Below are positions 1 to 64,000 of a DNA stretch of 64,000 nt, piece after piece (within the stretch, counting starts at the first letter, position 1; the number at the start of each line of letters is the position of its first letter). The stretch is from the NCBI GenBank assembly GCA_025331435.1, contig JAIWNI010000035.1, forward strand, positions 207,697 to 271,696. The letters are read 5' to 3'. The DNA comes from Choanephora cucurbitarum. Taxonomy: Eukaryota > Mucoromycota > Mucoromycetes > Mucorales > Choanephoraceae. A model generated the notes under the pieces. It was not told where the DNA came from and searched no databases. It saw only the letters and a program-made list of their open reading frames with translations. The position numbers and the translations under genes are program-made.

Positions 1-341
1 GCTAAGGCCACAACAAAACTTTATTTTGCTTTTCTTGTATTACCATCCCTACTTCTTTTTCGTCTATGATGGGCTATAATGCAAGAAAGGACAGACCTGG
101 CTTGTTGATCACACACTTTTACCAGATACCGTTCATGTCGAAATGAGAAGAAACATACCAAGACTGAAAAAGGAAGAGAAAAAAGTATAAAAAAGTTTTA
201 TTTCATATGTTAGAAAAGGATGGTGGTTTAAATGAACGAGTAAGTTTTTTTTTCTTCATATACGGCTATTTTTATCTACATAATTGTGTGTATACATATA
301 AATGCATATGCATTTGTCTTCCTTATGACATAACATTGAAC
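1..341. other. Gene-free left edge
   Basis: No coding exon can be supported here. The stretch is AT-rich and probably contains the 3' untranslated region of the minus-strand ADP-ribosylglycohydrolase gene that ends at 342. An unseen neighbour to the left may also reach into it. Confidence 0.4.
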
Positions 342-1784
342 TTAAAGCAAGGAGCAAAATTCATCTATTTTGTCTTCTAACCATTCCCAACGCTTCATAC
401 CAACTACCCACTCTGTTGGCAGCTGACTGTAACCAAATCTCGCACCCAACATAGCACCTGCAGCTGCGGCGTTTGTGTCCGCTTCTCCGCCTTGCATGAC
501 AACATCCATGAGCATCTTTTTGAAATACTCTGTCTCCATATGCGGAGGAACCTCTCTTGTCAAGCAAAAGAGAGCAGTACCAAGACATTTAAAGCTATCC
601 TTGCAACTATGCACATCATCCAATTCGAATTCGGAGATTGACCGAGGCAAGATGCAGCAATCTGAAAGCTGATGATAATACTTTTGCATCTGTGTCATAT
701 CTGTCTCCGGTGTGATGAACAGCGGATCAGTTTGTGGGGCAATCAACATGGATTTGTTGGTTTCTATCACATTCTGCACAAGTGCATTCATTCGCTGATC
801 CACAGGAAGTCCATCTATAAAATAGCTGGCTTCAGGTGATAGAGTGGTTTGATAACTAGGTTTAGGCGATTGATTTACTTCTATTTCGAGGTCTTGTCCT
901 CTCAATAGTCTGTAGCATGTTAGCAGAATCATATTATAAGAAGACTAGATTTCTTTTACCTTGCAACCAGAGTAGACATTACAACACATGATATAAGGCA
1001 GCGTGGATCAGGATGTGTGATACGGCAGCACTCAGCAGTATTCTCAATCACAGTTGTACCATCCCAGAACTTAATGGCGCCTAAAAGTGGTGCTCTAACG
1101 ATTGACCCATTTGCCCCCCTCAAAGTGTTTTCTGATTTCCAAATCTCTACTGCTGCTTGTTGCTTTTTTTTAGAAAAAATAATGAATAAGCACCAGTTAG
1201 TGAAAAATATGTGAGAATAAGACTTACAGGACTTGTTTTGTATGTAGGATTTGCTAATACTGCTTGATTGGTTTTGTTGATACCTATTGGTGGTTTCTGT
1301 AAATCCTTGATACCCTGTTTTCCATAAGCATATAATCTGTTTGCAAAATCTTTCGGCAGGAAATGCCCACTATTTTCGAAGACGGATTCCATAACTAACA
1401 ATATCTGTTCAGCATCATCGCCAAAGTCACTGAGTAAAAAAAAGTGCATCAGTTTTGTTTCGCTGTTTCTAAGCAGTTGGCAATTTATTCCCCTACTTTA
1501 CTTTTCGTCAAATTTAGATCGGTATTCATCGCGATGGAAAGGTATGCCTTCCTCATCCATGCCAAATCGTATTGGTCCGCTCCTATAGATCTGTTTGATT
1601 TCAGATTTTGATAATCCTTCAGTTGCTATTCCTAAACTATCGCCCAAAAGAGCACCTAAAAACAAATACAATGTCAATATCGTGAATAGAAATAAACAAA
1701 CTACTACTTACCAAAGATTAGCCCTTTGACTTTATCTACAATTGCTGTTGTTTCTAATTTCGAACATCCTGATGGAACTCGCAT
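342..1784 (-). CDS. ADP-ribosylglycohydrolase (ARH/DraG) family protein
   Basis: Five exons fit on the minus strand: 1784-1712, 1655-1502, 1429-1228, 1162-960 and 909-342. All have GT-AG borders and give 399 residues. The N-terminus has the family signature GALLGDSLGIATEG. The middle has GSIVRAPLLGAIKFWD followed by a THPDPRC motif. The C-terminal part has GGEADTNAAAAGAMLGARFG, the second metal-binding motif of ADP-ribosylglycohydrolases, which remove ADP-ribose from proteins or small molecules using a binuclear metal centre. The usual motif is GGDTDT or GGDADT, so the Glu at the third position is a conservative change. The start ATG at 1784 is the first in frame ahead of the conserved block. 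I see no targeting signal. The exact substrate (Arg-, Ser- or O-acetyl-ADP-ribose) cannot be told from sequence. Confidence 0.88.
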
Positions 1785-3209
1785 ATTGTCTTTTCTGTTT
1801 TGTCTATTATTACTTAATAAGATAGAGAAAAAAAGAGCTTTCATTGTATTGATGGAGAGTACCTTAGTTTTTCTATTTATCTGCTCTTTATCTCTATAAT
1901 TCTAAAGAGTAATTTGTTTTAGGCAGTAGAAAAATAAAAGCAAAAAAAGAAGAAGAAGAAAAATCAAGGAGGGAAGGAAGAGTGAAAGAAAAGAAAGTGG
2001 GAAGAGAAAGAAAGAGAGAGAGAGAGAGAGAGAGAAAGCATAGGTCTGACATTTTCGAATCAGCATGCAAGTAGATTAAAAGTCCTATTTTGTCATCCGC
2101 ATGATGTACAAGAATAAATTAGCGTTTTCAGAATGCTTACTATAGTATGATTCTATTTCATAGTGCATAAAGGACCACAACGCTTGAAATTAAACTCATA
2201 GACATAATTATGTTCTTCATCATCTGCTGTAAGGATAGAGAGCAATGTCAAATCTCTGTGTTACTGAATGAAGGTACAGTCAACGTGATTAAAACCGCGT
2301 CATAGAGTGTTACATTTTGGTCTGTAAATGATTTATGGCCAAAAACAGAAATTTAACTCAAGACTAGAGGTATTCTGTTTCCAGAAAATCACAAATAAGC
2401 CCTTTTTGGTTTTTCCTTTATTTTATTGTTTCCTTTGCTACTTTCTCTTTTGCTTCTTATGCTATTACTTTCACTGTTGCTTTTGAGACTTCTACATAAC
2501 ACAGATAACATATGGAGATACAGACACAAGGACAAGAGGCGGCTTTTCGTTCAATGTCGGTTTTTTAGATGTAGAAAGCAGAAATTTTCTAAGGTGTTCC
2601 TAGTAATTTTCTCCGCTATCTGTTTACATTCACATCAGATTTTTAGTGATTTCTGTGAAATACAGTTAAGGTTAAGCACATTCCTTTACAAATCATTTAA
2701 GACGTCTATTTTTCTCTATTTTTTTTTCTTACGCTATGGCAACATTTACTGAATACGAAAGCTAAGAGATTGATTAGGTAAAAAAGAAAAGAAAGAAAAT
2801 GATAGACTAATTTACAAAATAGGTAATTGGTATGCCCAAATAAGGCAATAGTCTACTTTTTTTTGTTATGGTCAAAGCATCCAGGGTAACTTTCCCGGTC
2901 GACGCGGTTTTTGTATTTCTTTTTTTTAAACAGATTGAGTGAAGTTAACTACCTACTGACAACATGCATCGCTATAATAAGTTGTGTTTACCATTGTGAT
3001 GGAAAGCAGTATCAAAACAATCATAAGAAACAATTTGATCGAGAATACAACGCTTCTATGGCTACAATGATGGCTACACAAAAAAAGAGTTGTTTCATGT
3101 TCAAACACAAACAAAATAATAATGGAATGTATGTCTTTAATTCTTTTTCTTTAACGAAGCAAATAGGGGGAGGGGGTATAAAGAAATCTCTTTTTTGTTT
3201 TGGTTTGTT
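1785..3209. other. Intergenic, AT-rich, no supported gene
   Basis: This lies between the start of the ADP-ribosylglycohydrolase gene and the 3' end of the homeobox gene. It holds a short GA microsatellite (about 2012-2035) and many A/T tracts. Reading frames at 2426-2752 and 2911-3213 are of very low complexity (Leu/Phe- or Lys/Asn-rich), lack family features, and I do not regard them as genes. Confidence 0.5.
2012..2035. repeat. (GA)n microsatellite
   Basis: About twelve GA dinucleotides in a row inside a longer purine-rich tract, upstream of the minus-strand ADP-ribosylglycohydrolase gene. It may lie in its promoter. Confidence 0.9.
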
Positions 3210-4211
3210 TTAGAGCCATGGTCTCCAGCTCTTATACTTTGTTGCTTCCTGTTGTCTCTTCTTTTCTTGCTGATCTTCATCCCACTGCTGAACATAAGCT
3301 GCTGCAGTTGCTAATATGTCCATTGGGGCCGAGTCAGGATGAAAAATAAGCTCATGAGGTAAGGAAGGAGATGAGGCTAATGAAGATTCTGAGGAAGATG
3401 AATCTAAGCAGGAGTTATTTGTTACCAAAGAAGGCATTGTTGTAGCTGTCGACCAATAATTAAATTTAACTCTTTTGTTCGTATAAGGATAATAGTGCTG
3501 CATGTGCTGTTGCTGTTGCTGCTCCTCTTGTTCTTGCAAGCGGATACGATTAACTTTTGCACGTCTATTTTGAAACCATACCTAATATTATTTTGTTTAG
3601 GTTACACAATATTTATCACATGGCTAATTTACACCCCATTCAAAACAAGATGTATTTTTTTTTCTCTTTTTTTTAATAATGAAAATTTACCTGAACTTCA
3701 CGATTCGTCATATTGAGTTTTTTAGCAAGCTTTTCTCGCAATTCATGACTAGGCGTATCAGTTTGTTGAAACAACTCGCTTAAAAGACAGAATTGTTCTG
3801 GCGTAATTCTCTTTCTCTTTGGTTTATCAACTAATATTTATTGCTTGTTATTAAGATAAAAATTGATAAATGAAACCAATATTTTCTTACCTTCTTCCGA
3901 CTTTTTTTGGCGCTTTATTTTGTTGTGTTGTGGGTATTCATCATTCAATCTGAAGGTTTTCATGGTATCAGGTAGCTCTTTGGTGCCAATTAAAGAAAAA
4001 ACAGGGGAGATAAGAGAGAGAGAGAGAGAGAGAAAAGAAAGAGAGAAAAGAAAGAGAGAAAAGAAAGAGAGAAAAGAAAGAGAGAAAAGAAAGAAAGAGA
4101 TCCTGTTGAACTTAAGGGATTGGCGCTTGCGAAAAAAAAATATGTTTTACCTTCCACAATAACCGTTGCCTCCGTTTCGACTCGAGATCTGGTATTAGCT
4201 CTCCGAGCCAT
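3210..4211 (-). CDS. Homeobox (homeodomain) transcription factor
   Basis: Four exons: 4211-4151, 3977-3891, 3830-3691 and 3581-3210, together 219 residues. The homeodomain spans about residues 52-110. It starts with KPKRKRITPEQFCLLSELF, has helix 2 as HELREKLAKKLNMTNREVQ and the diagnostic recognition helix VWFQNRRAKV. The last intron falls exactly between EVQ and VWF, a common place in homeobox genes. A Gln-rich stretch (EEQQQQQHMQH) follows, then a Ser-rich tail. The protein presumably binds DNA in the nucleus. The N-terminal 51 residues are basic and otherwise featureless. No second domain such as LIM or POU is visible, so it is a simple typical fungal homeodomain protein. Target genes are unknown. 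Confidence 0.93.
4011..4100. repeat. GAGAGAAAAGAAA microsatellite/minisatellite
   Basis: A run of GA followed by repeated GAGAGAAAAGAAA-type units. It lies within intron 1 of the homeobox gene, reading as a pyrimidine tract on the coding strand close to that intron's acceptor, so length changes could affect splicing. Confidence 0.85.
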
Positions 4212-7200
4212 GCTTTAATTTAATTTTCAAATGGTGCAAGTTGTTCTCCTTTGTAATTTTTATTTTCTAAGCCGCGCTATAGCCTCTAAACTGAAATTTG
4301 TTGCCAAACTATGGCACAACACATTCCTAAAGAAATGAGGATATATTCAATTCAAGGTACGAAAGGCGTGTTTGTGCTATCAATTTGTCTTCTTTAAGCC
4401 GCGAAATTCTTCTACTCTACGAGGGGTGGTCTAACAAACATTCAAGTATTTATCTATCTAAATACATGACTTATAGATAGACTGAAACATCATTTAAGTG
4501 ACCAGTTCCTCTTTGCAAAGGACAAAAGAAACTCGAGCGTTAGTTTGTGTGGCTAATTGATGCAGACATATATCTTATCTAGCAAGCCCTTTTTATTTCA
4601 TCTATTTTCGCATAAAAAAAAGAAAAAGCTTACATCCTTTTTCTCAAAAAGATGCCAAGTAAGACAATGGATTTGGTAGATCTCAAAGCCAGAGTAGATA
4701 CTACATAGCCTCTGTGCTGGGGGAATCAACTGTACATTGCGCATCAGGTATACAGATAACTATGTTCAGCATGAAATTAAATACTTGCAACACAAACTAT
4801 CATAAGAAAAAGTAGAACAGACACTGATTACTTGTAGATTTAAAACAGGAAGAAAGAAAAAAGCCCCAAATCAAAGTTTGCTGATCCCGACTTACCCAGA
4901 AAGCACTATATGATGTTCACAGGAACAGTTACCTACAGTGCCTCAAGAGTTAATATTAAAAATACTTTGGTAACAATAATCACATGAGATGCAAATAGAC
5001 ATTTAAGGCATAAAGGTAAAGCCGATTTGCAGTGGACCCTAATGAGCGGAGATAGTTTAAGATATAAACCGTACTAGAGCGGGAGCAACATATGTAGTGG
5101 GGGTGGGGGTACGACCTACAAGAGTAATAGTACAGACGACGTGATATGGTCCCATCTTTAAACTGATGATCTTTTTTTTTTTCTTAAACAGCTCATTATT
5201 CCTATCTGCTTGAGATACAAAAGGGCCTTAAATACACTTTTCTTCTTGAGATATCAACTTTACTGTATGTAAAATGAAGTCATATTTTGATTTGTTTTGA
5301 TATCATGATCCTTCTAAACTCTAATTGAATTCTCGTATATAAGTTGCCTATATCCCATTTGTAGACATTGGAGGCAAGGTACTCAGCAGTGATACTTATA
5401 AGTAGTTCTTGTATGAACAACTTATACGAGATTGCTTCAATTGGTGGATTCTATTTATGTACAAACTTTAATTGATCCGAGTGTTTCAACTATTTTCATC
5501 ATCCCTAAACATCAAAACAATTGAGATTGTGGTTTTTTCTGAATTCCAACATGGCGTGAAGAAAAAATAATCCTAAATAGTCACTCATGAACTCCTAACT
5601 AGTGATCTGATCTATGGCTGTACGAAGAAATGATAGCGACAGGACGAAAGCCTGTACTGTTCATTTTTCTTATTATACTGTAATTAAGCTGTAATGCTTT
5701 CGTGTTTTTTTGGCAAGCATATCGGGACTAGCATACGAACAATATGAGTGTGTATTTTTCTAGGTACATCATAAAGTTGTTCTTTTAAGCTCAATTTCAA
5801 GACGTTTCACTCATCTTCATTATAAGGAAAAAGAAAAAATCTTGTAAGCAAAAAGTAGAAACGCGAAAGCATAAATCAGCCAATATTTGTCAAAAACTTG
5901 AGGCGAGAAGAAAATGAATAAAGTTAAAGTTTGAATGAGTCATATCTTTGCAGGAATTATATGGTATAGCTCTGTAGAAATCATGACAGAACTGAAGTCG
6001 TATTGTAACATTAAAGGAACACAGAATGAGGGACAAGTGCGTAATGCACAAACATCTTTTTCTTAGATACTCAATAAGATAATCTCAGAAATTCCCTTCC
6101 ATCCCAAAAAAACTTAATATCCTTTTTACTTTGGCACAGTCTCTTTTTCTTTAAAAAAAAAATAAAGTAAAATACGTACTCTCAACAGAGAAAGGGTTGA
6201 TGGACAAAGAACTGGGGCGAAGTGAGAGATATCATTGCAAACACAGTCAAAAACCTATCAATAATGTTGGCCACTTTGATATGCAGGCAAAATAATAGAC
6301 TCAGTCAAATTATCTGTTGTATCAATATTTCATATGATTTCAATCTTGCCATAATAAACGTTAGATCAGATAGTTTGGGTTAATTTAAACGTATTCAGTT
6401 CAATAAAATCAAGCCAAACTGTGCTATACAGCAAAAGGAAAGAGTTGTGATAGTATAAGACGCACGTGTACATAACAAGCAAGTGGCTTGCCATGTGCGT
6501 GACATTCAATGCTAATAAGCCTTGTATGGATCTTAGCTTTTTCTGCAAACAATGGTAATCTGCATTAAATAATTATTCTAAATAAGACAAGAGAAATTTA
6601 GCCCATAAAGATACACCAATTAAGAAATGTCAATTTTATTATCTAAACCCACGTTATTGATCTCAGTCTGAACTTTGTTTCAAGGCCGATAACGTGAAGG
6701 ATTTTAAGACTATTTGATGGTGCCATTAAGTTCTGACACTCAATGAATAAGGGCAGTGATTGATAATCACTCTACGCTTTTCTGTAGGATAGTCACTATA
6801 TCTGTACATGGGAATAAGTAGAAAGAGAGATAGAGTATAAAGGTGCTTATTGTGGCTACCAATAAGCGAATAGCATTGGCTAATCGTTTTATTGATGTTT
6901 AAATAGAGTGAAAGTTTTTTTTTAGACTAAGAAGAAAATGCAACGTCACTATGCGTTTAATAGGTTTCAAATCATAACTTATGAACCACTGCAGAAATGA
7001 GAGTCTTTGACTCTAATTAGTCATGTGCAAAATTTACCTGATGTCTAGCAACGGACAAAGAAAATAAAGCTTCTGAGGGTGACGTAGAAAACTCAAGTAT
7101 GGACAGGTTAACAATTGTTCTTCGTACCTGAAAATAGAGTATCATCATGTCAAACAATCATATGGCTCATGAGTAACATCAGTGATCCCCACACACCTAT

Positions 7201-8278
7201 CTCAGGTATAGCAAATGTATTTGTATGAATACATTGCTATGCATCGCCGAGATCCAGAAAGAAATAGTAGTAGTGGAGCAGCTGTTGTTGATCCAAATAG
7301 ATAAGTAGGACAATGATATTGAAAAGTGTTGAACACCAAATGTATACATCAGTACTCAAAATATGCAACCTCTATCTAAACAAGAAGTAAACTGATGTCT
7401 TCAATTGAGCTCGTCAGATAGCCTTCTTGTACAGAGAGATAGTGGTCACGATGAACGGCAATGCACCAAATAAGCCATCCTGATATCGTAACCCATTGCT
7501 TGTTTTACTAGCATAAAGATATTTCTACAGAGAGATTGAGTTTGCCTACTGGTTGTATGACGAATATAGCATGGTACAAACATATCAAAACTTTATCTGA
7601 TCTTAGCAATAGTATCCATTGTTTCAGTACAGACATAGTCAGAGTGATACGTAAGCTCAAAAAAGAAGGATAATGATAAAGTGAGTTTGACCTCTTTGGC
7701 TTTACTCTTTTCGGCCTCTTTGCTTTTTGCCTTAACTGTTAAGGGTGTGATCTTGGACGTTAAAGAGACCTGACATCTTGGTGCTTGAATGGCAATCAAC
7801 GAGGTTGGTGATGCCGTTCAGTACCTTAATGAGCACACAGCATAACATAAGCCACTATTTGTTCGTCAATCTCTCTAGTGAGCCCTCCAAAGCTCCTTCT
7901 GTATAAATTCTGTCCGGCAGCAACAAACAGTTGGACTCACCGAAATAAAGCTATGGTGTGCCCATTTTTAGGAATCCAAAACTTGAGATCCGGTATATAT
8001 AGACTTTGATTTTCCCCCCTTTATTTCTTTTTCTTTTCTTTTTTTTTCTCTCTCTCTCTCTCTCTATATCCATATTCTTTTTCTTTTTTTGTTGTCAGGC
8101 AAGAAAAAAAAAGATTGTATCATTCACAGAAAGGGCAGTGTGTCACATAAAATCTTATTAAGTTTCCTTCGTTTCTCCCTCCCGCTTTTTTTTTCTCTTC
8201 TCTCACTCACTCACTCTCTTTTTTCTGTGAAAAAGAAAGAAGAAATCACCTTTACATAATTACAAAGAAGAGTGGGTA
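4212..8278. other. Long gene-free region upstream of the histidine kinase
   Basis: About 4 kb with no exon set I can support on either strand. Frames at 6366-6548 and 7593-7799 are short and show no family signature. The right end (about 7990-8278) looks like the promoter and 5' UTR of the histidine kinase gene. The rest is AT-rich and shows no obvious transposon, tandem array or tRNA. It may contain a non-coding transcript or long regulatory DNA; nothing in the sequence decides this. Confidence 0.4.
7994..8090 (+). promoter_or_regulatory. Probable core promoter of the hybrid histidine kinase gene
   Basis: A TATA-like TATATATAG (7994-8002) is followed by a long CT-rich tract with a (CT)n run at about 8048-8068, about 190-285 bp ahead of the ATG at 8279. 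A TATA box plus pyrimidine tract is a common arrangement in fungal promoters. A second CT-rich stretch follows at about 8170-8225. Confidence 0.45.
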
Positions 8279-11200
8279 ATGAAACGTTCTAGTACTGGAG
8301 ATAATTCACCAATAATTAAAAAGAAAGTTCGTGATAATACCACAGAAGAAGAACCCATCACAACAGATATTTTTTCGCCCATTCCTTCTGCAAACATGAC
8401 ACATACAACCCACACTGCAAGTGACTCTAATACATCACCTGCAGGCAGTATGAGTGTGATTCGTTATGTTTACGGTCTTGTACATAATTTAGAACAAGGA
8501 AACATCGACCATTGTTTATCTCATTCCATAGACTCCTCTCAGTTTGACGAAACTCTAAGTGCGGCAGACACTGACTTGCTTAATGCACTTGATTCAAATC
8601 TCAAGAAGATTGCTCAACGTCAGTTGCAATTGGAGACAGAAAATCTTAGGAGTCGCATTATGATACAGCAGCAACATCAGCTTCTGACAGCCTCTAATCA
8701 CGAAGAAAAAGACCATAGTGAGTCAAGCAAGGGACCAAGTCAAGAGGACAAAGAAAGGACAACGAACACTACACCTGAAGATAGTTTAACATCCGTTCAC
8801 GATTCTTCTTTGCTCGAAAAATTAGAAAATTCATACCGCGAAATGCCCAAAATTCCCCAACAGAAAGAAAAAGGTAGCAAAAACAAAAAGAAAAAGTTTA
8901 TTTAGCATCGTCTCATTTTCTCTTTCGTATCAGCAAAAACCTCCACAAATAACGATTTAGCTGCCGGCCTCGCTTCTCTATCATCTCCTCCACCATTCAC
9001 TATATCATCTATCGCTACTGCTTATCCTGTCTATTTTGGTTCAACATCTTCCTCTGCTATATCATTCCCTGCCGCTGCTGTTCAGACAAGCTCTGACAAC
9101 ATTGTATGCCCTGACTGTGTTATTCAAGCTGTTACTGTCGCCTGTGGTGTCTTTAACGGTGATTTAAATGGACGTATTACTTGTAAACATGAACGTTGTG
9201 TTGCTGGCACAAACGTCGAATCGGATGCCCCTATTAATACCTTAAAAAATGCCATTAATGCAATGGCCGACCAACTTCAAGGAATTACTGATGAAGTCAA
9301 TTCAGTGGCTCATGAAACCGCTGTCAATGGCAAACTTGGTATTCAATGTAGCATCAAAGAAAAGAAAGGCTTATGGAAAGATTTTGTTGTCAACCTTAAT
9401 CTAATGACCAGAAATCATCTTGAGCAAGTGCGTGATATTGCTGATGTCTCACAAGCAATTGCTAGAGGTGATTTAAGTAAGGCAATGACCGCTCCTGTAC
9501 GAGGTGAAACCTTATTGCTCAAGAACACATTCAACACAATGGGTAAGAATTTTTTTTGTCGAATTATCAAACCAGTGTAGCTCATCACTTTCTTTTCCTT
9601 GGTAGTAAACCAATTGAACTTGTTTGCTTCTGAAGTCTCAAGAGTGGCTCACGAAGTTGGTACTGAAGGTAAACTAGGTGCACAAGCCAAGGTACAAGGT
9701 GCAGACGGTATTTGGAAAGAGTTGACAGACAATGTCAACACAATGGCTGCTAATCTTACGAATCAAGTGCGAGATATTGCTCAAGTTTCGAAGTCGGTAG
9801 CTCGAGGTAATTTAACCAAAAAGGTCACTGTGGAGGTTAGGGGTGAAATGCTGGATTTAAAAAACACCATTAACACCATGGTGGATCAAGTAAGTGTACC
9901 TCAATCTAATGTCACTTCCCTAGACTAACCATTTTTGGAAACCAGTTATCCATATTTGCAACCGAAGTGACACGTGTGTCTCTAGAAGTTGGAACTGAAG
10001 GAAAATTGGGTGGTCAAGCAATTGTTAAGGATGTTGCTGGTACCTGGAAAGATTTAACAGATAATGTCAACACAATGGCAACCCGGCTTACCGATCAGAT
10101 GCGTGACATTGCAGTAGTCGCTAAAGCTGTTGCGCAGGGTGACTTGTCTAAAAAGGTTAAGGCCAATGCACAAGGTGAAGTATTGGAACTCAAGAATACT
10201 ATGAATAAGATGGTAAGTTCATGATGCGCTTCTTCTTTTTTTATTTTAAAGAGAGAAAAATGGCTTATCTCCTAATTCCTTTCAGGTGGATCAATTGTTA
10301 CTTTTCTCTGCTGAAGTGCGAAGAGTATCATTGGAAGTGGGTGTTGAGGGTAAATTAGGTGGTCAGGCTGTTGTCAAAGATGTTGGCGGTACATGGAAAA
10401 ACCTAACGGATAACGTGAACCAAATGGCCGCCAATCTAACCAATCAAGTCCGATCTATTGCTGAAGTAACTAAAGCTGTAGCAAACGGTGACTTATCAAA
10501 GAAGATTGAAGTAGAAACCAGAGGAGAAATTCTCGACCTCAAGAACACAGTAAACGACATGGTGGATCAACTAAGAGTCTTTGCATCCGAAGTAACGCGT
10601 GTGTCTCGTGAAGTAGGAACCGAAGGCAAGCTAGGAGGAGAAGCTATTGTGCCAAGTGTCAGCGGAACTTGGAAGGATTTAACGGACAATGTCAATACCA
10701 TGGCTGCCAACCTTACGACCCAAGTACGTTCTATCGCCGAGGTAACCAAAGCTGTTGCCAAGGGAGACTTGTCAAAAAAAATCTATGTTGAGACACAAGG
10801 TGAAATACTTGACCTTAAGAATACAGTCAATAACATGGTGGATCAGCTGAATGTATTTGCTGCGGAAGTCACAAGAGTAGCTAAAGAAGTAGGCACAGAG
10901 GGCAAGCTAGGAGGTCAAGCGCTAGTGCCAAATGTCGATGGTACTTGGATGGATCTTACAGTGAACGTAAACCATATGGCCACCAACTTGACTAATCAAG
11001 TACGTTCAATTGCTGAGGTGACAAAAGCCGTAGCTCTTGGTGATTTGTCCAAAAAGATTGAAGTCGAGTCTGGTGGTGAAATCCTGGATTTGAAAAACAT
11101 CGTGAATAACATGGTGGATCAGTTGAGAGTGTTCGCTTCAGAGGTCACGAGAGTGTCGAAGGAAGTCGGTACAGAGGGCAAGTTAGGTGGGCAAGCTGTT

Positions 11201-14200
11201 GTACAAGGCGTGGCCGGTACATGGAATGAGTTGACGGTAAACGTTAATCACATGGCCACTAATCTGACCAACCAAGTACGTTCTATAGCTGAGGTGACAA
11301 AAGCCGTAGCTCTTGGTGATTTGTCCAAAAAGATTGAAGTCGAGTCTGGTGGTGAAATCCTGGATTTGAAAAACATCGTGAATAACATGGTGGATCAGTT
11401 GAGAGTGTTCGCTTCAGAGGTCACGAGAGTGTCAAAGGAAGTCGGTACAGAGGGTAAGCTTGGCGGTCAAGCTATGGTTCCCAACGTTGCTGGTACTTGG
11501 TTCGAGCTTACTGACAATGTAAACATCATGGCTGCCAACTTGACCAACCAAGTGCGATCGATTGCTGAAGTGACAAAGGCTGTAGCTTTAGGTGACTTAT
11601 CCAAAAAGATCGAAGTTGAGTCCGGCGGTGAAATCCTAGACTTGAAGAACATTGTCAACAACATGGTGGATCAGTTGCGTATTTTTGCTTCCGAAGTAAC
11701 AAGAGTGTCAAAGGAAGTGGGTACTGATGGTAAACTAGGCGGTCAGGCCCGCGTTCCTAATGTTGCGGGTACATGGTATGAGCTTACAAGTAACGTTAAT
11801 ATCATGGCTGCCAACCTTACGACCCAAGTACGATCCATCGCTGAAGTAACGAAGGCTGTAGCCCTTGGCGACCTTTCGAAGAAAATTGAAGTTGAGTCTG
11901 GTGGTGAAATCTTAGATCTACAAAACATTGTCAATAACATGGTGGACCAGCTCAATGTCTTTGCATCTGAAGTATCTCGTGTTGCCAGAGAAGTAGGTAC
12001 AGAAGGCAAGTTAGGTGGGCAAGCTGTTGTGCAGGGCGTAGCCGGTACATGGAACGAGTTAACAGATAACGTCAACACCATGGCTGCTAATCTTACGACC
12101 CAGGTACGATCTATCGCACAAGTGACAAAGGCTGTCGCCAATGGTGACTTGTCAAAGAAGATTGAGGTACAGACGAACGGTGAGATTCTTGACTTGAAGG
12201 ACACGGTGAATGACATGGTGGACCAACTGCGAGTGTTTGCTGCCGAAGTCACAAGAGTAGCTAAAGAAGTAGGAACAGAAGGCAAATTGGGCGGTCAAGC
12301 CAAGGTCGAAGGTGTTGCCGGTACCTGGATGGATCTTACAGACAATGTCAATACAATGGCTGCTAATTTGACGACGCAAGTAAGATCTATTGCGCAAGTA
12401 ACAAAGGCTGTGGCTTTGGGCGACTTGTCAAAGAAGATCGAGGTCGAGTCTGGTGGTGAGATCTTAGAGCTTAAGGATATCGTAAACAACATGGTGGATC
12501 AACTGAGAGTGTTCGCTTCAGAGGTCACGAGAGTGTCAAAGGAAGTCGGTACAGAGGGTAAGCTTGGCGGTCAAGCTATGGTTCCCAACGTTGCTGGTAC
12601 TTGGTTCGAGCTTACTGACAATGTAAACATCATGGCTGCCAACTTGACCAACCAAGTGCGATCGATTGCTGAAGTAACCAAGGCCGTTGCTCTTGGCGAT
12701 TTGTCAAAGAAGATCGAAGTGGAATCTGGTGGTGAAATCTTGGACCTCAAAGTAACCGTCAATTCTATGGTAGACCAGCTGCGTATATTTGCCTCCGAAG
12801 TAACTCGTGTAGCTAGAGAAGTAGGTACAGAAGGTAAGCTTGGTGGACAAGCTACCGTTGAAGGCGTTGCTGGTACATGGAACGAGTTGACCGACAATGT
12901 CAACACCATGGCTGCCAACTTAACTACACAAGTGCGTTCAATTGCACAAGTGACAAAGGCTGTCGCCAATGGTGACTTGTCAAAGAAGATTGAGGTACAG
13001 ACGAACGGTGAGATTCTTGACTTGAAGGACACGGTGAATGACATGGTGGACCAACTGCGAGTGTTTGCTGCCGAAGTCACAAGAGTAGCTAAAGAAGTAG
13101 GAACAGAAGGCAAATTGGGCGGTCAAGCCAAGGTCGAAGGTGTTGCCGGTACCTGGATGGATCTTACAGACAATGTCAATACAATGGCTGCTAATTTGAC
13201 GACGCAAGTAAGATCTATTGCGCAAGTAACAAAGGCTGTGGCTTTGGGCGACTTGTCAAAGAAGATCGAGGTCGAGTCTGGTGGTGAGATCTTAGAGCTT
13301 AAGGATATCGTAAACAACATGGTGGATCAGTTGCGTATCTTTGCCTCTGAAGTCACGAGAGTGTCGAAGGAAGTCGGTACAGAGGGCAAACTAGGTGGTC
13401 AAGCTGTCGTACAAGGCGTGGCCGGTACATGGATGGATTTGACAGATAACGTAAACCAGATGGCTGCCAATTTGACTAATCAAGTGCGTTCAATTGCTGA
13501 AGTGACAAAGGCTGTTGCTAGAGGTGACTTGTCAAAGAAGATCGAGGTCGAGTCTGGTGGTGAAATCCTGGATTTGAAAAATATCGTGAATAACATGGTG
13601 GACCAGTTGAACGTATTTGCTGCAGAAGTCACAAGAGTAGCCAAAGAAGTAGGCACGGAAGGCAAGCTTGGTGGACAGGCTCGTGTTCCAAATGTCGATG
13701 GTACCTGGAAGGATTTGACGGATAATGTCAACACTATGGCCACCAACTTGACCAACCAAGTACGATCCATCGCTGAAGTAACGAAGGCTGTAGCCCTTGG
13801 CGACCTTTCGAAGAAAATTGAAGTTGAATCCGGAGGTGAAATCCTGGATTTGAAGAACATTGTCAATAACATGGTGGACCAGCTCAATGTCTTTGCATCT
13901 GAAGTATCTCGTGTTGCCAGAGAAGTAGGTACAGAAGGCAAGTTAGGTGGGCAAGCTGTTGTGCAGGGCGTAGCCGGTACATGGAACGAGTTGACCGACA
14001 ATGTCAACACCATGGCTGCCAACTTAACTACACAAGTGCGTTCAATTGCACAAGTGACAAAGGCTGTCGCCAATGGCGATCTGTCCAAGAAAATTGAAGT
14101 GCAGACGAATGGTGAAATTTTAGAGCTGAAAGATACAGTTAATGATATGGTGGACCAATTAAACGTGTTTGCTTCAGAAGTTACTCGTGTTGCAAAAGAA

Positions 14201-17200
14201 GTAGGTACTGAGGGCAAGCTAGGTGGCCAAGCCAAGGTTGAAGGTGTTGCTGGTACCTGGATGGACCTTACAGACAATGTCAATACAATGGCTGCCAATC
14301 TTACAACTCAGGTGCGTTCAATTGCACAAGTAACAAAAGCGGTAGCTCTTGGTGATTTGTCAAAGAAGATCGAAGTCGAGTCTGGTGGTGAGATCTTAGA
14401 GCTTAAGGATATTGTCAATGGCATGGTGGATCAGTTGCGTATCTTTGCCTCTGAAGTCACGAGAGTGTCGAAGGAAGTCGGTACAGAGGGCAAACTAGGT
14501 GGTCAAGCTGTCGTACAAGGCGTGGCCGGTACATGGATGGATTTGACAGATAACGTAAACCAGATGGCTGCCAATTTGACTAATCAAGTGCGTTCAATTG
14601 CTGAAGTGACAAAAGCCGTTGCCAATGGCGACCTGTCCAAGAAAATTGAAGTGGAATCCGGCGGTGAAATTTTAGAACTCAAGAATATCGTGAATAACAT
14701 GGTGGACCAGTTGAATGTGTTTGCCTCTGAAGTCACAAGAGTGTCGAAGGAAGTCGGTACAGAGGGCAAACTAGGTGGTCAAGCTGTTGTACAAGGCGTT
14801 GCTGGTACTTGGAACGAATTGACTGACAATGTAAACATCATGGCAGCCAACTTGACTAATCAAGTGCGTTCTATTGCCGAGGTGACAAAAGCTGTTGCTA
14901 ACGGTGATCTATCAAAAAAGATTCACGTTGAAACACGAGGTGAAATTCTTGATTTGAAGATTACTGTAAACGACATGGTTGACCAGCTTCGAGAGTTCTC
15001 ATCTGAGGTTACTCGAGTCGCTCGTGAAGTCGGTACTGATGGTGCATTAGGTGGTCAAGCTAACGTACAAGGAGTTGCTGGAACTTGGAAAGACTTGACT
15101 GATAATGTCAACACAATGGCTACAAACTTAACAACACAGGTCAGATCCATTGCTGTGGTCACAAAAGCTGTTGCAAAAGGTGATTTATCAAAAAAGATTG
15201 AAGTCGAGACACGTGGTGAAATCCGTGAGCTAAAGTTAGTACAATTTGATATCCAACTACATTACTGTTTATTGACCATAAATCTATAGAGAGACGGTGA
15301 ATGACATGGTGGACCAATTACGAGTCTTTGCAGCAGAAGTCACGAGAGTAGCCAGAGAAGTTGGTACTGAGGGTATACTTGGTGGACAAGCTACTATTGT
15401 GGGTGTCGATGGAACTTGGAAAGATTTGACTGATAATGTCAACCTGATGGCAAGTAACTTGACAGACCAACTTCGTGCAATTGCCGCTGTCTGTAAGGCT
15501 GTTGCTCAAGGAGACCTTAGCAAGAAGATCGAAGTAGAAGTACACGGCGAAATTGCTGAATTGAAAAACACAATCAATACAATGGTAGACCAGCTTAGTT
15601 CATTCGCTTCCGAAGTAACAAGAGTCGCTAAAGAAGTAGGAACGGAGGGTAAGCTTGGCGTTCAGGCTCAAGTAGAAGATATTGAGGGTTTGTGGCGTGA
15701 CATTACAAGCAATGTCAACACTATGGCTTCAAACTTGACTACTCAAGTACGTGCTTTTGCTCAAATTTCAGCTGCTGCTACCGAAAACGATTTCTCTCGT
15801 CTTATTACTGTTGAAGCATCTGGTGAAATGGATTCATTGAAAACCAAGATTAATCAAATGGTAGGCTCCCTTCGTGACGCAATTCAGAAGAACAGACTTG
15901 CCAGAGAGGCTGCTGAATTGGCCAACCGATCTAAGAGTGAGTTCTTAGCCAACATGAGTCACGAAATCCGAACACCTATGAATGGTATCATTGGTATGAC
16001 TACCCTTACTCTTGAAACTGAATTGACTAGACAACAGAGAGAAAACTTGATGATTGTTTCAAGTTTGGCTAACAGCTTGCTCACTATCATTGACGATATC
16101 TTGGATATTTCAAAGATTGAAGCTGGTCGTATGACAATCGAGTCCATTCCATTCTCCCTTCGTTCTGCTGTCTTTAGTGTTCTCAAGACACTTGCTGTTA
16201 AAGCAAACCAAAAGAAGCTTGATCTTATTTACCATGTTGACCAATCTATTCCTGACCAGTTGATTGGTGATCCTCTACGTCTTCGCCAAGTCATTACTAA
16301 TCTCATAGGTAATGCTGTCAAGTTCACTACTCAAGGTGAAGTTGTTCTTCGTACCCGATCTGTCAGAATGCAGGATGGAACCGTTGTATTAGAATTCTGT
16401 GTTAGCGATACTGGTATTGGTATTCAAGAAGACAAACTGAATGTAATCTTTGACACCTTCTGTCAAGCTGATGGTAGTACTACGTAAGTAACTCCTTTTT
16501 TTCATTCCAAACAAAATCTAATTTCTTTGAATTCTACATATAGCCGTGAATACGGTGGTACTGGTCTTGGTTTATCGATTTCTCGACACCTAGTTCAACT
16601 GATGGGTGGTGATTTATGGGTTGAGTCCAAATACGGTAGAGGATCTGAATTCTATTTCACTGTCAGCCTGCTTCGTTACAATCTTGACGACAAGGAAATC
16701 AAAGACAAGATGCACAGATTCCGTAACAGACGAGTTTTATTCTTGGATAGCATGAACGATCAGACAGGCGCTTTGAACAAGATCAGTATGTTGGGTCTGA
16801 AGCCTTATCGTGTTGGAAGCATTGAAGAAGCTGCAGCTGTTTCAATTGCCAATTCAAGTAAAGTGAAGCATGCTCCTTTCTTTGACACTGTCATCATTGA
16901 CAAGATGGCGTTTGCTGAAAAGATCAGAGAGATTGTTCCACTACGCTATACTCCTATTGTCTTAATAGCTCCTGAAGCACATCTTCTCAACATGAAGCTA
17001 TGCATTGACCTTGGCATCACAGGCTATGCAAACTCCCCCTCAAACCTTGCCGATATGTTTGCAGTGCTCCTACCAGCCTTAGAAAGTCACGCAGCGCTGC
17101 CAAGTGATGCATCAAAGACTGTTCCATTAGAAATCCTTTTAGCTGAAGACAACGACGTCAACCAAAAGCTTGCTGTTCGTATACTAGAGAAATTCGGACA

Positions 17201-17607
17201 TCATGTTAAGGTCGTCGCTAATGGTAAATTAGCTGTTGAAGCTTTTGAATCTCAAGAGTTTGATTTGATTTTGATGGATGTGCAAATGCCTGTCATGGGT
17301 GGTTTTGAAGCTACGCAAAAGATTAGAGAAATTGAACATAGCATGAACAACAAGTCTCATATACCAATCATTGCTTTGACTGCCCATGCTATGATTGGTG
17401 ATAGAGAAAAATGCTTACAAGCTGGCATGGTAAGCAATCAATTTTACTTCTCACTCATATTTGTTTGCTAATTCTTTTTTCTGTTAGGATGAATATGTCA
17501 CCAAACCACTTAGATTCCCCGAGCTCATTGCAGCTATAAAGAAATTTGCTCCCCAGTCAGCGCATATGATGGAAGGAAAGCCCAAGCCATCCTTATTAAA
17601 GAAATAG
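8279..17607 (+). CDS. Group III hybrid histidine kinase with giant HAMP array (Nik1/Os-1 type)
   Basis: Eight exons: 8279-8873, 8934-9542, 9606-9889, 9946-10212, 10286-15234, 15290-16483, 16544-17429 and 17488-17607. Phases agree and the total is 8904 nt (2967 aa). The order is a low-complexity N-terminus (about 1-250), a HAMP array (about 255-2420), HisKA with the [11 protein letters not shown]-box (phospho-acceptor His about 2459), HATPase with [27 protein letters not shown] and [10 protein letters not shown], then a receiver domain with [15 protein letters not shown] (phospho-acceptor Asp about 2878) and the conserved Lys in YVTKPL. No transmembrane segment is apparent, as in cytosolic Nik1/Os-1 osmosensors, which signal through a phosphotransfer protein to the HOG pathway and are targets of dicarboximide/phenylpyrrole fungicides. 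Known relatives carry about 5-7 HAMP units; this one has about 23. All catalytic motifs are intact. Confidence 0.95.
9242..15873 (+). repeat. Tandem array of about 23 HAMP units (276 bp / 92 aa each)
   Basis: Each unit reads roughly [66 protein letters not shown] counted 23 copies of the central Trp motif (GTW, or LW/IW at the edges): three before the large exon, 18 inside it and two after. The first and last units are the most divergent and those in the middle nearly identical. Copies repeat at 276 bp and at multiples of it. Stretches at 12116-12501 and 12944-13329 look identical, consistent with recent unequal crossing-over or gene conversion. Confidence 0.92.
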
Positions 17608-19395
17608 CCATCTGATAGAATATCTTTGGTATATCTAATTATCTATAATAAAATGTAATACTAGAATATCCCTTATTGTCTTAACCATTGATTTCGAGCG
17701 CATTTGAAAGACTTATGCATCACAGGCAGACGAAAATATATTTGTTGGGTTTGTGTTGACTTCATAGCCAACTTTTCTTAGATAGAATATTACAGGAATG
17801 CAAAAGATGTACTCTTTTCTGCTAAGATAAATCTTTATTAGATTCTCTGAAAACATCATTCTTTATGTGTCTTGTCTTACGACTTAAGGTAGCTAAAAAT
17901 ACAATGACATACGTTGACTTCTGGTAATTCTTATTAGCAATGGAAAAAGAAACGTTGGCACCATGGTTCTCAATTGATCCACACTTTGCCCAAGCCAATT
18001 TGCATTTTAGAGTCTGAATAACCATATCAATGCAATCAATTAACAGATGAAGCTTTGCGTTGGATTACAGAATACGAAAGCACATAGGATTTTTTTGGCT
18101 TCATCATAATCGACAGAAGCTTCAAGCTTATCAATAACTGATGAGGATATCAAATACGCGCAAGGCTTGTCCTAAAAATACGCTTTGTAGAGTTGATGGC
18201 TATCCATTCCAATATAATCTTTAACGTGTAGAGAAGCTACGAAAAACTCGCTTTCATTTTATCAAGCTACAGTGGCAATCATACTTCCTTTTTACAGAGA
18301 ATAGAAACCCTCACTTTATTTACAGGCATTGATAAAAAATGAAGGCCTGTGCAAATATAGACAGAAGCGAATAATTGTACTTGTTAAGCTTAAGAGATAT
18401 ACATGTGCAATCAACTAAAATAGTCATAATCGAAAAGTCTTGAGGGGGCAGCACATGCACTATTTATTGACGGTAGAAGCTATGGCTATATTTCAACCAT
18501 CCAAAGGTGTGTCCATTTTAGTGAAGCATGGGAGCTTGGAAAGCTCAGTTTTTAGGCACGGGTATGTGTCACAAAGGAACACAACGTATCCTAAGTCTGT
18601 TTTTTACACTGAAAAATTAAGTCATTCTTTCAGAATTTTATGGGCTCAAAAGCATCTACTTGTAATGACCGTGTATCTTGAATCTGACAAAAAAACAGGC
18701 GCAATTTAAAACATTCACTTCCTACGCGAGCTAGTGCTTATGGATTTACCTACCACAAAGTTTTGGGCGTTTTTAGTCCCACTCGTTAACAACAAACAAT
18801 TATTCCTGCCTTGTTGGTTATTTTTTGCCGTAGTCTCTTTGAGAAGAAACACCTTTGGGCTAGTCGCCAATGACGTACATGCATCTTTTGAGTAACCTGT
18901 TAAATAACTTTTTTCAGTTTTATATTCATTTCTTCATCATCCCTATCTTTGAAGAAGTACGGATCTTTCCTAAACGAGTCTCCAAAGAAACAAAAAGAAA
19001 CAAAAAGAAACAAAAAGAAAAAACGCTAAACACTTTTTCTTTGCTATCTCTTTTATATATATCTTGTAGCCTTTAGTCGATCTACTCTCTCAGTCTCTAA
19101 TTTCCATAAGCACATTTAAAGTTTATGTCGTCAAGTCAAAAATCTATTTTTGAAAGCTAAGTAGGTTGAAGGAGCTTTCTCTTTTTAAATGAGCGCAAAA
19201 AAAACCAACTTAAAATATCGAGATACATTTCCTTTGGAGAGCTAAACTATGGAGATGTGATATACCTTCGGAAACTGGGATTTAATCGCGTACCTTGAAA
19301 ATTTGCAATCACACAAAATTAAATAAAATCTTTTTTTCTTCTGATTCTTTTTACCCCTTTATACCAACTGTATACCATTATTTATAGAAAGCGAA
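17608..19395. other. Intergenic region, no supported gene
   Basis: This lies between the histidine kinase stop and the FRAY-like kinase start. Frames at 17822-18025, 18440-18709 and 18870-19076 have no recognisable features. A short AAACAAAAAG-type repeat sits at about 18984-19023. The last few hundred bases are presumably the promoter of the kinase. Confidence 0.45.
18984..19023. repeat. (GAAACAAAAA)n short tandem repeat
   Basis: Three to four copies of a 10-bp A-rich unit, about 370 bp upstream of the FRAY-like kinase start codon. Confidence 0.8.
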
Positions 19396-22174
19396 ATGGA
19401 GCGTGTTGAGAGCATTCATTCGATAGATGAAAGCAAGAATCAAAAATCAAGTTCGATCTCACACGGTCATCATCCCAGAAAATCTATAAGTGGCATAGAT
19501 ATTTTGAGCAATTTGAAGATCATGACGAATAACATTAGCAGTAACAACAGTGTCTTTGACAGCAGTATACCTGCCTCCCCTGTGCCATCACATTTAGTAG
19601 AGTATCAGTTTAGTCAAATTGATGACTATGAGTTGAAGGAAGCCATAGGTGAGTCATTTATAGCTTTTAATTTTGAAGACCAGTGTAACCTAACAAGTCT
19701 GTTTCTAGGTTACGGTTCTTCTGCCATTGTGTATAAAGCCATATATAAACCTTTAAACAAGAATATGGCATTAAAAATAATTGATCTGGACAAATTTGAG
19801 CGAAACCAAATAGACGAACTTCGAGTAAAGTATCGGACACACATATACACACTGAAGCATGCACACGCGGAAGCAAAAAAAGAAAGAAAAAGAAAAAAGG
19901 AGAAAGAAATTTAACGGACCTTTAACTTCTATAGCGTGAAACAGCATTGATGGCATTGTCTAAACATCCAAATGTATTGCGTGTATATGGATCGTTTGTA
20001 AACGGATCTAAGCTATATATTGTTACACCTTATCTATCTGGAGGTTCTTGTTTAGATATAATGAAAACGAGTTACCCCGACGGTTTTGACGAATTGACTA
20101 TTGCTACTATTCTTAAACAGACTCTGGAAGCTTTAATCTATTTACACAAAAATGGGCATATTCATCGTGATGTAAAAGCGGGCAATTTATTGATGGATGA
20201 AGATGGTACTGTCATGTTAGCTGATTTCGGTGTTTCATCGTCCTTGATGGAAACAGGTGAAAGAGGCATGCGAAAGACCTTTGTAGGAACAGTAAGTCAT
20301 GAATCTTTGTATAAATAGCTATATTGGTGCTAACGACTACTCATTAAAAAATAAAATAAAAGCCATGCTGGATGGCTCCTGAAGTTATGGAACAAGAAGA
20401 ATATGACTACAAAGCTGATATTTGGAGCTTTGGAATAACCGCTATTGAGCTAGCTACTGGCCATGCTCCTTTTGCTAAATATCCACCAATGAAGGTATAC
20501 TGTTTAGCTGTGGTTTCATGATATCAACAAGGTCTTAATTTTATATCTTTCTAGGTTCTTATGATGACCCTCTCAAATGAACCACCTACATTGGATCGTG
20601 AGAATGCAACTCATAAGTACTCTAAAGCCTTTAAAGAGATGATTGATATTTGTCTCAACAAAGATCCACAAAGAAGACCAACAGCAGAAAAGTTAATACA
20701 ACATCCTTTCTTTAAGCAGGCTAAAAAGAAGGACTATCTTATCAAGGCAATCCTTTCTGATTTACCTCCTCTTGAACAAAGACCTCGAAAAAAGATACCC
20801 CAAAAACAAGTGACAATTACAAAGACTGACGAATGGGATTTTGATGATGACAATGACGACGATGATAATAATAATAGTGCAGAAGAAGAGCTGCTTAATC
20901 CTAACCAACTGATGCCAAACCAATCAAATGGCTCACACAGCCGCTCCATATCTCATGACAGTAGCAACATGAACAATAATAAACCAAGGTTAACAACAAA
21001 ACGGCACATCTCCTTTGGGGATGTTGTAGTGCGTAACAACAGTTCCATACATCCAGCAGATCCAATATTGAATGCTTCTTCTGCTTCTTTGCCACCTTCG
21101 CTTAACCAAGCAAACACTATGCCACCTGCCAGAAAATCACGCTTTGTCATTGAGGAGACAACAATACCGAGAGAGCCAGAAAGTGGTCAGTCAACATCAA
21201 TTCGTTCTTTGAGTCCAATGCCGACAGAAGATGAGCATACTCAGCACAGTACAGTAGATACATCAGGCGAAATTATGAAAGGACGCTTTTATGTAAATCA
21301 ACCATCTAAATCTACAACTGTACTGGAATCATCTAACGTAGAAGATGAGGAGCAACAGCAGCAAACGCAACAACAACAGCAACAACAACAGTTACATAAG
21401 ACCTCCAGCCAAGATCATCTCAATTCTCAAGGTACCAACGACCGCAAGTCCCGTTTTGAGATACAAATGAATAGTAACAACCTACCCATTCTTTATCAGC
21501 CTGTTCCTCTCTCACGCGACGGCTCAAATTATTCATCTTCTTCTAACAAAACTACATCTATTGTAGAGAAAAAGAGTCCTAATACAGAATTACTAACTAC
21601 AGAAAACGTTGCACTTTTGACAGAATCATCGCGAAAGATTGGTCGATTTGAATTGACAGGCGGATCAACCACAACTAGCAATTCATCATCTATTGCAGAT
21701 GTAACTCCACGAGGTAGCTTTTCATCAAATTACTTACTGGATCAAGAGAAAATGTCGCAGAATCAACAGACACAAGAAAACAATACGTTCCATAGTCATA
21801 CACCTCCCAATGTTCATCCCCAATATCAATTGGAGGAATTAATACGCATGAATGAAATGCAGAGAGTCATGTTACAAGAGTTAGGAACAAATCTGAAGAA
21901 AAACATGCCCCAGTCATTTTCTAATAACACTCTTAATCATCAAAGCGATCATTATTTTGATTCTCATTCAAGGTTTGTATTTTATCTAAAATAGACTGTT
22001 CTATGGCTCATAGTGTTTTATAGTTCTATGTCAATCAATGACGATCTATCGTCTACTGTCGAACATTTAGACAAATTAGTTCATCAGACATTGTTTGAAA
22101 ATGCAAGACTACAAAAGGAAAACGAACTTCTTAGAAAAGAATTGCGAGAGCTAAAATTGACTGAAAAGAAATAA
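19396..22174 (+). CDS. STE20-family protein kinase, FRAY/OSR1-SPAK-like
   Basis: Six exons: 19396-19648, 19709-19824, 19935-20291, 20363-20494, 20555-21972 and 22024-22174, in phase, 808 aa. The kinase domain (about 78-345) has the glycine loop [13 protein letters not shown]-type Lys107 ([10 protein letters not shown]), the catalytic loop HRDVKAGN (Asp202), DFGVS and the STE20 signature [11 protein letters not shown]. The sequence resembles the FRAY/OSR1 group of germinal-centre kinases, which in animals control ion transport downstream of WNK. The tail is disordered, with an acidic stretch, a Gln-rich run and four RFx[VIL] motifs at residues 482, 530, 586 and 650. It ends in a heptad-like coiled coil (about 755-808). 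I see no animal-type CCT domain. Activation presumably involves phosphorylation of the T-loop Thr before CWMAPE. Fungal substrates are not known from sequence. Confidence 0.9.
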
Positions 22175-22627
22175 AATCCTAATTATTTCAGAGATGTAGT
22201 TAGACTAGCACTAATAGAGTTTGGACAAAGGCTAATTGCCTATTAACTTATCTTGTTGTTGATTGTAACAAGGATTATATAAAGCTAGATTATATCGATG
22301 AATTTAGCAGTTGACGATAGAAAGCTATAGTTCATAGGACTTCAAATATCCTTGTATTATGTCACCCTCCAAGTATAAATTATACAATGTATTTGAGCTC
22401 TTCTTCTTCTGCTACTACTGCTTTCTTTAAGACACCAGGACTCATAGAAAAGAAAGCAATGAGAGTAAGGCTTCTCATTCTGAACAAAATCAACGTTTTC
22501 TTCAGTTCATTTAGTCTTGCTGCATTAGGATACATTGTCCTGTGTCACGTGAAATCGTATATGATCTAAAGTCAGCATTTGCGTTCATGCGCCCTTATCT
22601 TCTTTCTTTTTCACTTTTTGTGTTTTC
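22175..22627. other. Short intergenic spacer
   Basis: This separates the FRAY-like kinase from the tandem BTB gene. It should hold the kinase 3' UTR and the BTB promoter. A 60-codon frame at 22387 has no features and I do not call it. Confidence 0.5.
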
Positions 22628-24813
22628 ATGGAAGAATACAGTCAGCAGAGAATAAATTCAATACAAACAACTCCTCAGGAGAACAGAAATAAGTCTACCA
22701 AAGTAACTGATCATCCATTTCTACCAAGCAGTGTGGCTCAGTCAGAATTCCACACCACTTTTGCAGAATCAAAATCAACTAGCTATACTGCTGCATATAG
22801 TACTGCCACAGCTAACAATAGTTCAAAGTATGACTGGCGCATACACTCGTTAGCTCTTTGCCGTCATATATTAAATAGAGGTCTTCTTGATGGCATTGGA
22901 AGCGACATACAGATATATATACCTAGTTGGAAAAAAACTTACCATCTACACAAATTAATTCTTGATCAAAATCCCTATTTCAAACTGCTCTTACAGGGTC
23001 CATTCCTTGAATCAGAAAAAAGCCAGATTGACTTGTATTTGGAAAACGAAGACAACCCGTTTATAGATATGGAGTCATTTCAGTTTGTGCTTGATTACCT
23101 TTATGGAAAAATCGAGCAACCATCTATTTATCAGTCCAATGTGAAACAGATATTAGCTACATGCTCCTATTTCCAGATAGATGCTATCTGCAACTTGTGC
23201 GTAGACTTTATTTTGAAAAGCCTCAATCAAACAAATGCCATAGATTACCTGCTTTTCTCAAATGAATACATGGTCATAGGGAATGATCGTATATGCGATG
23301 CAGTCTGTGCATTTTTATGTAGAGAAGCTTATGGCATGAGTCGCTCTATCCTTGTGGCATTGCCACTTGAATGGCTCGAAAAAATCATTGGAAGTGATGC
23401 GTTTTGGGTTCCCAGGTAATTAATGTGTTTTATTTCATTGATATGCTTTCTAACATGCTTACAGTGAGTTTGAGCGATATACATTCATTAAGCAAGTCAT
23501 TACTGCACGATATGCTTTTTACATGACAAGGAAGGATAGTTTTGTCATGTCAGAACTGGATACTAACCCAGAATGCCATATCATCTGTAAATCTATATAC
23601 TACATGCATATGACATTTGAGCAGCTTGAATCGATTCGGAATGATAAGAACCCTTTCACAAAGAAAAGCCTTGTGCCAGAGAAAGTATTGAAAGATGCTC
23701 TCTGGTTACAAGTTCAATTGCGATCAAGAATTGAATCCATACAGGAAAAAGACACAAAACTGGGCATGGCAGTTTCGAGAGACGAGCGAGAAGAACAGGA
23801 CAGCAAAGAAGACAATTATGATGAGGCTTACAAATACCATTACCCTATACCGACTGACGACACAACCACTTATACTGGTGAATCAGCTATTTCCCTTGCT
23901 TCCATGTCTACTCTTCAGACAAAAAAGAAAATATCAGGAAAATCAGAGCAGTATTCTGTTTATCCTCCTTTTCGCTTTAGTGTTGAATTTACAGATGTTG
24001 CCTCTCTGAAACACGGCATGCGTGTTTATTCTGACACTGTGTTCTATGCTGGGTAAACTACCATCCTCATGTATGATATATTGATTGGCTAATGAACTTA
24101 AATCTTGAGTAGATCCAACTGGAACATGTACATTCAAAAGACAAGATCACAAAGAAAAGGTATACTGCAGTTAGGTGTTTATCTTCATCGACAATCTGTT
24201 CCACAAGGTTACAATTCTTGTCAAAACACAGCTTCTTCTAATTCAGCTCCTACAACAATACTTGCATCAAGCTCTGATCCACTCAACAGTCGTTGTACAG
24301 AGGGCTCGAGTAGCGACACGTTTTCATTTTCCAAATATATTGATAAAAGAAAAGTAGTCAAAACTTGGTTCAAAATATATTGTCCCACAAGAGGCCCAAA
24401 GCATGCTTTGACTCTGTTCCAAAGTAGTCCTGACAATTTCTCTATTCTGCAAAGCTGGGTAAGACAAATTCTATGTTAGTAAATACATTTCTGATATAAG
24501 CATACTCTAGGGATGGAGAAGTACAACTTTATGTGCTGATGAAGAAGCTCATGGCTCTCAATCAACAGATGCTTCTAATAGCAGCTTGGCAGATCTAAAT
24601 GAAGGACCTAATTCCAGTTCAACAAGTAACGACCTTTTTGCTACATCTGTTGTGCATGCATCTAATACACCAAACCAGCTACAATATCTACAAAGTATGT
24701 ATGATCTGAGGACACTCAAGTCCACTTCAAATACCAACAACCAACAAGGCCACAAACTCAGTGTCTCTGCTGGCCCAACATTACGCTTCACTGTGGTAAT
24801 GGGGCATGTCTAA
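22628..24813 (+). CDS. BTB/POZ-domain protein, germ-cell-less-like
   Basis: Four exons: 22628-23415, 23465-24052, 24113-24458 and 24511-24813, in phase, 674 aa. The BTB fold begins near residue 92 (GIGSDIQIYIPSW) and includes YHLHKLILDQNPYFKLLLQG, then FQFVLDYLYGKI, followed by a BACK-like helical part. This arrangement matches germ-cell-less/Btb3-like proteins, which act as substrate adaptors for cullin-3 ubiquitin ligases. The C-terminal two-thirds holds blocks resembling the conserved C-terminus of that group (YPPFRFSVEF, KTWFKIYCP) separated by Ser/Thr-rich inserts, and ends with LRFTVVMGHV. The gene is convergent with the pseudouridine synthase gene, with only 51 bp between stop codons. 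The adaptor role is inferred from the family. Confidence 0.85.
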
Positions 24814-24864
24814 AAAAAAAGGAAAGATGGATATAAGATCAACAGATATGTCCAAAGCAATTCT

Positions 24865-26539
24865 TTATGTATATTTTGTGGTCAATATGCATTTTTCTGG
24901 AATATGAGCAAACTGATTGAAGTAAGCATAGTCTGAATGGATATGTGCATCCATGGATAACAAAAACTTGTCAAATCTAAAGTATTTCAAAAACATCAGT
25001 ACATTCTTATTTGATTAAAAAAAAAAGACACTATACTCACACTCTCTCTTGAGTTTCTTTTTCAAAGATTTTGGAATACACAAACTCGTTTTTGAATGCT
25101 TCGATCTCATCCTAACAATCAATCATGTTAGATTATTTACTTATAAATAAATAAAAAAGGATCAAGTTACTTTGAACCTGTCAAAATCGACAGATTGTCT
25201 AGGATTGCCAACTGCACTCATATGTCTATTGTAATTTCGAAACACAGGTCTATCTAACAATAGTCCTAATGCTGGTGCTTTTGGAATATTGATTTTGGTC
25301 GACTCAAATGTCTTTGGTATAATTGATAAAGGTGTTTCTGTTCGCACAGATAGCATCGACATTGCTTAAGAAACAAAAGAAGTATGACAAGATAGTTAAT
25401 ACCAGAAAGAAACATCATAACAAGCTAGTGAGTTACAGTACGTACATAGCATCTTTCTTATTTGATGAAGCATGAATGATTGACCATGTAATTTAACACT
25501 GATCCATTCTGTATCATTGAAGATCATGGGCTTTTCCACCTGTCAAAACGAATAAATCAATGTAAGTTACAGCATGTATCCAACAGTAATTACATACTTT
25601 GATGTCAATGATGTATCGATTGGAAGATTTGTCATGAAAGTTCCTTGCTATTGTATAGTTGTGAAAGTTATGTGTCCCAACAAAATGAGATATAGCTTCT
25701 TCAAACTTATTGAATCGTGCTTGACTGATTCTGTAGCTAGACAACAGCTGGGGATCAGTAGGTTTTACATATTTCAATACTGATCCATCTGATGTGGCTA
25801 TCTGAATGTCTCTGTCTGTTTGAGGAGTCGATGTCCATTCTTTGTCTTTCTCCAAGCACTTTAAAGCATATGAAGGGAGTAGATATTCATAGACACGAGA
25901 GTCACATTTTGTTTTTGCATGAAAACTTCTCTGTGTCTCCACATAACCTATCCAAGTTGATATGTGATCAGAAACTTGAATTAAATTACGAACAAGAACA
26001 CTCACCCCAAACTCGAATATGTCTTGGCAGTAAGTCATTAAGTTTCTGAACAATGTGGTCATCTTCACAAATCATCTTTAAGGATACGACATTACATGCT
26101 GCATGGACACCTTTGTCTGTTCTAGCAGCTCTCATGAGCTGAACCTTTCTCTGATCAACAGAGTTAGACTGTGAGACTGCACCTGCTTTACATAAAGCAT
26201 CGAACAAGACTGATTCAATAGTATGTGCCCCTGGATTACTAAAAAAAAACACAAAGGCAATGGGTTGGCTTCTTCCTTTTCGATGTTGCGATTCAACATA
26301 ACATGTGCTTACGCTTGCATGCCCTGATATTCTGAGCCATTGAACCCGATCATAAGTGCAACCTTCTTTTTAGGTAGCCTTGGTTCTTCAGTATTCAAAG
26401 TCGTTGGGTCATCACTGATCTCATTGGCTGCTCTAGAGTTCACTGACTGAAAGTGTAGTCTACGATCTCTCGATGTTTTTATGGCGCGATCAAGACATGT
26501 AACGCTTGTGTGTAGAGATCGAGTGAATCTGATCAACAT
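24865..26539 (-). CDS. PUS1: tRNA pseudouridine synthase, TruA/Pus1 type
   Basis: Seven exons: 26539-26313, 26238-26006, 25947-25598, 25539-25446, 25364-25171, 25111-25041 and 24976-24865, in phase, 426 aa. The catalytic Asp117 lies in [11 protein letters not shown], the TruA-family active site. Further family blocks are [22 protein letters not shown] and [18 protein letters not shown], the last being typical of Pus1. The first GT in the last intron's donor region could be read through to a stop at 25037, but splicing at 25040 adds the conserved-looking end [11 protein letters not shown]. The N-terminus ([12 protein letters not shown], Arg/Ser-rich, no acids at first) looks like a mitochondrial presequence, so a mitochondrial or dual location is possible. 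Pus1 converts uridines to pseudouridine in tRNA and some other RNAs. Pus2 is the alternative assignment. Confidence 0.88.
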
Positions 26540-28192
26540 GTCAACGCAGTAAACAGAAAAACTAAACGAAAATTTGACTGTTAGGTTGTAAGCTTGTAGA
26601 TTATGTTATCCAATCATAATCGAGAAACAGAGTGTAAAGGGGCGGTTACAAGTTTGTTCAAAAAAGACAAACATCAATCATTATTAGATCATCCATAGTA
26701 TGAGTGTGGTTTAGAGATATGATGCTCCTGAGTGGCTGATAAATATTAGTCTGTGCTATGGCTAACGAAGTCTATTTCTTTTTTTTTATAAGAACTGAGA
26801 CTATATCCATAACAAGTGTCAATTTGAGAATTAGTCCTTACTGTCCACTGTCAGAAGCTTGTTTAAAGAAAAAGATACTGTCTTATTGAGACTGAACATT
26901 TGGCAACTTCTAGGAATCTTCTATGCCCATCAAAAATAGCTTGCAACCAATTCTGGAAATACAGCTGATAATAATTTGCCCAAACAAGATAGTACTATAT
27001 TTTGAGTTAGCTATCTAAAGAATATGTAAAATAGAGCCTACAATAATACTAGATGACGATTATCACTGATAAAACTTTGGGAATGCTAATATCGTTCGCT
27101 TACACCAAGACTTTATCAGCAATACTCATCTTGACCACTTGAGAAGTGCCAAACAAGAGTTGGTATATCAAATCTCTTTCAAAAACCAAGACAACAATCA
27201 ATTTGAGCGGTTTGTGGTTTATGACAGTATTAGTCGTACTAAAAAAGAAGCAAGATAGGCACATATGGCAGTTATTTTTGTTTCTCTAATTTTCAATTTA
27301 AACTGAACTCAAGATTTTTGAAAAGACAACTCAAGTTAAGTGAAGCTATAAAATACTTCACTCAATACGTAGCTACATTAGCCTTTGATTCATAATTCAG
27401 TACAATAGCTATGTCATTTTGTCTACCACTTAACTTCTAGAGAGCATAAAAAGTAAATGAGTGAAAAGTACATTAGGAATTGGCTTCGACTACTAATTTG
27501 ATCTAGTACTTCTGGTAGCTTGAATTATCCTTGACTAATATGAACAGTCTATAAGTATTTAGCTTTTTCTATTTCTCTTCTACTCCTTGTACCTGAACAA
27601 AAAATAGATACTATATAAAGATATGAGTTTATTTGCCTTTCATTCTGCTCTTTCTCTTAAGCTGAATCATATTGAGTCATTTTGGTCTGTGAGTGACAAC
27701 AAAACAAACGCTGTTAAACAAGAAGACCTCGAATCCCAAAACAAATATACTATTATGCGACTACTCTAAAAAAAGACTCTCTTCAGGAGTATATAGTTGT
27801 GAGATTAATATCTATTTTTCTTTTTCTTTTCCGAAAATGGTGTTAGAAAAATGTCAAACAAACTCAGACGTCAACTATTAAAAATACAAACCTGTGTAAC
27901 TATGATCAAAGTTATAGAATTACAACTTCAAGCTGAGTCTCAATTACGATCTCAACAGCCGTGCTTAAATGACGCATGTAACATGTTGGCCAGTTACCTT
28001 TCGTTGTTAGAAATAGATGATCTCTGTGACGGCCAGCTCTGATTTGCTGCTTTAGTTTAATCTCAAATGCTATCCACCATTCATATTTCGCATGTCTTGA
28101 TCTTCATCTAACATTTTCAATTGATTCAACTTTTTCTTTCTGACTCTCTTTCTCTTCCTCCTTTTTTTCTGCTATTCTATTTTCTTCTTATC
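26540..28192. other. Intergenic region with at most one doubtful small gene
   Basis: About 1.6 kb between the divergent pseudouridine synthase and aspartokinase genes. It is AT-rich. Apart from the short frame at 27851-28042 (listed separately) I see no exon, repeat or RNA gene. A TATA-like CTATATAAAG at 27611-27620 precedes a 48-codon frame starting at 27624. Confidence 0.45.
27851..28042 (+). CDS. Doubtful small protein (63 aa)
   Basis: An uninterrupted 63-codon frame (start context AAAAATGTC) rich in Leu, Gln and Ser, with predicted helical character and no known family. It is preceded by a TATA-like box at 27611 and overlaps other short frames. It could be chance coding potential in the 5' flank of aspartokinase. 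I do not recognise it and give no function. Confidence 0.2.
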   Translation: MSNKLRRQLLKIQTCVTMIKVIELQLQAESQLRSQQPCLNDACNMLASYLSLLEIDDLCDGQL

Positions 28193-30117
28193 ATGCACCT
28201 TGGTTTAAGGAAAAATCCCAAAGATCTACCATGGATTGTTCAGAAATATGGTGGAACTAGTATTGGAAAATTCTTAAACGAAATTGCAGATACCATTATA
28301 CCGTAAAGAAAGACAAAGTAAAGAAGGGATGTTCTTGATATACTAATTGGTTTCTATACATAGTACTTATTTAAACACAAACAAAGTTGTCATTGTCTGT
28401 TCAGCAAGAAGCGGGGACACAAAAGATAAAGGCACCACCAATAGGTAAAGAAAGTAAACACAAATCAAAAGCAAATATATTCATGCTCTTGCATCTCTCT
28501 TTCTCCACTTAAAAAGGCTACTAAATGCAGCAGAGGAGGCTCTTTCAGAAGGTTCTACCAAACATTTAGACATCGTACAAGAAATTGCAGAAGACCATCT
28601 TAATGCAGCAAGAGCGGTTATTAAAAATAAAGAGTTATTAGCTTTGCTTGAATCACAACTTCGAAAAGAGTGCTTGAGATTACGATCGTTTTTAGAAGCT
28701 GCCGAAGTATGATATGAAATACAAACATATTTTTTCTTTCATACTAAAATATAGTCTTTTTTATTATAGATACTGGATGAAATCTCACCTCGATCTCGAG
28801 ATATTATAGTCGGAATGGGAGAAAAGCTTTCATGTATCATTGTTGAAGCTGTCCTGAAAGATAGAGTAAGCCAATAATGGAAATCACACACCAATTCACT
28901 TTTTGCTCATTTGCTTCTAACTCATGTAGGGAATTGACAGCCAGCTTGTTGTTCTGAACAATCTTATCAAACAAGATTTTACATGTCTAGATCAATCTTT
29001 TTACGATTACATAGCAAATTGTCTACGTCAAGCTGTTCTTGATTGTGGTGATCGTGTACCTGTATTGACAGGTAAGAGAAATAAGAAAGATGATGAAAAA
29101 GCGGTTCGTTTTACTAAAGGAAAAACTAAACTCTCTTTTTTTTGTGACAAACAGGCTTTTTTGGTAACGTTCCTGGTAGTTTACTATCAAGTATTGGCCG
29201 AGGATATACAGACCTCTGTGCTGCACTTACAGCCGTTGGCCTTCAATCACAAGAACTTCAGATCTGGAAAGAAGTGGATGGCATTTTTACTGCAGATCCT
29301 CGTAAAGTACCTGGTGCTCGCTTGCTACCCATCATTACGCCAGAAGAGGCTGCTGAATTGACTTACTATGGCTCCGAAGTTATCCACCCTTTCACTATGG
29401 AGCAGGTGATCAAAGCAAATATTCCTATCCGTATTAAAAATGTCGAGAATCCTACTGGATCAGGCACAGTCATATTCCCTGATATCACTCCAAAGAGTGC
29501 ACATGATTACGCTACTCCTCCACCTACACCTGCAGTCTTGGCTCAGAATGGATACCACTTAGATTTAACTCGCAAACACCCAACAGCTGTCACAGTAAAG
29601 AACAAGATTTGTGTACTAAACGTTCATTCAAACCGCAAAAATGTGAGCCATGGCTTTTTGGCAAAGATCTTTATGGCATTGGATGAACATAATATTGTAG
29701 TGGACTTGATTTCAACCTCTGAAGTGCATGTATCCATGGCTCTTTCGAGTGATGTGGTTGAAGCCAATCTACAAAAAGCTTTATCAGAATTAGAGAAATT
29801 AGGCACGGTAAGGATCCTCATTTACGACATTTAGCTATGATTACTGAAATCTCTTCTTTGAAAAGGTGGATGTGAATCATGATATGGCCATTTTATCACT
29901 CGTCGGAAAGCAAATGAAGAATTTGGTTGGTGTAGCAGGAAAGATGTTTACTTCTCTGGCAGAGGCTGGTATCAGTATAGAGATTATTTCTCAAGGTGCT
30001 TCAGAGATCAATATATCGTGTGTGGTGGAAGAGAAGTATGCTCTTCAAGCTATGAAGGCAATCCACCAAAAGTTATTAGATCTTGACCCTAGTGTTGAAT
30101 TAAATAGTGTAATATAA
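28193..30117 (+). CDS. HOM3: Aspartokinase (aspartate kinase)
   Basis: Seven exons: 28193-28302, 28364-28444, 28517-28706, 28770-28865, 28930-29071, 29155-29807 and 29866-30117, in phase, 507 aa. The protein opens with the amino-acid kinase signature VQKYGGTSIGK and VVIVCSARSG, and has GYTDLCAALTAVGL and VDGIFTADPR, typical of aspartokinases. Two ACT-type regulatory repeats follow (KNKICVLNVHSNRK... and DMAILSLVGKQM... with EINISCVVEE). The enzyme phosphorylates aspartate, the first step to threonine, methionine and isoleucine in fungi. Threonine feedback through the ACT repeats is usual for the family. The ATG at 28193 was chosen because it opens just before the conserved kinase block; an in-frame ATG at 28121 would add a Phe/Leu-rich stretch that looks like 5' UTR. 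Confidence 0.95.
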
Positions 30118-30429
30118 ACCTTATCACAAAAGGAAACATCAGGTAGAAGTTTTTGTAGACTTGTGAAAGTCTGTGTTACAAGATTCATGATCATCCCTAG
30201 AATGACATACCACATCGTATGGTATAAATGAAAGCTTACTGTACAAATCACAAGGAAAAGACGTTCTCGGTTACAAGACCTATAGTATAACTATGTTTGT
30301 GTCTACAGTCTGTGCTTTTACATCATATCATTTAGAGCCCCGCTTCTGAATATCATATGCCTTATCAGAAAAAAAGAAGAGAAATATGTGATCATCTTAA
30401 GAAAAGAGTACTTTAATTCAGTTCAAACA
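30118..30429. other. Convergent spacer, aspartokinase and histone H3
   Basis: The 312 bp between the two convergent stop codons. It must contain both 3' UTRs. No other feature seen. Confidence 0.5.
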
Positions 30430-32298
<1,869 letters not shown>

Positions 32299-32790
32299 AT
32301 GTTGATCTATTTAGCACTCTTCTTATTGTTTTTATTATGTAAGCCATTAGCACAGAATAACAGAGCGTTTAATTGACTGAAATTCAATAGTATGTTGGTA
32401 TTTTCGCCAATATCTTATCGATGTTGCCTCTTTCTTGGCAAACAAAGCCAACCGATTCTTTGGCTATCGTTTACTGCCAACCAATGAAGGCTCATTTGAA
32501 CAGGATATCGAAGACGGTTTGACAAGTTCTCAGTTTGATTTACATGCCAATCTAGACGAACAAGACAGTAGAGCTGGACTAAAAGACAAAGAAGAGATCA
32601 TGAGGATCATGAAGAAACAGAAAGTAACTTTTGATGAGGCTCGGTTGATTCGTCAACAAAGACTCTTAAAGAAAAACGTAAGTTGTCTCTCAGTGTCTCC
32701 CTATATGTTGTTTAGATAGCTTATGCTTTTAATTAGAATATTGACCCTGAAACTGGTCTTCCTTTGGATCCCAAATTTGTTCAGTTTTAA
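32299..32790 (+). CDS. DUF2015/UPF0357 family membrane protein
   Basis: Three exons: 32299-32338, 32391-32677 and 32737-32790, in phase, 126 aa. The first 13 codons are in a 40-nt exon. A single N-terminal membrane segment (MLIYLALFLLFLLL then CWYF) is followed by a soluble part with FDLHANLDEQDSRAGLKDKE, IMKKQKVTFDEARLIRQQRL and the end NNIDPETGLPLDPKFVQF. That pattern (FDL, DSR.GL, FDEAR, .DP.G.P.DPK.V) matches the fungal DUF2015 family (yeast UPF0357 protein YCL012C), whose function is unknown. It is tightly followed in tandem (95 bp) by the Rpp14-like gene. Confidence 0.82.
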
Positions 32791-32884
32791 AAAAGAGAGA
32801 CGAGAAACAGATTGTACATACATAAAAAAAGCCACGTTGGGGTTTCTCTCTTTTTTTTTAAATTTTTCTTTTATATCTGATACC

Positions 32885-33359
32885 ATGTCCAATAAAGTTG
32901 CCATTAAACCTTGGTTCAAGCAAAATAAACGAATTCAAGATTGGCAGTATCTTAAAGTGAGAATGTAGTTTGTCTCTATTTCTTGATTTCACCCATCTCT
33001 CTAACATGTCATGCACCCACCATTATAGTTGGTCTGATGAAGATCTCCATGTGGAAGTGACTGAGTTATCTTTTCGAATGAGTATACAACAAGCTCTTCA
33101 GTCTATTTTTGGCCAAATAGGAACTTCTTGTTATATAAATATTCTGGATTGGAACAAGTTTACCAATGAGGGTATTATCAAAGCAAAGCAGAGGTAAAAG
33201 GCATTCATGGAAACAAGTCTCTGTATACTGACTTTACTCTTTAGCGAGCTTACCACTGTCTGGTCTGCTCTTTTAAACCATCAAATGACAATTGCAAACA
33301 AGCTCTGTGTTCTAGACGTCTTATCATCTTCAGCTTATTTAATTAGTCTTGCTAATTAG
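32885..33359 (+). CDS. RNase P/MRP subunit, Rpp14/Pop5 family
   Basis: Three exons: 32885-32964, 33029-33193 and 33245-33359, in phase, 119 aa. The order of conserved blocks matches Rpp14: an N-terminal YLKVRI, the helix SIQQALQSIFGQIG, ILDW, IIKAKQSELTTVWSALL and the hydrophobic end LCVLDVLSSSAYLISLAN. Rpp14/Pop5 proteins are small protein subunits of RNase P and RNase MRP, which trim the 5' end of tRNA and process rRNA in the nucleus/nucleolus. Rpp14 is preferred over Pop5 from the WSALL and end regions, but identity is low. Its stop codon lies 51 bp from the convergent CAP stop. Confidence 0.72.
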
Positions 33360-33410
33360 AATAAAATGCGTGTGTATATTCCTTATTTTTTTTATTTATT
33401 TCAAATAGCT

Positions 33411-35160
33411 TTATCCTGCATGTTCAACAGTAACAGTGACAAGCTTACCATCCACAATAGTAGTTTTGAATTGTTCAGGAACAGGCACTTCCTTGTATTC
33501 AATATCATCATGTTCTGCAGCCTGTTCAGGCAACAAAACGTTCAAAGAAGTTGATTTGGCAGACAAAAGTTCAACACCCAAACAATCCTTTGAAAGATAG
33601 ATTTCACCACCATCACACTTATCAACAGCAATAGTAGGAACAACCTTGAAGACCTGCAAGGCAAATGATTTGGAGTTGACCACATCCACAGTAGACACAG
33701 TGGAATCAACAGCAATACCACACTTTGTACATGAGTCAATAGTTACAGCGTTTACCTTACCCTTGATACGGATAGTGGAGTTCTTACAGTTGAAGATATA
33801 GACAGCCTGGTTAATGGCTGTTTCCTCGATCACGATATCATGGTTATTTTCATGGTTCTCAACAACCCATTTGTTGGCTTCCAATGAGGTTTTGGCAGCT
33901 TTCTTAAGAGTGTACTTGTCAGGTTTATTGGGTGTGGGAGGACCTTGGCGCTTGGGTGAAGTAGGTGTGGCTACGGCTACAGAAGAACTTGCACGTAAAC
34001 TAGGGTTCTTGTGTGTCATTTCACTCTTGTCCACCTTACGCAAGTTAGCTGTCACACTGGATCCTTTGTTGATTTCGGCAAAGACAGCAGCAGCACCACT
34101 GTTGGCAGCTTGAGCAGGCTTTTGATCGTCCTCAATGACCATAGGTGGGGGTGGAGGTGGAGGTGGGGGTGGACCACCTGCAGCAGGAGCAGGAGCAGCG
34201 GGAGTAGTAGTAGTAGTAGCAGAAAGCGATTTATCAGCAACTGCTTCAGGCTTCTCGCCATTGACATTCCAAGTCAAACCTGTAGGGAAGTTCTCCTTGA
34301 CATAGACAGCCAAACTTTCAAGAAGGCCCAAGAAGGCTTGAGACCATTCAACATGTTTAGCATCTCTATAAACAAATAAAGGTCAATCCATGCTCTTTCC
34401 TTTTCTGTTTCATGTCTTTACTTTTCTTTCCATTCTTTGACAACGCGGTTTGAATAGAATTGAGCTGCATCTTTCATGTCACGAATAAAAGGCACAGGAG
34501 TGGGCTCCTATTGGCCAAAAAATGCTAATTAATATACATATTTTTAAACGCGTATCGTATACAAATTGCATGACTTTACACAAGTGAACCAACCGAGAGC
34601 AGGAATACCTTCGGCTACTGTGCTCAAGTGATTAAATAGAGGATCAGGACGATTGGCATCCTTGATTTCCATGATACTGCCCAAGGATTTTTGGATAGGC
34701 TCTAGCAATTTCATAAAAGTAGGTGATGTCATATCAGGCTTTTGTGAGAGGGTTGAGATGTAAATAATGTCTTTTTCGGCAGCAATGGCTTGCTTGACTA
34801 AGGCAGCCTAAAAGAGAATAAAGACAATGGTCAACTATTGAGTCTTACTTTAGGATAAGAAATAGACTTTACTTGTTCTGCTACAAGACCACCTAATTCT
34901 TGAGACAAACTCAAGTATTTCTCGAGAGAAGCCTTGATGGCATCGTCATGCTTTTCAACAGCAGCTGGTATTTCGGTGGTTGAGACAGCACCAGTAGAAG
35001 TAGCAGTTGTGTTGTTTGCAGGAGCGATGGCCTTAGGAGAAGATGGTGATTTGGCAGCCACTGCAGAAGCAGAAGAAGAAGACATGGCCAAGTCTTCGAG
35101 ACGTGTGGTAGCTATCTCGAGCCGTTTGATGAGATTAGCTAGTGAATGGAATTCAGACAT
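33411..35160 (-). CDS. Adenylyl cyclase-associated protein (CAP/Srv2)
   Basis: Four exons: 35160-34873, 34807-34580, 34507-34422 and 34365-33411, in phase, 518 aa. The N-terminus (LIKRLEIATTRLEDLA) is the coiled coil that binds adenylyl cyclase and forms oligomers. The helical-folded domain follows (GWFTCEPTPVPFIRDMKDAAQFY, KEWKEK). A proline run of about ten residues near 265 is an SH3/profilin-type site. A WH2-like element (SEMTHKNPSLR) and the C-terminal beta-helical CARP domain (KWVVENHENN, IFNCKNSTIRIKGK, IDSCTKCGI, GGEIYLSKDCLGVEL) bind and recycle actin. Length and order are as usual for fungal CAP, which links Ras/cAMP signalling to actin turnover in the cytoplasm and cortex. Confidence 0.96.
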
Positions 35161-35663
35161 GGTATTGTATGTCTAACGGAAACAAGATGAAGATGAAAAA
35201 AAAAACAAAAAACAAAAATAGAAAAATAAGGGCTTTCTTTTTTAACCCAATTAAGTATCCGAATCAAAAAAAAAAAAAGGTCATGCTTTAATCATTTTTG
35301 GCAGGTCATCAACAGCTTAAGAATAAGCTGACATTATAGGACTTCAAGTACTTGTCTACTTTAAGCATGAGTCGTTCAGTTGATTATGCTTCCTCTCTCC
35401 ATACGTTATATAATGACTTGACATGAAAAGCACCAAGAGCTTCTATCATTTGGACAAAAGTAGTAAAATGGTGCAAATACAAAAAAAAAAGAGTACTTTG
35501 CTGCAATGATATCCCATAGTACTCGATCAAACCAATATCTGATAACAGCAAAAAAAAAAAGCAGAAGAATGACCAGTAGTTTCCTCTCTTTCTGTTGTAT
35601 TTCTCTGCATAAAACGCTCATTGTATTATATAGGGTGTTTATTGTATATGGTACATAGTGAAT
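35161..35663. other. Spacer between CAP and TRM112
   Basis: About 500 bp with poly-A tracts at 35208 and 35265 and no coding exon. A 71-codon frame at 35406-35621 on the minus strand has no features. It should contain the CAP promoter and the TRM112 3' UTR. Confidence 0.5.
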
Positions 35664-36146
35664 CTAAATTTCGTGTTCGGCTAATAACATGTTGGGAATA
35701 CCGTCTCTGATCTTATATACATGGTTGCAATTAGGGCAAACCATTTGGCCTTGCTGAACATGAGTCTATTACAATTTTGTCAGTGATATCCATAATACAA
35801 AATGAGAGAGACAAACTTACCTCTAAAATGACATTGTGCACAAGTTGCAAAAATGCTTCATTTTCTTCAGCGTTTTCAGGCATTTGAGCGGGGAGGGTAT
35901 TAATGCCAAGCTAATGATATGCCTGAGTCAGCCATCTGGTTCAATGCTTAGTCTTCTTTGGTTTACCTGAACAGCAGTAGAACACAATGCTTCCCATTCA
36001 AGCTTGTTTAACATGTTGGCGACAAATTCGGGGTTGAAATCAGCCTCAATCTGTTCGACTTGAACATCTTCGAAACGAAGAGGAAAGTTGTTATTGTTGC
36101 AGTTCTTGACATGACATTGCAACATGTTGTGTGTGATGAGTCTCAT
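35664..36146 (-). CDS. TRM112: Trm112-type methyltransferase activator subunit
   Basis: Three exons: 36146-35967, 35910-35821 and 35765-35664, in phase, 123 aa. The protein starts [11 protein letters not shown], as Trm112 proteins do, and ends with the Trm112/zinc-ribbon block [20 protein letters not shown] and LLAEHEI. The two Cys pairs (C..C in the N-terminal and C-P-N-C in the C-terminal part) suit the zinc site. Trm112 is the partner that stabilises several SAM-dependent methyltransferases (Trm9, Trm11, Mtq2, Bud23) acting on tRNA, release factor and rRNA. An upstream in-frame ATG would add nine residues that are not typical, so the ATG at 36146 was chosen. It is divergent from the RNF220-like gene, 249 bp away. 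Confidence 0.95.
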
Positions 36147-36395
36147 AGTGCTTATAGTGAAAATAAAAATCAAGAAAACAATATTTTTTTCTTTAAAAAA
36201 AAACTATATTTATACATATAAGCCACATGAGACGAGAGGGAGGGGGTTTATGCTACAATAGAACTACAGTGTAGCCAATAGGATGCATTGGTCTGCATCC
36301 ATTCTAGTTTTCGGCATACAGCTGTCTATTGTTTATATCAATTCAACCAATGGATTATCTTTTTTGCACTTTATTATCTTGTACTTTAAACGGCT

Positions 36396-37780
36396 ATGGC
36401 TTCTCCTAGTTCTTATCCCTCTTCTTTGCAATCTGTGTAAGTTTGGGTTCATTCTGACATCCTCAGCGGAGAAATTGATAGTCTTGAAATAGCTCGAAAA
36501 AAAGACCCAAAGTATCTAAAAGAGAACTGGCCAGACTTGAAGCTGACAACAATAAAAGAAGTAAGACTTAAAGAGACGAGAGATTTGGTTTTCGATAACT
36601 TACTTTTTATTAGCCAAACGAGATCTACCTAAATGTCCCATTTGTGAATACCGCATTGAGCCAGCTTACTGGGCAGACCATTATCAGTATGAGCTCAGTC
36701 GGTTAGCAGAACCTACTTCAGAAGCCTATGCTAATTCATCTACTGCAACGTAAGTACCAAGTACTTGATTTGATTTAAAAGAAGCACTCACTATAGCATA
36801 GTAAAGGAAAACGCGGTGCAGCAGTAGCCGCTAAGCGTCAGTTAGAAGGCAAAGGCAAAAAGAAGCTCAGTCTATATGAAGAAACACTAGAGAAAATACA
36901 AAAGAATCGCAACAAACGCATGGATCGATTAAAGCAGATCAACAACAAAAGTGTATTGGACATATCAACAGCGGATACAACTCAAGACGATTCTGAACTT
37001 GCCCTAAGAGTTCAAATGGAAGAGCAAGAAAACTCGGGCGAAGTACAGACATGCTTCATCTGTAACGAACGCCTCTGCGGAGACTCGGAGGCAATCAATT
37101 TACATATCGATAATTGCTTGAGCAATCCCAAATCACCATCTGAAAATGAAGAGCAAGACGATGATGATGATGATAGCGACACATACAACGATACACCACA
37201 AGCCTCTTCAGGCTGGGAAGAATACGAATGGGCTGGTCAACGACGTGTACGTGCAACAGCCATGATGGAAGGTGGATATGGAGGAGCAGGTTTTGCTACA
37301 GCCAGTAAAGTAGAAGAAGACAATGATGAAGATCTAGATGTTGAGGATGATGATGCAGATGAATATGGCGAGAGTCAATATACCGAAAGAGATGTTGTAA
37401 ATAATGGTGACGACGAAGATACATCTGCTTTACGTCAAATGGTCTCTGGCAGTACTGGACAAACACGACAGGGATTTGAGGAAAGCGTTTCTGAAACTGG
37501 TTGGCAAGAGCATCTAAGTAAAGAAGATAAAGTGCCATCTGCAGGTCGATCCAATCTGTTAATCGACTCTCTAAAGGCTCGTATTCATCAATTGGAATCA
37601 GCTTCGAAATCTGCCAATTGTTTGATCTGTCTAGAGCCTTACAAGACACCACTCACTTCCATTGTTTGCTGGCATGTTCATTGTGAACAATGCTGGCTAG
37701 AAACACTAGGCACAAAGAAGCTTTGTCCTCAATGTCAAAAGATTACTACGCCTGCCAACTTGCGTCGTATCTATCTTTAG
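36396..37780 (+). CDS. RING-type E3 ubiquitin ligase, RNF220-like
   Basis: Four exons: 36396-36436, 36493-36560, 36614-36749 and 36802-37780, in phase, 407 aa. The second exon uses the acceptor at 36491; an earlier acceptor opens a longer exon but breaks the phase. The N-terminal half has KRDLPKCPICEYRI and WADHYQYELSRL, typical of RNF220. A second Cys/His block (TCFICNERLCG...INLHIDNC) lies in the middle. A long acidic Asp/Glu stretch follows, then a C-terminal C3HC4 RING: CLICLEPYKTP, CWHVHCEQCWLE, LCPQCQ. The protein ends seventeen residues after the last Cys pair. RNF220 proteins ubiquitinate nuclear factors in animals; the fungal targets are unknown. The ligase role is inferred from the intact RING. 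Confidence 0.9.
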
Positions 37781-38156
37781 ATATGTATATAATATTTCTT
37801 TTTTCTTTTACATATACAGTGTGTCCACTCTCAATTGGACACTTTTTTTTTTGAAGAACTGGTTGAATTTACAACCCAATTACCTACTTTTGTAAGACCC
37901 AACCTAATTGTCCATAAAGTTGAAGTCCCACTGGTCACTTTTTTAAGCTCCATTTGGACAACTATTCATTTGATCGTTTTTATTTGGTCATTATTAAATC
38001 TCTTTCTACATTGCTATATTCGAATAGACACTTGACAACATGAAACTTGTTTTATAAAGATGGTACTGAAACATTTTTGACGAAAGAAGACAAGAAGCGA
38101 CTACTTCTGTTAAAGAGAAAGTTATTTCACCTGAGAAGTTTAACTAATCTTCGAAA
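37781..38156. other. Decayed intergenic DNA left of transposase remnant
   Basis: The RNF220-like 3' UTR leads into AT-rich sequence that includes a short inverted pair (TGTCCACTC...GAGTGGACA-like sequence around 37820-37845). It is probably the worn left part of the Tc1/mariner-like element whose coding tail is at 38157. No intact frame. Confidence 0.35.
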
Positions 38157-38465
38157 ATGCATCAATTTCTAGATGATACGATGAACATGATGGATAAGTT
38201 GTCTGAAACAAAGGGCTACTTTATTGCCAAGGACAATATCTCAATCCATATGCCTGACCCAGTAGTTATAAAAAGAGGCTATATGTCTGTTTGTCTTCCT
38301 CTCTATTCGCACAAACAGAATCTGATTAAGCAGTTCTGGGCTATTGTAAAGGCAAAGATTAAACGGGATAAGCCTACAGATTTAGAAAACCTTACTTTGC
38401 ATAGCACTGTAGCTGCTGAATCCATGCTTATTGAACATCTTAAAACTTTATTCAACATTCTATAA
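38157..38465 (+). pseudogene. Tc1/mariner (IS630-type) transposase C-terminal remnant
   Basis: A 102-residue stretch carries the C-terminal part of a DDE transposase: FLDDTMNMMDKL, KDNISIH (the second catalytic Asp region), then LPLYSHKQNLIKQFWAIVK, a decayed form of the family's LPPYSPxLNPIEQFW block. The catalytic acidic residue usually found there (E in PIE) is replaced (LIK), so it cannot be active. No N-terminal half is seen upstream. It marks an old insertion in the 37.8-40.2 kb decay zone. Confidence 0.7.
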
Positions 38466-40212
38466 ATCAGTTCCAGAACTGTCTCAACAAGGTTCCTATA
38501 TACGCATTAAATAATGATACAGAATAAAACTATATCTCAAAAAAAAAACGACCAAATGAAGTTCGAAGAGCTGTCCAGCTGTGGGCGGGCGCACTGTACT
38601 CTTGCTCTCGTCGAATTTTCAACAGCTTTAGTAACTCTTCCATACAGGTCGTGCTACATCTCACCCAACTGCCTTCCATGAAGAACGAATCATATCTGCT
38701 TTAAGCTCAAATCCCGTCATGCTCTTTATAACTCCCTCTTGATGCACTCCTTTATCCTCTGCTAATTCGCACCCGCCCTTCCTCATACAACTCTACTTGT
38801 TGTCACCTCTCCCAATCTCCTCTCTGGTACAAATGACAATTACGATTTGCTACTACCACCTGACGCGTCCCTCGTCAACTCTTCTTGAAAGATTGCAACG
38901 AGTATCCATCATATAAACAATTCTATACGAACTTGCCTACCTACAACATTCTAAGATTCCGCAGTTTCCACCCAACTATCTTGGGCAAAAAATCCTTGCA
39001 ACTTTCTCTTCTCCTCCATCTATCAATGCTTTAACACCTAAACCACCTATCTAGCCATTCTTTTTTTACCTTTATCCTAGAAAAATTTTTAGCCTCTCAT
39101 TCATGTCGATCTATACCAGGCAATCTTTTCTCATCACATTGTGTGCTTAATTGAGGATTTCTGTAAAAACTAAACCTACGTTTAATTGTATGTTTCTATA
39201 AGTTCTCTTCTCAATCCCACAAAAATGATCATCTAAAAGTTAAAACAAGCCTGATTGAGGGACTTTAGATTTGTTGCAAAATAGAAAAGAATAAAAAGAG
39301 ATTACTTCAATTAAACTTGAGTAGAGACAGAATTGATTGAGCGAGATAGACATCATGTTTCATTGTTATAGTTACTCAAAATAATCATACTGATGAAACA
39401 CAGTTGACAATATATGAATGGAAACATAAAACCTTAGCATCTAAGGAAGAGCAAACTAAAAAAGGAATTGTAAGATTTTCGGAGTGATAATCAATACAAT
39501 GAAGAACAAGTATGCGATGTTGGATTTGAACAAACTTGTGTTCGTATTAACAAGATAAGACTTGTAGAAGACAACGGTTTAGAAGCTTTCGCGAAGAAAA
39601 CAAGACAGAACTTAAAGAGCAAACTTTTTTTGATGTATTTTATAAGAGTATCAACTAAAATAAGTTGAAGTACATAGATTCGTGGTGCACTGATAAAAAG
39701 GAATTTGGGATGCGAACACTCTTAGCATTCTCATTTCGCTTATCTGGACGCGCTGTTTTAGTCCTTGTTACTCTATTTTGTTTTCTGGCCATTTACACTA
39801 ATACTCATATTGGTAAACAACTTTCTCACAAAATTATGGTAGCTGGAACAAGATATTGAGATGGCCAAAGCAAGAATAAAAGTCATCAGAGGTCGACGTA
39901 TGACGCAAGAAGTTAAGGACATTATAAGACATTTGGCGCTCTTTTCTATTTTGGTTGTCTTGAGCCCTTATAACTGCTGATACCATGGCTAGTATTAGAA
40001 AATGAAGCAGATTCATTGCCATAGAGAACAAACTGTTCTATCTTGCGTTCACTCAAATTATAAATACTTTGCGTGTCTTTGTGAAAAAGTATTCAACAGC
40101 CATGATACTTCTCTGCTGCGACACTTTTATGTATAAAATTATCCAAAGGGTTTATCTCTGAGTCATCATCTATCCTTACTTTTTTTTTTGGACAGTAAAT
40201 ATCCTAAAGTAG
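38466..40212. other. Degenerate DNA between transposase remnant and MULE
   Basis: No intact gene. At about 38540-39070 the plus strand is unusually C/T-rich and slightly richer in GC than its neighbours, with many short broken frames; it may be a decayed transposon. At about 39485-39660 there is a stretch of roughly 58 codons without a stop and no recognisable family. The left target duplication of the MULE begins at 40213. Confidence 0.4.
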
Positions 40213-40223
40213 TGTTAAAGTTT
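40213..40223. repeat. MULE target-site duplication, left copy
   Basis: The 11-bp sequence TGTTAAAGTTT lies immediately outside the left inverted repeat and is repeated exactly at 48649-48659. Target duplications of 8-12 bp are typical of Mutator-like elements. Confidence 0.88.
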
Positions 40224-40378
40224 GAATAAAGCTATTTACCGCCACCGAAAATTCTTATTTACAACCACTGACCCGATCCCTGAGTTTAAAATAATCTGGT
40301 TTACAGCCACTTTATTTACAACCACCTTATTTACAACCACCACCTTATTTACAACCACCCTTATTCACAACCACCCTT
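40224..40378 (+). repeat. MULE left terminal inverted repeat
   Basis: It begins GAATAAAGCTATTTACCGCC and runs through a block containing ACTGACCCGATCCCTGAG, then a short array of about 15-bp TTATTTACAACCACC units. Its reverse complement is found at 48488-48648, with a small length difference near the tip and different numbers of the 15-bp unit. Confidence 0.9.
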
Positions 40379-40420
40379 AGACATACCATCAAACCATAGT
40401 TTCTAGCCTTTCTTGAAATA

Positions 40421-40489
40421 ATGATAAGTGAAAATTTACAAAAAGTTCCTGAAGGCCTTCCCGAACTTCCTCGAAGCATCGATAAAGAA
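40421..40489 (+). CDS. MULE transposase, first 23 codons (5' part of split gene)
   Basis: The ATG at 40421 opens 23 codons (MISENLQKVPEGLPELPRS then IDKE), stopping at the point where the Helitron begins. The reading phase is 0 at the break, and the remaining frame resumes in phase 0 at 45486, beginning SLNTLIKEYATRNNFAV, which is a typical FAR1-like start for a MULE transposase. The host target is ...GAA|TCT..., i.e. between A and T. A premature stop now follows within seven codons of the junction, so the gene is broken unless the Helitron is removed from DNA or RNA. Confidence 0.8.
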
Positions 40490-40529
40490 TCACTTATAAT
40501 ATACTGAAAAATCGAATAAAAAGTTACTA

Positions 40530-40537
40530 TCACGTGA
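40530..40537. promoter_or_regulatory. Palindromic TCACGTGA box in Helitron promoter
   Basis: The E-box-like palindrome TCACGTGA followed by CCT lies 109 bp upstream of the Rep/helicase ATG. The same TCACGTGACCT lies 90 bp upstream of the relic frame at 54987. Conservation between the two Helitron copies suggests a binding site for a bHLH-type host factor. This is inference. Confidence 0.5.
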
Positions 40538-40638
40538 CCTGACTGCTCTTTTCTATTTTACTATCTCTTACAAATAAATTTAAACCCACCTTTTATTAAT
40601 TATTACCCATTTATTTCTTCCCTTTCTCTAAACATAAT

Positions 40639-43600
40639 ATGAGTAATCAAGTAAACGCTATTTCCAAGACCTGTTCAAGCTGTGGAACTACCTTCTATCA
40701 CTCTAGATTCGCAACCTGTGACTCATGCCGAGTAAGATTCTTGCCTATTTCCTATTGCAATTAAATAAGATATTCTAATTTATGGTCTTTTTCCCTTTTA
40801 TTTATTTCAGGAACGCGCAAGAATTAGAGCTGCAAGCAGACGTCAAAACGCCCAGACTCCCAGTCGTAGACGATCTGTTCAACTTCCAGCAGGCTTTATT
40901 TCTGAGCTTAGCCGCCTTCAGCCTTTTGATCTTGGACTAATGGACAAGGTATGTGCCGACTGTGGTGCTAAGCACTGGGAAGCTGAGCTACCCACTCAAT
41001 GCACTTCTCGAAACAAATTTTGGATGAGCTGTTGTAAGGCTGGCGCAGTGAAACTGGAACCTCTTCAGTCACCTCCCACTTTTTTGAAGACTTTGTTCGA
41101 AGAAGCTAGCACTCGGGGCCGTCATTTCAGGGAAAATGTGAGAAGATTCAATGCGGCCTTTGCTTTTACTTCTTTGAGATGCGAAATCAGCAATGCCAAT
41201 TTGACCAACATGCCTTTTCAAATCCTTGGTCAAATGTACCACATGCAAGGCCCTCTTTTGACAGACAACAACGACAATGCTCGATATGCTCAACTGTATG
41301 TTTTCGATCCTCAATATGCAGCATCTATTAGAGTAGCAAACAACAATGATTTGGATAATGAGATTATCAGGGAATTGTCTTTGATGATCCATGAAAAAAA
41401 TCCTCATGTCAGATTGTATAAGACTGCACATGAGCTTCTCTTGAATGCTGAGATTAGTGAAAGTGAAACTCCTTTTATTCGAATTTGTCCTTCAATGAGA
41501 ATTGAGTTAGTAGCTGGATCCGATAGACGCACTGAGAATCTTCCCACTTCTAATGAAGTTGCGGGAATCATTCCAAATGAGCACGATGCTGAAGGGTTTA
41601 GAGATATTCGCATCTACCTTCGAGATAGTGAAGGCGTTTATTCTCATACAAACATCTCTCAAAACCATGCATTATATATGCCTTTACATTACACTCTTTT
41701 ATTTCCTCATGGTGATTTGGGTTGGCACTGGGGCTTAAGATTGAATGATGGATCAACTCGGTTAACTCAAAGAGTATACTATCGTTATAGACTCCATCAA
41801 AGGGCAGATGAGTATCCACTTCTTTTTTTGAGTAAAAGATTGTTTCAGCAATACTTGGTGGATGTTTGGGCTATTTGTGACCAAAACAAGCTCGACTGGA
41901 TCAAAAACCATCAATCCAATATTAGAGCCGATCTTTACAACGGTCTTCAAGATGCTCTAATCAATGATGATGTTGATCCTGCCTCTTTGGGAAGACGTTT
42001 TATTCTGCCCAGTAGCTATACAGGTGGTCCCCGGTTTATGGCCAAGCTGTATCAAGATTCAATGGCAATTGTTAGGTATTTCGGCAAGCCTTCGTTGTTT
42101 ATCACTTTTACTGCCAATCCTAAATGGATAGAAATTCAAAGAGAGCTACTCCCCGGACAAAACGCTTCAGATCGACCTGATTTAGTCGCAAGAGTCTTTG
42201 ACTTAAAAGTGAAAGCCTTGCTAAAAGATCTCAAGGTTAAGCAAATATTCGGATCTTACAAAGGCTTAGTTCGAACTATTGAGTATCAAAAACGAGGACT
42301 CCCTCATCTACATCTACTTTTGTTTTTGGATCACTCACAGAACATAGACACTGCAGAAAAGATTGATCAAATTATCTCAGCTGAATTGCCATGCAAAGAA
42401 TCCGACCCTGAGCTTTTTGAAATTATCGCAAAAAATATGGTACATGGACCTTGCGGCAATTCGAATCCAAAGTCTCCCTGTATGGCTATGGATAGCAGCG
42501 GTCAACTGAAATGTACTAAGCGATTTCCCAAAGCCTTTTCTGAAGAAACCATTGTGAATGAAAATGGCTATCCAACATATAAGCGATCAGCGACTACCCA
42601 ATCTTCATACACTATACCTAATCCTTTGAGATATAGCAGTGGTCGTTTAAATATTGATAATAGCTGGATTGTACCCTATAATCCTTACCTTTCAAAAAAA
42701 TACAAGGCTCACATAAACGTGGAATGTTGTCAAGGTGTTGCAGCGATTAAATACATCAACAAATATGTATACAAGGGTTCCGATCGCACCACCCTAAAAC
42801 TAAGTGATACGAGAGATGAAATTGAAAAACATCTTCAAGGAAGATACATCGGCCCTACAGAAGCATTCAGTCGTATCTTTGAATACAAAGTCCATGAAGA
42901 AGATCCCACTGTTACTACTCTGGCCCTACATCTTCCCAATGAGCAACCTGTGTACTTTCCCGAGGATGCGTCTGCGCCTCAAATACAAGAAATCTTAGCT
43001 AATAGTAGCTCCATGCTAATTGCTTATTTCAAGTATTATGAAAGTAATCCAACTAGCGAAAAGCATTTGTACCAGGACTTTCCTAAGCATTATGTTTGGA
43101 AGCAAGGATTAAAAAGTTGGGTACCACGCAAGAAAGGATTTGCAATTGGCAGAATACCTTTTTGTAGTCCTACATGTGGAGAAAGATATTTCTTGAGACT
43201 TCTTTTGGTAAACGTTGCAGGATCTAAATCTTTTGATGATCTCAAAACGATCAATGGATTTCAATGCACAACTTCCAAACAAGCCTGTCTCCAGCTGCAT
43301 TTGATTGAGGATGATCAAGAATGGACGAAATGCTTTGAGGAAGCTCATCTCTTCTCATCCGGTCATAGTCTGCGTGATTTATTTGTCACTGCATTGGTTT
43401 TTGGACAGCTAATTGATCCAATGTCTTTATGGCTTCAATTCCGAGAATCAATTTGCGACGATCTATCTCACAAGTTGGAACAAATAGTTCCAGACACTTT
43501 TCTGCTGTACATGTCGACACGTCCAGAAGCCTTTTATGATGAGCGTCCTTCAATGGATTATGGATTGCATTTGATTGAAGAAAAGTTGAAAGACTTTAGT

Positions 43601-45220
43601 AAATCTCTTGAGGGCTTTAATCTGCCTTCACCCAAATACGATTGGGTAGGCAATTTGAGTCGTCTCAATTCTGATCGAGCTCTTACTGGCAACCCTCTCA
43701 TTGATGAGCAATTATCGTACAATTCTCTAGACGGAGAATTAGCATATAACTCCAAATATGCACTCTTCAATCCAGACCAAAAACAAGCTTTCGATACTAT
43801 AGTACACAAGTTGCAGGCTTCTGATGTATCAAATGACACTGACACAATTGATTCTGAGACTGGTATCTGCTTTTTTTTGCATGGACCAGCTGGCACCGGA
43901 AAGATTTTTGTTTACAATACACTTTGTAACTATCTAAGAAGCAAGAAAAAAATCGTTTTGTGTGTCGCTTCATCTGGTATTGCAGCACTACTTTTGACTG
44001 GAGGCAGGACCTCTCATTTTAGGTTCAGTATCCCCTTGAAGCTTAACGAATCTTCAACCTGCAATATACCAAAGAATAGCAAACTGGCTGACCTACTTTG
44101 CCAAACATCTCTGATTATTTGGGATGAAGTTCCCATGCAAAACAGGTCATGCTTTGAAGTTGTTGATCGGACTCTTAGAGATACTTGCAGTAACGACCTG
44201 CTTTTTGGTGGCATCCCTACTGTTCTGGGCGGTGATTTTGCTCAAATTCCCCCAGTAGTCAAAAATGGTACTAGATCCTCTATTGTAGGAGCCTCAATTA
44301 AGCAGTCTTACATTTGGCGTCGAACACAGGTATTGCATCTCCATACAAACATGCGTGTAATAGGTACTTCATCCAATGATGTCCATTTTAAAAAATGGCT
44401 TTGTTTGATGACTTACAACACCGCAATGCAAAATGCAAAAATTCCTATCCCGCAGTATATATCTCAAACCTTTTCTTTGGATGAGCTCATTGCTAAGGTT
44501 TATTCTCAAGAAAGTCTCTTACAAGCACTTGACAATCCAAGCGTTTTATACAAATCTGCTATTCTAACCTCCAAAAACGTCATTGTCGATTCTATAAACG
44601 AGAAGGTGCTAAATTTGATGCCAGGAGAGCCTGTTACTCTGATCTCTGCTGATAAGGCTGATTATTCGGATGAAGAAAACAGTAACAACGAGGTCTATAG
44701 AGTTTCGACTGAGTACTTACAAACGCTTAACCCAGGTGGCTTTCCACCTGCCAAATTAACCTTAAAGGTAGGCTGCATTGTAATGTTACTCAGAAACTTA
44801 GATCCTCAAAGAGGTCTATGCAATGGTACTCGACTGATTGTAAAGAGAATTGGCCAATATGTCCTTGAAACTGTGGTAATGAATGATCGAAATGATGGTC
44901 ACGAACAAATCGAGTTTATTCCTAGAATTACACTTACTACTTTGGAAGACGACTACCCATTTATTCTGTCAAGAAAGCAGTTTCCAATCAAACTAAGCTT
45001 TGCTATGACTATTAACAAGTCCCAAGGTCAATCCTTAACAAATGTAGGAATCGATCTTCGTTCTCCTTTATTTACACACGGCCAGTTATATGTTGCTTTC
45101 TCTCGCTCAACTAATCTTCAAGGAATCCATGTTTTATTAGCAGAAGCAAATTCTGATCAACAACATTCATCTTCCAAAAATACTACCGACAACATTATCC
45201 TTCCTGAACTTCTTTTGTAA
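40639..45220 (+). CDS. Helitron Rep (HUH endonuclease)/Pif1-type helicase
   Basis: Two exons, 40639-40731 and 40811-45220, give 1500 aa. Domain order: an N-terminal Cys-rich zinc-finger-like part (CSSCGTTF...TCDSCRERAR), a second Cys cluster (VCADCGAKHW, CC), the Helitron-like N domain, the Rep nuclease with the HUH motif GLPHLHLLLFL (His530, His532) and the two-Tyr motif KYINKYVYKG (Tyr679, Tyr683), then a Pif1/RecD-type helicase with Walker A GPAGTGKI, IIWDEVPM, GGDFAQIPPV and the end motifs INKSQGQSL and YVAFSR. The protein nicks and unwinds DNA for rolling-circle transposition. The Walker A Thr/Ser is replaced by Ile (codon 43904-43906, ATT), which should harm ATP binding. Otherwise the frame is intact. 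Confidence 0.95.
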
Positions 45221-45317
45221 AATAAACTATTATTATTACTTTTTAAACAAAAACTTATAGCTAAAATGCTATTTATTCTACATACAAGTTTGGGTGATGG
45301 GGGAGGGGGGTGTGTAG

Positions 45318-45410
45318 GTGGGTGAGGGTGGTGGGTGAGGGTGGTGGGTGAGGGTGGTGGGTGAGGGTGGTGGGTGTGGGTGGTGGGTGTGGGTGGTGGG
45401 TGTGGGTATG
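45318..45410. repeat. G-rich 13-bp minisatellite in Helitron 3' region
   Basis: About seven copies of GTGGGTGAGGGTG, later GTGGGTGTGGGTG, lie between the helicase stop and the Helitron 3' end. The run of GGG triplets could form G-quadruplex structures on the plus strand. Confidence 0.88.
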
Positions 45411-45485
45411 GGGGTTGTGGGTTGCCAGGATCGAGACCGCAGGCGACGACGGCCGTAAAGCGAGCGAAGCGAGTAGGTCGGCTAG

Positions 45486-48428
45486 TCTCTTAATACTCTT
45501 ATTAAAGAGTATGCAACTAGAAACAATTTTGCAGTTTCTATTACAAGATCCGACGCAAAAAGACTAGTTTATCAATGCGTGAAAAGTGGCAAACATAGAG
45601 AAGACTACAAGCGCATTGAAGACGTTAATAAGCAACGAGCTAAAATGAGTGTAAAGACAAACTGTCCTTTTACCATTAGATTCTCTAAAGTCAAAAGCAA
45701 AGGCACTCTTAATCTTATTGAGCCTCACGATGAACGTGAACTGTGCCATAACCATTCTCTTGACATACTTGAAATGTTGTCTGTACCAAAAGGACGTAAG
45801 AATAACCTTGAGCCAAGCGAGATGAAGAAAGTCAGTTTCGGTCTTGAGTTAGACTTGGCACCTCGCAAAATTCAAGAATCCATTAGTAGAGATGGCAGCT
45901 ATAACAAGCTAACTGCAATTGACATCAAAAACATGAAGCAAGACTATAAGAGACAAAGTCACCAATCCTCGTTTAAAGCGTCTAGTAATGAAGCAACAGA
46001 TTTGATCAATCGAATGCAAAGTGACGGGTTTACTGTATTCTACGACTTTAATGAAGCAGGTTTCCTGAAGTCGATTCTCTTCGCCAATAGTAAAATGATT
46101 GAAAGAACAAAGCAATTCCCTGAAGTAATGGTAATCGATGCCACATACAAAACAAACAATCTTGGAATGCCTTTGATTGGTGTGTATGGTGTAAGCAACA
46201 TTGGAAGAAATGCTTTAAAAAGCTTTCCTGTAGCGTTTGCCTGGGTCTCAAACGAGCAAGAGTCCACTTACAACTGGGTTCTTTTAAAGCTGAATCAATT
46301 ACTAGGAGGCATTTCGTCAGAAACTGTGTTTATTACTGATAAGTGCACAGCTTTAAGAAATTCATTAAGCAGACACTTTTCTGAAAACAAAAAGCTTCTT
46401 TGTACATGGCATATGTTAAACAATCTTGATGACCATTGTAATAAGAAGACATTCAAGAACAGCAAGACCATAGATGATTTCAAGTCGTACGTCAAAGCTT
46501 TGATTGATTTGCCAAGCTTCACCGAATTTTCAAAGTACAGTAATCTAATCAATGAAATTCTTTACGACGACAATTGTTTCGTCTCAAAAGATGAGAGAAT
46601 CAAGTTCAAGGAATATTATGAAACCGAGTGGAAGCTTTGCCTACATCAGTGGGCAGCCAACTACACATCAAAAGTAAGGAACATGGGCTGTACTACTTCT
46701 CAAAGAGCAGAAAGTGGCCATGGAGCAATGAAGAATGGCATGAACTCAGCACAACAGCTTTGCATCGCCTTTGAAAAAATCAGCGATTACTTGAGACGCT
46801 TTGATCGCAATTTCAATGAGCAAGAGCTGAAAGAAAAGACTAGCTGCGACATTCTCATAAGTGGTGATGATCAATTGAACCATCTCCGTGGAAAAGTTGG
46901 TCATTTCGCTCTTTATAAGCTTCGAGAAGAACTTTACAAAGAACGGCCAGTAATCCCTGCACAATACTCGGAATGTGTTTGTAAAAATCGAGTTGTGTAT
47001 GGGCTGCTATGCTGTCATCAAATGGACAGATTAAAGCAAAGCAGAATCGAGTTGATTGATGTACCTCAACGTTGGTGGATATCTAAAGCTGATGAATATG
47101 CTCATAAACCATTGAAGAGCTTCACAAAGCCATGGGTTAAATATTTGCTTGCACTTGATGAAGCATTCCGTGTAGCAGAAGGAGATGTAGTTGAAACGTC
47201 TCGTTTAACATATGTACTTGACGATCTTCTGCATACAGATAACAATTCCTTTGTTGATGGTAGCTCTAGAACCAAGTTGGAATCTGGAGGCATCCCTCCT
47301 TTGCAATTACCAGAAGCAAGTGAAGTAAGAAAGCCGGGAAGACCACCAAAATCTCAAAGACTATCTTCGCTTCCCAAAGACTTTGCCAATGCTAGTTTTA
47401 GAAAGCAGTACAGTAAAATTGATCTGAAGAAAAAGCAAGAAGACGGAGAAGAAAAGAAAGAAGAAGACGAAGAAGAAAAGAAAGAAGAAAAGAAAGAAGA
47501 AAAGAAAGAAGAAAAGAAAGAAGAAAAGAAAGAAGAAAAGAAAGAAGAAAAAAAAGAAGAAAAGAAAAAAGAAGATGAAGAAGAAGAAGAAGAAAAAAAG
47601 AAAGAAGATAGAAAGGAAAAGTCCAAAAAGAGAAAGCCTGTTTGTCATGGAGATTTCGTATATGATTTGTACATTCCTAAAAAGAGGGCAACCACTGAAA
47701 GAAAAAGGTACCAACACAGTAGGTTAGATTTTCTTGTTCATGAGAGCATAGATAAACTTGATGTTGTAGAAACCCATGATCCCAAAGGCGATGGATTTTG
47801 TGGGTTTAGATCTGCAGCTCATGCTATTTATGGCGACGAGGATAAGTTCATTCAGGTTAAAGAAGCAATGCTGAATGTCTTGGGAAAGAAGTTCAATGAT
47901 GATATGACATACGCGGACTTCTATAGTAGTTCGTTGGGAATGATAATGAAAGATGTAAAAATGACTATCATTTGTGGCATTGATCAGCAAAACAATAGCT
48001 CGGAATTAAGAGGTGAACCATCCCATACAAAAGCAAAAGTTGCTCAACCAAGATTCTGGTTTGATAGTTTGGATTGTATGCAAATTTTGGCTGATGCTTA
48101 CGGAAGACCAGTTTGCTACTATCCCCCTGTTGTTGATGTACCGGAAGTAGCGATTGATCAACCTGCTTCGTATTTCCCGGTGATCTTGCCAGCAAAGCTT
48201 GATAAGAAACCGCTTCCAATCCACATCCAAAACATCAACGGTTGCCACTGGGGTTCTATCAAGTTCTCCAACTCATGCCAAAGATTTCCGGCTCCTTCTA
48301 GAGTGTATATCGATGCGCATGAATCGCTTCGTGGCAATTTTGATAACTATTGGAATCGTTGGAAGCAATTCCACAAGCAACCGAAATCCTTAGAAGAAAA
48401 AGAAACAGCTGTTATTGTTATCGATTAA
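45486..48428 (+). CDS. MULE transposase fused to OTU protease domain (main part)
   Basis: A single open frame of 980 codons that continues the 23 codons at 40421-40489 (1003 aa together). Numbering the joined frame: FAR1-like DNA-binding region (about 24-110, Cys/His with CPFTI and LCHNHS), MULE catalytic domain with VIDATYKTN (Asp241), FITDKCTAL (Asp308) and SQRAESGHGAMK (Glu432), a SWIM zinc finger (ECVCK...LLCCH), an AT-hook-like RKPGRPPK, a Glu/Lys run, and a C-terminal OTU domain with KGDGFCGFR (Asp792, Cys795) and CHWGSIKF (His944). OTU domains are deubiquitinase-like cysteine proteases. Without the first 23 codons the frame has no ATG until 45645, so the gene is now split. Both catalytic triads look intact. 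The orientation matches the element. Confidence 0.9.
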   Translation, partial: SLNTLIKEYATRNNFAVSITRSDAKRLVYQCVKSGKHREDYKRIEDVNKQRAKMSVKTNCPFTIRFSKVKSKGTLNLIEPHDERELCHNHSLDILEMLSVPKGRKNNLEPSEMKKVSFGLELDLAPRKIQESISRDGSYNKLTAIDIKNMKQDYKRQSHQSSFKASSNEATDLINRMQSDGFTVFYDFNEAGFLKSILFANSKMIERTKQFPEVMVIDATYKTNNLGMPLIGVYGVSNIGRNALKSFPVAFAWVSNEQESTYNWVLLKLNQLLGGISSETVFITDKCTALRNSLSRHFSENKKLLCTWHMLNNLDDHCNKKTFKNSKTIDDFKSYVKALIDLPSFTEFSKYSNLINEILYDDNCFVSKDERIKFKEYYETEWKLCLHQWAANYTSKVRNMGCTTSQRAESGHGAMKNGMNSAQQLCIAFEKISDYLRRFDRNFNEQELKEKTSCDILISGDDQLNHLRGKVGHFALYKLREELYKERPVIPAQYSECVCKNRVVYGLLCCHQMDRLKQSRIELIDVPQRWWISKADEYAHKPLKSFTKPWVKYLLALDEAFRVAEGDVVETSRLTYVLDDLLHTDNNSFVDGSSRTKLESGGIPPLQLPEASEVRKPGRPPKSQRLSSLPKDFANASFRKQYSKIDLKKKQEDGEEKKEEDEEEKKEEKKEEKKEEKKEEKKEEKKEEKKEEKKKEDEEEEEEKKKEDRKEKSKKRKPVCHGDFVYDLYIPKKRATTERKRYQHSRLDFLVHESIDKLDVVETHDPKGDGFCGFRSAAHAIYGDEDKFIQVKEAMLNVLGKKFNDDMTYADFYSSSLGMIMKDVKMTIICGIDQQNNSSELRGEPSHTKAKVAQPRFWFDSLDCMQILADAYGRPVCYYPPVVDVPEVAIDQPASYFPVILPAKLDKKPLPIHIQNINGCHWGSIKFSNSCQRFPAPSRVYIDAHESLRGNFDNYWNRWKQFHKQPKSLEEKETAVIVID
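47438..47620. repeat. GAAGAAAAGAAA tandem repeat coding Glu/Lys run
   Basis: A purine-only array of 12- to 15-bp units encodes a Glu/Lys linker between the AT-hook and the OTU domain of the MULE transposase. It preserves the frame, and repeat number is likely to vary between copies. Confidence 0.9.
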
Positions 48429-48487
48429 ATGGAGTTATATATACACATTTATTGACATAGTGAATTTACATATGATTACCACGAAAA

Positions 48488-48648
48488 ATGGTTGTGAATA
48501 AGGGTGGTTGTCAATAAGGTGGTTGTCAATAAGGTGGTTGTAAATAAGGTGGTTGTAAATAAGGTGGTTGTAAATCAGATTATTTTAAACTCAGGGATCG
48601 GGTCAGTGGTTGTAAATAAGAATTTTCGGTGGCGGTAAATAGCCATTC
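48488..48648 (-). repeat. MULE right terminal inverted repeat
   Basis: Reverse complement of the left end: the array GGTGGTTGTAAATAA (about five units, some with GTCAATAA) leads to CTCAGGGATCGGGTCAGT and GGCGGTAAATAGCCATTC at the tip. The tip reads GAATGGCTATTTACCGCC on the minus strand against GAATAAAGCTATTTACCGCC at left. Confidence 0.9.
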
Positions 48649-48659
48649 TGTTAAAGTTT
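48649..48659. repeat. MULE target-site duplication, right copy
   Basis: TGTTAAAGTTT, an exact copy of 40213-40223, directly outside the right inverted repeat. Confidence 0.88.
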
Positions 48660-50409
48660 TATTGCTCGCTTTTATCGATCGGGCTGAAATGTCTTGCATT
48701 ATAGTTGAATGTGTCCATTGAAGAATCCGGGTCTTTAGCTTTCATTTATTGAAATATTGCCAGAATCGAGATACACAATGATAATCATCGTTTTATGTTT
48801 GAGCCAATTGCTATAGATCAATCTTAGTACTTTCTTTTCTTCTCAATAAGCTTTATTCGCATGTGACCGCTACTCTGTTTGTGTATGAGCCAACAGCGTC
48901 CATCAGCTGGGCTGTACTTGATGTCTATTGTTGTTCTGTAAATTCGCTCCTCCTAAAAGTGATCGATTACAACTGTTTTATTTCTGCTACTTCGCCAAAA
49001 CCAAGACAAAGTTCAGAACATAATGATACCTCTAAAGCAAAGAGCTTCGTTATTGTCTCCTTTGTTTTCTTTTCTTCTAAACTAATTTATGCTTGTCAGA
49101 GTCGTTTCTTGGAAACTTTAAAGCCTCCATTAATAGAAAAAAACCAACAAACAAACTAATGGTTTGTACTGCAATTATGTCTTTGTTTGGTTGTTTTGAT
49201 TTAGGTATCACTTTTCCTTTCCCTTTTGATGAGAAAATTCCCTTTTTGACGACACTGACGATGTATTACATTACATAAAACTAATCAACTTTGTTTGTGT
49301 CAATATCATAAGCGCCAGACATAGTATAGTTCCTTAAATGAGATAACACGTAATGAAAAGACTCTGTTATGTTTGCTTACGAAACTCTTGAGAAAAACAA
49401 TTATGCCATGTATGTAATCCTACTATAGAGTCGCTTTCGAAAGAGGGCTCAATTCAAAGAAATCTATTTGTGCTTAAATCTGTTAAGATAGGGAATTATA
49501 ATTGTCTAAATTCAACAGAACTGCAGTGTTGTTCTACTGGCTTCGCTGAAAAATTTGGTGCGCTTTTGTATTTCATTGACAGCTATTGTTCTTTTGATTA
49601 TATAAGGTTGCTTTGGTTTATTACCAATCATTACTGCTGCTAACATCACTAAAGGTATCGTCTCAATTTTCTATTCGTTCTCTCTTGCTTCTGTAAGCAA
49701 AGTAGCAAAAAAAAAAAGATGACTTAATTGTTTTCTAATGGTTAGCAAAAGATGAAACATCCTTTTCATATAGACGATATAAAGCACCTTTCTTGATATT
49801 ATGTTGGATGACCCGTCCCCTAGATAAATTGACAACATATGATGTATATCGAAAATTCATATGACTAATACTGGCTGTTTTTTTAAACTTTATATTATCT
49901 TTCATTACTTTATTCTCCTACTTTCTTTTTCAGATAACCTCTATCCAAAGTATTTCTAATGATTCTGATCAGTCATAAAAGAATTCAAGTATTATGCTAC
50001 GAAACAAAGAAAAAGAGACGCAAGGCCTTTGTATTTCGTTTCTTATGGTGTGACAAAAGAAAACGTAATTCTATTCAAGCTTATTCAATCTTATGCTAGC
50101 CTTGCCAGGTATACGTCAAACTCGATGTGCAGTTAGATAAATGCATGTGTCTATTACTATCGGTCCAAGTATTACAAATGACCGGGTTACACAACAAAAG
50201 TGTCCCTGAAAGAAAACAATGCACCCTTAAAAATAATCTTTTGTCAGCATGCAGCACATAAGAATCCGTCATAAGCAAGATTTAGATACAGTTGAAGTAA
50301 CAATAAGATTTGTATTTAAACTCTTCCAGAAACAGTGTGTCAAGAGCCAGTTTAATTCCAATTTCTCATTTTCTTTCTTTACTTTCTTATTAATATCTCA
50401 ACGAACATT
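48660..50409. other. Gene-free region between MULE and chitinase
   Basis: AT-rich with short frames only (48863-49159, 49093-49278, 50096-50278), none with family features. The last few hundred bases form the chitinase promoter, with a TATA-like TATTTAAA at 50313-50320, about 90 bp upstream of the ATG. Confidence 0.5.
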
Positions 50410-52038
50410 ATGAAGATTAACGCTCTTCTGATCTCTGTGATTGCCACTGCTTATTTTTACTTGCTGGATGGGATAACAGCATCTCCACTGCGTCTTCAGG
50501 CTCGTGCAGACAGATCGAATAAAGTGATTGTCGGTTATTTTCCTAATTGGCTCTACGGTCGCTATCTTCCTTCAAAAATTGACTTCAAGAGATATACTCA
50601 CATCAACTATGCTTTTGCTATTCAAAATTCTGGTGGAAACCCGATTTGGCAGGATACTGGCGTCTTTGATGGTGAGTTGAGATTCATTGACAATCAAGAA
50701 CAACTATAGGCTAATGATTTTTTTAATACAATAGATTATGTGCAATATGGTTTCCCTAAATTGATTTCTTTGGCCCATCAGGCAGGCACTAAGGTCTTGA
50801 TCAGTGTAGGCGGATGGTCTGGCTCTACAGGTTTTTCAACAATGGCCGCTTCTGCTAGTAGTCGCAAAAGCTTTGTTCAATGGAACATCGATTTCGTCAA
50901 GAAGTTCAATACGGATGGTGTTGACATCGACTGGGAATACCCTAACTCTGTTGGTGCTGGTTGCAATGCTGTAAGTGATCAAGACGTGGACAACTTCAAC
51001 TTGCTTGTCAAGGAACTTCGAGAAGCATTGGACTCGAATTTCCCTAACAGCCACAAAGAAATCTCGATTGCTGTCCACATCACTCCTTGGGGAGGTGCCA
51101 CTAAATCCGATGATGTCTCTGGTTTCGTTCCTTACGTCGATCGCTTCCATGTTATGGCATTCGATGTCAATGGTGCATGGAATTCCACTAGTGGACCTAA
51201 CGCACCTTTCCGTGCTGAACCTGGCAAGGGCTATTCTGTTGGTTTTGCTCAAGGCATCGAGGCTTGGAATGCTGCAGGTGTTCCCTATAACAAGCTCGTA
51301 GGCGGCATTCCCTTCTATGGTCGCGCTCAAACATTGACTGTCTCTAGCAATCCTACCACACAATACAACCCAGCTGTTTCTCCTAACCCACCCCTTGGTG
51401 ACTCACTTGATGGACCTTGGACCAATCCTTACTGTTCTAAAGATAGCTCTCAAGCTTCCGGTGTTTGGCGTTGGGCTAATATGCGATCTAGTGGTCTTCT
51501 TTCATCACCTACAACAGCTGCCTCTCCTTGGATCCGTCATTTCGATGATATCACTCAAACTCCTTGGCTTTATAACCCTACCAACAAGCAATTCATCTCT
51601 TATGACGACCCTATCTCACTTGGTGTTAAGACAAAGTATGCTTTGGATAAAGGACTTGCTGGTCTATTTGTTTGGTCCATTGAGCAAGACAATGGTGAAC
51701 TTCTCGATGCCATTTCTCCCATGATCGGTGGCAATTCTCCTCCTTCTGCCATTACCAGTGGAGCTCCTTCTGCTACCAATACCCCAAGTCAGACTAGCAC
51801 TCAATCTGCTACAGCTTCTGTTCCTCCAACATCCTCTTCTACTGCCACAAATGGTTCTCCAACAGGCGCTGCTGGTTGTGACTCAGCTAGCACATGGTCT
51901 TCAGGTACTGTTTACACAAGTGGATCTCTTGCTACATACCAAGGTAAACTCTACAAGGCTCAATGGTGGACACAAGGTGAAACTCCTTCAGCTAATGGCT
52001 CATCTTGGTCTGTTTGGAGCTTAGTCAAAACTTGTTAA
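50410..52038 (+). CDS. Secreted GH18 chitinase with CBM5/12-type module
   Basis: Two exons, 50410-50671 and 50735-52038, give 521 aa. A signal peptide (about 1-25, MKINALLISVIATAYFYLL) precedes the GH18 barrel: KVIVGYFPNW, THINYAFAI, KVLISVGGWSGS, the catalytic DGVDIDWEYP (Asp151, Asp153 and acid Glu155), FHVMAFDVNG, GGIPFYGR and GLFVWSIEQDN. A Ser/Thr/Pro-rich linker (about 415-460) joins a C-terminal module CDSASTWSSG...YQGKLYKAQWWTQGETPS, a CBM5/12-like chitin-binding fold. It hydrolyses chitin beta-1,4 links, with roles in wall remodelling or nutrition. It resembles endo-acting class V (bacterial-type) enzymes. No GPI signal is visible, so it is probably secreted. It is convergent with the dihydrolipoamide succinyltransferase gene, 213 bp away. 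Confidence 0.95.
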
Positions 52039-52251
52039 ATCTGACAACCATATTTAATGTGTTGCACTATTCAGAAAGGACTTCTTTAGGTATAAGTTTG
52101 ATTGTATCTATTGAATACATGTATTACATTTTTCTTTTTATTGATAATAAAAAAGATGAAAATAAGAGAGAATAAAAGATGCAAAAAGGTTCAGATGAAT
52201 TTATAGTTAAGGGAGAGAGAGGGGTTTTTTTTATACAAAAGGTTATTGAAT

Positions 52252-54067
52252 TTAGACACCCAAAAGGAATCTTCTGGGATCTTCAACAAGTTCCTTAATT
52301 CTAACCAAGAATGTAACGGCTTCACGACCATCAACGAGTCTGTGGTCGTAAGTAAGAGCAACATACATCATGGGACGGATTTCGACCTAAGTTGGTGGGT
52401 TAGTATATCTTTTCAGGTATTCTATGTAGTCGCTCTAAATGTGCTTTACCTTTCCGTTGACAGCAATAGGTCTTTCCTTAATAGCGTGCATACCCAAAAT
52501 GGCAGTTTGTGGCAAGTTGATGATAGGTGTACCCATCAATGAACCAAAGACACCACCGTTGGAGATAGTGAAGGTACCACCAGCCATATCCTCAATGGTA
52601 ATCTTGTTATCACGAGCCTTTTTTTCATAAAAAAAAAAAACTCATTAGCATCTCTTTTTCCTTTTTCCAAATAAGAACCCATCTGTGTTTACCTTTTTAC
52701 CGAGTTCAGCAATGTTCTTTTCAATATCGATCAAACCCATATCTTCAACATTTCTCAAAACGGGAGTAACCAAACCCTTGGGTGTGGCAACAGCAATGCT
52801 CATATCAACAAAGTCATGGTAGACGATTTCGTTACCGTCGATGGAGGCGTTGATAGCAGGAAGTTCAACCAAAGCTTCAGCAGCAGCCTTAGCGAAAGCA
52901 GACATGAAACCAAATTTGACACCATGCTTCTTGACAACAGCGTCCTTGTATTCAGAACGAAGGTTCATCAAGTTGGTCATATCAATTTCATTGAAAGTGG
53001 TCAAAGAAGCAGCAGTATCTTGAGATTGCTTCAAACGTTCAGCAATTCTGAGACGCATACGGTTCATCTTGACACGAGTTTCGTTGCGAGAACCATAAGC
53101 CTTTTCGGCACCGGCAGCAGGAGCGGCAGACTTGGATTCTTCCTTCTTGGGAGCCTCCTTCTTAGGAGCTTCCTTCTTGGGCTCTTCCTTCTTGGGCTCT
53201 TCCTTCTTAGGTTCTTCTTGCTTAGGAGCTTCTTCCTTAGGTTCTTCCTTAGGTTCTTCCTTCTTTGCAGCAGGAGAAGCACCTGTAGATGTAAATAATA
53301 ATAAAAAAAAAGAGATATGATTTACTTAGTAAACCGCACAAAAATGTTTACATATATATATCCTCTATTCCCACGAACCTTCTTTGGGTGCATCACCAAG
53401 TTCTAATTTGAAAAAGTCGGCACCAACAGAAACATTGTCTTCTTCTTGAGCATAAACTTCAACAATAGTTCCTGAAGCAGGAGAGTTGACAGTGACGTCA
53501 ATTTTGTCGGTTTCGATGGTAGCAACTTCTTCGTCCTGTTGAACGAAATCACCAACCTCTAAAGTTAATTGTGATTAGATAATTTTTACCAATAAATTAC
53601 CGCCGAAATGAATACTTACGTTTCACCCATTGTTTGAGGGTACCTTCAGAGATAGATTCGGCCATTTGAGGAACCTTCACAACCTTATCAGCTAAAATGT
53701 ATAATGTAAGTCGTTGTCTCTTTTTCTGCCTCTTTTGGATTTTGCTGCTCGATCCCCATTGGGTTTTTCTGATCGATCCCACTTGTCACTTACCATAAGT
53801 TCTGAATTGGTTGACAAAAACACCCTTCTTGAGAGCACCAGATTGTCTATGCGATTGTGTGTGTGTGGGTTTGAGCTGATGTTCCAAACTGGTTCGTGTT
53901 CTTTCTTCTTACCTTAAACGTTCATGACCAACAGTATATAAAGCAGCAGGAGCTTGAACGTGCAAGTTTCTGACTTGGGAAAGGTGACGTAAAGCTGCAG
54001 TTGAGGTTGATGAAGCAGAAATACGAGAGATTCTAGATACAAGAGGTGATACGCGAGAGTATTGCAT
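52252..54067 (-). CDS. KGD2: Dihydrolipoamide succinyltransferase (E2 of 2-oxoglutarate dehydrogenase)
   Basis: Seven exons: 54067-53913, 53846-53794, 53691-53620, 53558-53379, 53282-52693, 52617-52450 and 52386-52252, in phase, 450 aa. The N-terminus ([19 protein letters not shown]) is a mitochondrial presequence. The lipoyl domain (about 70-150) carries the attachment Lys112 in [11 protein letters not shown] long Lys/Glu/Pro linker (about 160-195) takes the place of an E1/E3-binding domain, as is normal for E2o. The catalytic domain ends in [11 protein letters not shown] (His421, Asp425) and FLLGV. The enzyme transfers the succinyl group to CoA in the TCA cycle in the mitochondrial matrix. 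The catalytic residues are intact. Confidence 0.96.
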
Positions 54068-54853
54068 ATTGAATAAATACAAGAGAAAAAGTGGGGAAAG
54101 AGAGAAAAAGGAGAAAGAAAAGAGAAGGGGGCTTTTTATTTAAATAATAGAGAAGAAGGATTGTAATACTACAAAATAATTTTTTTATTTTATTTTATGT
54201 TAGGGCCTACCACTAGTCGGGTAGCGGCGGAAGGAGAAAAAATTATTTAAATTCGGGGTATATATTTTACGCGTATTTTTGTAGCGGGAAGCAAATATAT
54301 GAAAAGCTGTTGGTATTTTTGATAGTGATGTCAATCAATTACATCCGACGTTTCCCGCTAGTTTTACACTGTCAATGGTTCATGATGACAAAAAGAAGCC
54401 TACAATAAGTGGCTTCGAAACTAAAGACAATGGAAAACAAATTATGGGATTAAATGAAGTAAAGTAGAGCGCGTCCAAATTAGATGATCAAACACACCCT
54501 TGTTTATTTCGTAAATCTATGACTTCTTTCAAAGAGTACAAGCGGAATTTTAAGTATCCGATAGGACCCGTTTTAAAAGGCTTACTCGTAGAATAAAAAA
54601 AATGTGGGGAAAGTAAAGTTTTTTAAGGTGTAACAGCAAAAGTATAAAAAGCTAAACAATTGATTAAAAAAAAAGGACTTTTCTTTCAAATAACGTATCT
54701 GAGAAAAAGAGTATATTTATAGTGTTTTGAACTTTATATAATAACGCAAATGCTTCAGAGAAATAGAGTTGAAAATTTGGTACCTTTTTGGCTTTTCAAA
54801 AACGTGGGGGACAAAAAAAAAAAGAAGTACTGATTGGGGAAAACGCGCCCTCA
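54068..54853. other. Intergenic region with possible transposon scars
   Basis: The dihydrolipoamide succinyltransferase promoter lies at the left. At 54204-54222 and 54348-54369 two imperfectly inverted sequences (ACTAGTCGGGTAGCGGCGG and, reversed, ACTAGCGGGAAACGTCGG) frame about 165 bp, suggesting a small degenerate element. No protein gene seen. Confidence 0.4.
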
Positions 54854-54896
54854 TCAAAACATATATTACTGAAATTTGAGAAAAATTAATTTACAG

Positions 54897-54904
54897 TCAC
54901 GTGA
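54897..54904. promoter_or_regulatory. Palindromic TCACGTGA box, relic Helitron
   Basis: The same TCACGTGACCT as in the promoter of the complete Helitron (40530), here 90 bp ahead of the 81-residue frame. Confidence 0.45.
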
Positions 54905-54986
54905 CCTTCGCCTTTGATCAACTAATGGAAAAAATTAAATAGTCTACTTTCTTATTCGTTACAAGTTTACATATTAGATCGTTATC

Positions 54987-55304
54987 ATGCCCGCTGAAGT
55001 TAGATTTTGCTCTTGCTGCGTTCAACAAACGACATTCTCAAAATCCAGATACAAAACCTGTGATGATTGTAGAGTAAGTTTGGATAATCTTATATATCTC
55101 TATACAACGTCAAGATCGACTAAATGCTTTATTATTGATATTTAGGAACGTACTCGCAATATCGACAGAATGAGATCTACCACTAGATTAAAAAACGAAG
55201 CTGATGATGTTCGAAGAAGGGGACGAAAGAAGCAACTACCAGCTGCCTACATTTCTCAACTTCATCGCATGAAGCTGTTGTATCATCTGTACAACATGGC
55301 ATAA
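54987..55304 (+). CDS. 81-aa Cys-rich protein, truncated copy of Helitron N-terminus
   Basis: Two exons, 54987-55073 and 55146-55304, give 81 aa. The Cys pattern CSCC...KTCDDCRERTR matches CSSCG...ATCDSCRERAR in the complete Helitron protein, and the intron falls after the same Arg codon in both. Exon 2 continues RGRKKQLPAAYISQLHRMK, parallel to RRRSVQLPAGFISELSRLQ. It then ends at GCATAA, where the palindromic MITE begins. It is either a simple decay product or a short DNA-binding protein that could still be made and interact with the related element. Function is unproven. Confidence 0.6.
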
Positions 55305-55458
55305 TACTTTATCTTTTTATGCATCTAATTTTTTAGATCTGCGGAATTTTAATTATACCCAATGAAAGCCCAACCAAAACTATGCGTGAGCTCTTATTGG
55401 GTGTAGTTGAAATTCCGCAGATGTAAAAAATTAGATGCATAAAAAGATAAAGTATTAT
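55301..55458. mobile_element. 158-bp palindromic MITE (fold-back element)
   Basis: Two arms of about 63 bp, left from 55301 (ATAATACTTTATCTTTTTAT...) and right ending 55458 as its near-exact reverse complement, separated by about 30 bp. Arm differences are a few substitutions. The ends read TA-ATACTTTATC...GATAAAGTAT-TA, which fits a TA duplication typical of Tc1/mariner-type MITEs. The left tip overlaps the stop codon of the 81-aa relic frame. Confidence 0.8.
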
Positions 55459-55508
55459 TGAGCCCCCTATTTTATCTTTTTCTCTTCTCTCTTTAACTTT
55501 TTTTCTAA

Positions 55509-57038
55509 ATGAAAAATACAAAGCTTTCTCCGTCTTTGCCTTCTGAACTTTTGTCGTCGCCGTCACCACCGCCACAACAAACCAGGTCTGCTGAATTTTT
55601 GCGTCGGCAGATGCAAAGATTGAGGTATGATGCCCGCGTTCTACTCTACAACATCTCCCAAGACAAAAGAAGCCTGTTGGAGTTGCTCTCGCACGAGCTC
55701 CAAGGCTGGCCCCAAACGGAATTCAGCTGTCTCTATCCCACCTTTTGTTTCATTTTCGCGGAATCTTTGTTGATTCAAAAAAAATCCTAACAAAGTTTTC
55801 CGACAAACCCTCTTTGGCTGCCTTTCCCGGTGCGCAACGGTTTTTTTCTTCTGTTGATGTCTCTCCCCAAGATTTCGAGAAGCAAATCCCTCCACAAGCC
55901 CAAACTGTTTTTTCTAAATGGCAAACACTCCCTTCGAAGAGGCCAACCTTTGTCTATGCTTGTGATCTTCTTACTTGAAATTGATATTAATTCGGGGACA
56001 ACAATTTCTTTTCTTCTGCCACTATTGGTTTTTCAAACTGAATTTGCGTACTGGAATTTTTTTTGATGAAGAAAATGATGATGATGATGTTATGAAGAAA
56101 TACAACTCTCTCCGTTCCGCAGCAATTGACCAATTTCAAGAAACAAACATCAAGAGGTCATTTGTGTCTAACTTGAACAAGCTGCTGATTGTTCAAGGAA
56201 TAATCAAGATTGATCGACAGACAGATCCTGCTTTTGTGTCTTTTGGTAGAAAGATGAAGCTTGAGTTGTACGGCCCCAGCAGAAGATTGCCAACTAAATT
56301 GAAGGATGCTATCACTGATGTGCTTGAACAATGCCGTGAATGTCAAGCGTATGATGAAGCTAAAGACCAGCTGAATGCCATCAAGCTGCAAAATACAGGC
56401 ATCAATGCAAGGATTCTGAAGACTCTGATGCTTCTATGGGATCTCTTGACCATAAAGAAAAAGCAAAGTAGTGAAATGAGACTGCAGTCTGGTGTTGTTG
56501 CTGCTGTATGCAACATTTTTAGGCTCACAAAGGCTCACGACCCACATAGATGCAATAGTATATTGTTTGACTGTGATGCGCTGAAAAGATGCCGGCCAGA
56601 CTTTGTAGTAGAAGTAGACAATAAAGAGTCTTTTGTAAATGTTGCTGGAGACGTCAAGGGTGAAAAAAGCTGTCCCGAGAGACTAGCCCTTGACGTTTTC
56701 GGACTCTACATGCTATGGGAGTCAAGAATGAAGAATTCACTTGTTTTCCAGGCCGAAGGCATAACTCAAGCAATGCTGCAATAGATAGCCTTAAAGTCGC
56801 AATTCTTGTCCTCCCCTCCACCATTGATGAGTTCATCAATTTTAGTTCGCAGCTACATGTCCTCTACAACCTTGCTTGCCTCTGTGATGAATTCGTGGTG
56901 AAGTTAGAATCAGAAGACCAAGACAAAGAATGGAAGTTGCTCAGTTATGACAGTATCAGCCAAATGTATGACTTGAAGACCACACTTGTCACAAAAGCAA
57001 CAAGCGCTGATATGTCCACCACCACCACCAACAACTGA
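55509..57038 (+). pseudogene. Frameshifted family-repeat gene, possibly PD-(D/E)XK-like
   Basis: Three or more overlapping open frames carry what seems one protein: 55509-55790, then a frame through about 55975, then 55975-56784, then 56715-57038. The changes of frame include one at an A8 run near 55778, one near 55970 and one near 56760. The C-terminal part has CRPDFVVEVD...NVAGDVKGEKS and LPSTIDEFINFSSQLHVLYNLA, a pattern I associate with abundant Mucorales repeat proteins that look like PD-(D/E)XK nucleases (D...DVK). That assignment is tentative. It may be an old gene or assembly errors in one; I do not give a function. Confidence 0.4.
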
Positions 57039-57047
57039 TCTTCTTCT

Positions 57048-57051
<4 letters not shown>

Positions 57052-57118
<67 letters not shown>
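57052..57118. repeat. (CTTT)n microsatellite
   Basis: About sixteen copies of CTTT directly after the stop of the frameshifted gene, in its presumed 3' UTR. Confidence 0.95.
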
Positions 57119-57599
57119 CTTTTGTAAATATTTATTCATTATTTTGTACATAATTTTTGAATATATTTATATTTTATTGTCTGTCGTCTGTTTCATCCAT
57201 CGCTTTATTCATTATTCTATGTTTGCTTTCTCTAGTGCAAAATAATGGTATATCAGAAAAAGAAGGGGTTTGGTCAGGTCGTGAAGTTATAGGACAAAAA
57301 GTTAGTACTTTATTGTATGCAATAATCTAACACACAGTAATTCTTGATTGAAGTTTGCCCAATCTTCATCCCTTGAAACTTGGCAGAAAATGCGTCATAT
57401 CAAAGGTCCTCAGAGTACTAAAGCCAATCACTCAAAGGCCATCTTAGATTTATACTACTAGCTCAGCAAGTCGCTGCAACCAGAACCTTTTCATTTCCTT
57501 ATGTCGGATAGTTATTGTCTGAAGTGTTGTCTCAGGTGGCTTACCATCTTGAAGTACTTGAACAGAGATACATGTCCCATCTACAACTACATTCTGCTA
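57119..57599. other. AT-rich spacer, possibly part of the Tc1-like element
   Basis: No coding exon found. The right part may be the decayed 3' portion of the minus-strand transposase that starts at 58227. No clear C-terminal DDE block could be read. Confidence 0.35.
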
Positions 57600-58227
57600 T
57601 CCTGTTTACACAGCATGTGCATTGATTGTATTGTGTACACAATGCATTTCTATATTTAGTGAGGTAGCTCCTCTGTTTAAAGGCGCAACTGCTTTCACTG
57701 ACATACTCTATTTAGAATGACCGAAATTCCTACGAGTGTGCATGTTGAAGCCGGCTTGGTCGATAAAAATGCTATTATGTAACCACTACAGGACTTTCCC
57801 TCTTCTCCACTCCAGTTTTTTGAGTGTCAACGAAGCATGAAGGATGAGATGTCTATGAAGACTTGACAAATTGATTAATCCGGTCTGGAGGCGCATCTCA
57901 AGCAATACGCCTCGTGCTTTCCAGAGCACTGATTCGGGCTTCTTGGCATAGAAACTGCAAAGAAAGCTGGTGTGATATGGCTCAATCTTTCCTGCTCTCT
58001 GAGTTTTTTTTTTCTTTGCCCAGTTAGACATGTTTCTCTTCATCATCTCTGTATTGCTTAACACAGTACTGAGCTGTTCTCTCAATTATGTCTAAAAGAA
58101 ATCCAGTCTTACGTGCTGAGGGACCCTGTTCAATAACAAGATCCAACAGTTCCTGTATCTGCTCAGGGCAGTATGATCTGTATGGACCTCTGACTTTTGC
58201 TGAGCTCTTGTTTGTTTTGTTGTCCAT
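57600..58227 (-). pseudogene. Broken Tc1/IS630-like transposase
   Basis: Reading the minus strand: an N-terminal helix-turn-helix (YCPEQIQELLDLVIEQGPSA, RTAQYCVKQYRDDEE), a stop, then a second frame with SLHRHLILHASLTLKKLE (the paired second helix-turn-helix), then a further part with IFIDQAGFNMHTRRNFGH, the first catalytic Asp region of IS630/Tc1 transposases, followed by a stop and NRGATSL. Several stops and frame changes break it. It is a dead copy of the same class as the tail at 38157. Confidence 0.65.
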
Positions 58228-59786
58228 GTTAGCCTCGACCTCAGTTTTTTCTTCAGCGAACTCTTTTCTCTCGCTTTGCTTTATTTTTTTCTGTCTTTTT
58301 CTTTTAGAGACGTCTCATAGTCTGCAAGATTCAACAATTTTCTCAAGCTTGGCTCTTGTTTCTTTTTTCTTCAAAAGGACTCGCTGTCTTCCCAATGGTG
58401 CCATTCGAGATTTACTGTCTCGAGAATATTGCCTAATTTCTCCACTAATTCCATGGACTCATAGCTTGAGGTCTCGTCATTAATGCTGAAGCAGTGCATG
58501 TAACCGTCTGGAATATCAATTTCTGATAGATGAAAGAAAGTACACAAAATTAAATCAAGTCCGTAAATGCAGTTTGAAAAACCAATAGATATTTTAAGCA
58601 GTTAATAATGCAAAGGCTGTATGTTAAGGTTCAAGAATGATTGGTTGAATGTTCAATCTATTATCTTTTTGCTATTTTCGTCTTTTTTATTGTTGTTCGT
58701 ACGCTCGTGATTCATAGACTCCTCGCACTATACACTTAGTCAGATTGAAGTGTATGACCATTGCAGTTTCAAGATATCAAGGACAGAATTTGCTTATGTA
58801 GATTGTTAGTTCGCCAAAGTAATGAAGACTTCCAAATTTAACAGAAAACAATCGATGCGTTGTATCTTCTGATATAAACAGTGAGCCTATCGTTCAAGTA
58901 TTACATTCAAACTACCGTTTTCTGTCGATGATTGCTTAGTATGCACAGGACTAAACTTTGTTGTGTTTGATAAGATCATTAAGTATGAGTGGAGACGCTG
59001 AGGTGGTCTTTGACACTGATTGATCGAAAGTAAATTTGTATTCGTTCTAAACGCAAAGTCTTTTTTTTTTTACTTCTCAAAGGCTTTTGGGTCGATTCTG
59101 CAGCTAATCTTTTACAAGAACAAAAGCAGGTCTTTTGCAGGCACACGGTATTTGCCTTGCTTCGATTCTATTAACTGGTCACACTTCTTTGTGTTAACTG
59201 CTTTGTCATTGGTTTTTCGATATAGTGTGATACTGTATGACCAGTGTTCTTTTGTATCACTTTAGCAAAAAAAAGTCTTACTCGACAGACTCTACAGAGA
59301 AATAGTCCGAAGACCGTAAAAAGACGACTTCTTTGGTACAGCCACTCTTAATTACAATCAGATCAAGATGGCTGTTTACTAGTTGCTCAAAGCACTAATT
59401 TTGGTGGGTTTGTTTATTGTAAAAAAAAAAGCCTGGAGATATGAGGCTGTAGAACTTCTCTCAGAAGCCCCATAGGTAAATATGATCTAAAGGACCTTGA
59501 GCACTTGTTTACTAAGTACAGAAATGAGAGAGAGAGGGAAAAGGCATATCTCATTTTAATAGATATCTTAAGGCAAACAATGTCAACACTTTTGTTTGTT
59601 GTTAAAGATTTTTAAGAAGCACTCTCATAATCGATCTGATAAATGTGAAAAGAAATGATACATTTGTCTGCATGGCTACTCACACAAAGAGCTGAACAAA
59701 GCGCAATTTGAATTTTCGCTTGATTTTAGAAAACATATTTTTGACTATTGAAAGCTCTACTTTTCTTCTTTGCTGATCGAGCAACC
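58228..59786. other. Gene-free region upstream of RAD51C-like gene
   Basis: AT-rich, with short frames only (59020-59265). No tRNA, tandem array or recognisable exon. The rightmost part is presumably the promoter of the recombinase gene. Confidence 0.45.
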
Positions 59787-61513
59787 ATGTCCATAAGTAA
59801 TGCGATCACCTTGCCTTCACTATTTCAAAAGCTGCAAGAGGGAGGATACGACGATCTTGATCAGATAAAGGATGCCAATCTCTTTGAGTTGACAGAAGGT
59901 ACATGAGCTGTTCTTTTTCCTTTCTTTCTTAGGGTTAGTCAAACACATATAGATCTTTTTGTCACTTATTATCCTACAATAGAACTCAGCCTAAACAAAG
60001 AAGAGGTCCAATTTTTGATTAAGGCATGTGGAAAAGGTAACATGCCAGCACTTAAGCCTTGATGCAGTCAATTGATTAGTTGTTTGTATAGAGCCTAAAG
60101 TCTTGAAGCGATCGTTAGGCGATATCATTGCTGCGGAGAAACGATGTAGCATATCTACGTCTTCCAAGAGCTTCAATAGCCTATTAGGATACGGTGTACC
60201 ACCTTTCAAAATAACAGAAGTATGTGGTGAATCTGGATCAGGGAAGTCACAGATATGGTAACCATAATTTGTTGTGTTGTCCAAGATTGATTGTATTAAT
60301 GTGTCTTTTCTTTGCCAGTATGCAGCTTGCTGTAAATGCACAGCTACCAAGCGAATTAGGCGGTGTACAAGGCGAATGCTTATACATTGATACAGAAGGG
60401 TCTTTTCAATACTCTCGCATAGCCAGTATGTCAAAAAATCACAACACTGAATCAATCTTAGCGGGCATTCATCTTTTCCGTGTATTGGATTATACTGAGC
60501 TGTTGGCATTGGTACGACAGCTACCTGATATACTGCGGCATTATCCAAAAGTCCGGCTGATCATCATTGACTCCATTGCATATCATTTCAGAGTCAACGT
60601 GTTAGATTCAAGAGCGCGAACTGCAATTTTAGATTACTTAGCTCAGGCATTGATTGAAATTGCCAACAAAAACAATTTGGCTGTAAGTTTATAGCGCAAT
60701 AGTGGAAATACAGAAAAAAGAAAAAGAAGGGGGAGAGGCTTGATCTAAGCTTAGTTTTTTTTTCTGTCTTGATTAGATAGTAGTATCTAATCATGTCACA
60801 ATAGATGGTGCAGATGCTACATGGACACCCTCGTTAGGATCTTCGTGGGGCTATTGGTGTGCAAATCGATTGTTTTTGTTCCGGAAACGAGAATTTCGCT
60901 TTGGATATCTTTACAAATCAGTTGAGAACGAAGGCAGCAAACCGGTGCAGTTTTGTATAAAAGTATAAGCTAACCAACACAAAACAAAAGTGTATAATTG
61001 ACTTGCTTATGATATGCTATATAATAGGATGAAGGCATAGCAGATCCTGAAGAAAGTGAAGAATTCATCTTTACCAAACAGGAAGAAGATGCTCAGGAAA
61101 GAGAAGAAAGAGTGAATGCTGTCTGGAATAATCTCAAAGCAAATCATATAAAAAAAGAGGAAGACCGACATCCAGAGCAGCTCTTTTTGCCAGACGATGA
61201 TGTGAGTAGTACAGGTGAACACATTGCTAGTAATGTAGATGAGAATATAGAAGAGAGTGTAGAAAAAGATATTCAGTCGAGTCCAGATGACATGTTGGTT
61301 CCACCTGAAGCAGAAACAACAAACCAAACAAACGGTCTTAAGCGAGCAAACTCTACTGACGAAAGAGATGGCCAAAAGAAGATTTGTCTAGACAAAGTCG
61401 CAACAATTGATAACAGCGACAATAATTATGTGAACGATTCTGACTACTGGACAAGCGATGTTGAGGAAGAAATAGATATGCAATTTTTGAATAACATCCA
61501 TAGTTATTTTTGA
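59787..61513 (+). CDS. RAD51C: RAD51C-like DNA recombination/repair ATPase
   Basis: Six exons: 59787-59898, 59983-60036, 60092-60257, 60319-60682, 60777-60962 and 61028-61513, in phase, 455 aa. A short N-terminal helical domain (about 1-55) precedes the RecA core: Walker A GESGSGKSQ (Lys107) inside GVPPFKITEVCGESG, GECLYIDTEGSF, YTELLALVRQLP, Walker B VRLIIIDSIAYHFR and GSSWGYWCANRLFLF. The order and GVPP...MQLAVNAQLP match RAD51C best, the paralog that supports Rad51 filament assembly and Holliday-junction processing. The C-terminal 160 residues are acidic and Ser/Asn-rich (ADPEESEEF to the end), longer than in animal RAD51C, and show no known fold; they may be a regulatory tail. Confidence 0.88.
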
Positions 61514-64000
61514 ACGTCGCACTCTGATTCCAAATTAGCAATACATAAACTCAAAGAACCTTTCGTCAATTACAGGAGCTATACTTTTGAATGTTCAATT
61601 GCTATTCAGTTTTTAACAATAATCACCTAAGAAAAACCTCCAATTTTTTCGCAGTGTTAGTCGAGTATTGTTTGTACTTTACTGTTTTTTTATTATCGCT
61701 TCTGATAAAATACCCACCCATATAACAACAACAATAGATTTCTTTGTGAAATATTAACCTAAGAATGATGGATGAAATTTTCAAAGCTTGTCCCGGCTGC
61801 TATAGTTTGGTTGGGTTGTTCACTGAGCTACCAAGAATGTTTTCAATTGAGTGTATACTACTCTGGGTCATCATTATGATGAATAGTTTAGTCGCTCAAT
61901 AAGAAGAGAAACCTCAAGGGACAGATTTTCGAGGCACAGAACTTTATTAGACGGTGTCCCAAGAGACAGAACATCAAGAGAAAGATACCCAAGGGATATC
62001 AAATCGAGAGACATTGGCCCATAAAAAGAATCTTTGGAAAGGAACATACTTTTTTTGAAACTCTTGCATCTTACTATAAGACCAAACAGGCAATTGAAGA
62101 GAACCGACTGAAGCAAGAAGAAATAATGACAGAAACTGATATATGCAAATGAGATATCGAGCTATTTGGTCCCAAAGAAAAGCTTAGAAAATAAACTGAA
62201 GTTCTTTGAGAGCAACTCAAGCATTCTCGAACTCAAATGAAATTAGGAGGGTAGAAGATATATTTCTATCTGCATATGTGCTGAGTGTATTTTGATTTGC
62301 AATGAATTAGCATCAGTTTGGAGATGACTAGGTGAGCTGCTGCTTGTTTCTCCAGTAAAAACTATACAAGTTATCTGAAAAGAATAAACTAAATAAAGCT
62401 GGCCTGAAGGAGCTCGATGGCTACTCTTGAAGATCTGGAAATAAGCTTTTTTACCTCAAAGATCTAGTGTTAGAGATGAACCTTATAGTTTTCTTGCTCC
62501 GCCTATGTCGGGTGTTGGTTATGTGTCACTTTAATTGTAGAGGAGTTAATAGGACCAAGAAAAGTGGACTGGCGGCATAAACTAGGAAGTAAGCCCCTTT
62601 CCCTTCTTCTTTACTGTATGTCTTTACACTTCTTCTCTTGTCTTGAAGAAAAGCTAAAGGGAAAAAATAATCACGTCATAACTGCGTGAGAATTGGCCTA
62701 CCAAAGTGACTGCGACAAAAATTTCAGTAGGGACCCTGCTTTTGGAGGGCAAGGAAAAAAAAGGTCCTTTTCTCTGCTGTTTTTTTGTTTCCTTATCCTA
62801 ACCCCGATTATAGTACGTTTGAACAACGGTCGGTTAACCTTACAGAAAAAACGTTGTATAGTTGCGTTCTGGCCCCTAAAGAGGATTCGCTTATACCGTT
62901 CCATTATGTTTGGTGCTGAGATGTTGATGCGCGGACTGACGGGTATAGCTGTTCATAGTCCTCACGAGAAGCATTCCAATCTTCGTAGTGGGATCTTTAT
63001 TAAGGTTCTTTTCGAGAGGCATTCCATACCTCGTAGAAAGGGACTGCAACAGCGGCTTTGTCTAAAAGGCTGTGGCATACACCTGACACTTGAAAATGGC
63101 TGTGGATCGCTTTTGGCGACTTGGCTTGGCTTTCCTTCCTGCGAGGCGCCTTGACATGCAAAACTAGCCGGTGGACGACGATGAAGTTACTGCGCTCCTT
63201 TTAGATAGGGGTCCTCCGTGTGATCCGACCTATAAGCGACTTCTACGCAGGGAAGCCCAACTTATTAACGGTGATGGAGTATTCTTTTTCCTCCTTTTGG
63301 GAGGTTTTTGGCACGGACTTCGGTCGGTGTGAAATACCTAAAGAAAATGAAAACATTTTTTATTTATCTGATATGTTCATGCTTGAGAGATCTAGTTGAG
63401 GAAAAAAGCTACATCTCTACTATCTCAAGAGATTGAGTTCAGGCGTTCTCTGTAAGGAAGTAAACGATATGAGCTTCATTGTTGTATTTCAAGACTCATA
63501 GATACGAAGATTTCTATTTTTATTGTAACTGTGCAGTCAATCAGTGTACGTCTCCAACAATGGACGATCCCTGACTTCTCTGATCTGTTTAGTGACTTGA
63601 TAAATATTGGCGTTGACTTGTTCCTTTATCGATATAGACTATTTGTTCTTTTGCTTTTAGTGCATGACAAAGACAGATCAGTCAAAGTTTGTCCACGATG
63701 CGCGATTTTGAAAAGTGTTAGAAATAGTAAATGGGAAACTATGCTTTTTCGTACAATAAAGCACAACTCGAAGAGTAAGTGTCGCTTTGGATCGTAAGAG
63801 TTGCGCTCAAGACACGAACTGAGGTTATGTCAACCGCACTTCCTTCACGATTAGGAGTCAAGTGGAAAACTGAGCTTAATGTAGCATTCGAAAATGGAAA
63901 GTACAGGAGGCTAAAATTTATTCAAAAACACACTTTATGATGTTTGCTCAGTAGCTACAAACTGGCCCTCTTCGTTAGAGACGGCAGGCTTATGGATCGC
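61514..64000. other. Right-end region without a supported protein gene
   Basis: Frames at 61874-62116, 62693-63154 and 63531-63797 are without family features; the second has no ATG start. From about 62690 to 63330 the base composition is richer in GC than its surroundings, and two tight hairpins lie at 63290-63304 and 63312-63329. This may be a structured RNA or a transposon end. The last 600 bp are AT-rich and without clear content. Confidence 0.35.
63290..63329 (+). other. Pair of hairpins, one with a UUCG tetraloop
   Basis: CCTCC-TTTTG-GGAGG (63290-63304) is followed by CACGGAC-TTCG-GTCGGTG (63312-63329). The second forms a stem of six pairs with one mismatch, closed by a C(UUCG)G tetraloop, one of the most stable RNA loops. 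No RNA family could be assigned. Confidence 0.4.

Follow-up and report, generated by a model that had tools for sequence, protein, structure and literature searches.

The locus raises two questions: how a Helitron came to lie within the transposase gene of a MULE, and what determined the site at which it entered. The features on which the answers depend are listed below. Positions are those of the window, that is, the whole stretch of 64,000 nucleotides that was analyzed.

A Helitron nested in a MULE transposase gene

40215..40223, no strand: MULE target-site duplication, left copy, probably the 9 bp TTAAAGTTT; the 11-bp match TGTTAAAGTTT starts at 40213
40224..40379, + strand: MULE left terminal inverted repeat region, containing subterminal repeats of 15 bp
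40421..40489, + strand: MULE transposase gene, first 23 codons, upstream of the insertion; junction uninterrupted in 6/6 empty copies
40490..45485, + strand: Helitron (4996 bp), flanked by A 40489 and T 45486
40490..40513, + strand: Helitron left terminal sequence, TCACTTATAATATACTGAAAAATC, TAC at offset 12
40639..40731, + strand: possible first exon of RepHel, with zinc-ribbon-like cysteines; intron to about 40810 (approximate, by eye)
40940..45220, + strand: RepHel open reading frame from the first ATG, 1426 aa
41777..42322, + strand: Rep (HUH, Y2) domain, Helitron_like_N
43883..43906, + strand: helicase Walker A, GPAGTGKI (GKT in most relatives)
45436..45485, + strand: conserved Helitron 3' end, terminating GGTCGGCTAG; no significant hairpin
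45486..48428, + strand: MULE transposase gene, remainder, 980 codons and stop
45494..45496, + strand: target TAC, at offset 8 counted from the junction T; shared by all six empty MULE copies
48489..48650, - strand: MULE right terminal inverted repeat region (with an 11-bp duplication, ending at 48648)
48651..48659, no strand: MULE target-site duplication, right copy, probably 9 bp; the 11-bp match starts at 48649

The Helitron is nested in the MULE transposase gene, as the preliminary description had proposed, and its borders read A|TC...CTAG|T. The transposase frame begins with an ATG at 40421, runs for 23 codons up to 40489 and is open again, in the same phase, from 45486 to a stop codon at 48428; the 4996-bp insert between these parts, with its TC start, CTAG end and position between A and T, was likewise confirmed. 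Seven MULE loci have this region, one of which is filled by the Helitron, and in all 6 others the site is uninterrupted (CGATAAAGAATCTCTTAATAC). A free Helitron, identical over all 4996 bp and with the same ends, is present at C201:126066-131061, where the flanks differ from those in the window and do not belong to a MULE. Because 6 of 6 other MULE loci are empty and the C201 copy has the same ends, the nesting is not due to chance. Thus, both searches suggested earlier, for insert-free MULE copies and for Helitron copies at other sites, were successful.

Joint transposition of the MULE and the Helitron was suggested by a second filled MULE, on C155, but this copy has both flanks in common with the window over 38886-49611; it is thus the same locus, and joint transposition was rejected. 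That the two elements travel as a composite, the MULE ends having brought the Helitron here or moved it since, is unlikely. The outer ends and the target duplication are intact, so that trans-mobilization by other MULE copies would be possible, and a precedent exists in rice, where a MULE family multiplied along with the MITE nested in it (PMC3903597). However, only one of the seven MULE loci is filled, the free Helitron on C201 lies outside any MULE, and this assembly yielded no further filled MULE located elsewhere and flanked by a 9-bp duplication of its own. The earlier proposal that MULE ends could move the Helitron as cargo accordingly found no evidence, the composite being confined to one locus. 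An assembly error is an extremely improbable source of the nesting: although the draft assembly comprises 357 contigs and Helitrons are multi-copy, the same junctions are present on contigs C279 and C155 (the latter possibly from the same reads), and the borders conform exactly to the A|T rule and agree with the empty site.

Nested insertions in MULEs are ordinary and common in the literature. Nested transposable elements were reported in 36% of maize and 41% of rice MULE candidates, with transposase genes interrupted by other elements as in the window, albeit in another host kingdom (PMC3903597); the word Helitron is absent from the main text of that paper.

The two elements and their mobility

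The downstream part of the MULE gene (45486..48428) encodes a MULE/RNase H-like domain at residues 214-313, matching the DDE transposase family PF10551 (E 1.4e-20) as a whole domain rather than by single catalytic residues. The C-terminus may be OTU-like (OTU protease): it contains the motifs GDGFCGFR and then HW, which we take to be OTU-like, and was paired with OTUD5 in a structure sequence search (E 0.068), with no OTU match in Pfam. The inverted ends of about 150 bp noted previously were recovered as arms of 111 nt (40231-40341/48533-48643, 97% complementary) and a second pair of 38 nt (40336-40373/48489-48526, 95%), as expected of the long terminal inverted repeats of a MULE.

An exact 11-bp repeat, TGTTAAAGTTT, does flank the element at 40213-40223 and 48649-48659, as first described, but the duplication itself is probably 9 bp (TTAAAGTTT), with TG added by chance, because the MULE copy on C303 has a repeat of only 9 bp (AAAACATAT) after the 3' end CATTCTG and the flanking duplication of the C344 copy matches at 8 of 9 positions. 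On this evidence 9 bp was adopted in place of 11; either length lies within the 8-11 bp of MULE target duplications. No target duplication was seen at the C308 copy, and no 3' inverted repeat was found in the C337 and C246 copies, in which the foreign sequence occurs at those two places only. Both ends of the C328 copy are disturbed, its 3' inverted repeat lying behind another repeated element. The C328, C337 and C246 copies were also examined as possible cargo carriers; the 3' MULE end is displaced or missing in them.

The Helitron is of the canonical (Helitron1) type, with a 5'-TC start, a CTRR-3' end, insertion between A and T without duplication (as seen at 6/6 empty MULE loci, and with a T directly after 42/42 distinct 3' ends of its family) and a RepHel protein with HUH, Y2 and an SF1/PIF1 helicase. 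The open frame spans 1483 codons including its upstream part, and its product matches PF14214 (E 7e-63), PIF1 (7e-67) and Helraiser (chain 7lcc_A, E 7.5e-246), with HUH and Y2 retained. The intact Walker A pattern is GK[ST], and GKT is present in 9 of the 14 examined Helitron places showing the motif, but the window copy and the identical C201 copy have GKI, a change that bears on the activity of the Helitron and not on its kinship. Canonical Helitrons typically, although not universally, carry a hairpin of 16-20 bp located 10-15 bp upstream of the 3' end. No such hairpin was found in the window Helitron, where the fold is weaker than that of shuffled sequences (z +1.59) and the largest self-complementarity near the 3' end is a palindrome of only 6 bp; nor was a strong common stem apparent by eye in 43 Helitron 3' ends.

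Because Walker A is altered and the MULE gene is interrupted, the autonomy previously ascribed to both elements is doubtful. The altered Walker A suggests that relatives carrying the GKT motif probably mobilized the window Helitron in trans. Departure of the Helitron, which had been thought able to free the MULE gene, is unlikely, since Helitron transposition is described as a copying process in which the donor site is restored (PMC5876387).

A TAC motif downstream of Helitron insertions

The 3' flanks of the window Helitron family reveal a solid target motif, TAC. It starts at offset 6-12 in 35 of the 42 (background 10.3%) and at offset 7-9 in 30; as background for the latter, 487 of 10514 A|T sites in the window (4.6%) have it there. 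The best count for any other trinucleotide, among all 64 and all three-wide offset windows in the 42 ends, was 17. In control windows at offsets 13 to 54, TAC was present in 2-7 of the 42 flanks, the excess stopping at offset 12. The 19 ends fetched after the motif was first seen had TAC at 7-9 in 11 cases (binomial 1e-10) and at 6-12 in 12 (binomial 3e-8). At the window locus itself, the presence of TAC in the empty MULE copies shows that it predates the Helitron insertion there. Two old copies of the window clade, C35 and C138, have flanks without TAC.

These counts already largely refute a plain Helitron insertion, in which only A|T and AT-richness would matter and TAC would come from base composition or shared target repeats. 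Such an insertion would accord with the AT-rich flanks observed here and with descriptions of canonical Helitron targets, which name only A|T and AT-richness in their accessible portions. Yet TAC occurs at a fixed offset and on a fixed strand, the 42 flanks are distinct, and both the later-fetched ends and the limit at offset 12 speak against this explanation, which we consider very improbable.

Elsewhere in the genome, other Helitron families have TAC at 8-11 in 3 of 9 ends, a small sample but above the 10% background (a tenth piece, L105, is short of the family end and is left out of this count); two of these families, for which left ends were seen, have no TAC there. We know of no settled account of target choice by eukaryotic Helitrons beyond the A|T dinucleotide. 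The accessible text of open-licence PMC literature yielded no mention of TAC or another downstream motif in Helitron targets.

Target choice and the Helitron left end

Quite probably, including the part assigned to Rep and the left end, the Helitron was copied into an A|T target with a downstream TAC inside the MULE gene. The nesting, the exact borders, the pre-insertion site, the sister Helitron copy and the family-wide TAC from which this reading starts are direct observations. On this reading, a canonical-type Helitron was copied between A and T after MULE codon 23, with no target duplication or loss, into a single member of a MULE family that was active recently, breaking its transposase gene. 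The site would have been chosen by A|T plus TAC 6-12 bases downstream, on the strand joined to the 3' CTAG of the Helitron. Rep may hold the 5' T of the target in the position taken by the 5' TC of the Helitron's left end (A|TC...TAC), so that targets would resemble left ends and be read like the element's own.

This shared recognition is suggested by a contrast between clades. TAC is present in the target flank of 0/5 sister-clade Helitrons vs 35/37 others, a group mostly unassigned to clade, since most of the 42 ends lack an available transposase or a placement. The sister-clade 3' end is closely similar to that of the window family, but the sister-clade left end lacks TAC (C145, C182 and C70a), whereas TAC is present in the left ends of window/C201, C157, C243a, C324a, C160b and C66b, which were paired with 3' ends by position. 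TAT replaces TAC in 2 of 10 left ends, C353 and C341, both read as left ends only; these ten were retrieved with a pattern itself containing TAC, allowing <=3 mismatches. Alignment scores gave the five sister-clade flanks no clear preference for the left end of their own clade. The contrast represents one evolutionary event, not five. Furthermore, 2 of the 42 insertions (C243 and C222) lie exactly at the left boundary of another Helitron, A|TC, in head-to-tail orientation; such pairs could alternatively arise from chimeric circles.

It is quite possible, if short of an even chance, that a host factor, or a separate portion of the transposase that binds the target, reads TAC, the resemblance to the left end being coincidental. 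The different offset of TAC in the left ends checked (10-12) and in targets (mostly 7-9) would fit such separate recognition, as would the single clade contrast. It is harder to reconcile with a sister clade that has a similar 3' end and yet lacks TAC in left end and target alike, and with the two insertions whose position coincides with the left end of another Helitron. Under shared recognition, the target A|T-N(5-11)-TAC on the 3' flank would be lineage-specific, with Rep gripping the target in its left-end groove; the sister lineage, with a similar 3' end but another left end and transposase, would have lost the motif or never had it; and left ends of other Helitrons would act as landing sites, yielding head-to-tail pairs. 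We give this fuller account about even chances.

Among known systems, Helraiser/Helibat1, a canonical Helitron of bats, shares with the window Helitron a RepHel with HUH, Y2 and a PIF1-type helicase, the TC start, the CTAG end and the A|T target without duplication; the window Helitron differs in its TAC target motif, the lack of a recognizable 3' hairpin and the threonine-to-isoleucine change in Walker A. In IS91 and IS608, which are bacterial HUH transposons, the target is similar to the site at which the left end is cleaved. They have no helicase and their ends differ from those of the window Helitron, but single-strand HUH chemistry and site-specific integration are common to both (PMC5876387). 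The AT-rich target preference of Helraiser is strongest on the 3' flank, the same side as TAC (PMC4778049). HELPO1/2 of Pleurotus ostreatus resemble the window Helitron in the CT[A/T]G end, AT-rich flanks and lack of target duplication but have a subterminal hairpin, and a downstream trinucleotide motif is not mentioned in the accessible part of their description (PMC4289320). FoHeli of Fusarium oxysporum, a Helitron2-like element, is likewise fungal, with self-insertions and a target preference of more than two bases, but its motif, TNAT, is on the 5' side and its ends are different (PMC5148889).

What is new here is the TAC target motif of this Helitron family, the nesting itself being ordinary. 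The empty MULE sites prove one pre-insertion target, and in about 40 insertions TAC is strand-specific and follows both the transposase clade and the left end. The question whether one Rep site serves both left end and target thereby becomes directly testable with existing Helraiser-type assays, and left-end-like targeting could account for Helitrons paired head to tail with no need for rolling-circle read-through.

A Helitron within a MULE transposase gene

The outer element of the window (on contig C279 of the 33.4-Mb, 357-contig assembly) is a MULE, and the preliminary description of its inverted ends, of the in-phase split of its gene and of a Helitron between A and T at the split was confirmed. 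The features are as follows.

Features of the window
10286-17471: gene that we take to encode a hybrid histidine kinase containing a very long array of HAMP-like repeats that are almost identical to one another
40224-48650: MULE, inverted ends of about 150 bp, flanked by TTAAAGTTT
40421-40489: first piece of the MULE transposase gene, 23 codons
40490-45485: Helitron, 4996 bp
from 45486: second piece of the transposase gene, in phase, 980 codons and then a stop

The 11-bp duplication described around the MULE does repeat letter by letter, but in the copy on contig C303, whose 3' end reads ...CATTCTG, the duplication is 9 bp long (AAAACATAT), and on C344 8 of 9 bases agree; the extra TG in the window is therefore probably due to chance. 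The protein C-terminus (47637-48425) carries GDGFCGFR and, later, HW, which we take to be OTU-protease-like motifs. This C-terminus is common to the related proteins P0001 and P0003 (35% and 28% identity, respectively), and the OTU reading found only a weak database match (OTUD5, E 0.068). Within the MULE protein, an EKKE-rich linker is encoded by a 12-base repeat (47430-47642).

The insert starts with TCACTTATAATATACTG and ends with GGTCGGCTAG. Helitron_like_N, PIF1 and Pif1_2B domains were recognised in the protein that it is predicted to encode, and the alignment of this protein to Helraiser (7lcc_A, E 7.5e-246) spans Rep and helicase; a first exon, with cysteines suggestive of a zinc ribbon, may start near 40639 (read by eye). 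The HUH motif and both Y2 tyrosines are kept in that alignment; the roles of these residues are described in part in PMC4778049. On its ends, target and predicted protein, we assign the inner element to the Helitrons; because the usual 3' hairpin was not found at its 3' end, we regard it as a canonical-type variant that is poor in hairpins.

Empty MULE copies, a free Helitron and joint movement

Both MULE copies without the insert and a Helitron copy elsewhere, which the preliminary description had suggested looking for, were found. There were eight matching MULE 5' ends including that of the window (at least 97% identity) and eight 3' halves (at least 98%), and the halves abut in six copies (C344, C337, C328, C303, C246 and C308). 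In all six, the site CGATAAAGAATCTCTTAATAC is uninterrupted; they show the natural state of the site before insertion. Over 1500 bp, the nearest empty copies share 99.9% (C246) and 99.8% (C303) of their bases with the window MULE, so the family moved recently. No stop was found in the pieces of C303, C246 and C337 that were checked, which lie outside the middle of each, although C246 has a short frame disturbance; the other three copies, C328, C308 and C344, carry damage. The copies on C337 and C246 differ in their 5' flanks but have a common 3' flank, and may therefore not be fully independent of one another. In both, the same foreign sequence, present at these two places only, replaces the 3' inverted repeat, and a Helitron fragment lies downstream at about equal distance.

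The free Helitron (C201:126066-131061) begins and ends as the window Helitron does and matches it at all 4996 positions (three pieces, full cover); it is not within a MULE, and it too is flanked by A and T. In both, the helicase Walker A motif (window 43883-43906) reads GPAGTGKI. Among 14 places showing the motif, nine end in GKT, one in GKA, one in GKP and three in GKI (the window, C201 and C155); a recently copied Helitron thus carries an altered ATPase motif where most relatives have GKT. Because two identical copies carry GKI, the donor evidently had GKI when it was copied. Mutation of the neighbouring Walker A lysine abolished Helraiser transposition in cells, according to PMC4778049, and the GKI Helitron was therefore likely moved in trans by relatives. 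Across its 33 Mb the genome gives at least 150 matches to Helitron_like_N, with several families of near-identical copies; families around C114, C46 and C147 end in CTTG or CTCG, not CTAG.

It had also been proposed that the MULE ends could move the Helitron as cargo and that the Helitron could leave and free the MULE gene. Contig C155 (18 kb) also holds a filled MULE, but this was rejected as a second composite insertion because both of its outer flanks match those of the window copy; most of 38886-49611 was compared in four pieces, which are 99.0-99.8% identical (21 mismatches, 25 gap openings). C155 is the window locus again, as another haplotype, a local duplicate or a redundant contig. 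Consequently, only one of seven loci holding the relevant part of the MULE is filled, and cargo movement, although possible, was not seen in this assembly. Departure of the Helitron conflicts with the mode of Helraiser, which is described as moving by copying (PMC5876387). Perfect MULE inverted-repeat ends without a Helitron at C46:91669, C177:1874 and C314:1153 fall outside the eight copies with the 5' part of the gene and are possibly deletion derivatives or fragments.

The nesting itself is ordinary. Nested transposable elements are frequent in coding MULEs (36% in maize and 41% in rice; PMC3903597), and a second family member, C328, carries in its 3' part an element with inverted ends (G000:C328:10100-14351; 100% identical on C346 and C353), the 3' inverted repeat of this MULE lying about 4 kb further on, beyond that element.

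A TAC motif downstream of the insertions

A pattern search with at most two mismatches recovered 43 3' ends of the window Helitron's family, representing 42 distinct flanks once C155 was left out as the window locus. T directly follows the 3' end in all 42. Counting this T as offset 0, TAC starts at offsets 7-9 in 30 flanks and at 6-12 in 35; the corresponding background frequencies, from 10514 A|T sites counted on both strands of the window, are 4.6% and 10.3%. When all 64 trinucleotides were scanned at all offsets, the best other than TAC reached 17/42, and in six seven-wide control windows (offsets 13 to 54) TAC occurred in 2-7 of 42. Among 19 ends fetched after the motif had been noticed, TAC was present at 7-9 in 11 and at 6-12 in 12 (binomial 1e-10 and 3e-8, respectively); all seven ends lacking TAC belong to this set. 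At the window insertion, TAC (45494-45496) is also present in all six empty MULE copies and was therefore not brought by the Helitron. We consider the motif itself almost certainly real. An extended, clade-linked Helitron target was not found in print among open-licence papers.

Transposase clade, left ends and target choice

In a quick tree of the 21 elements for which a Rep domain sequence was available, C70a, C121, C145 and C182 form a sister clade without TAC (98-100% identical mutually, about 48-58% to other tips); C346, also without TAC, was added to this clade because it is 82% identical to C145 along 647 bp. The other 17 tips comprise 15 with TAC and two long-branched ones without (C35 and C138). 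Over the 42 ends, TAC occurs in 0/5 of the sister clade and 35/37 of the others (33/35 minus two head-to-tail cases), most of the 37 having no transposase sequence available or being placed by exclusion only. The TAC signal follows the transposase.

At the 3' end the two clades are closely alike over the final 50 bases, whereas the left ends differ: A|TCTAAATAATTAAAATCG, without TAC, in three of three sister copies, and A|TCACTTATAATATACTG, A|TCTATATATGTACTG or A|TCTATATATATACYG in the window's group. Several observations run counter to a link between left end and target: C353 and C341 read TAT in place of TAC (two of ten left ends, found with a search pattern that contained TAC), TAC lies at offsets 10-12 in left ends, against mostly 7-9 in targets, and 3/9 ends of other Helitron families have TAC at 8-11.

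Some Helitrons lie head to tail, CTAG being followed at once by the TC of the next. On C243 (8348/8349), a C213-type Helitron (99.6%) ends exactly at the start of a different, C157-like one (93% in part); at C222 (1792), the upstream partner best matches C243a (91%, 208 bp) and the downstream one C66b (96%), and these too look like different Helitrons. Where the partners differ, a rolling-circle concatemer of one element cannot be the source; such pairs could reflect insertion at the A|TC of another Helitron, or a chimeric circle.

A shared mechanism may be envisaged for left end and target. During Helitron transposition the Rep tyrosine holds the 5' end of the strand that lies downstream of the cut, and this strand starts with TC... 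when the left end is cut and with T... when the target is. Were it read in one groove in both steps, the 3' flank of a target would be expected to look like a left end. In Helraiser, the strongest target bias is also on the 3' flank but concerns AT-richness only, as reported in PMC4778049. We regard the shared groove as an evenly balanced proposition.
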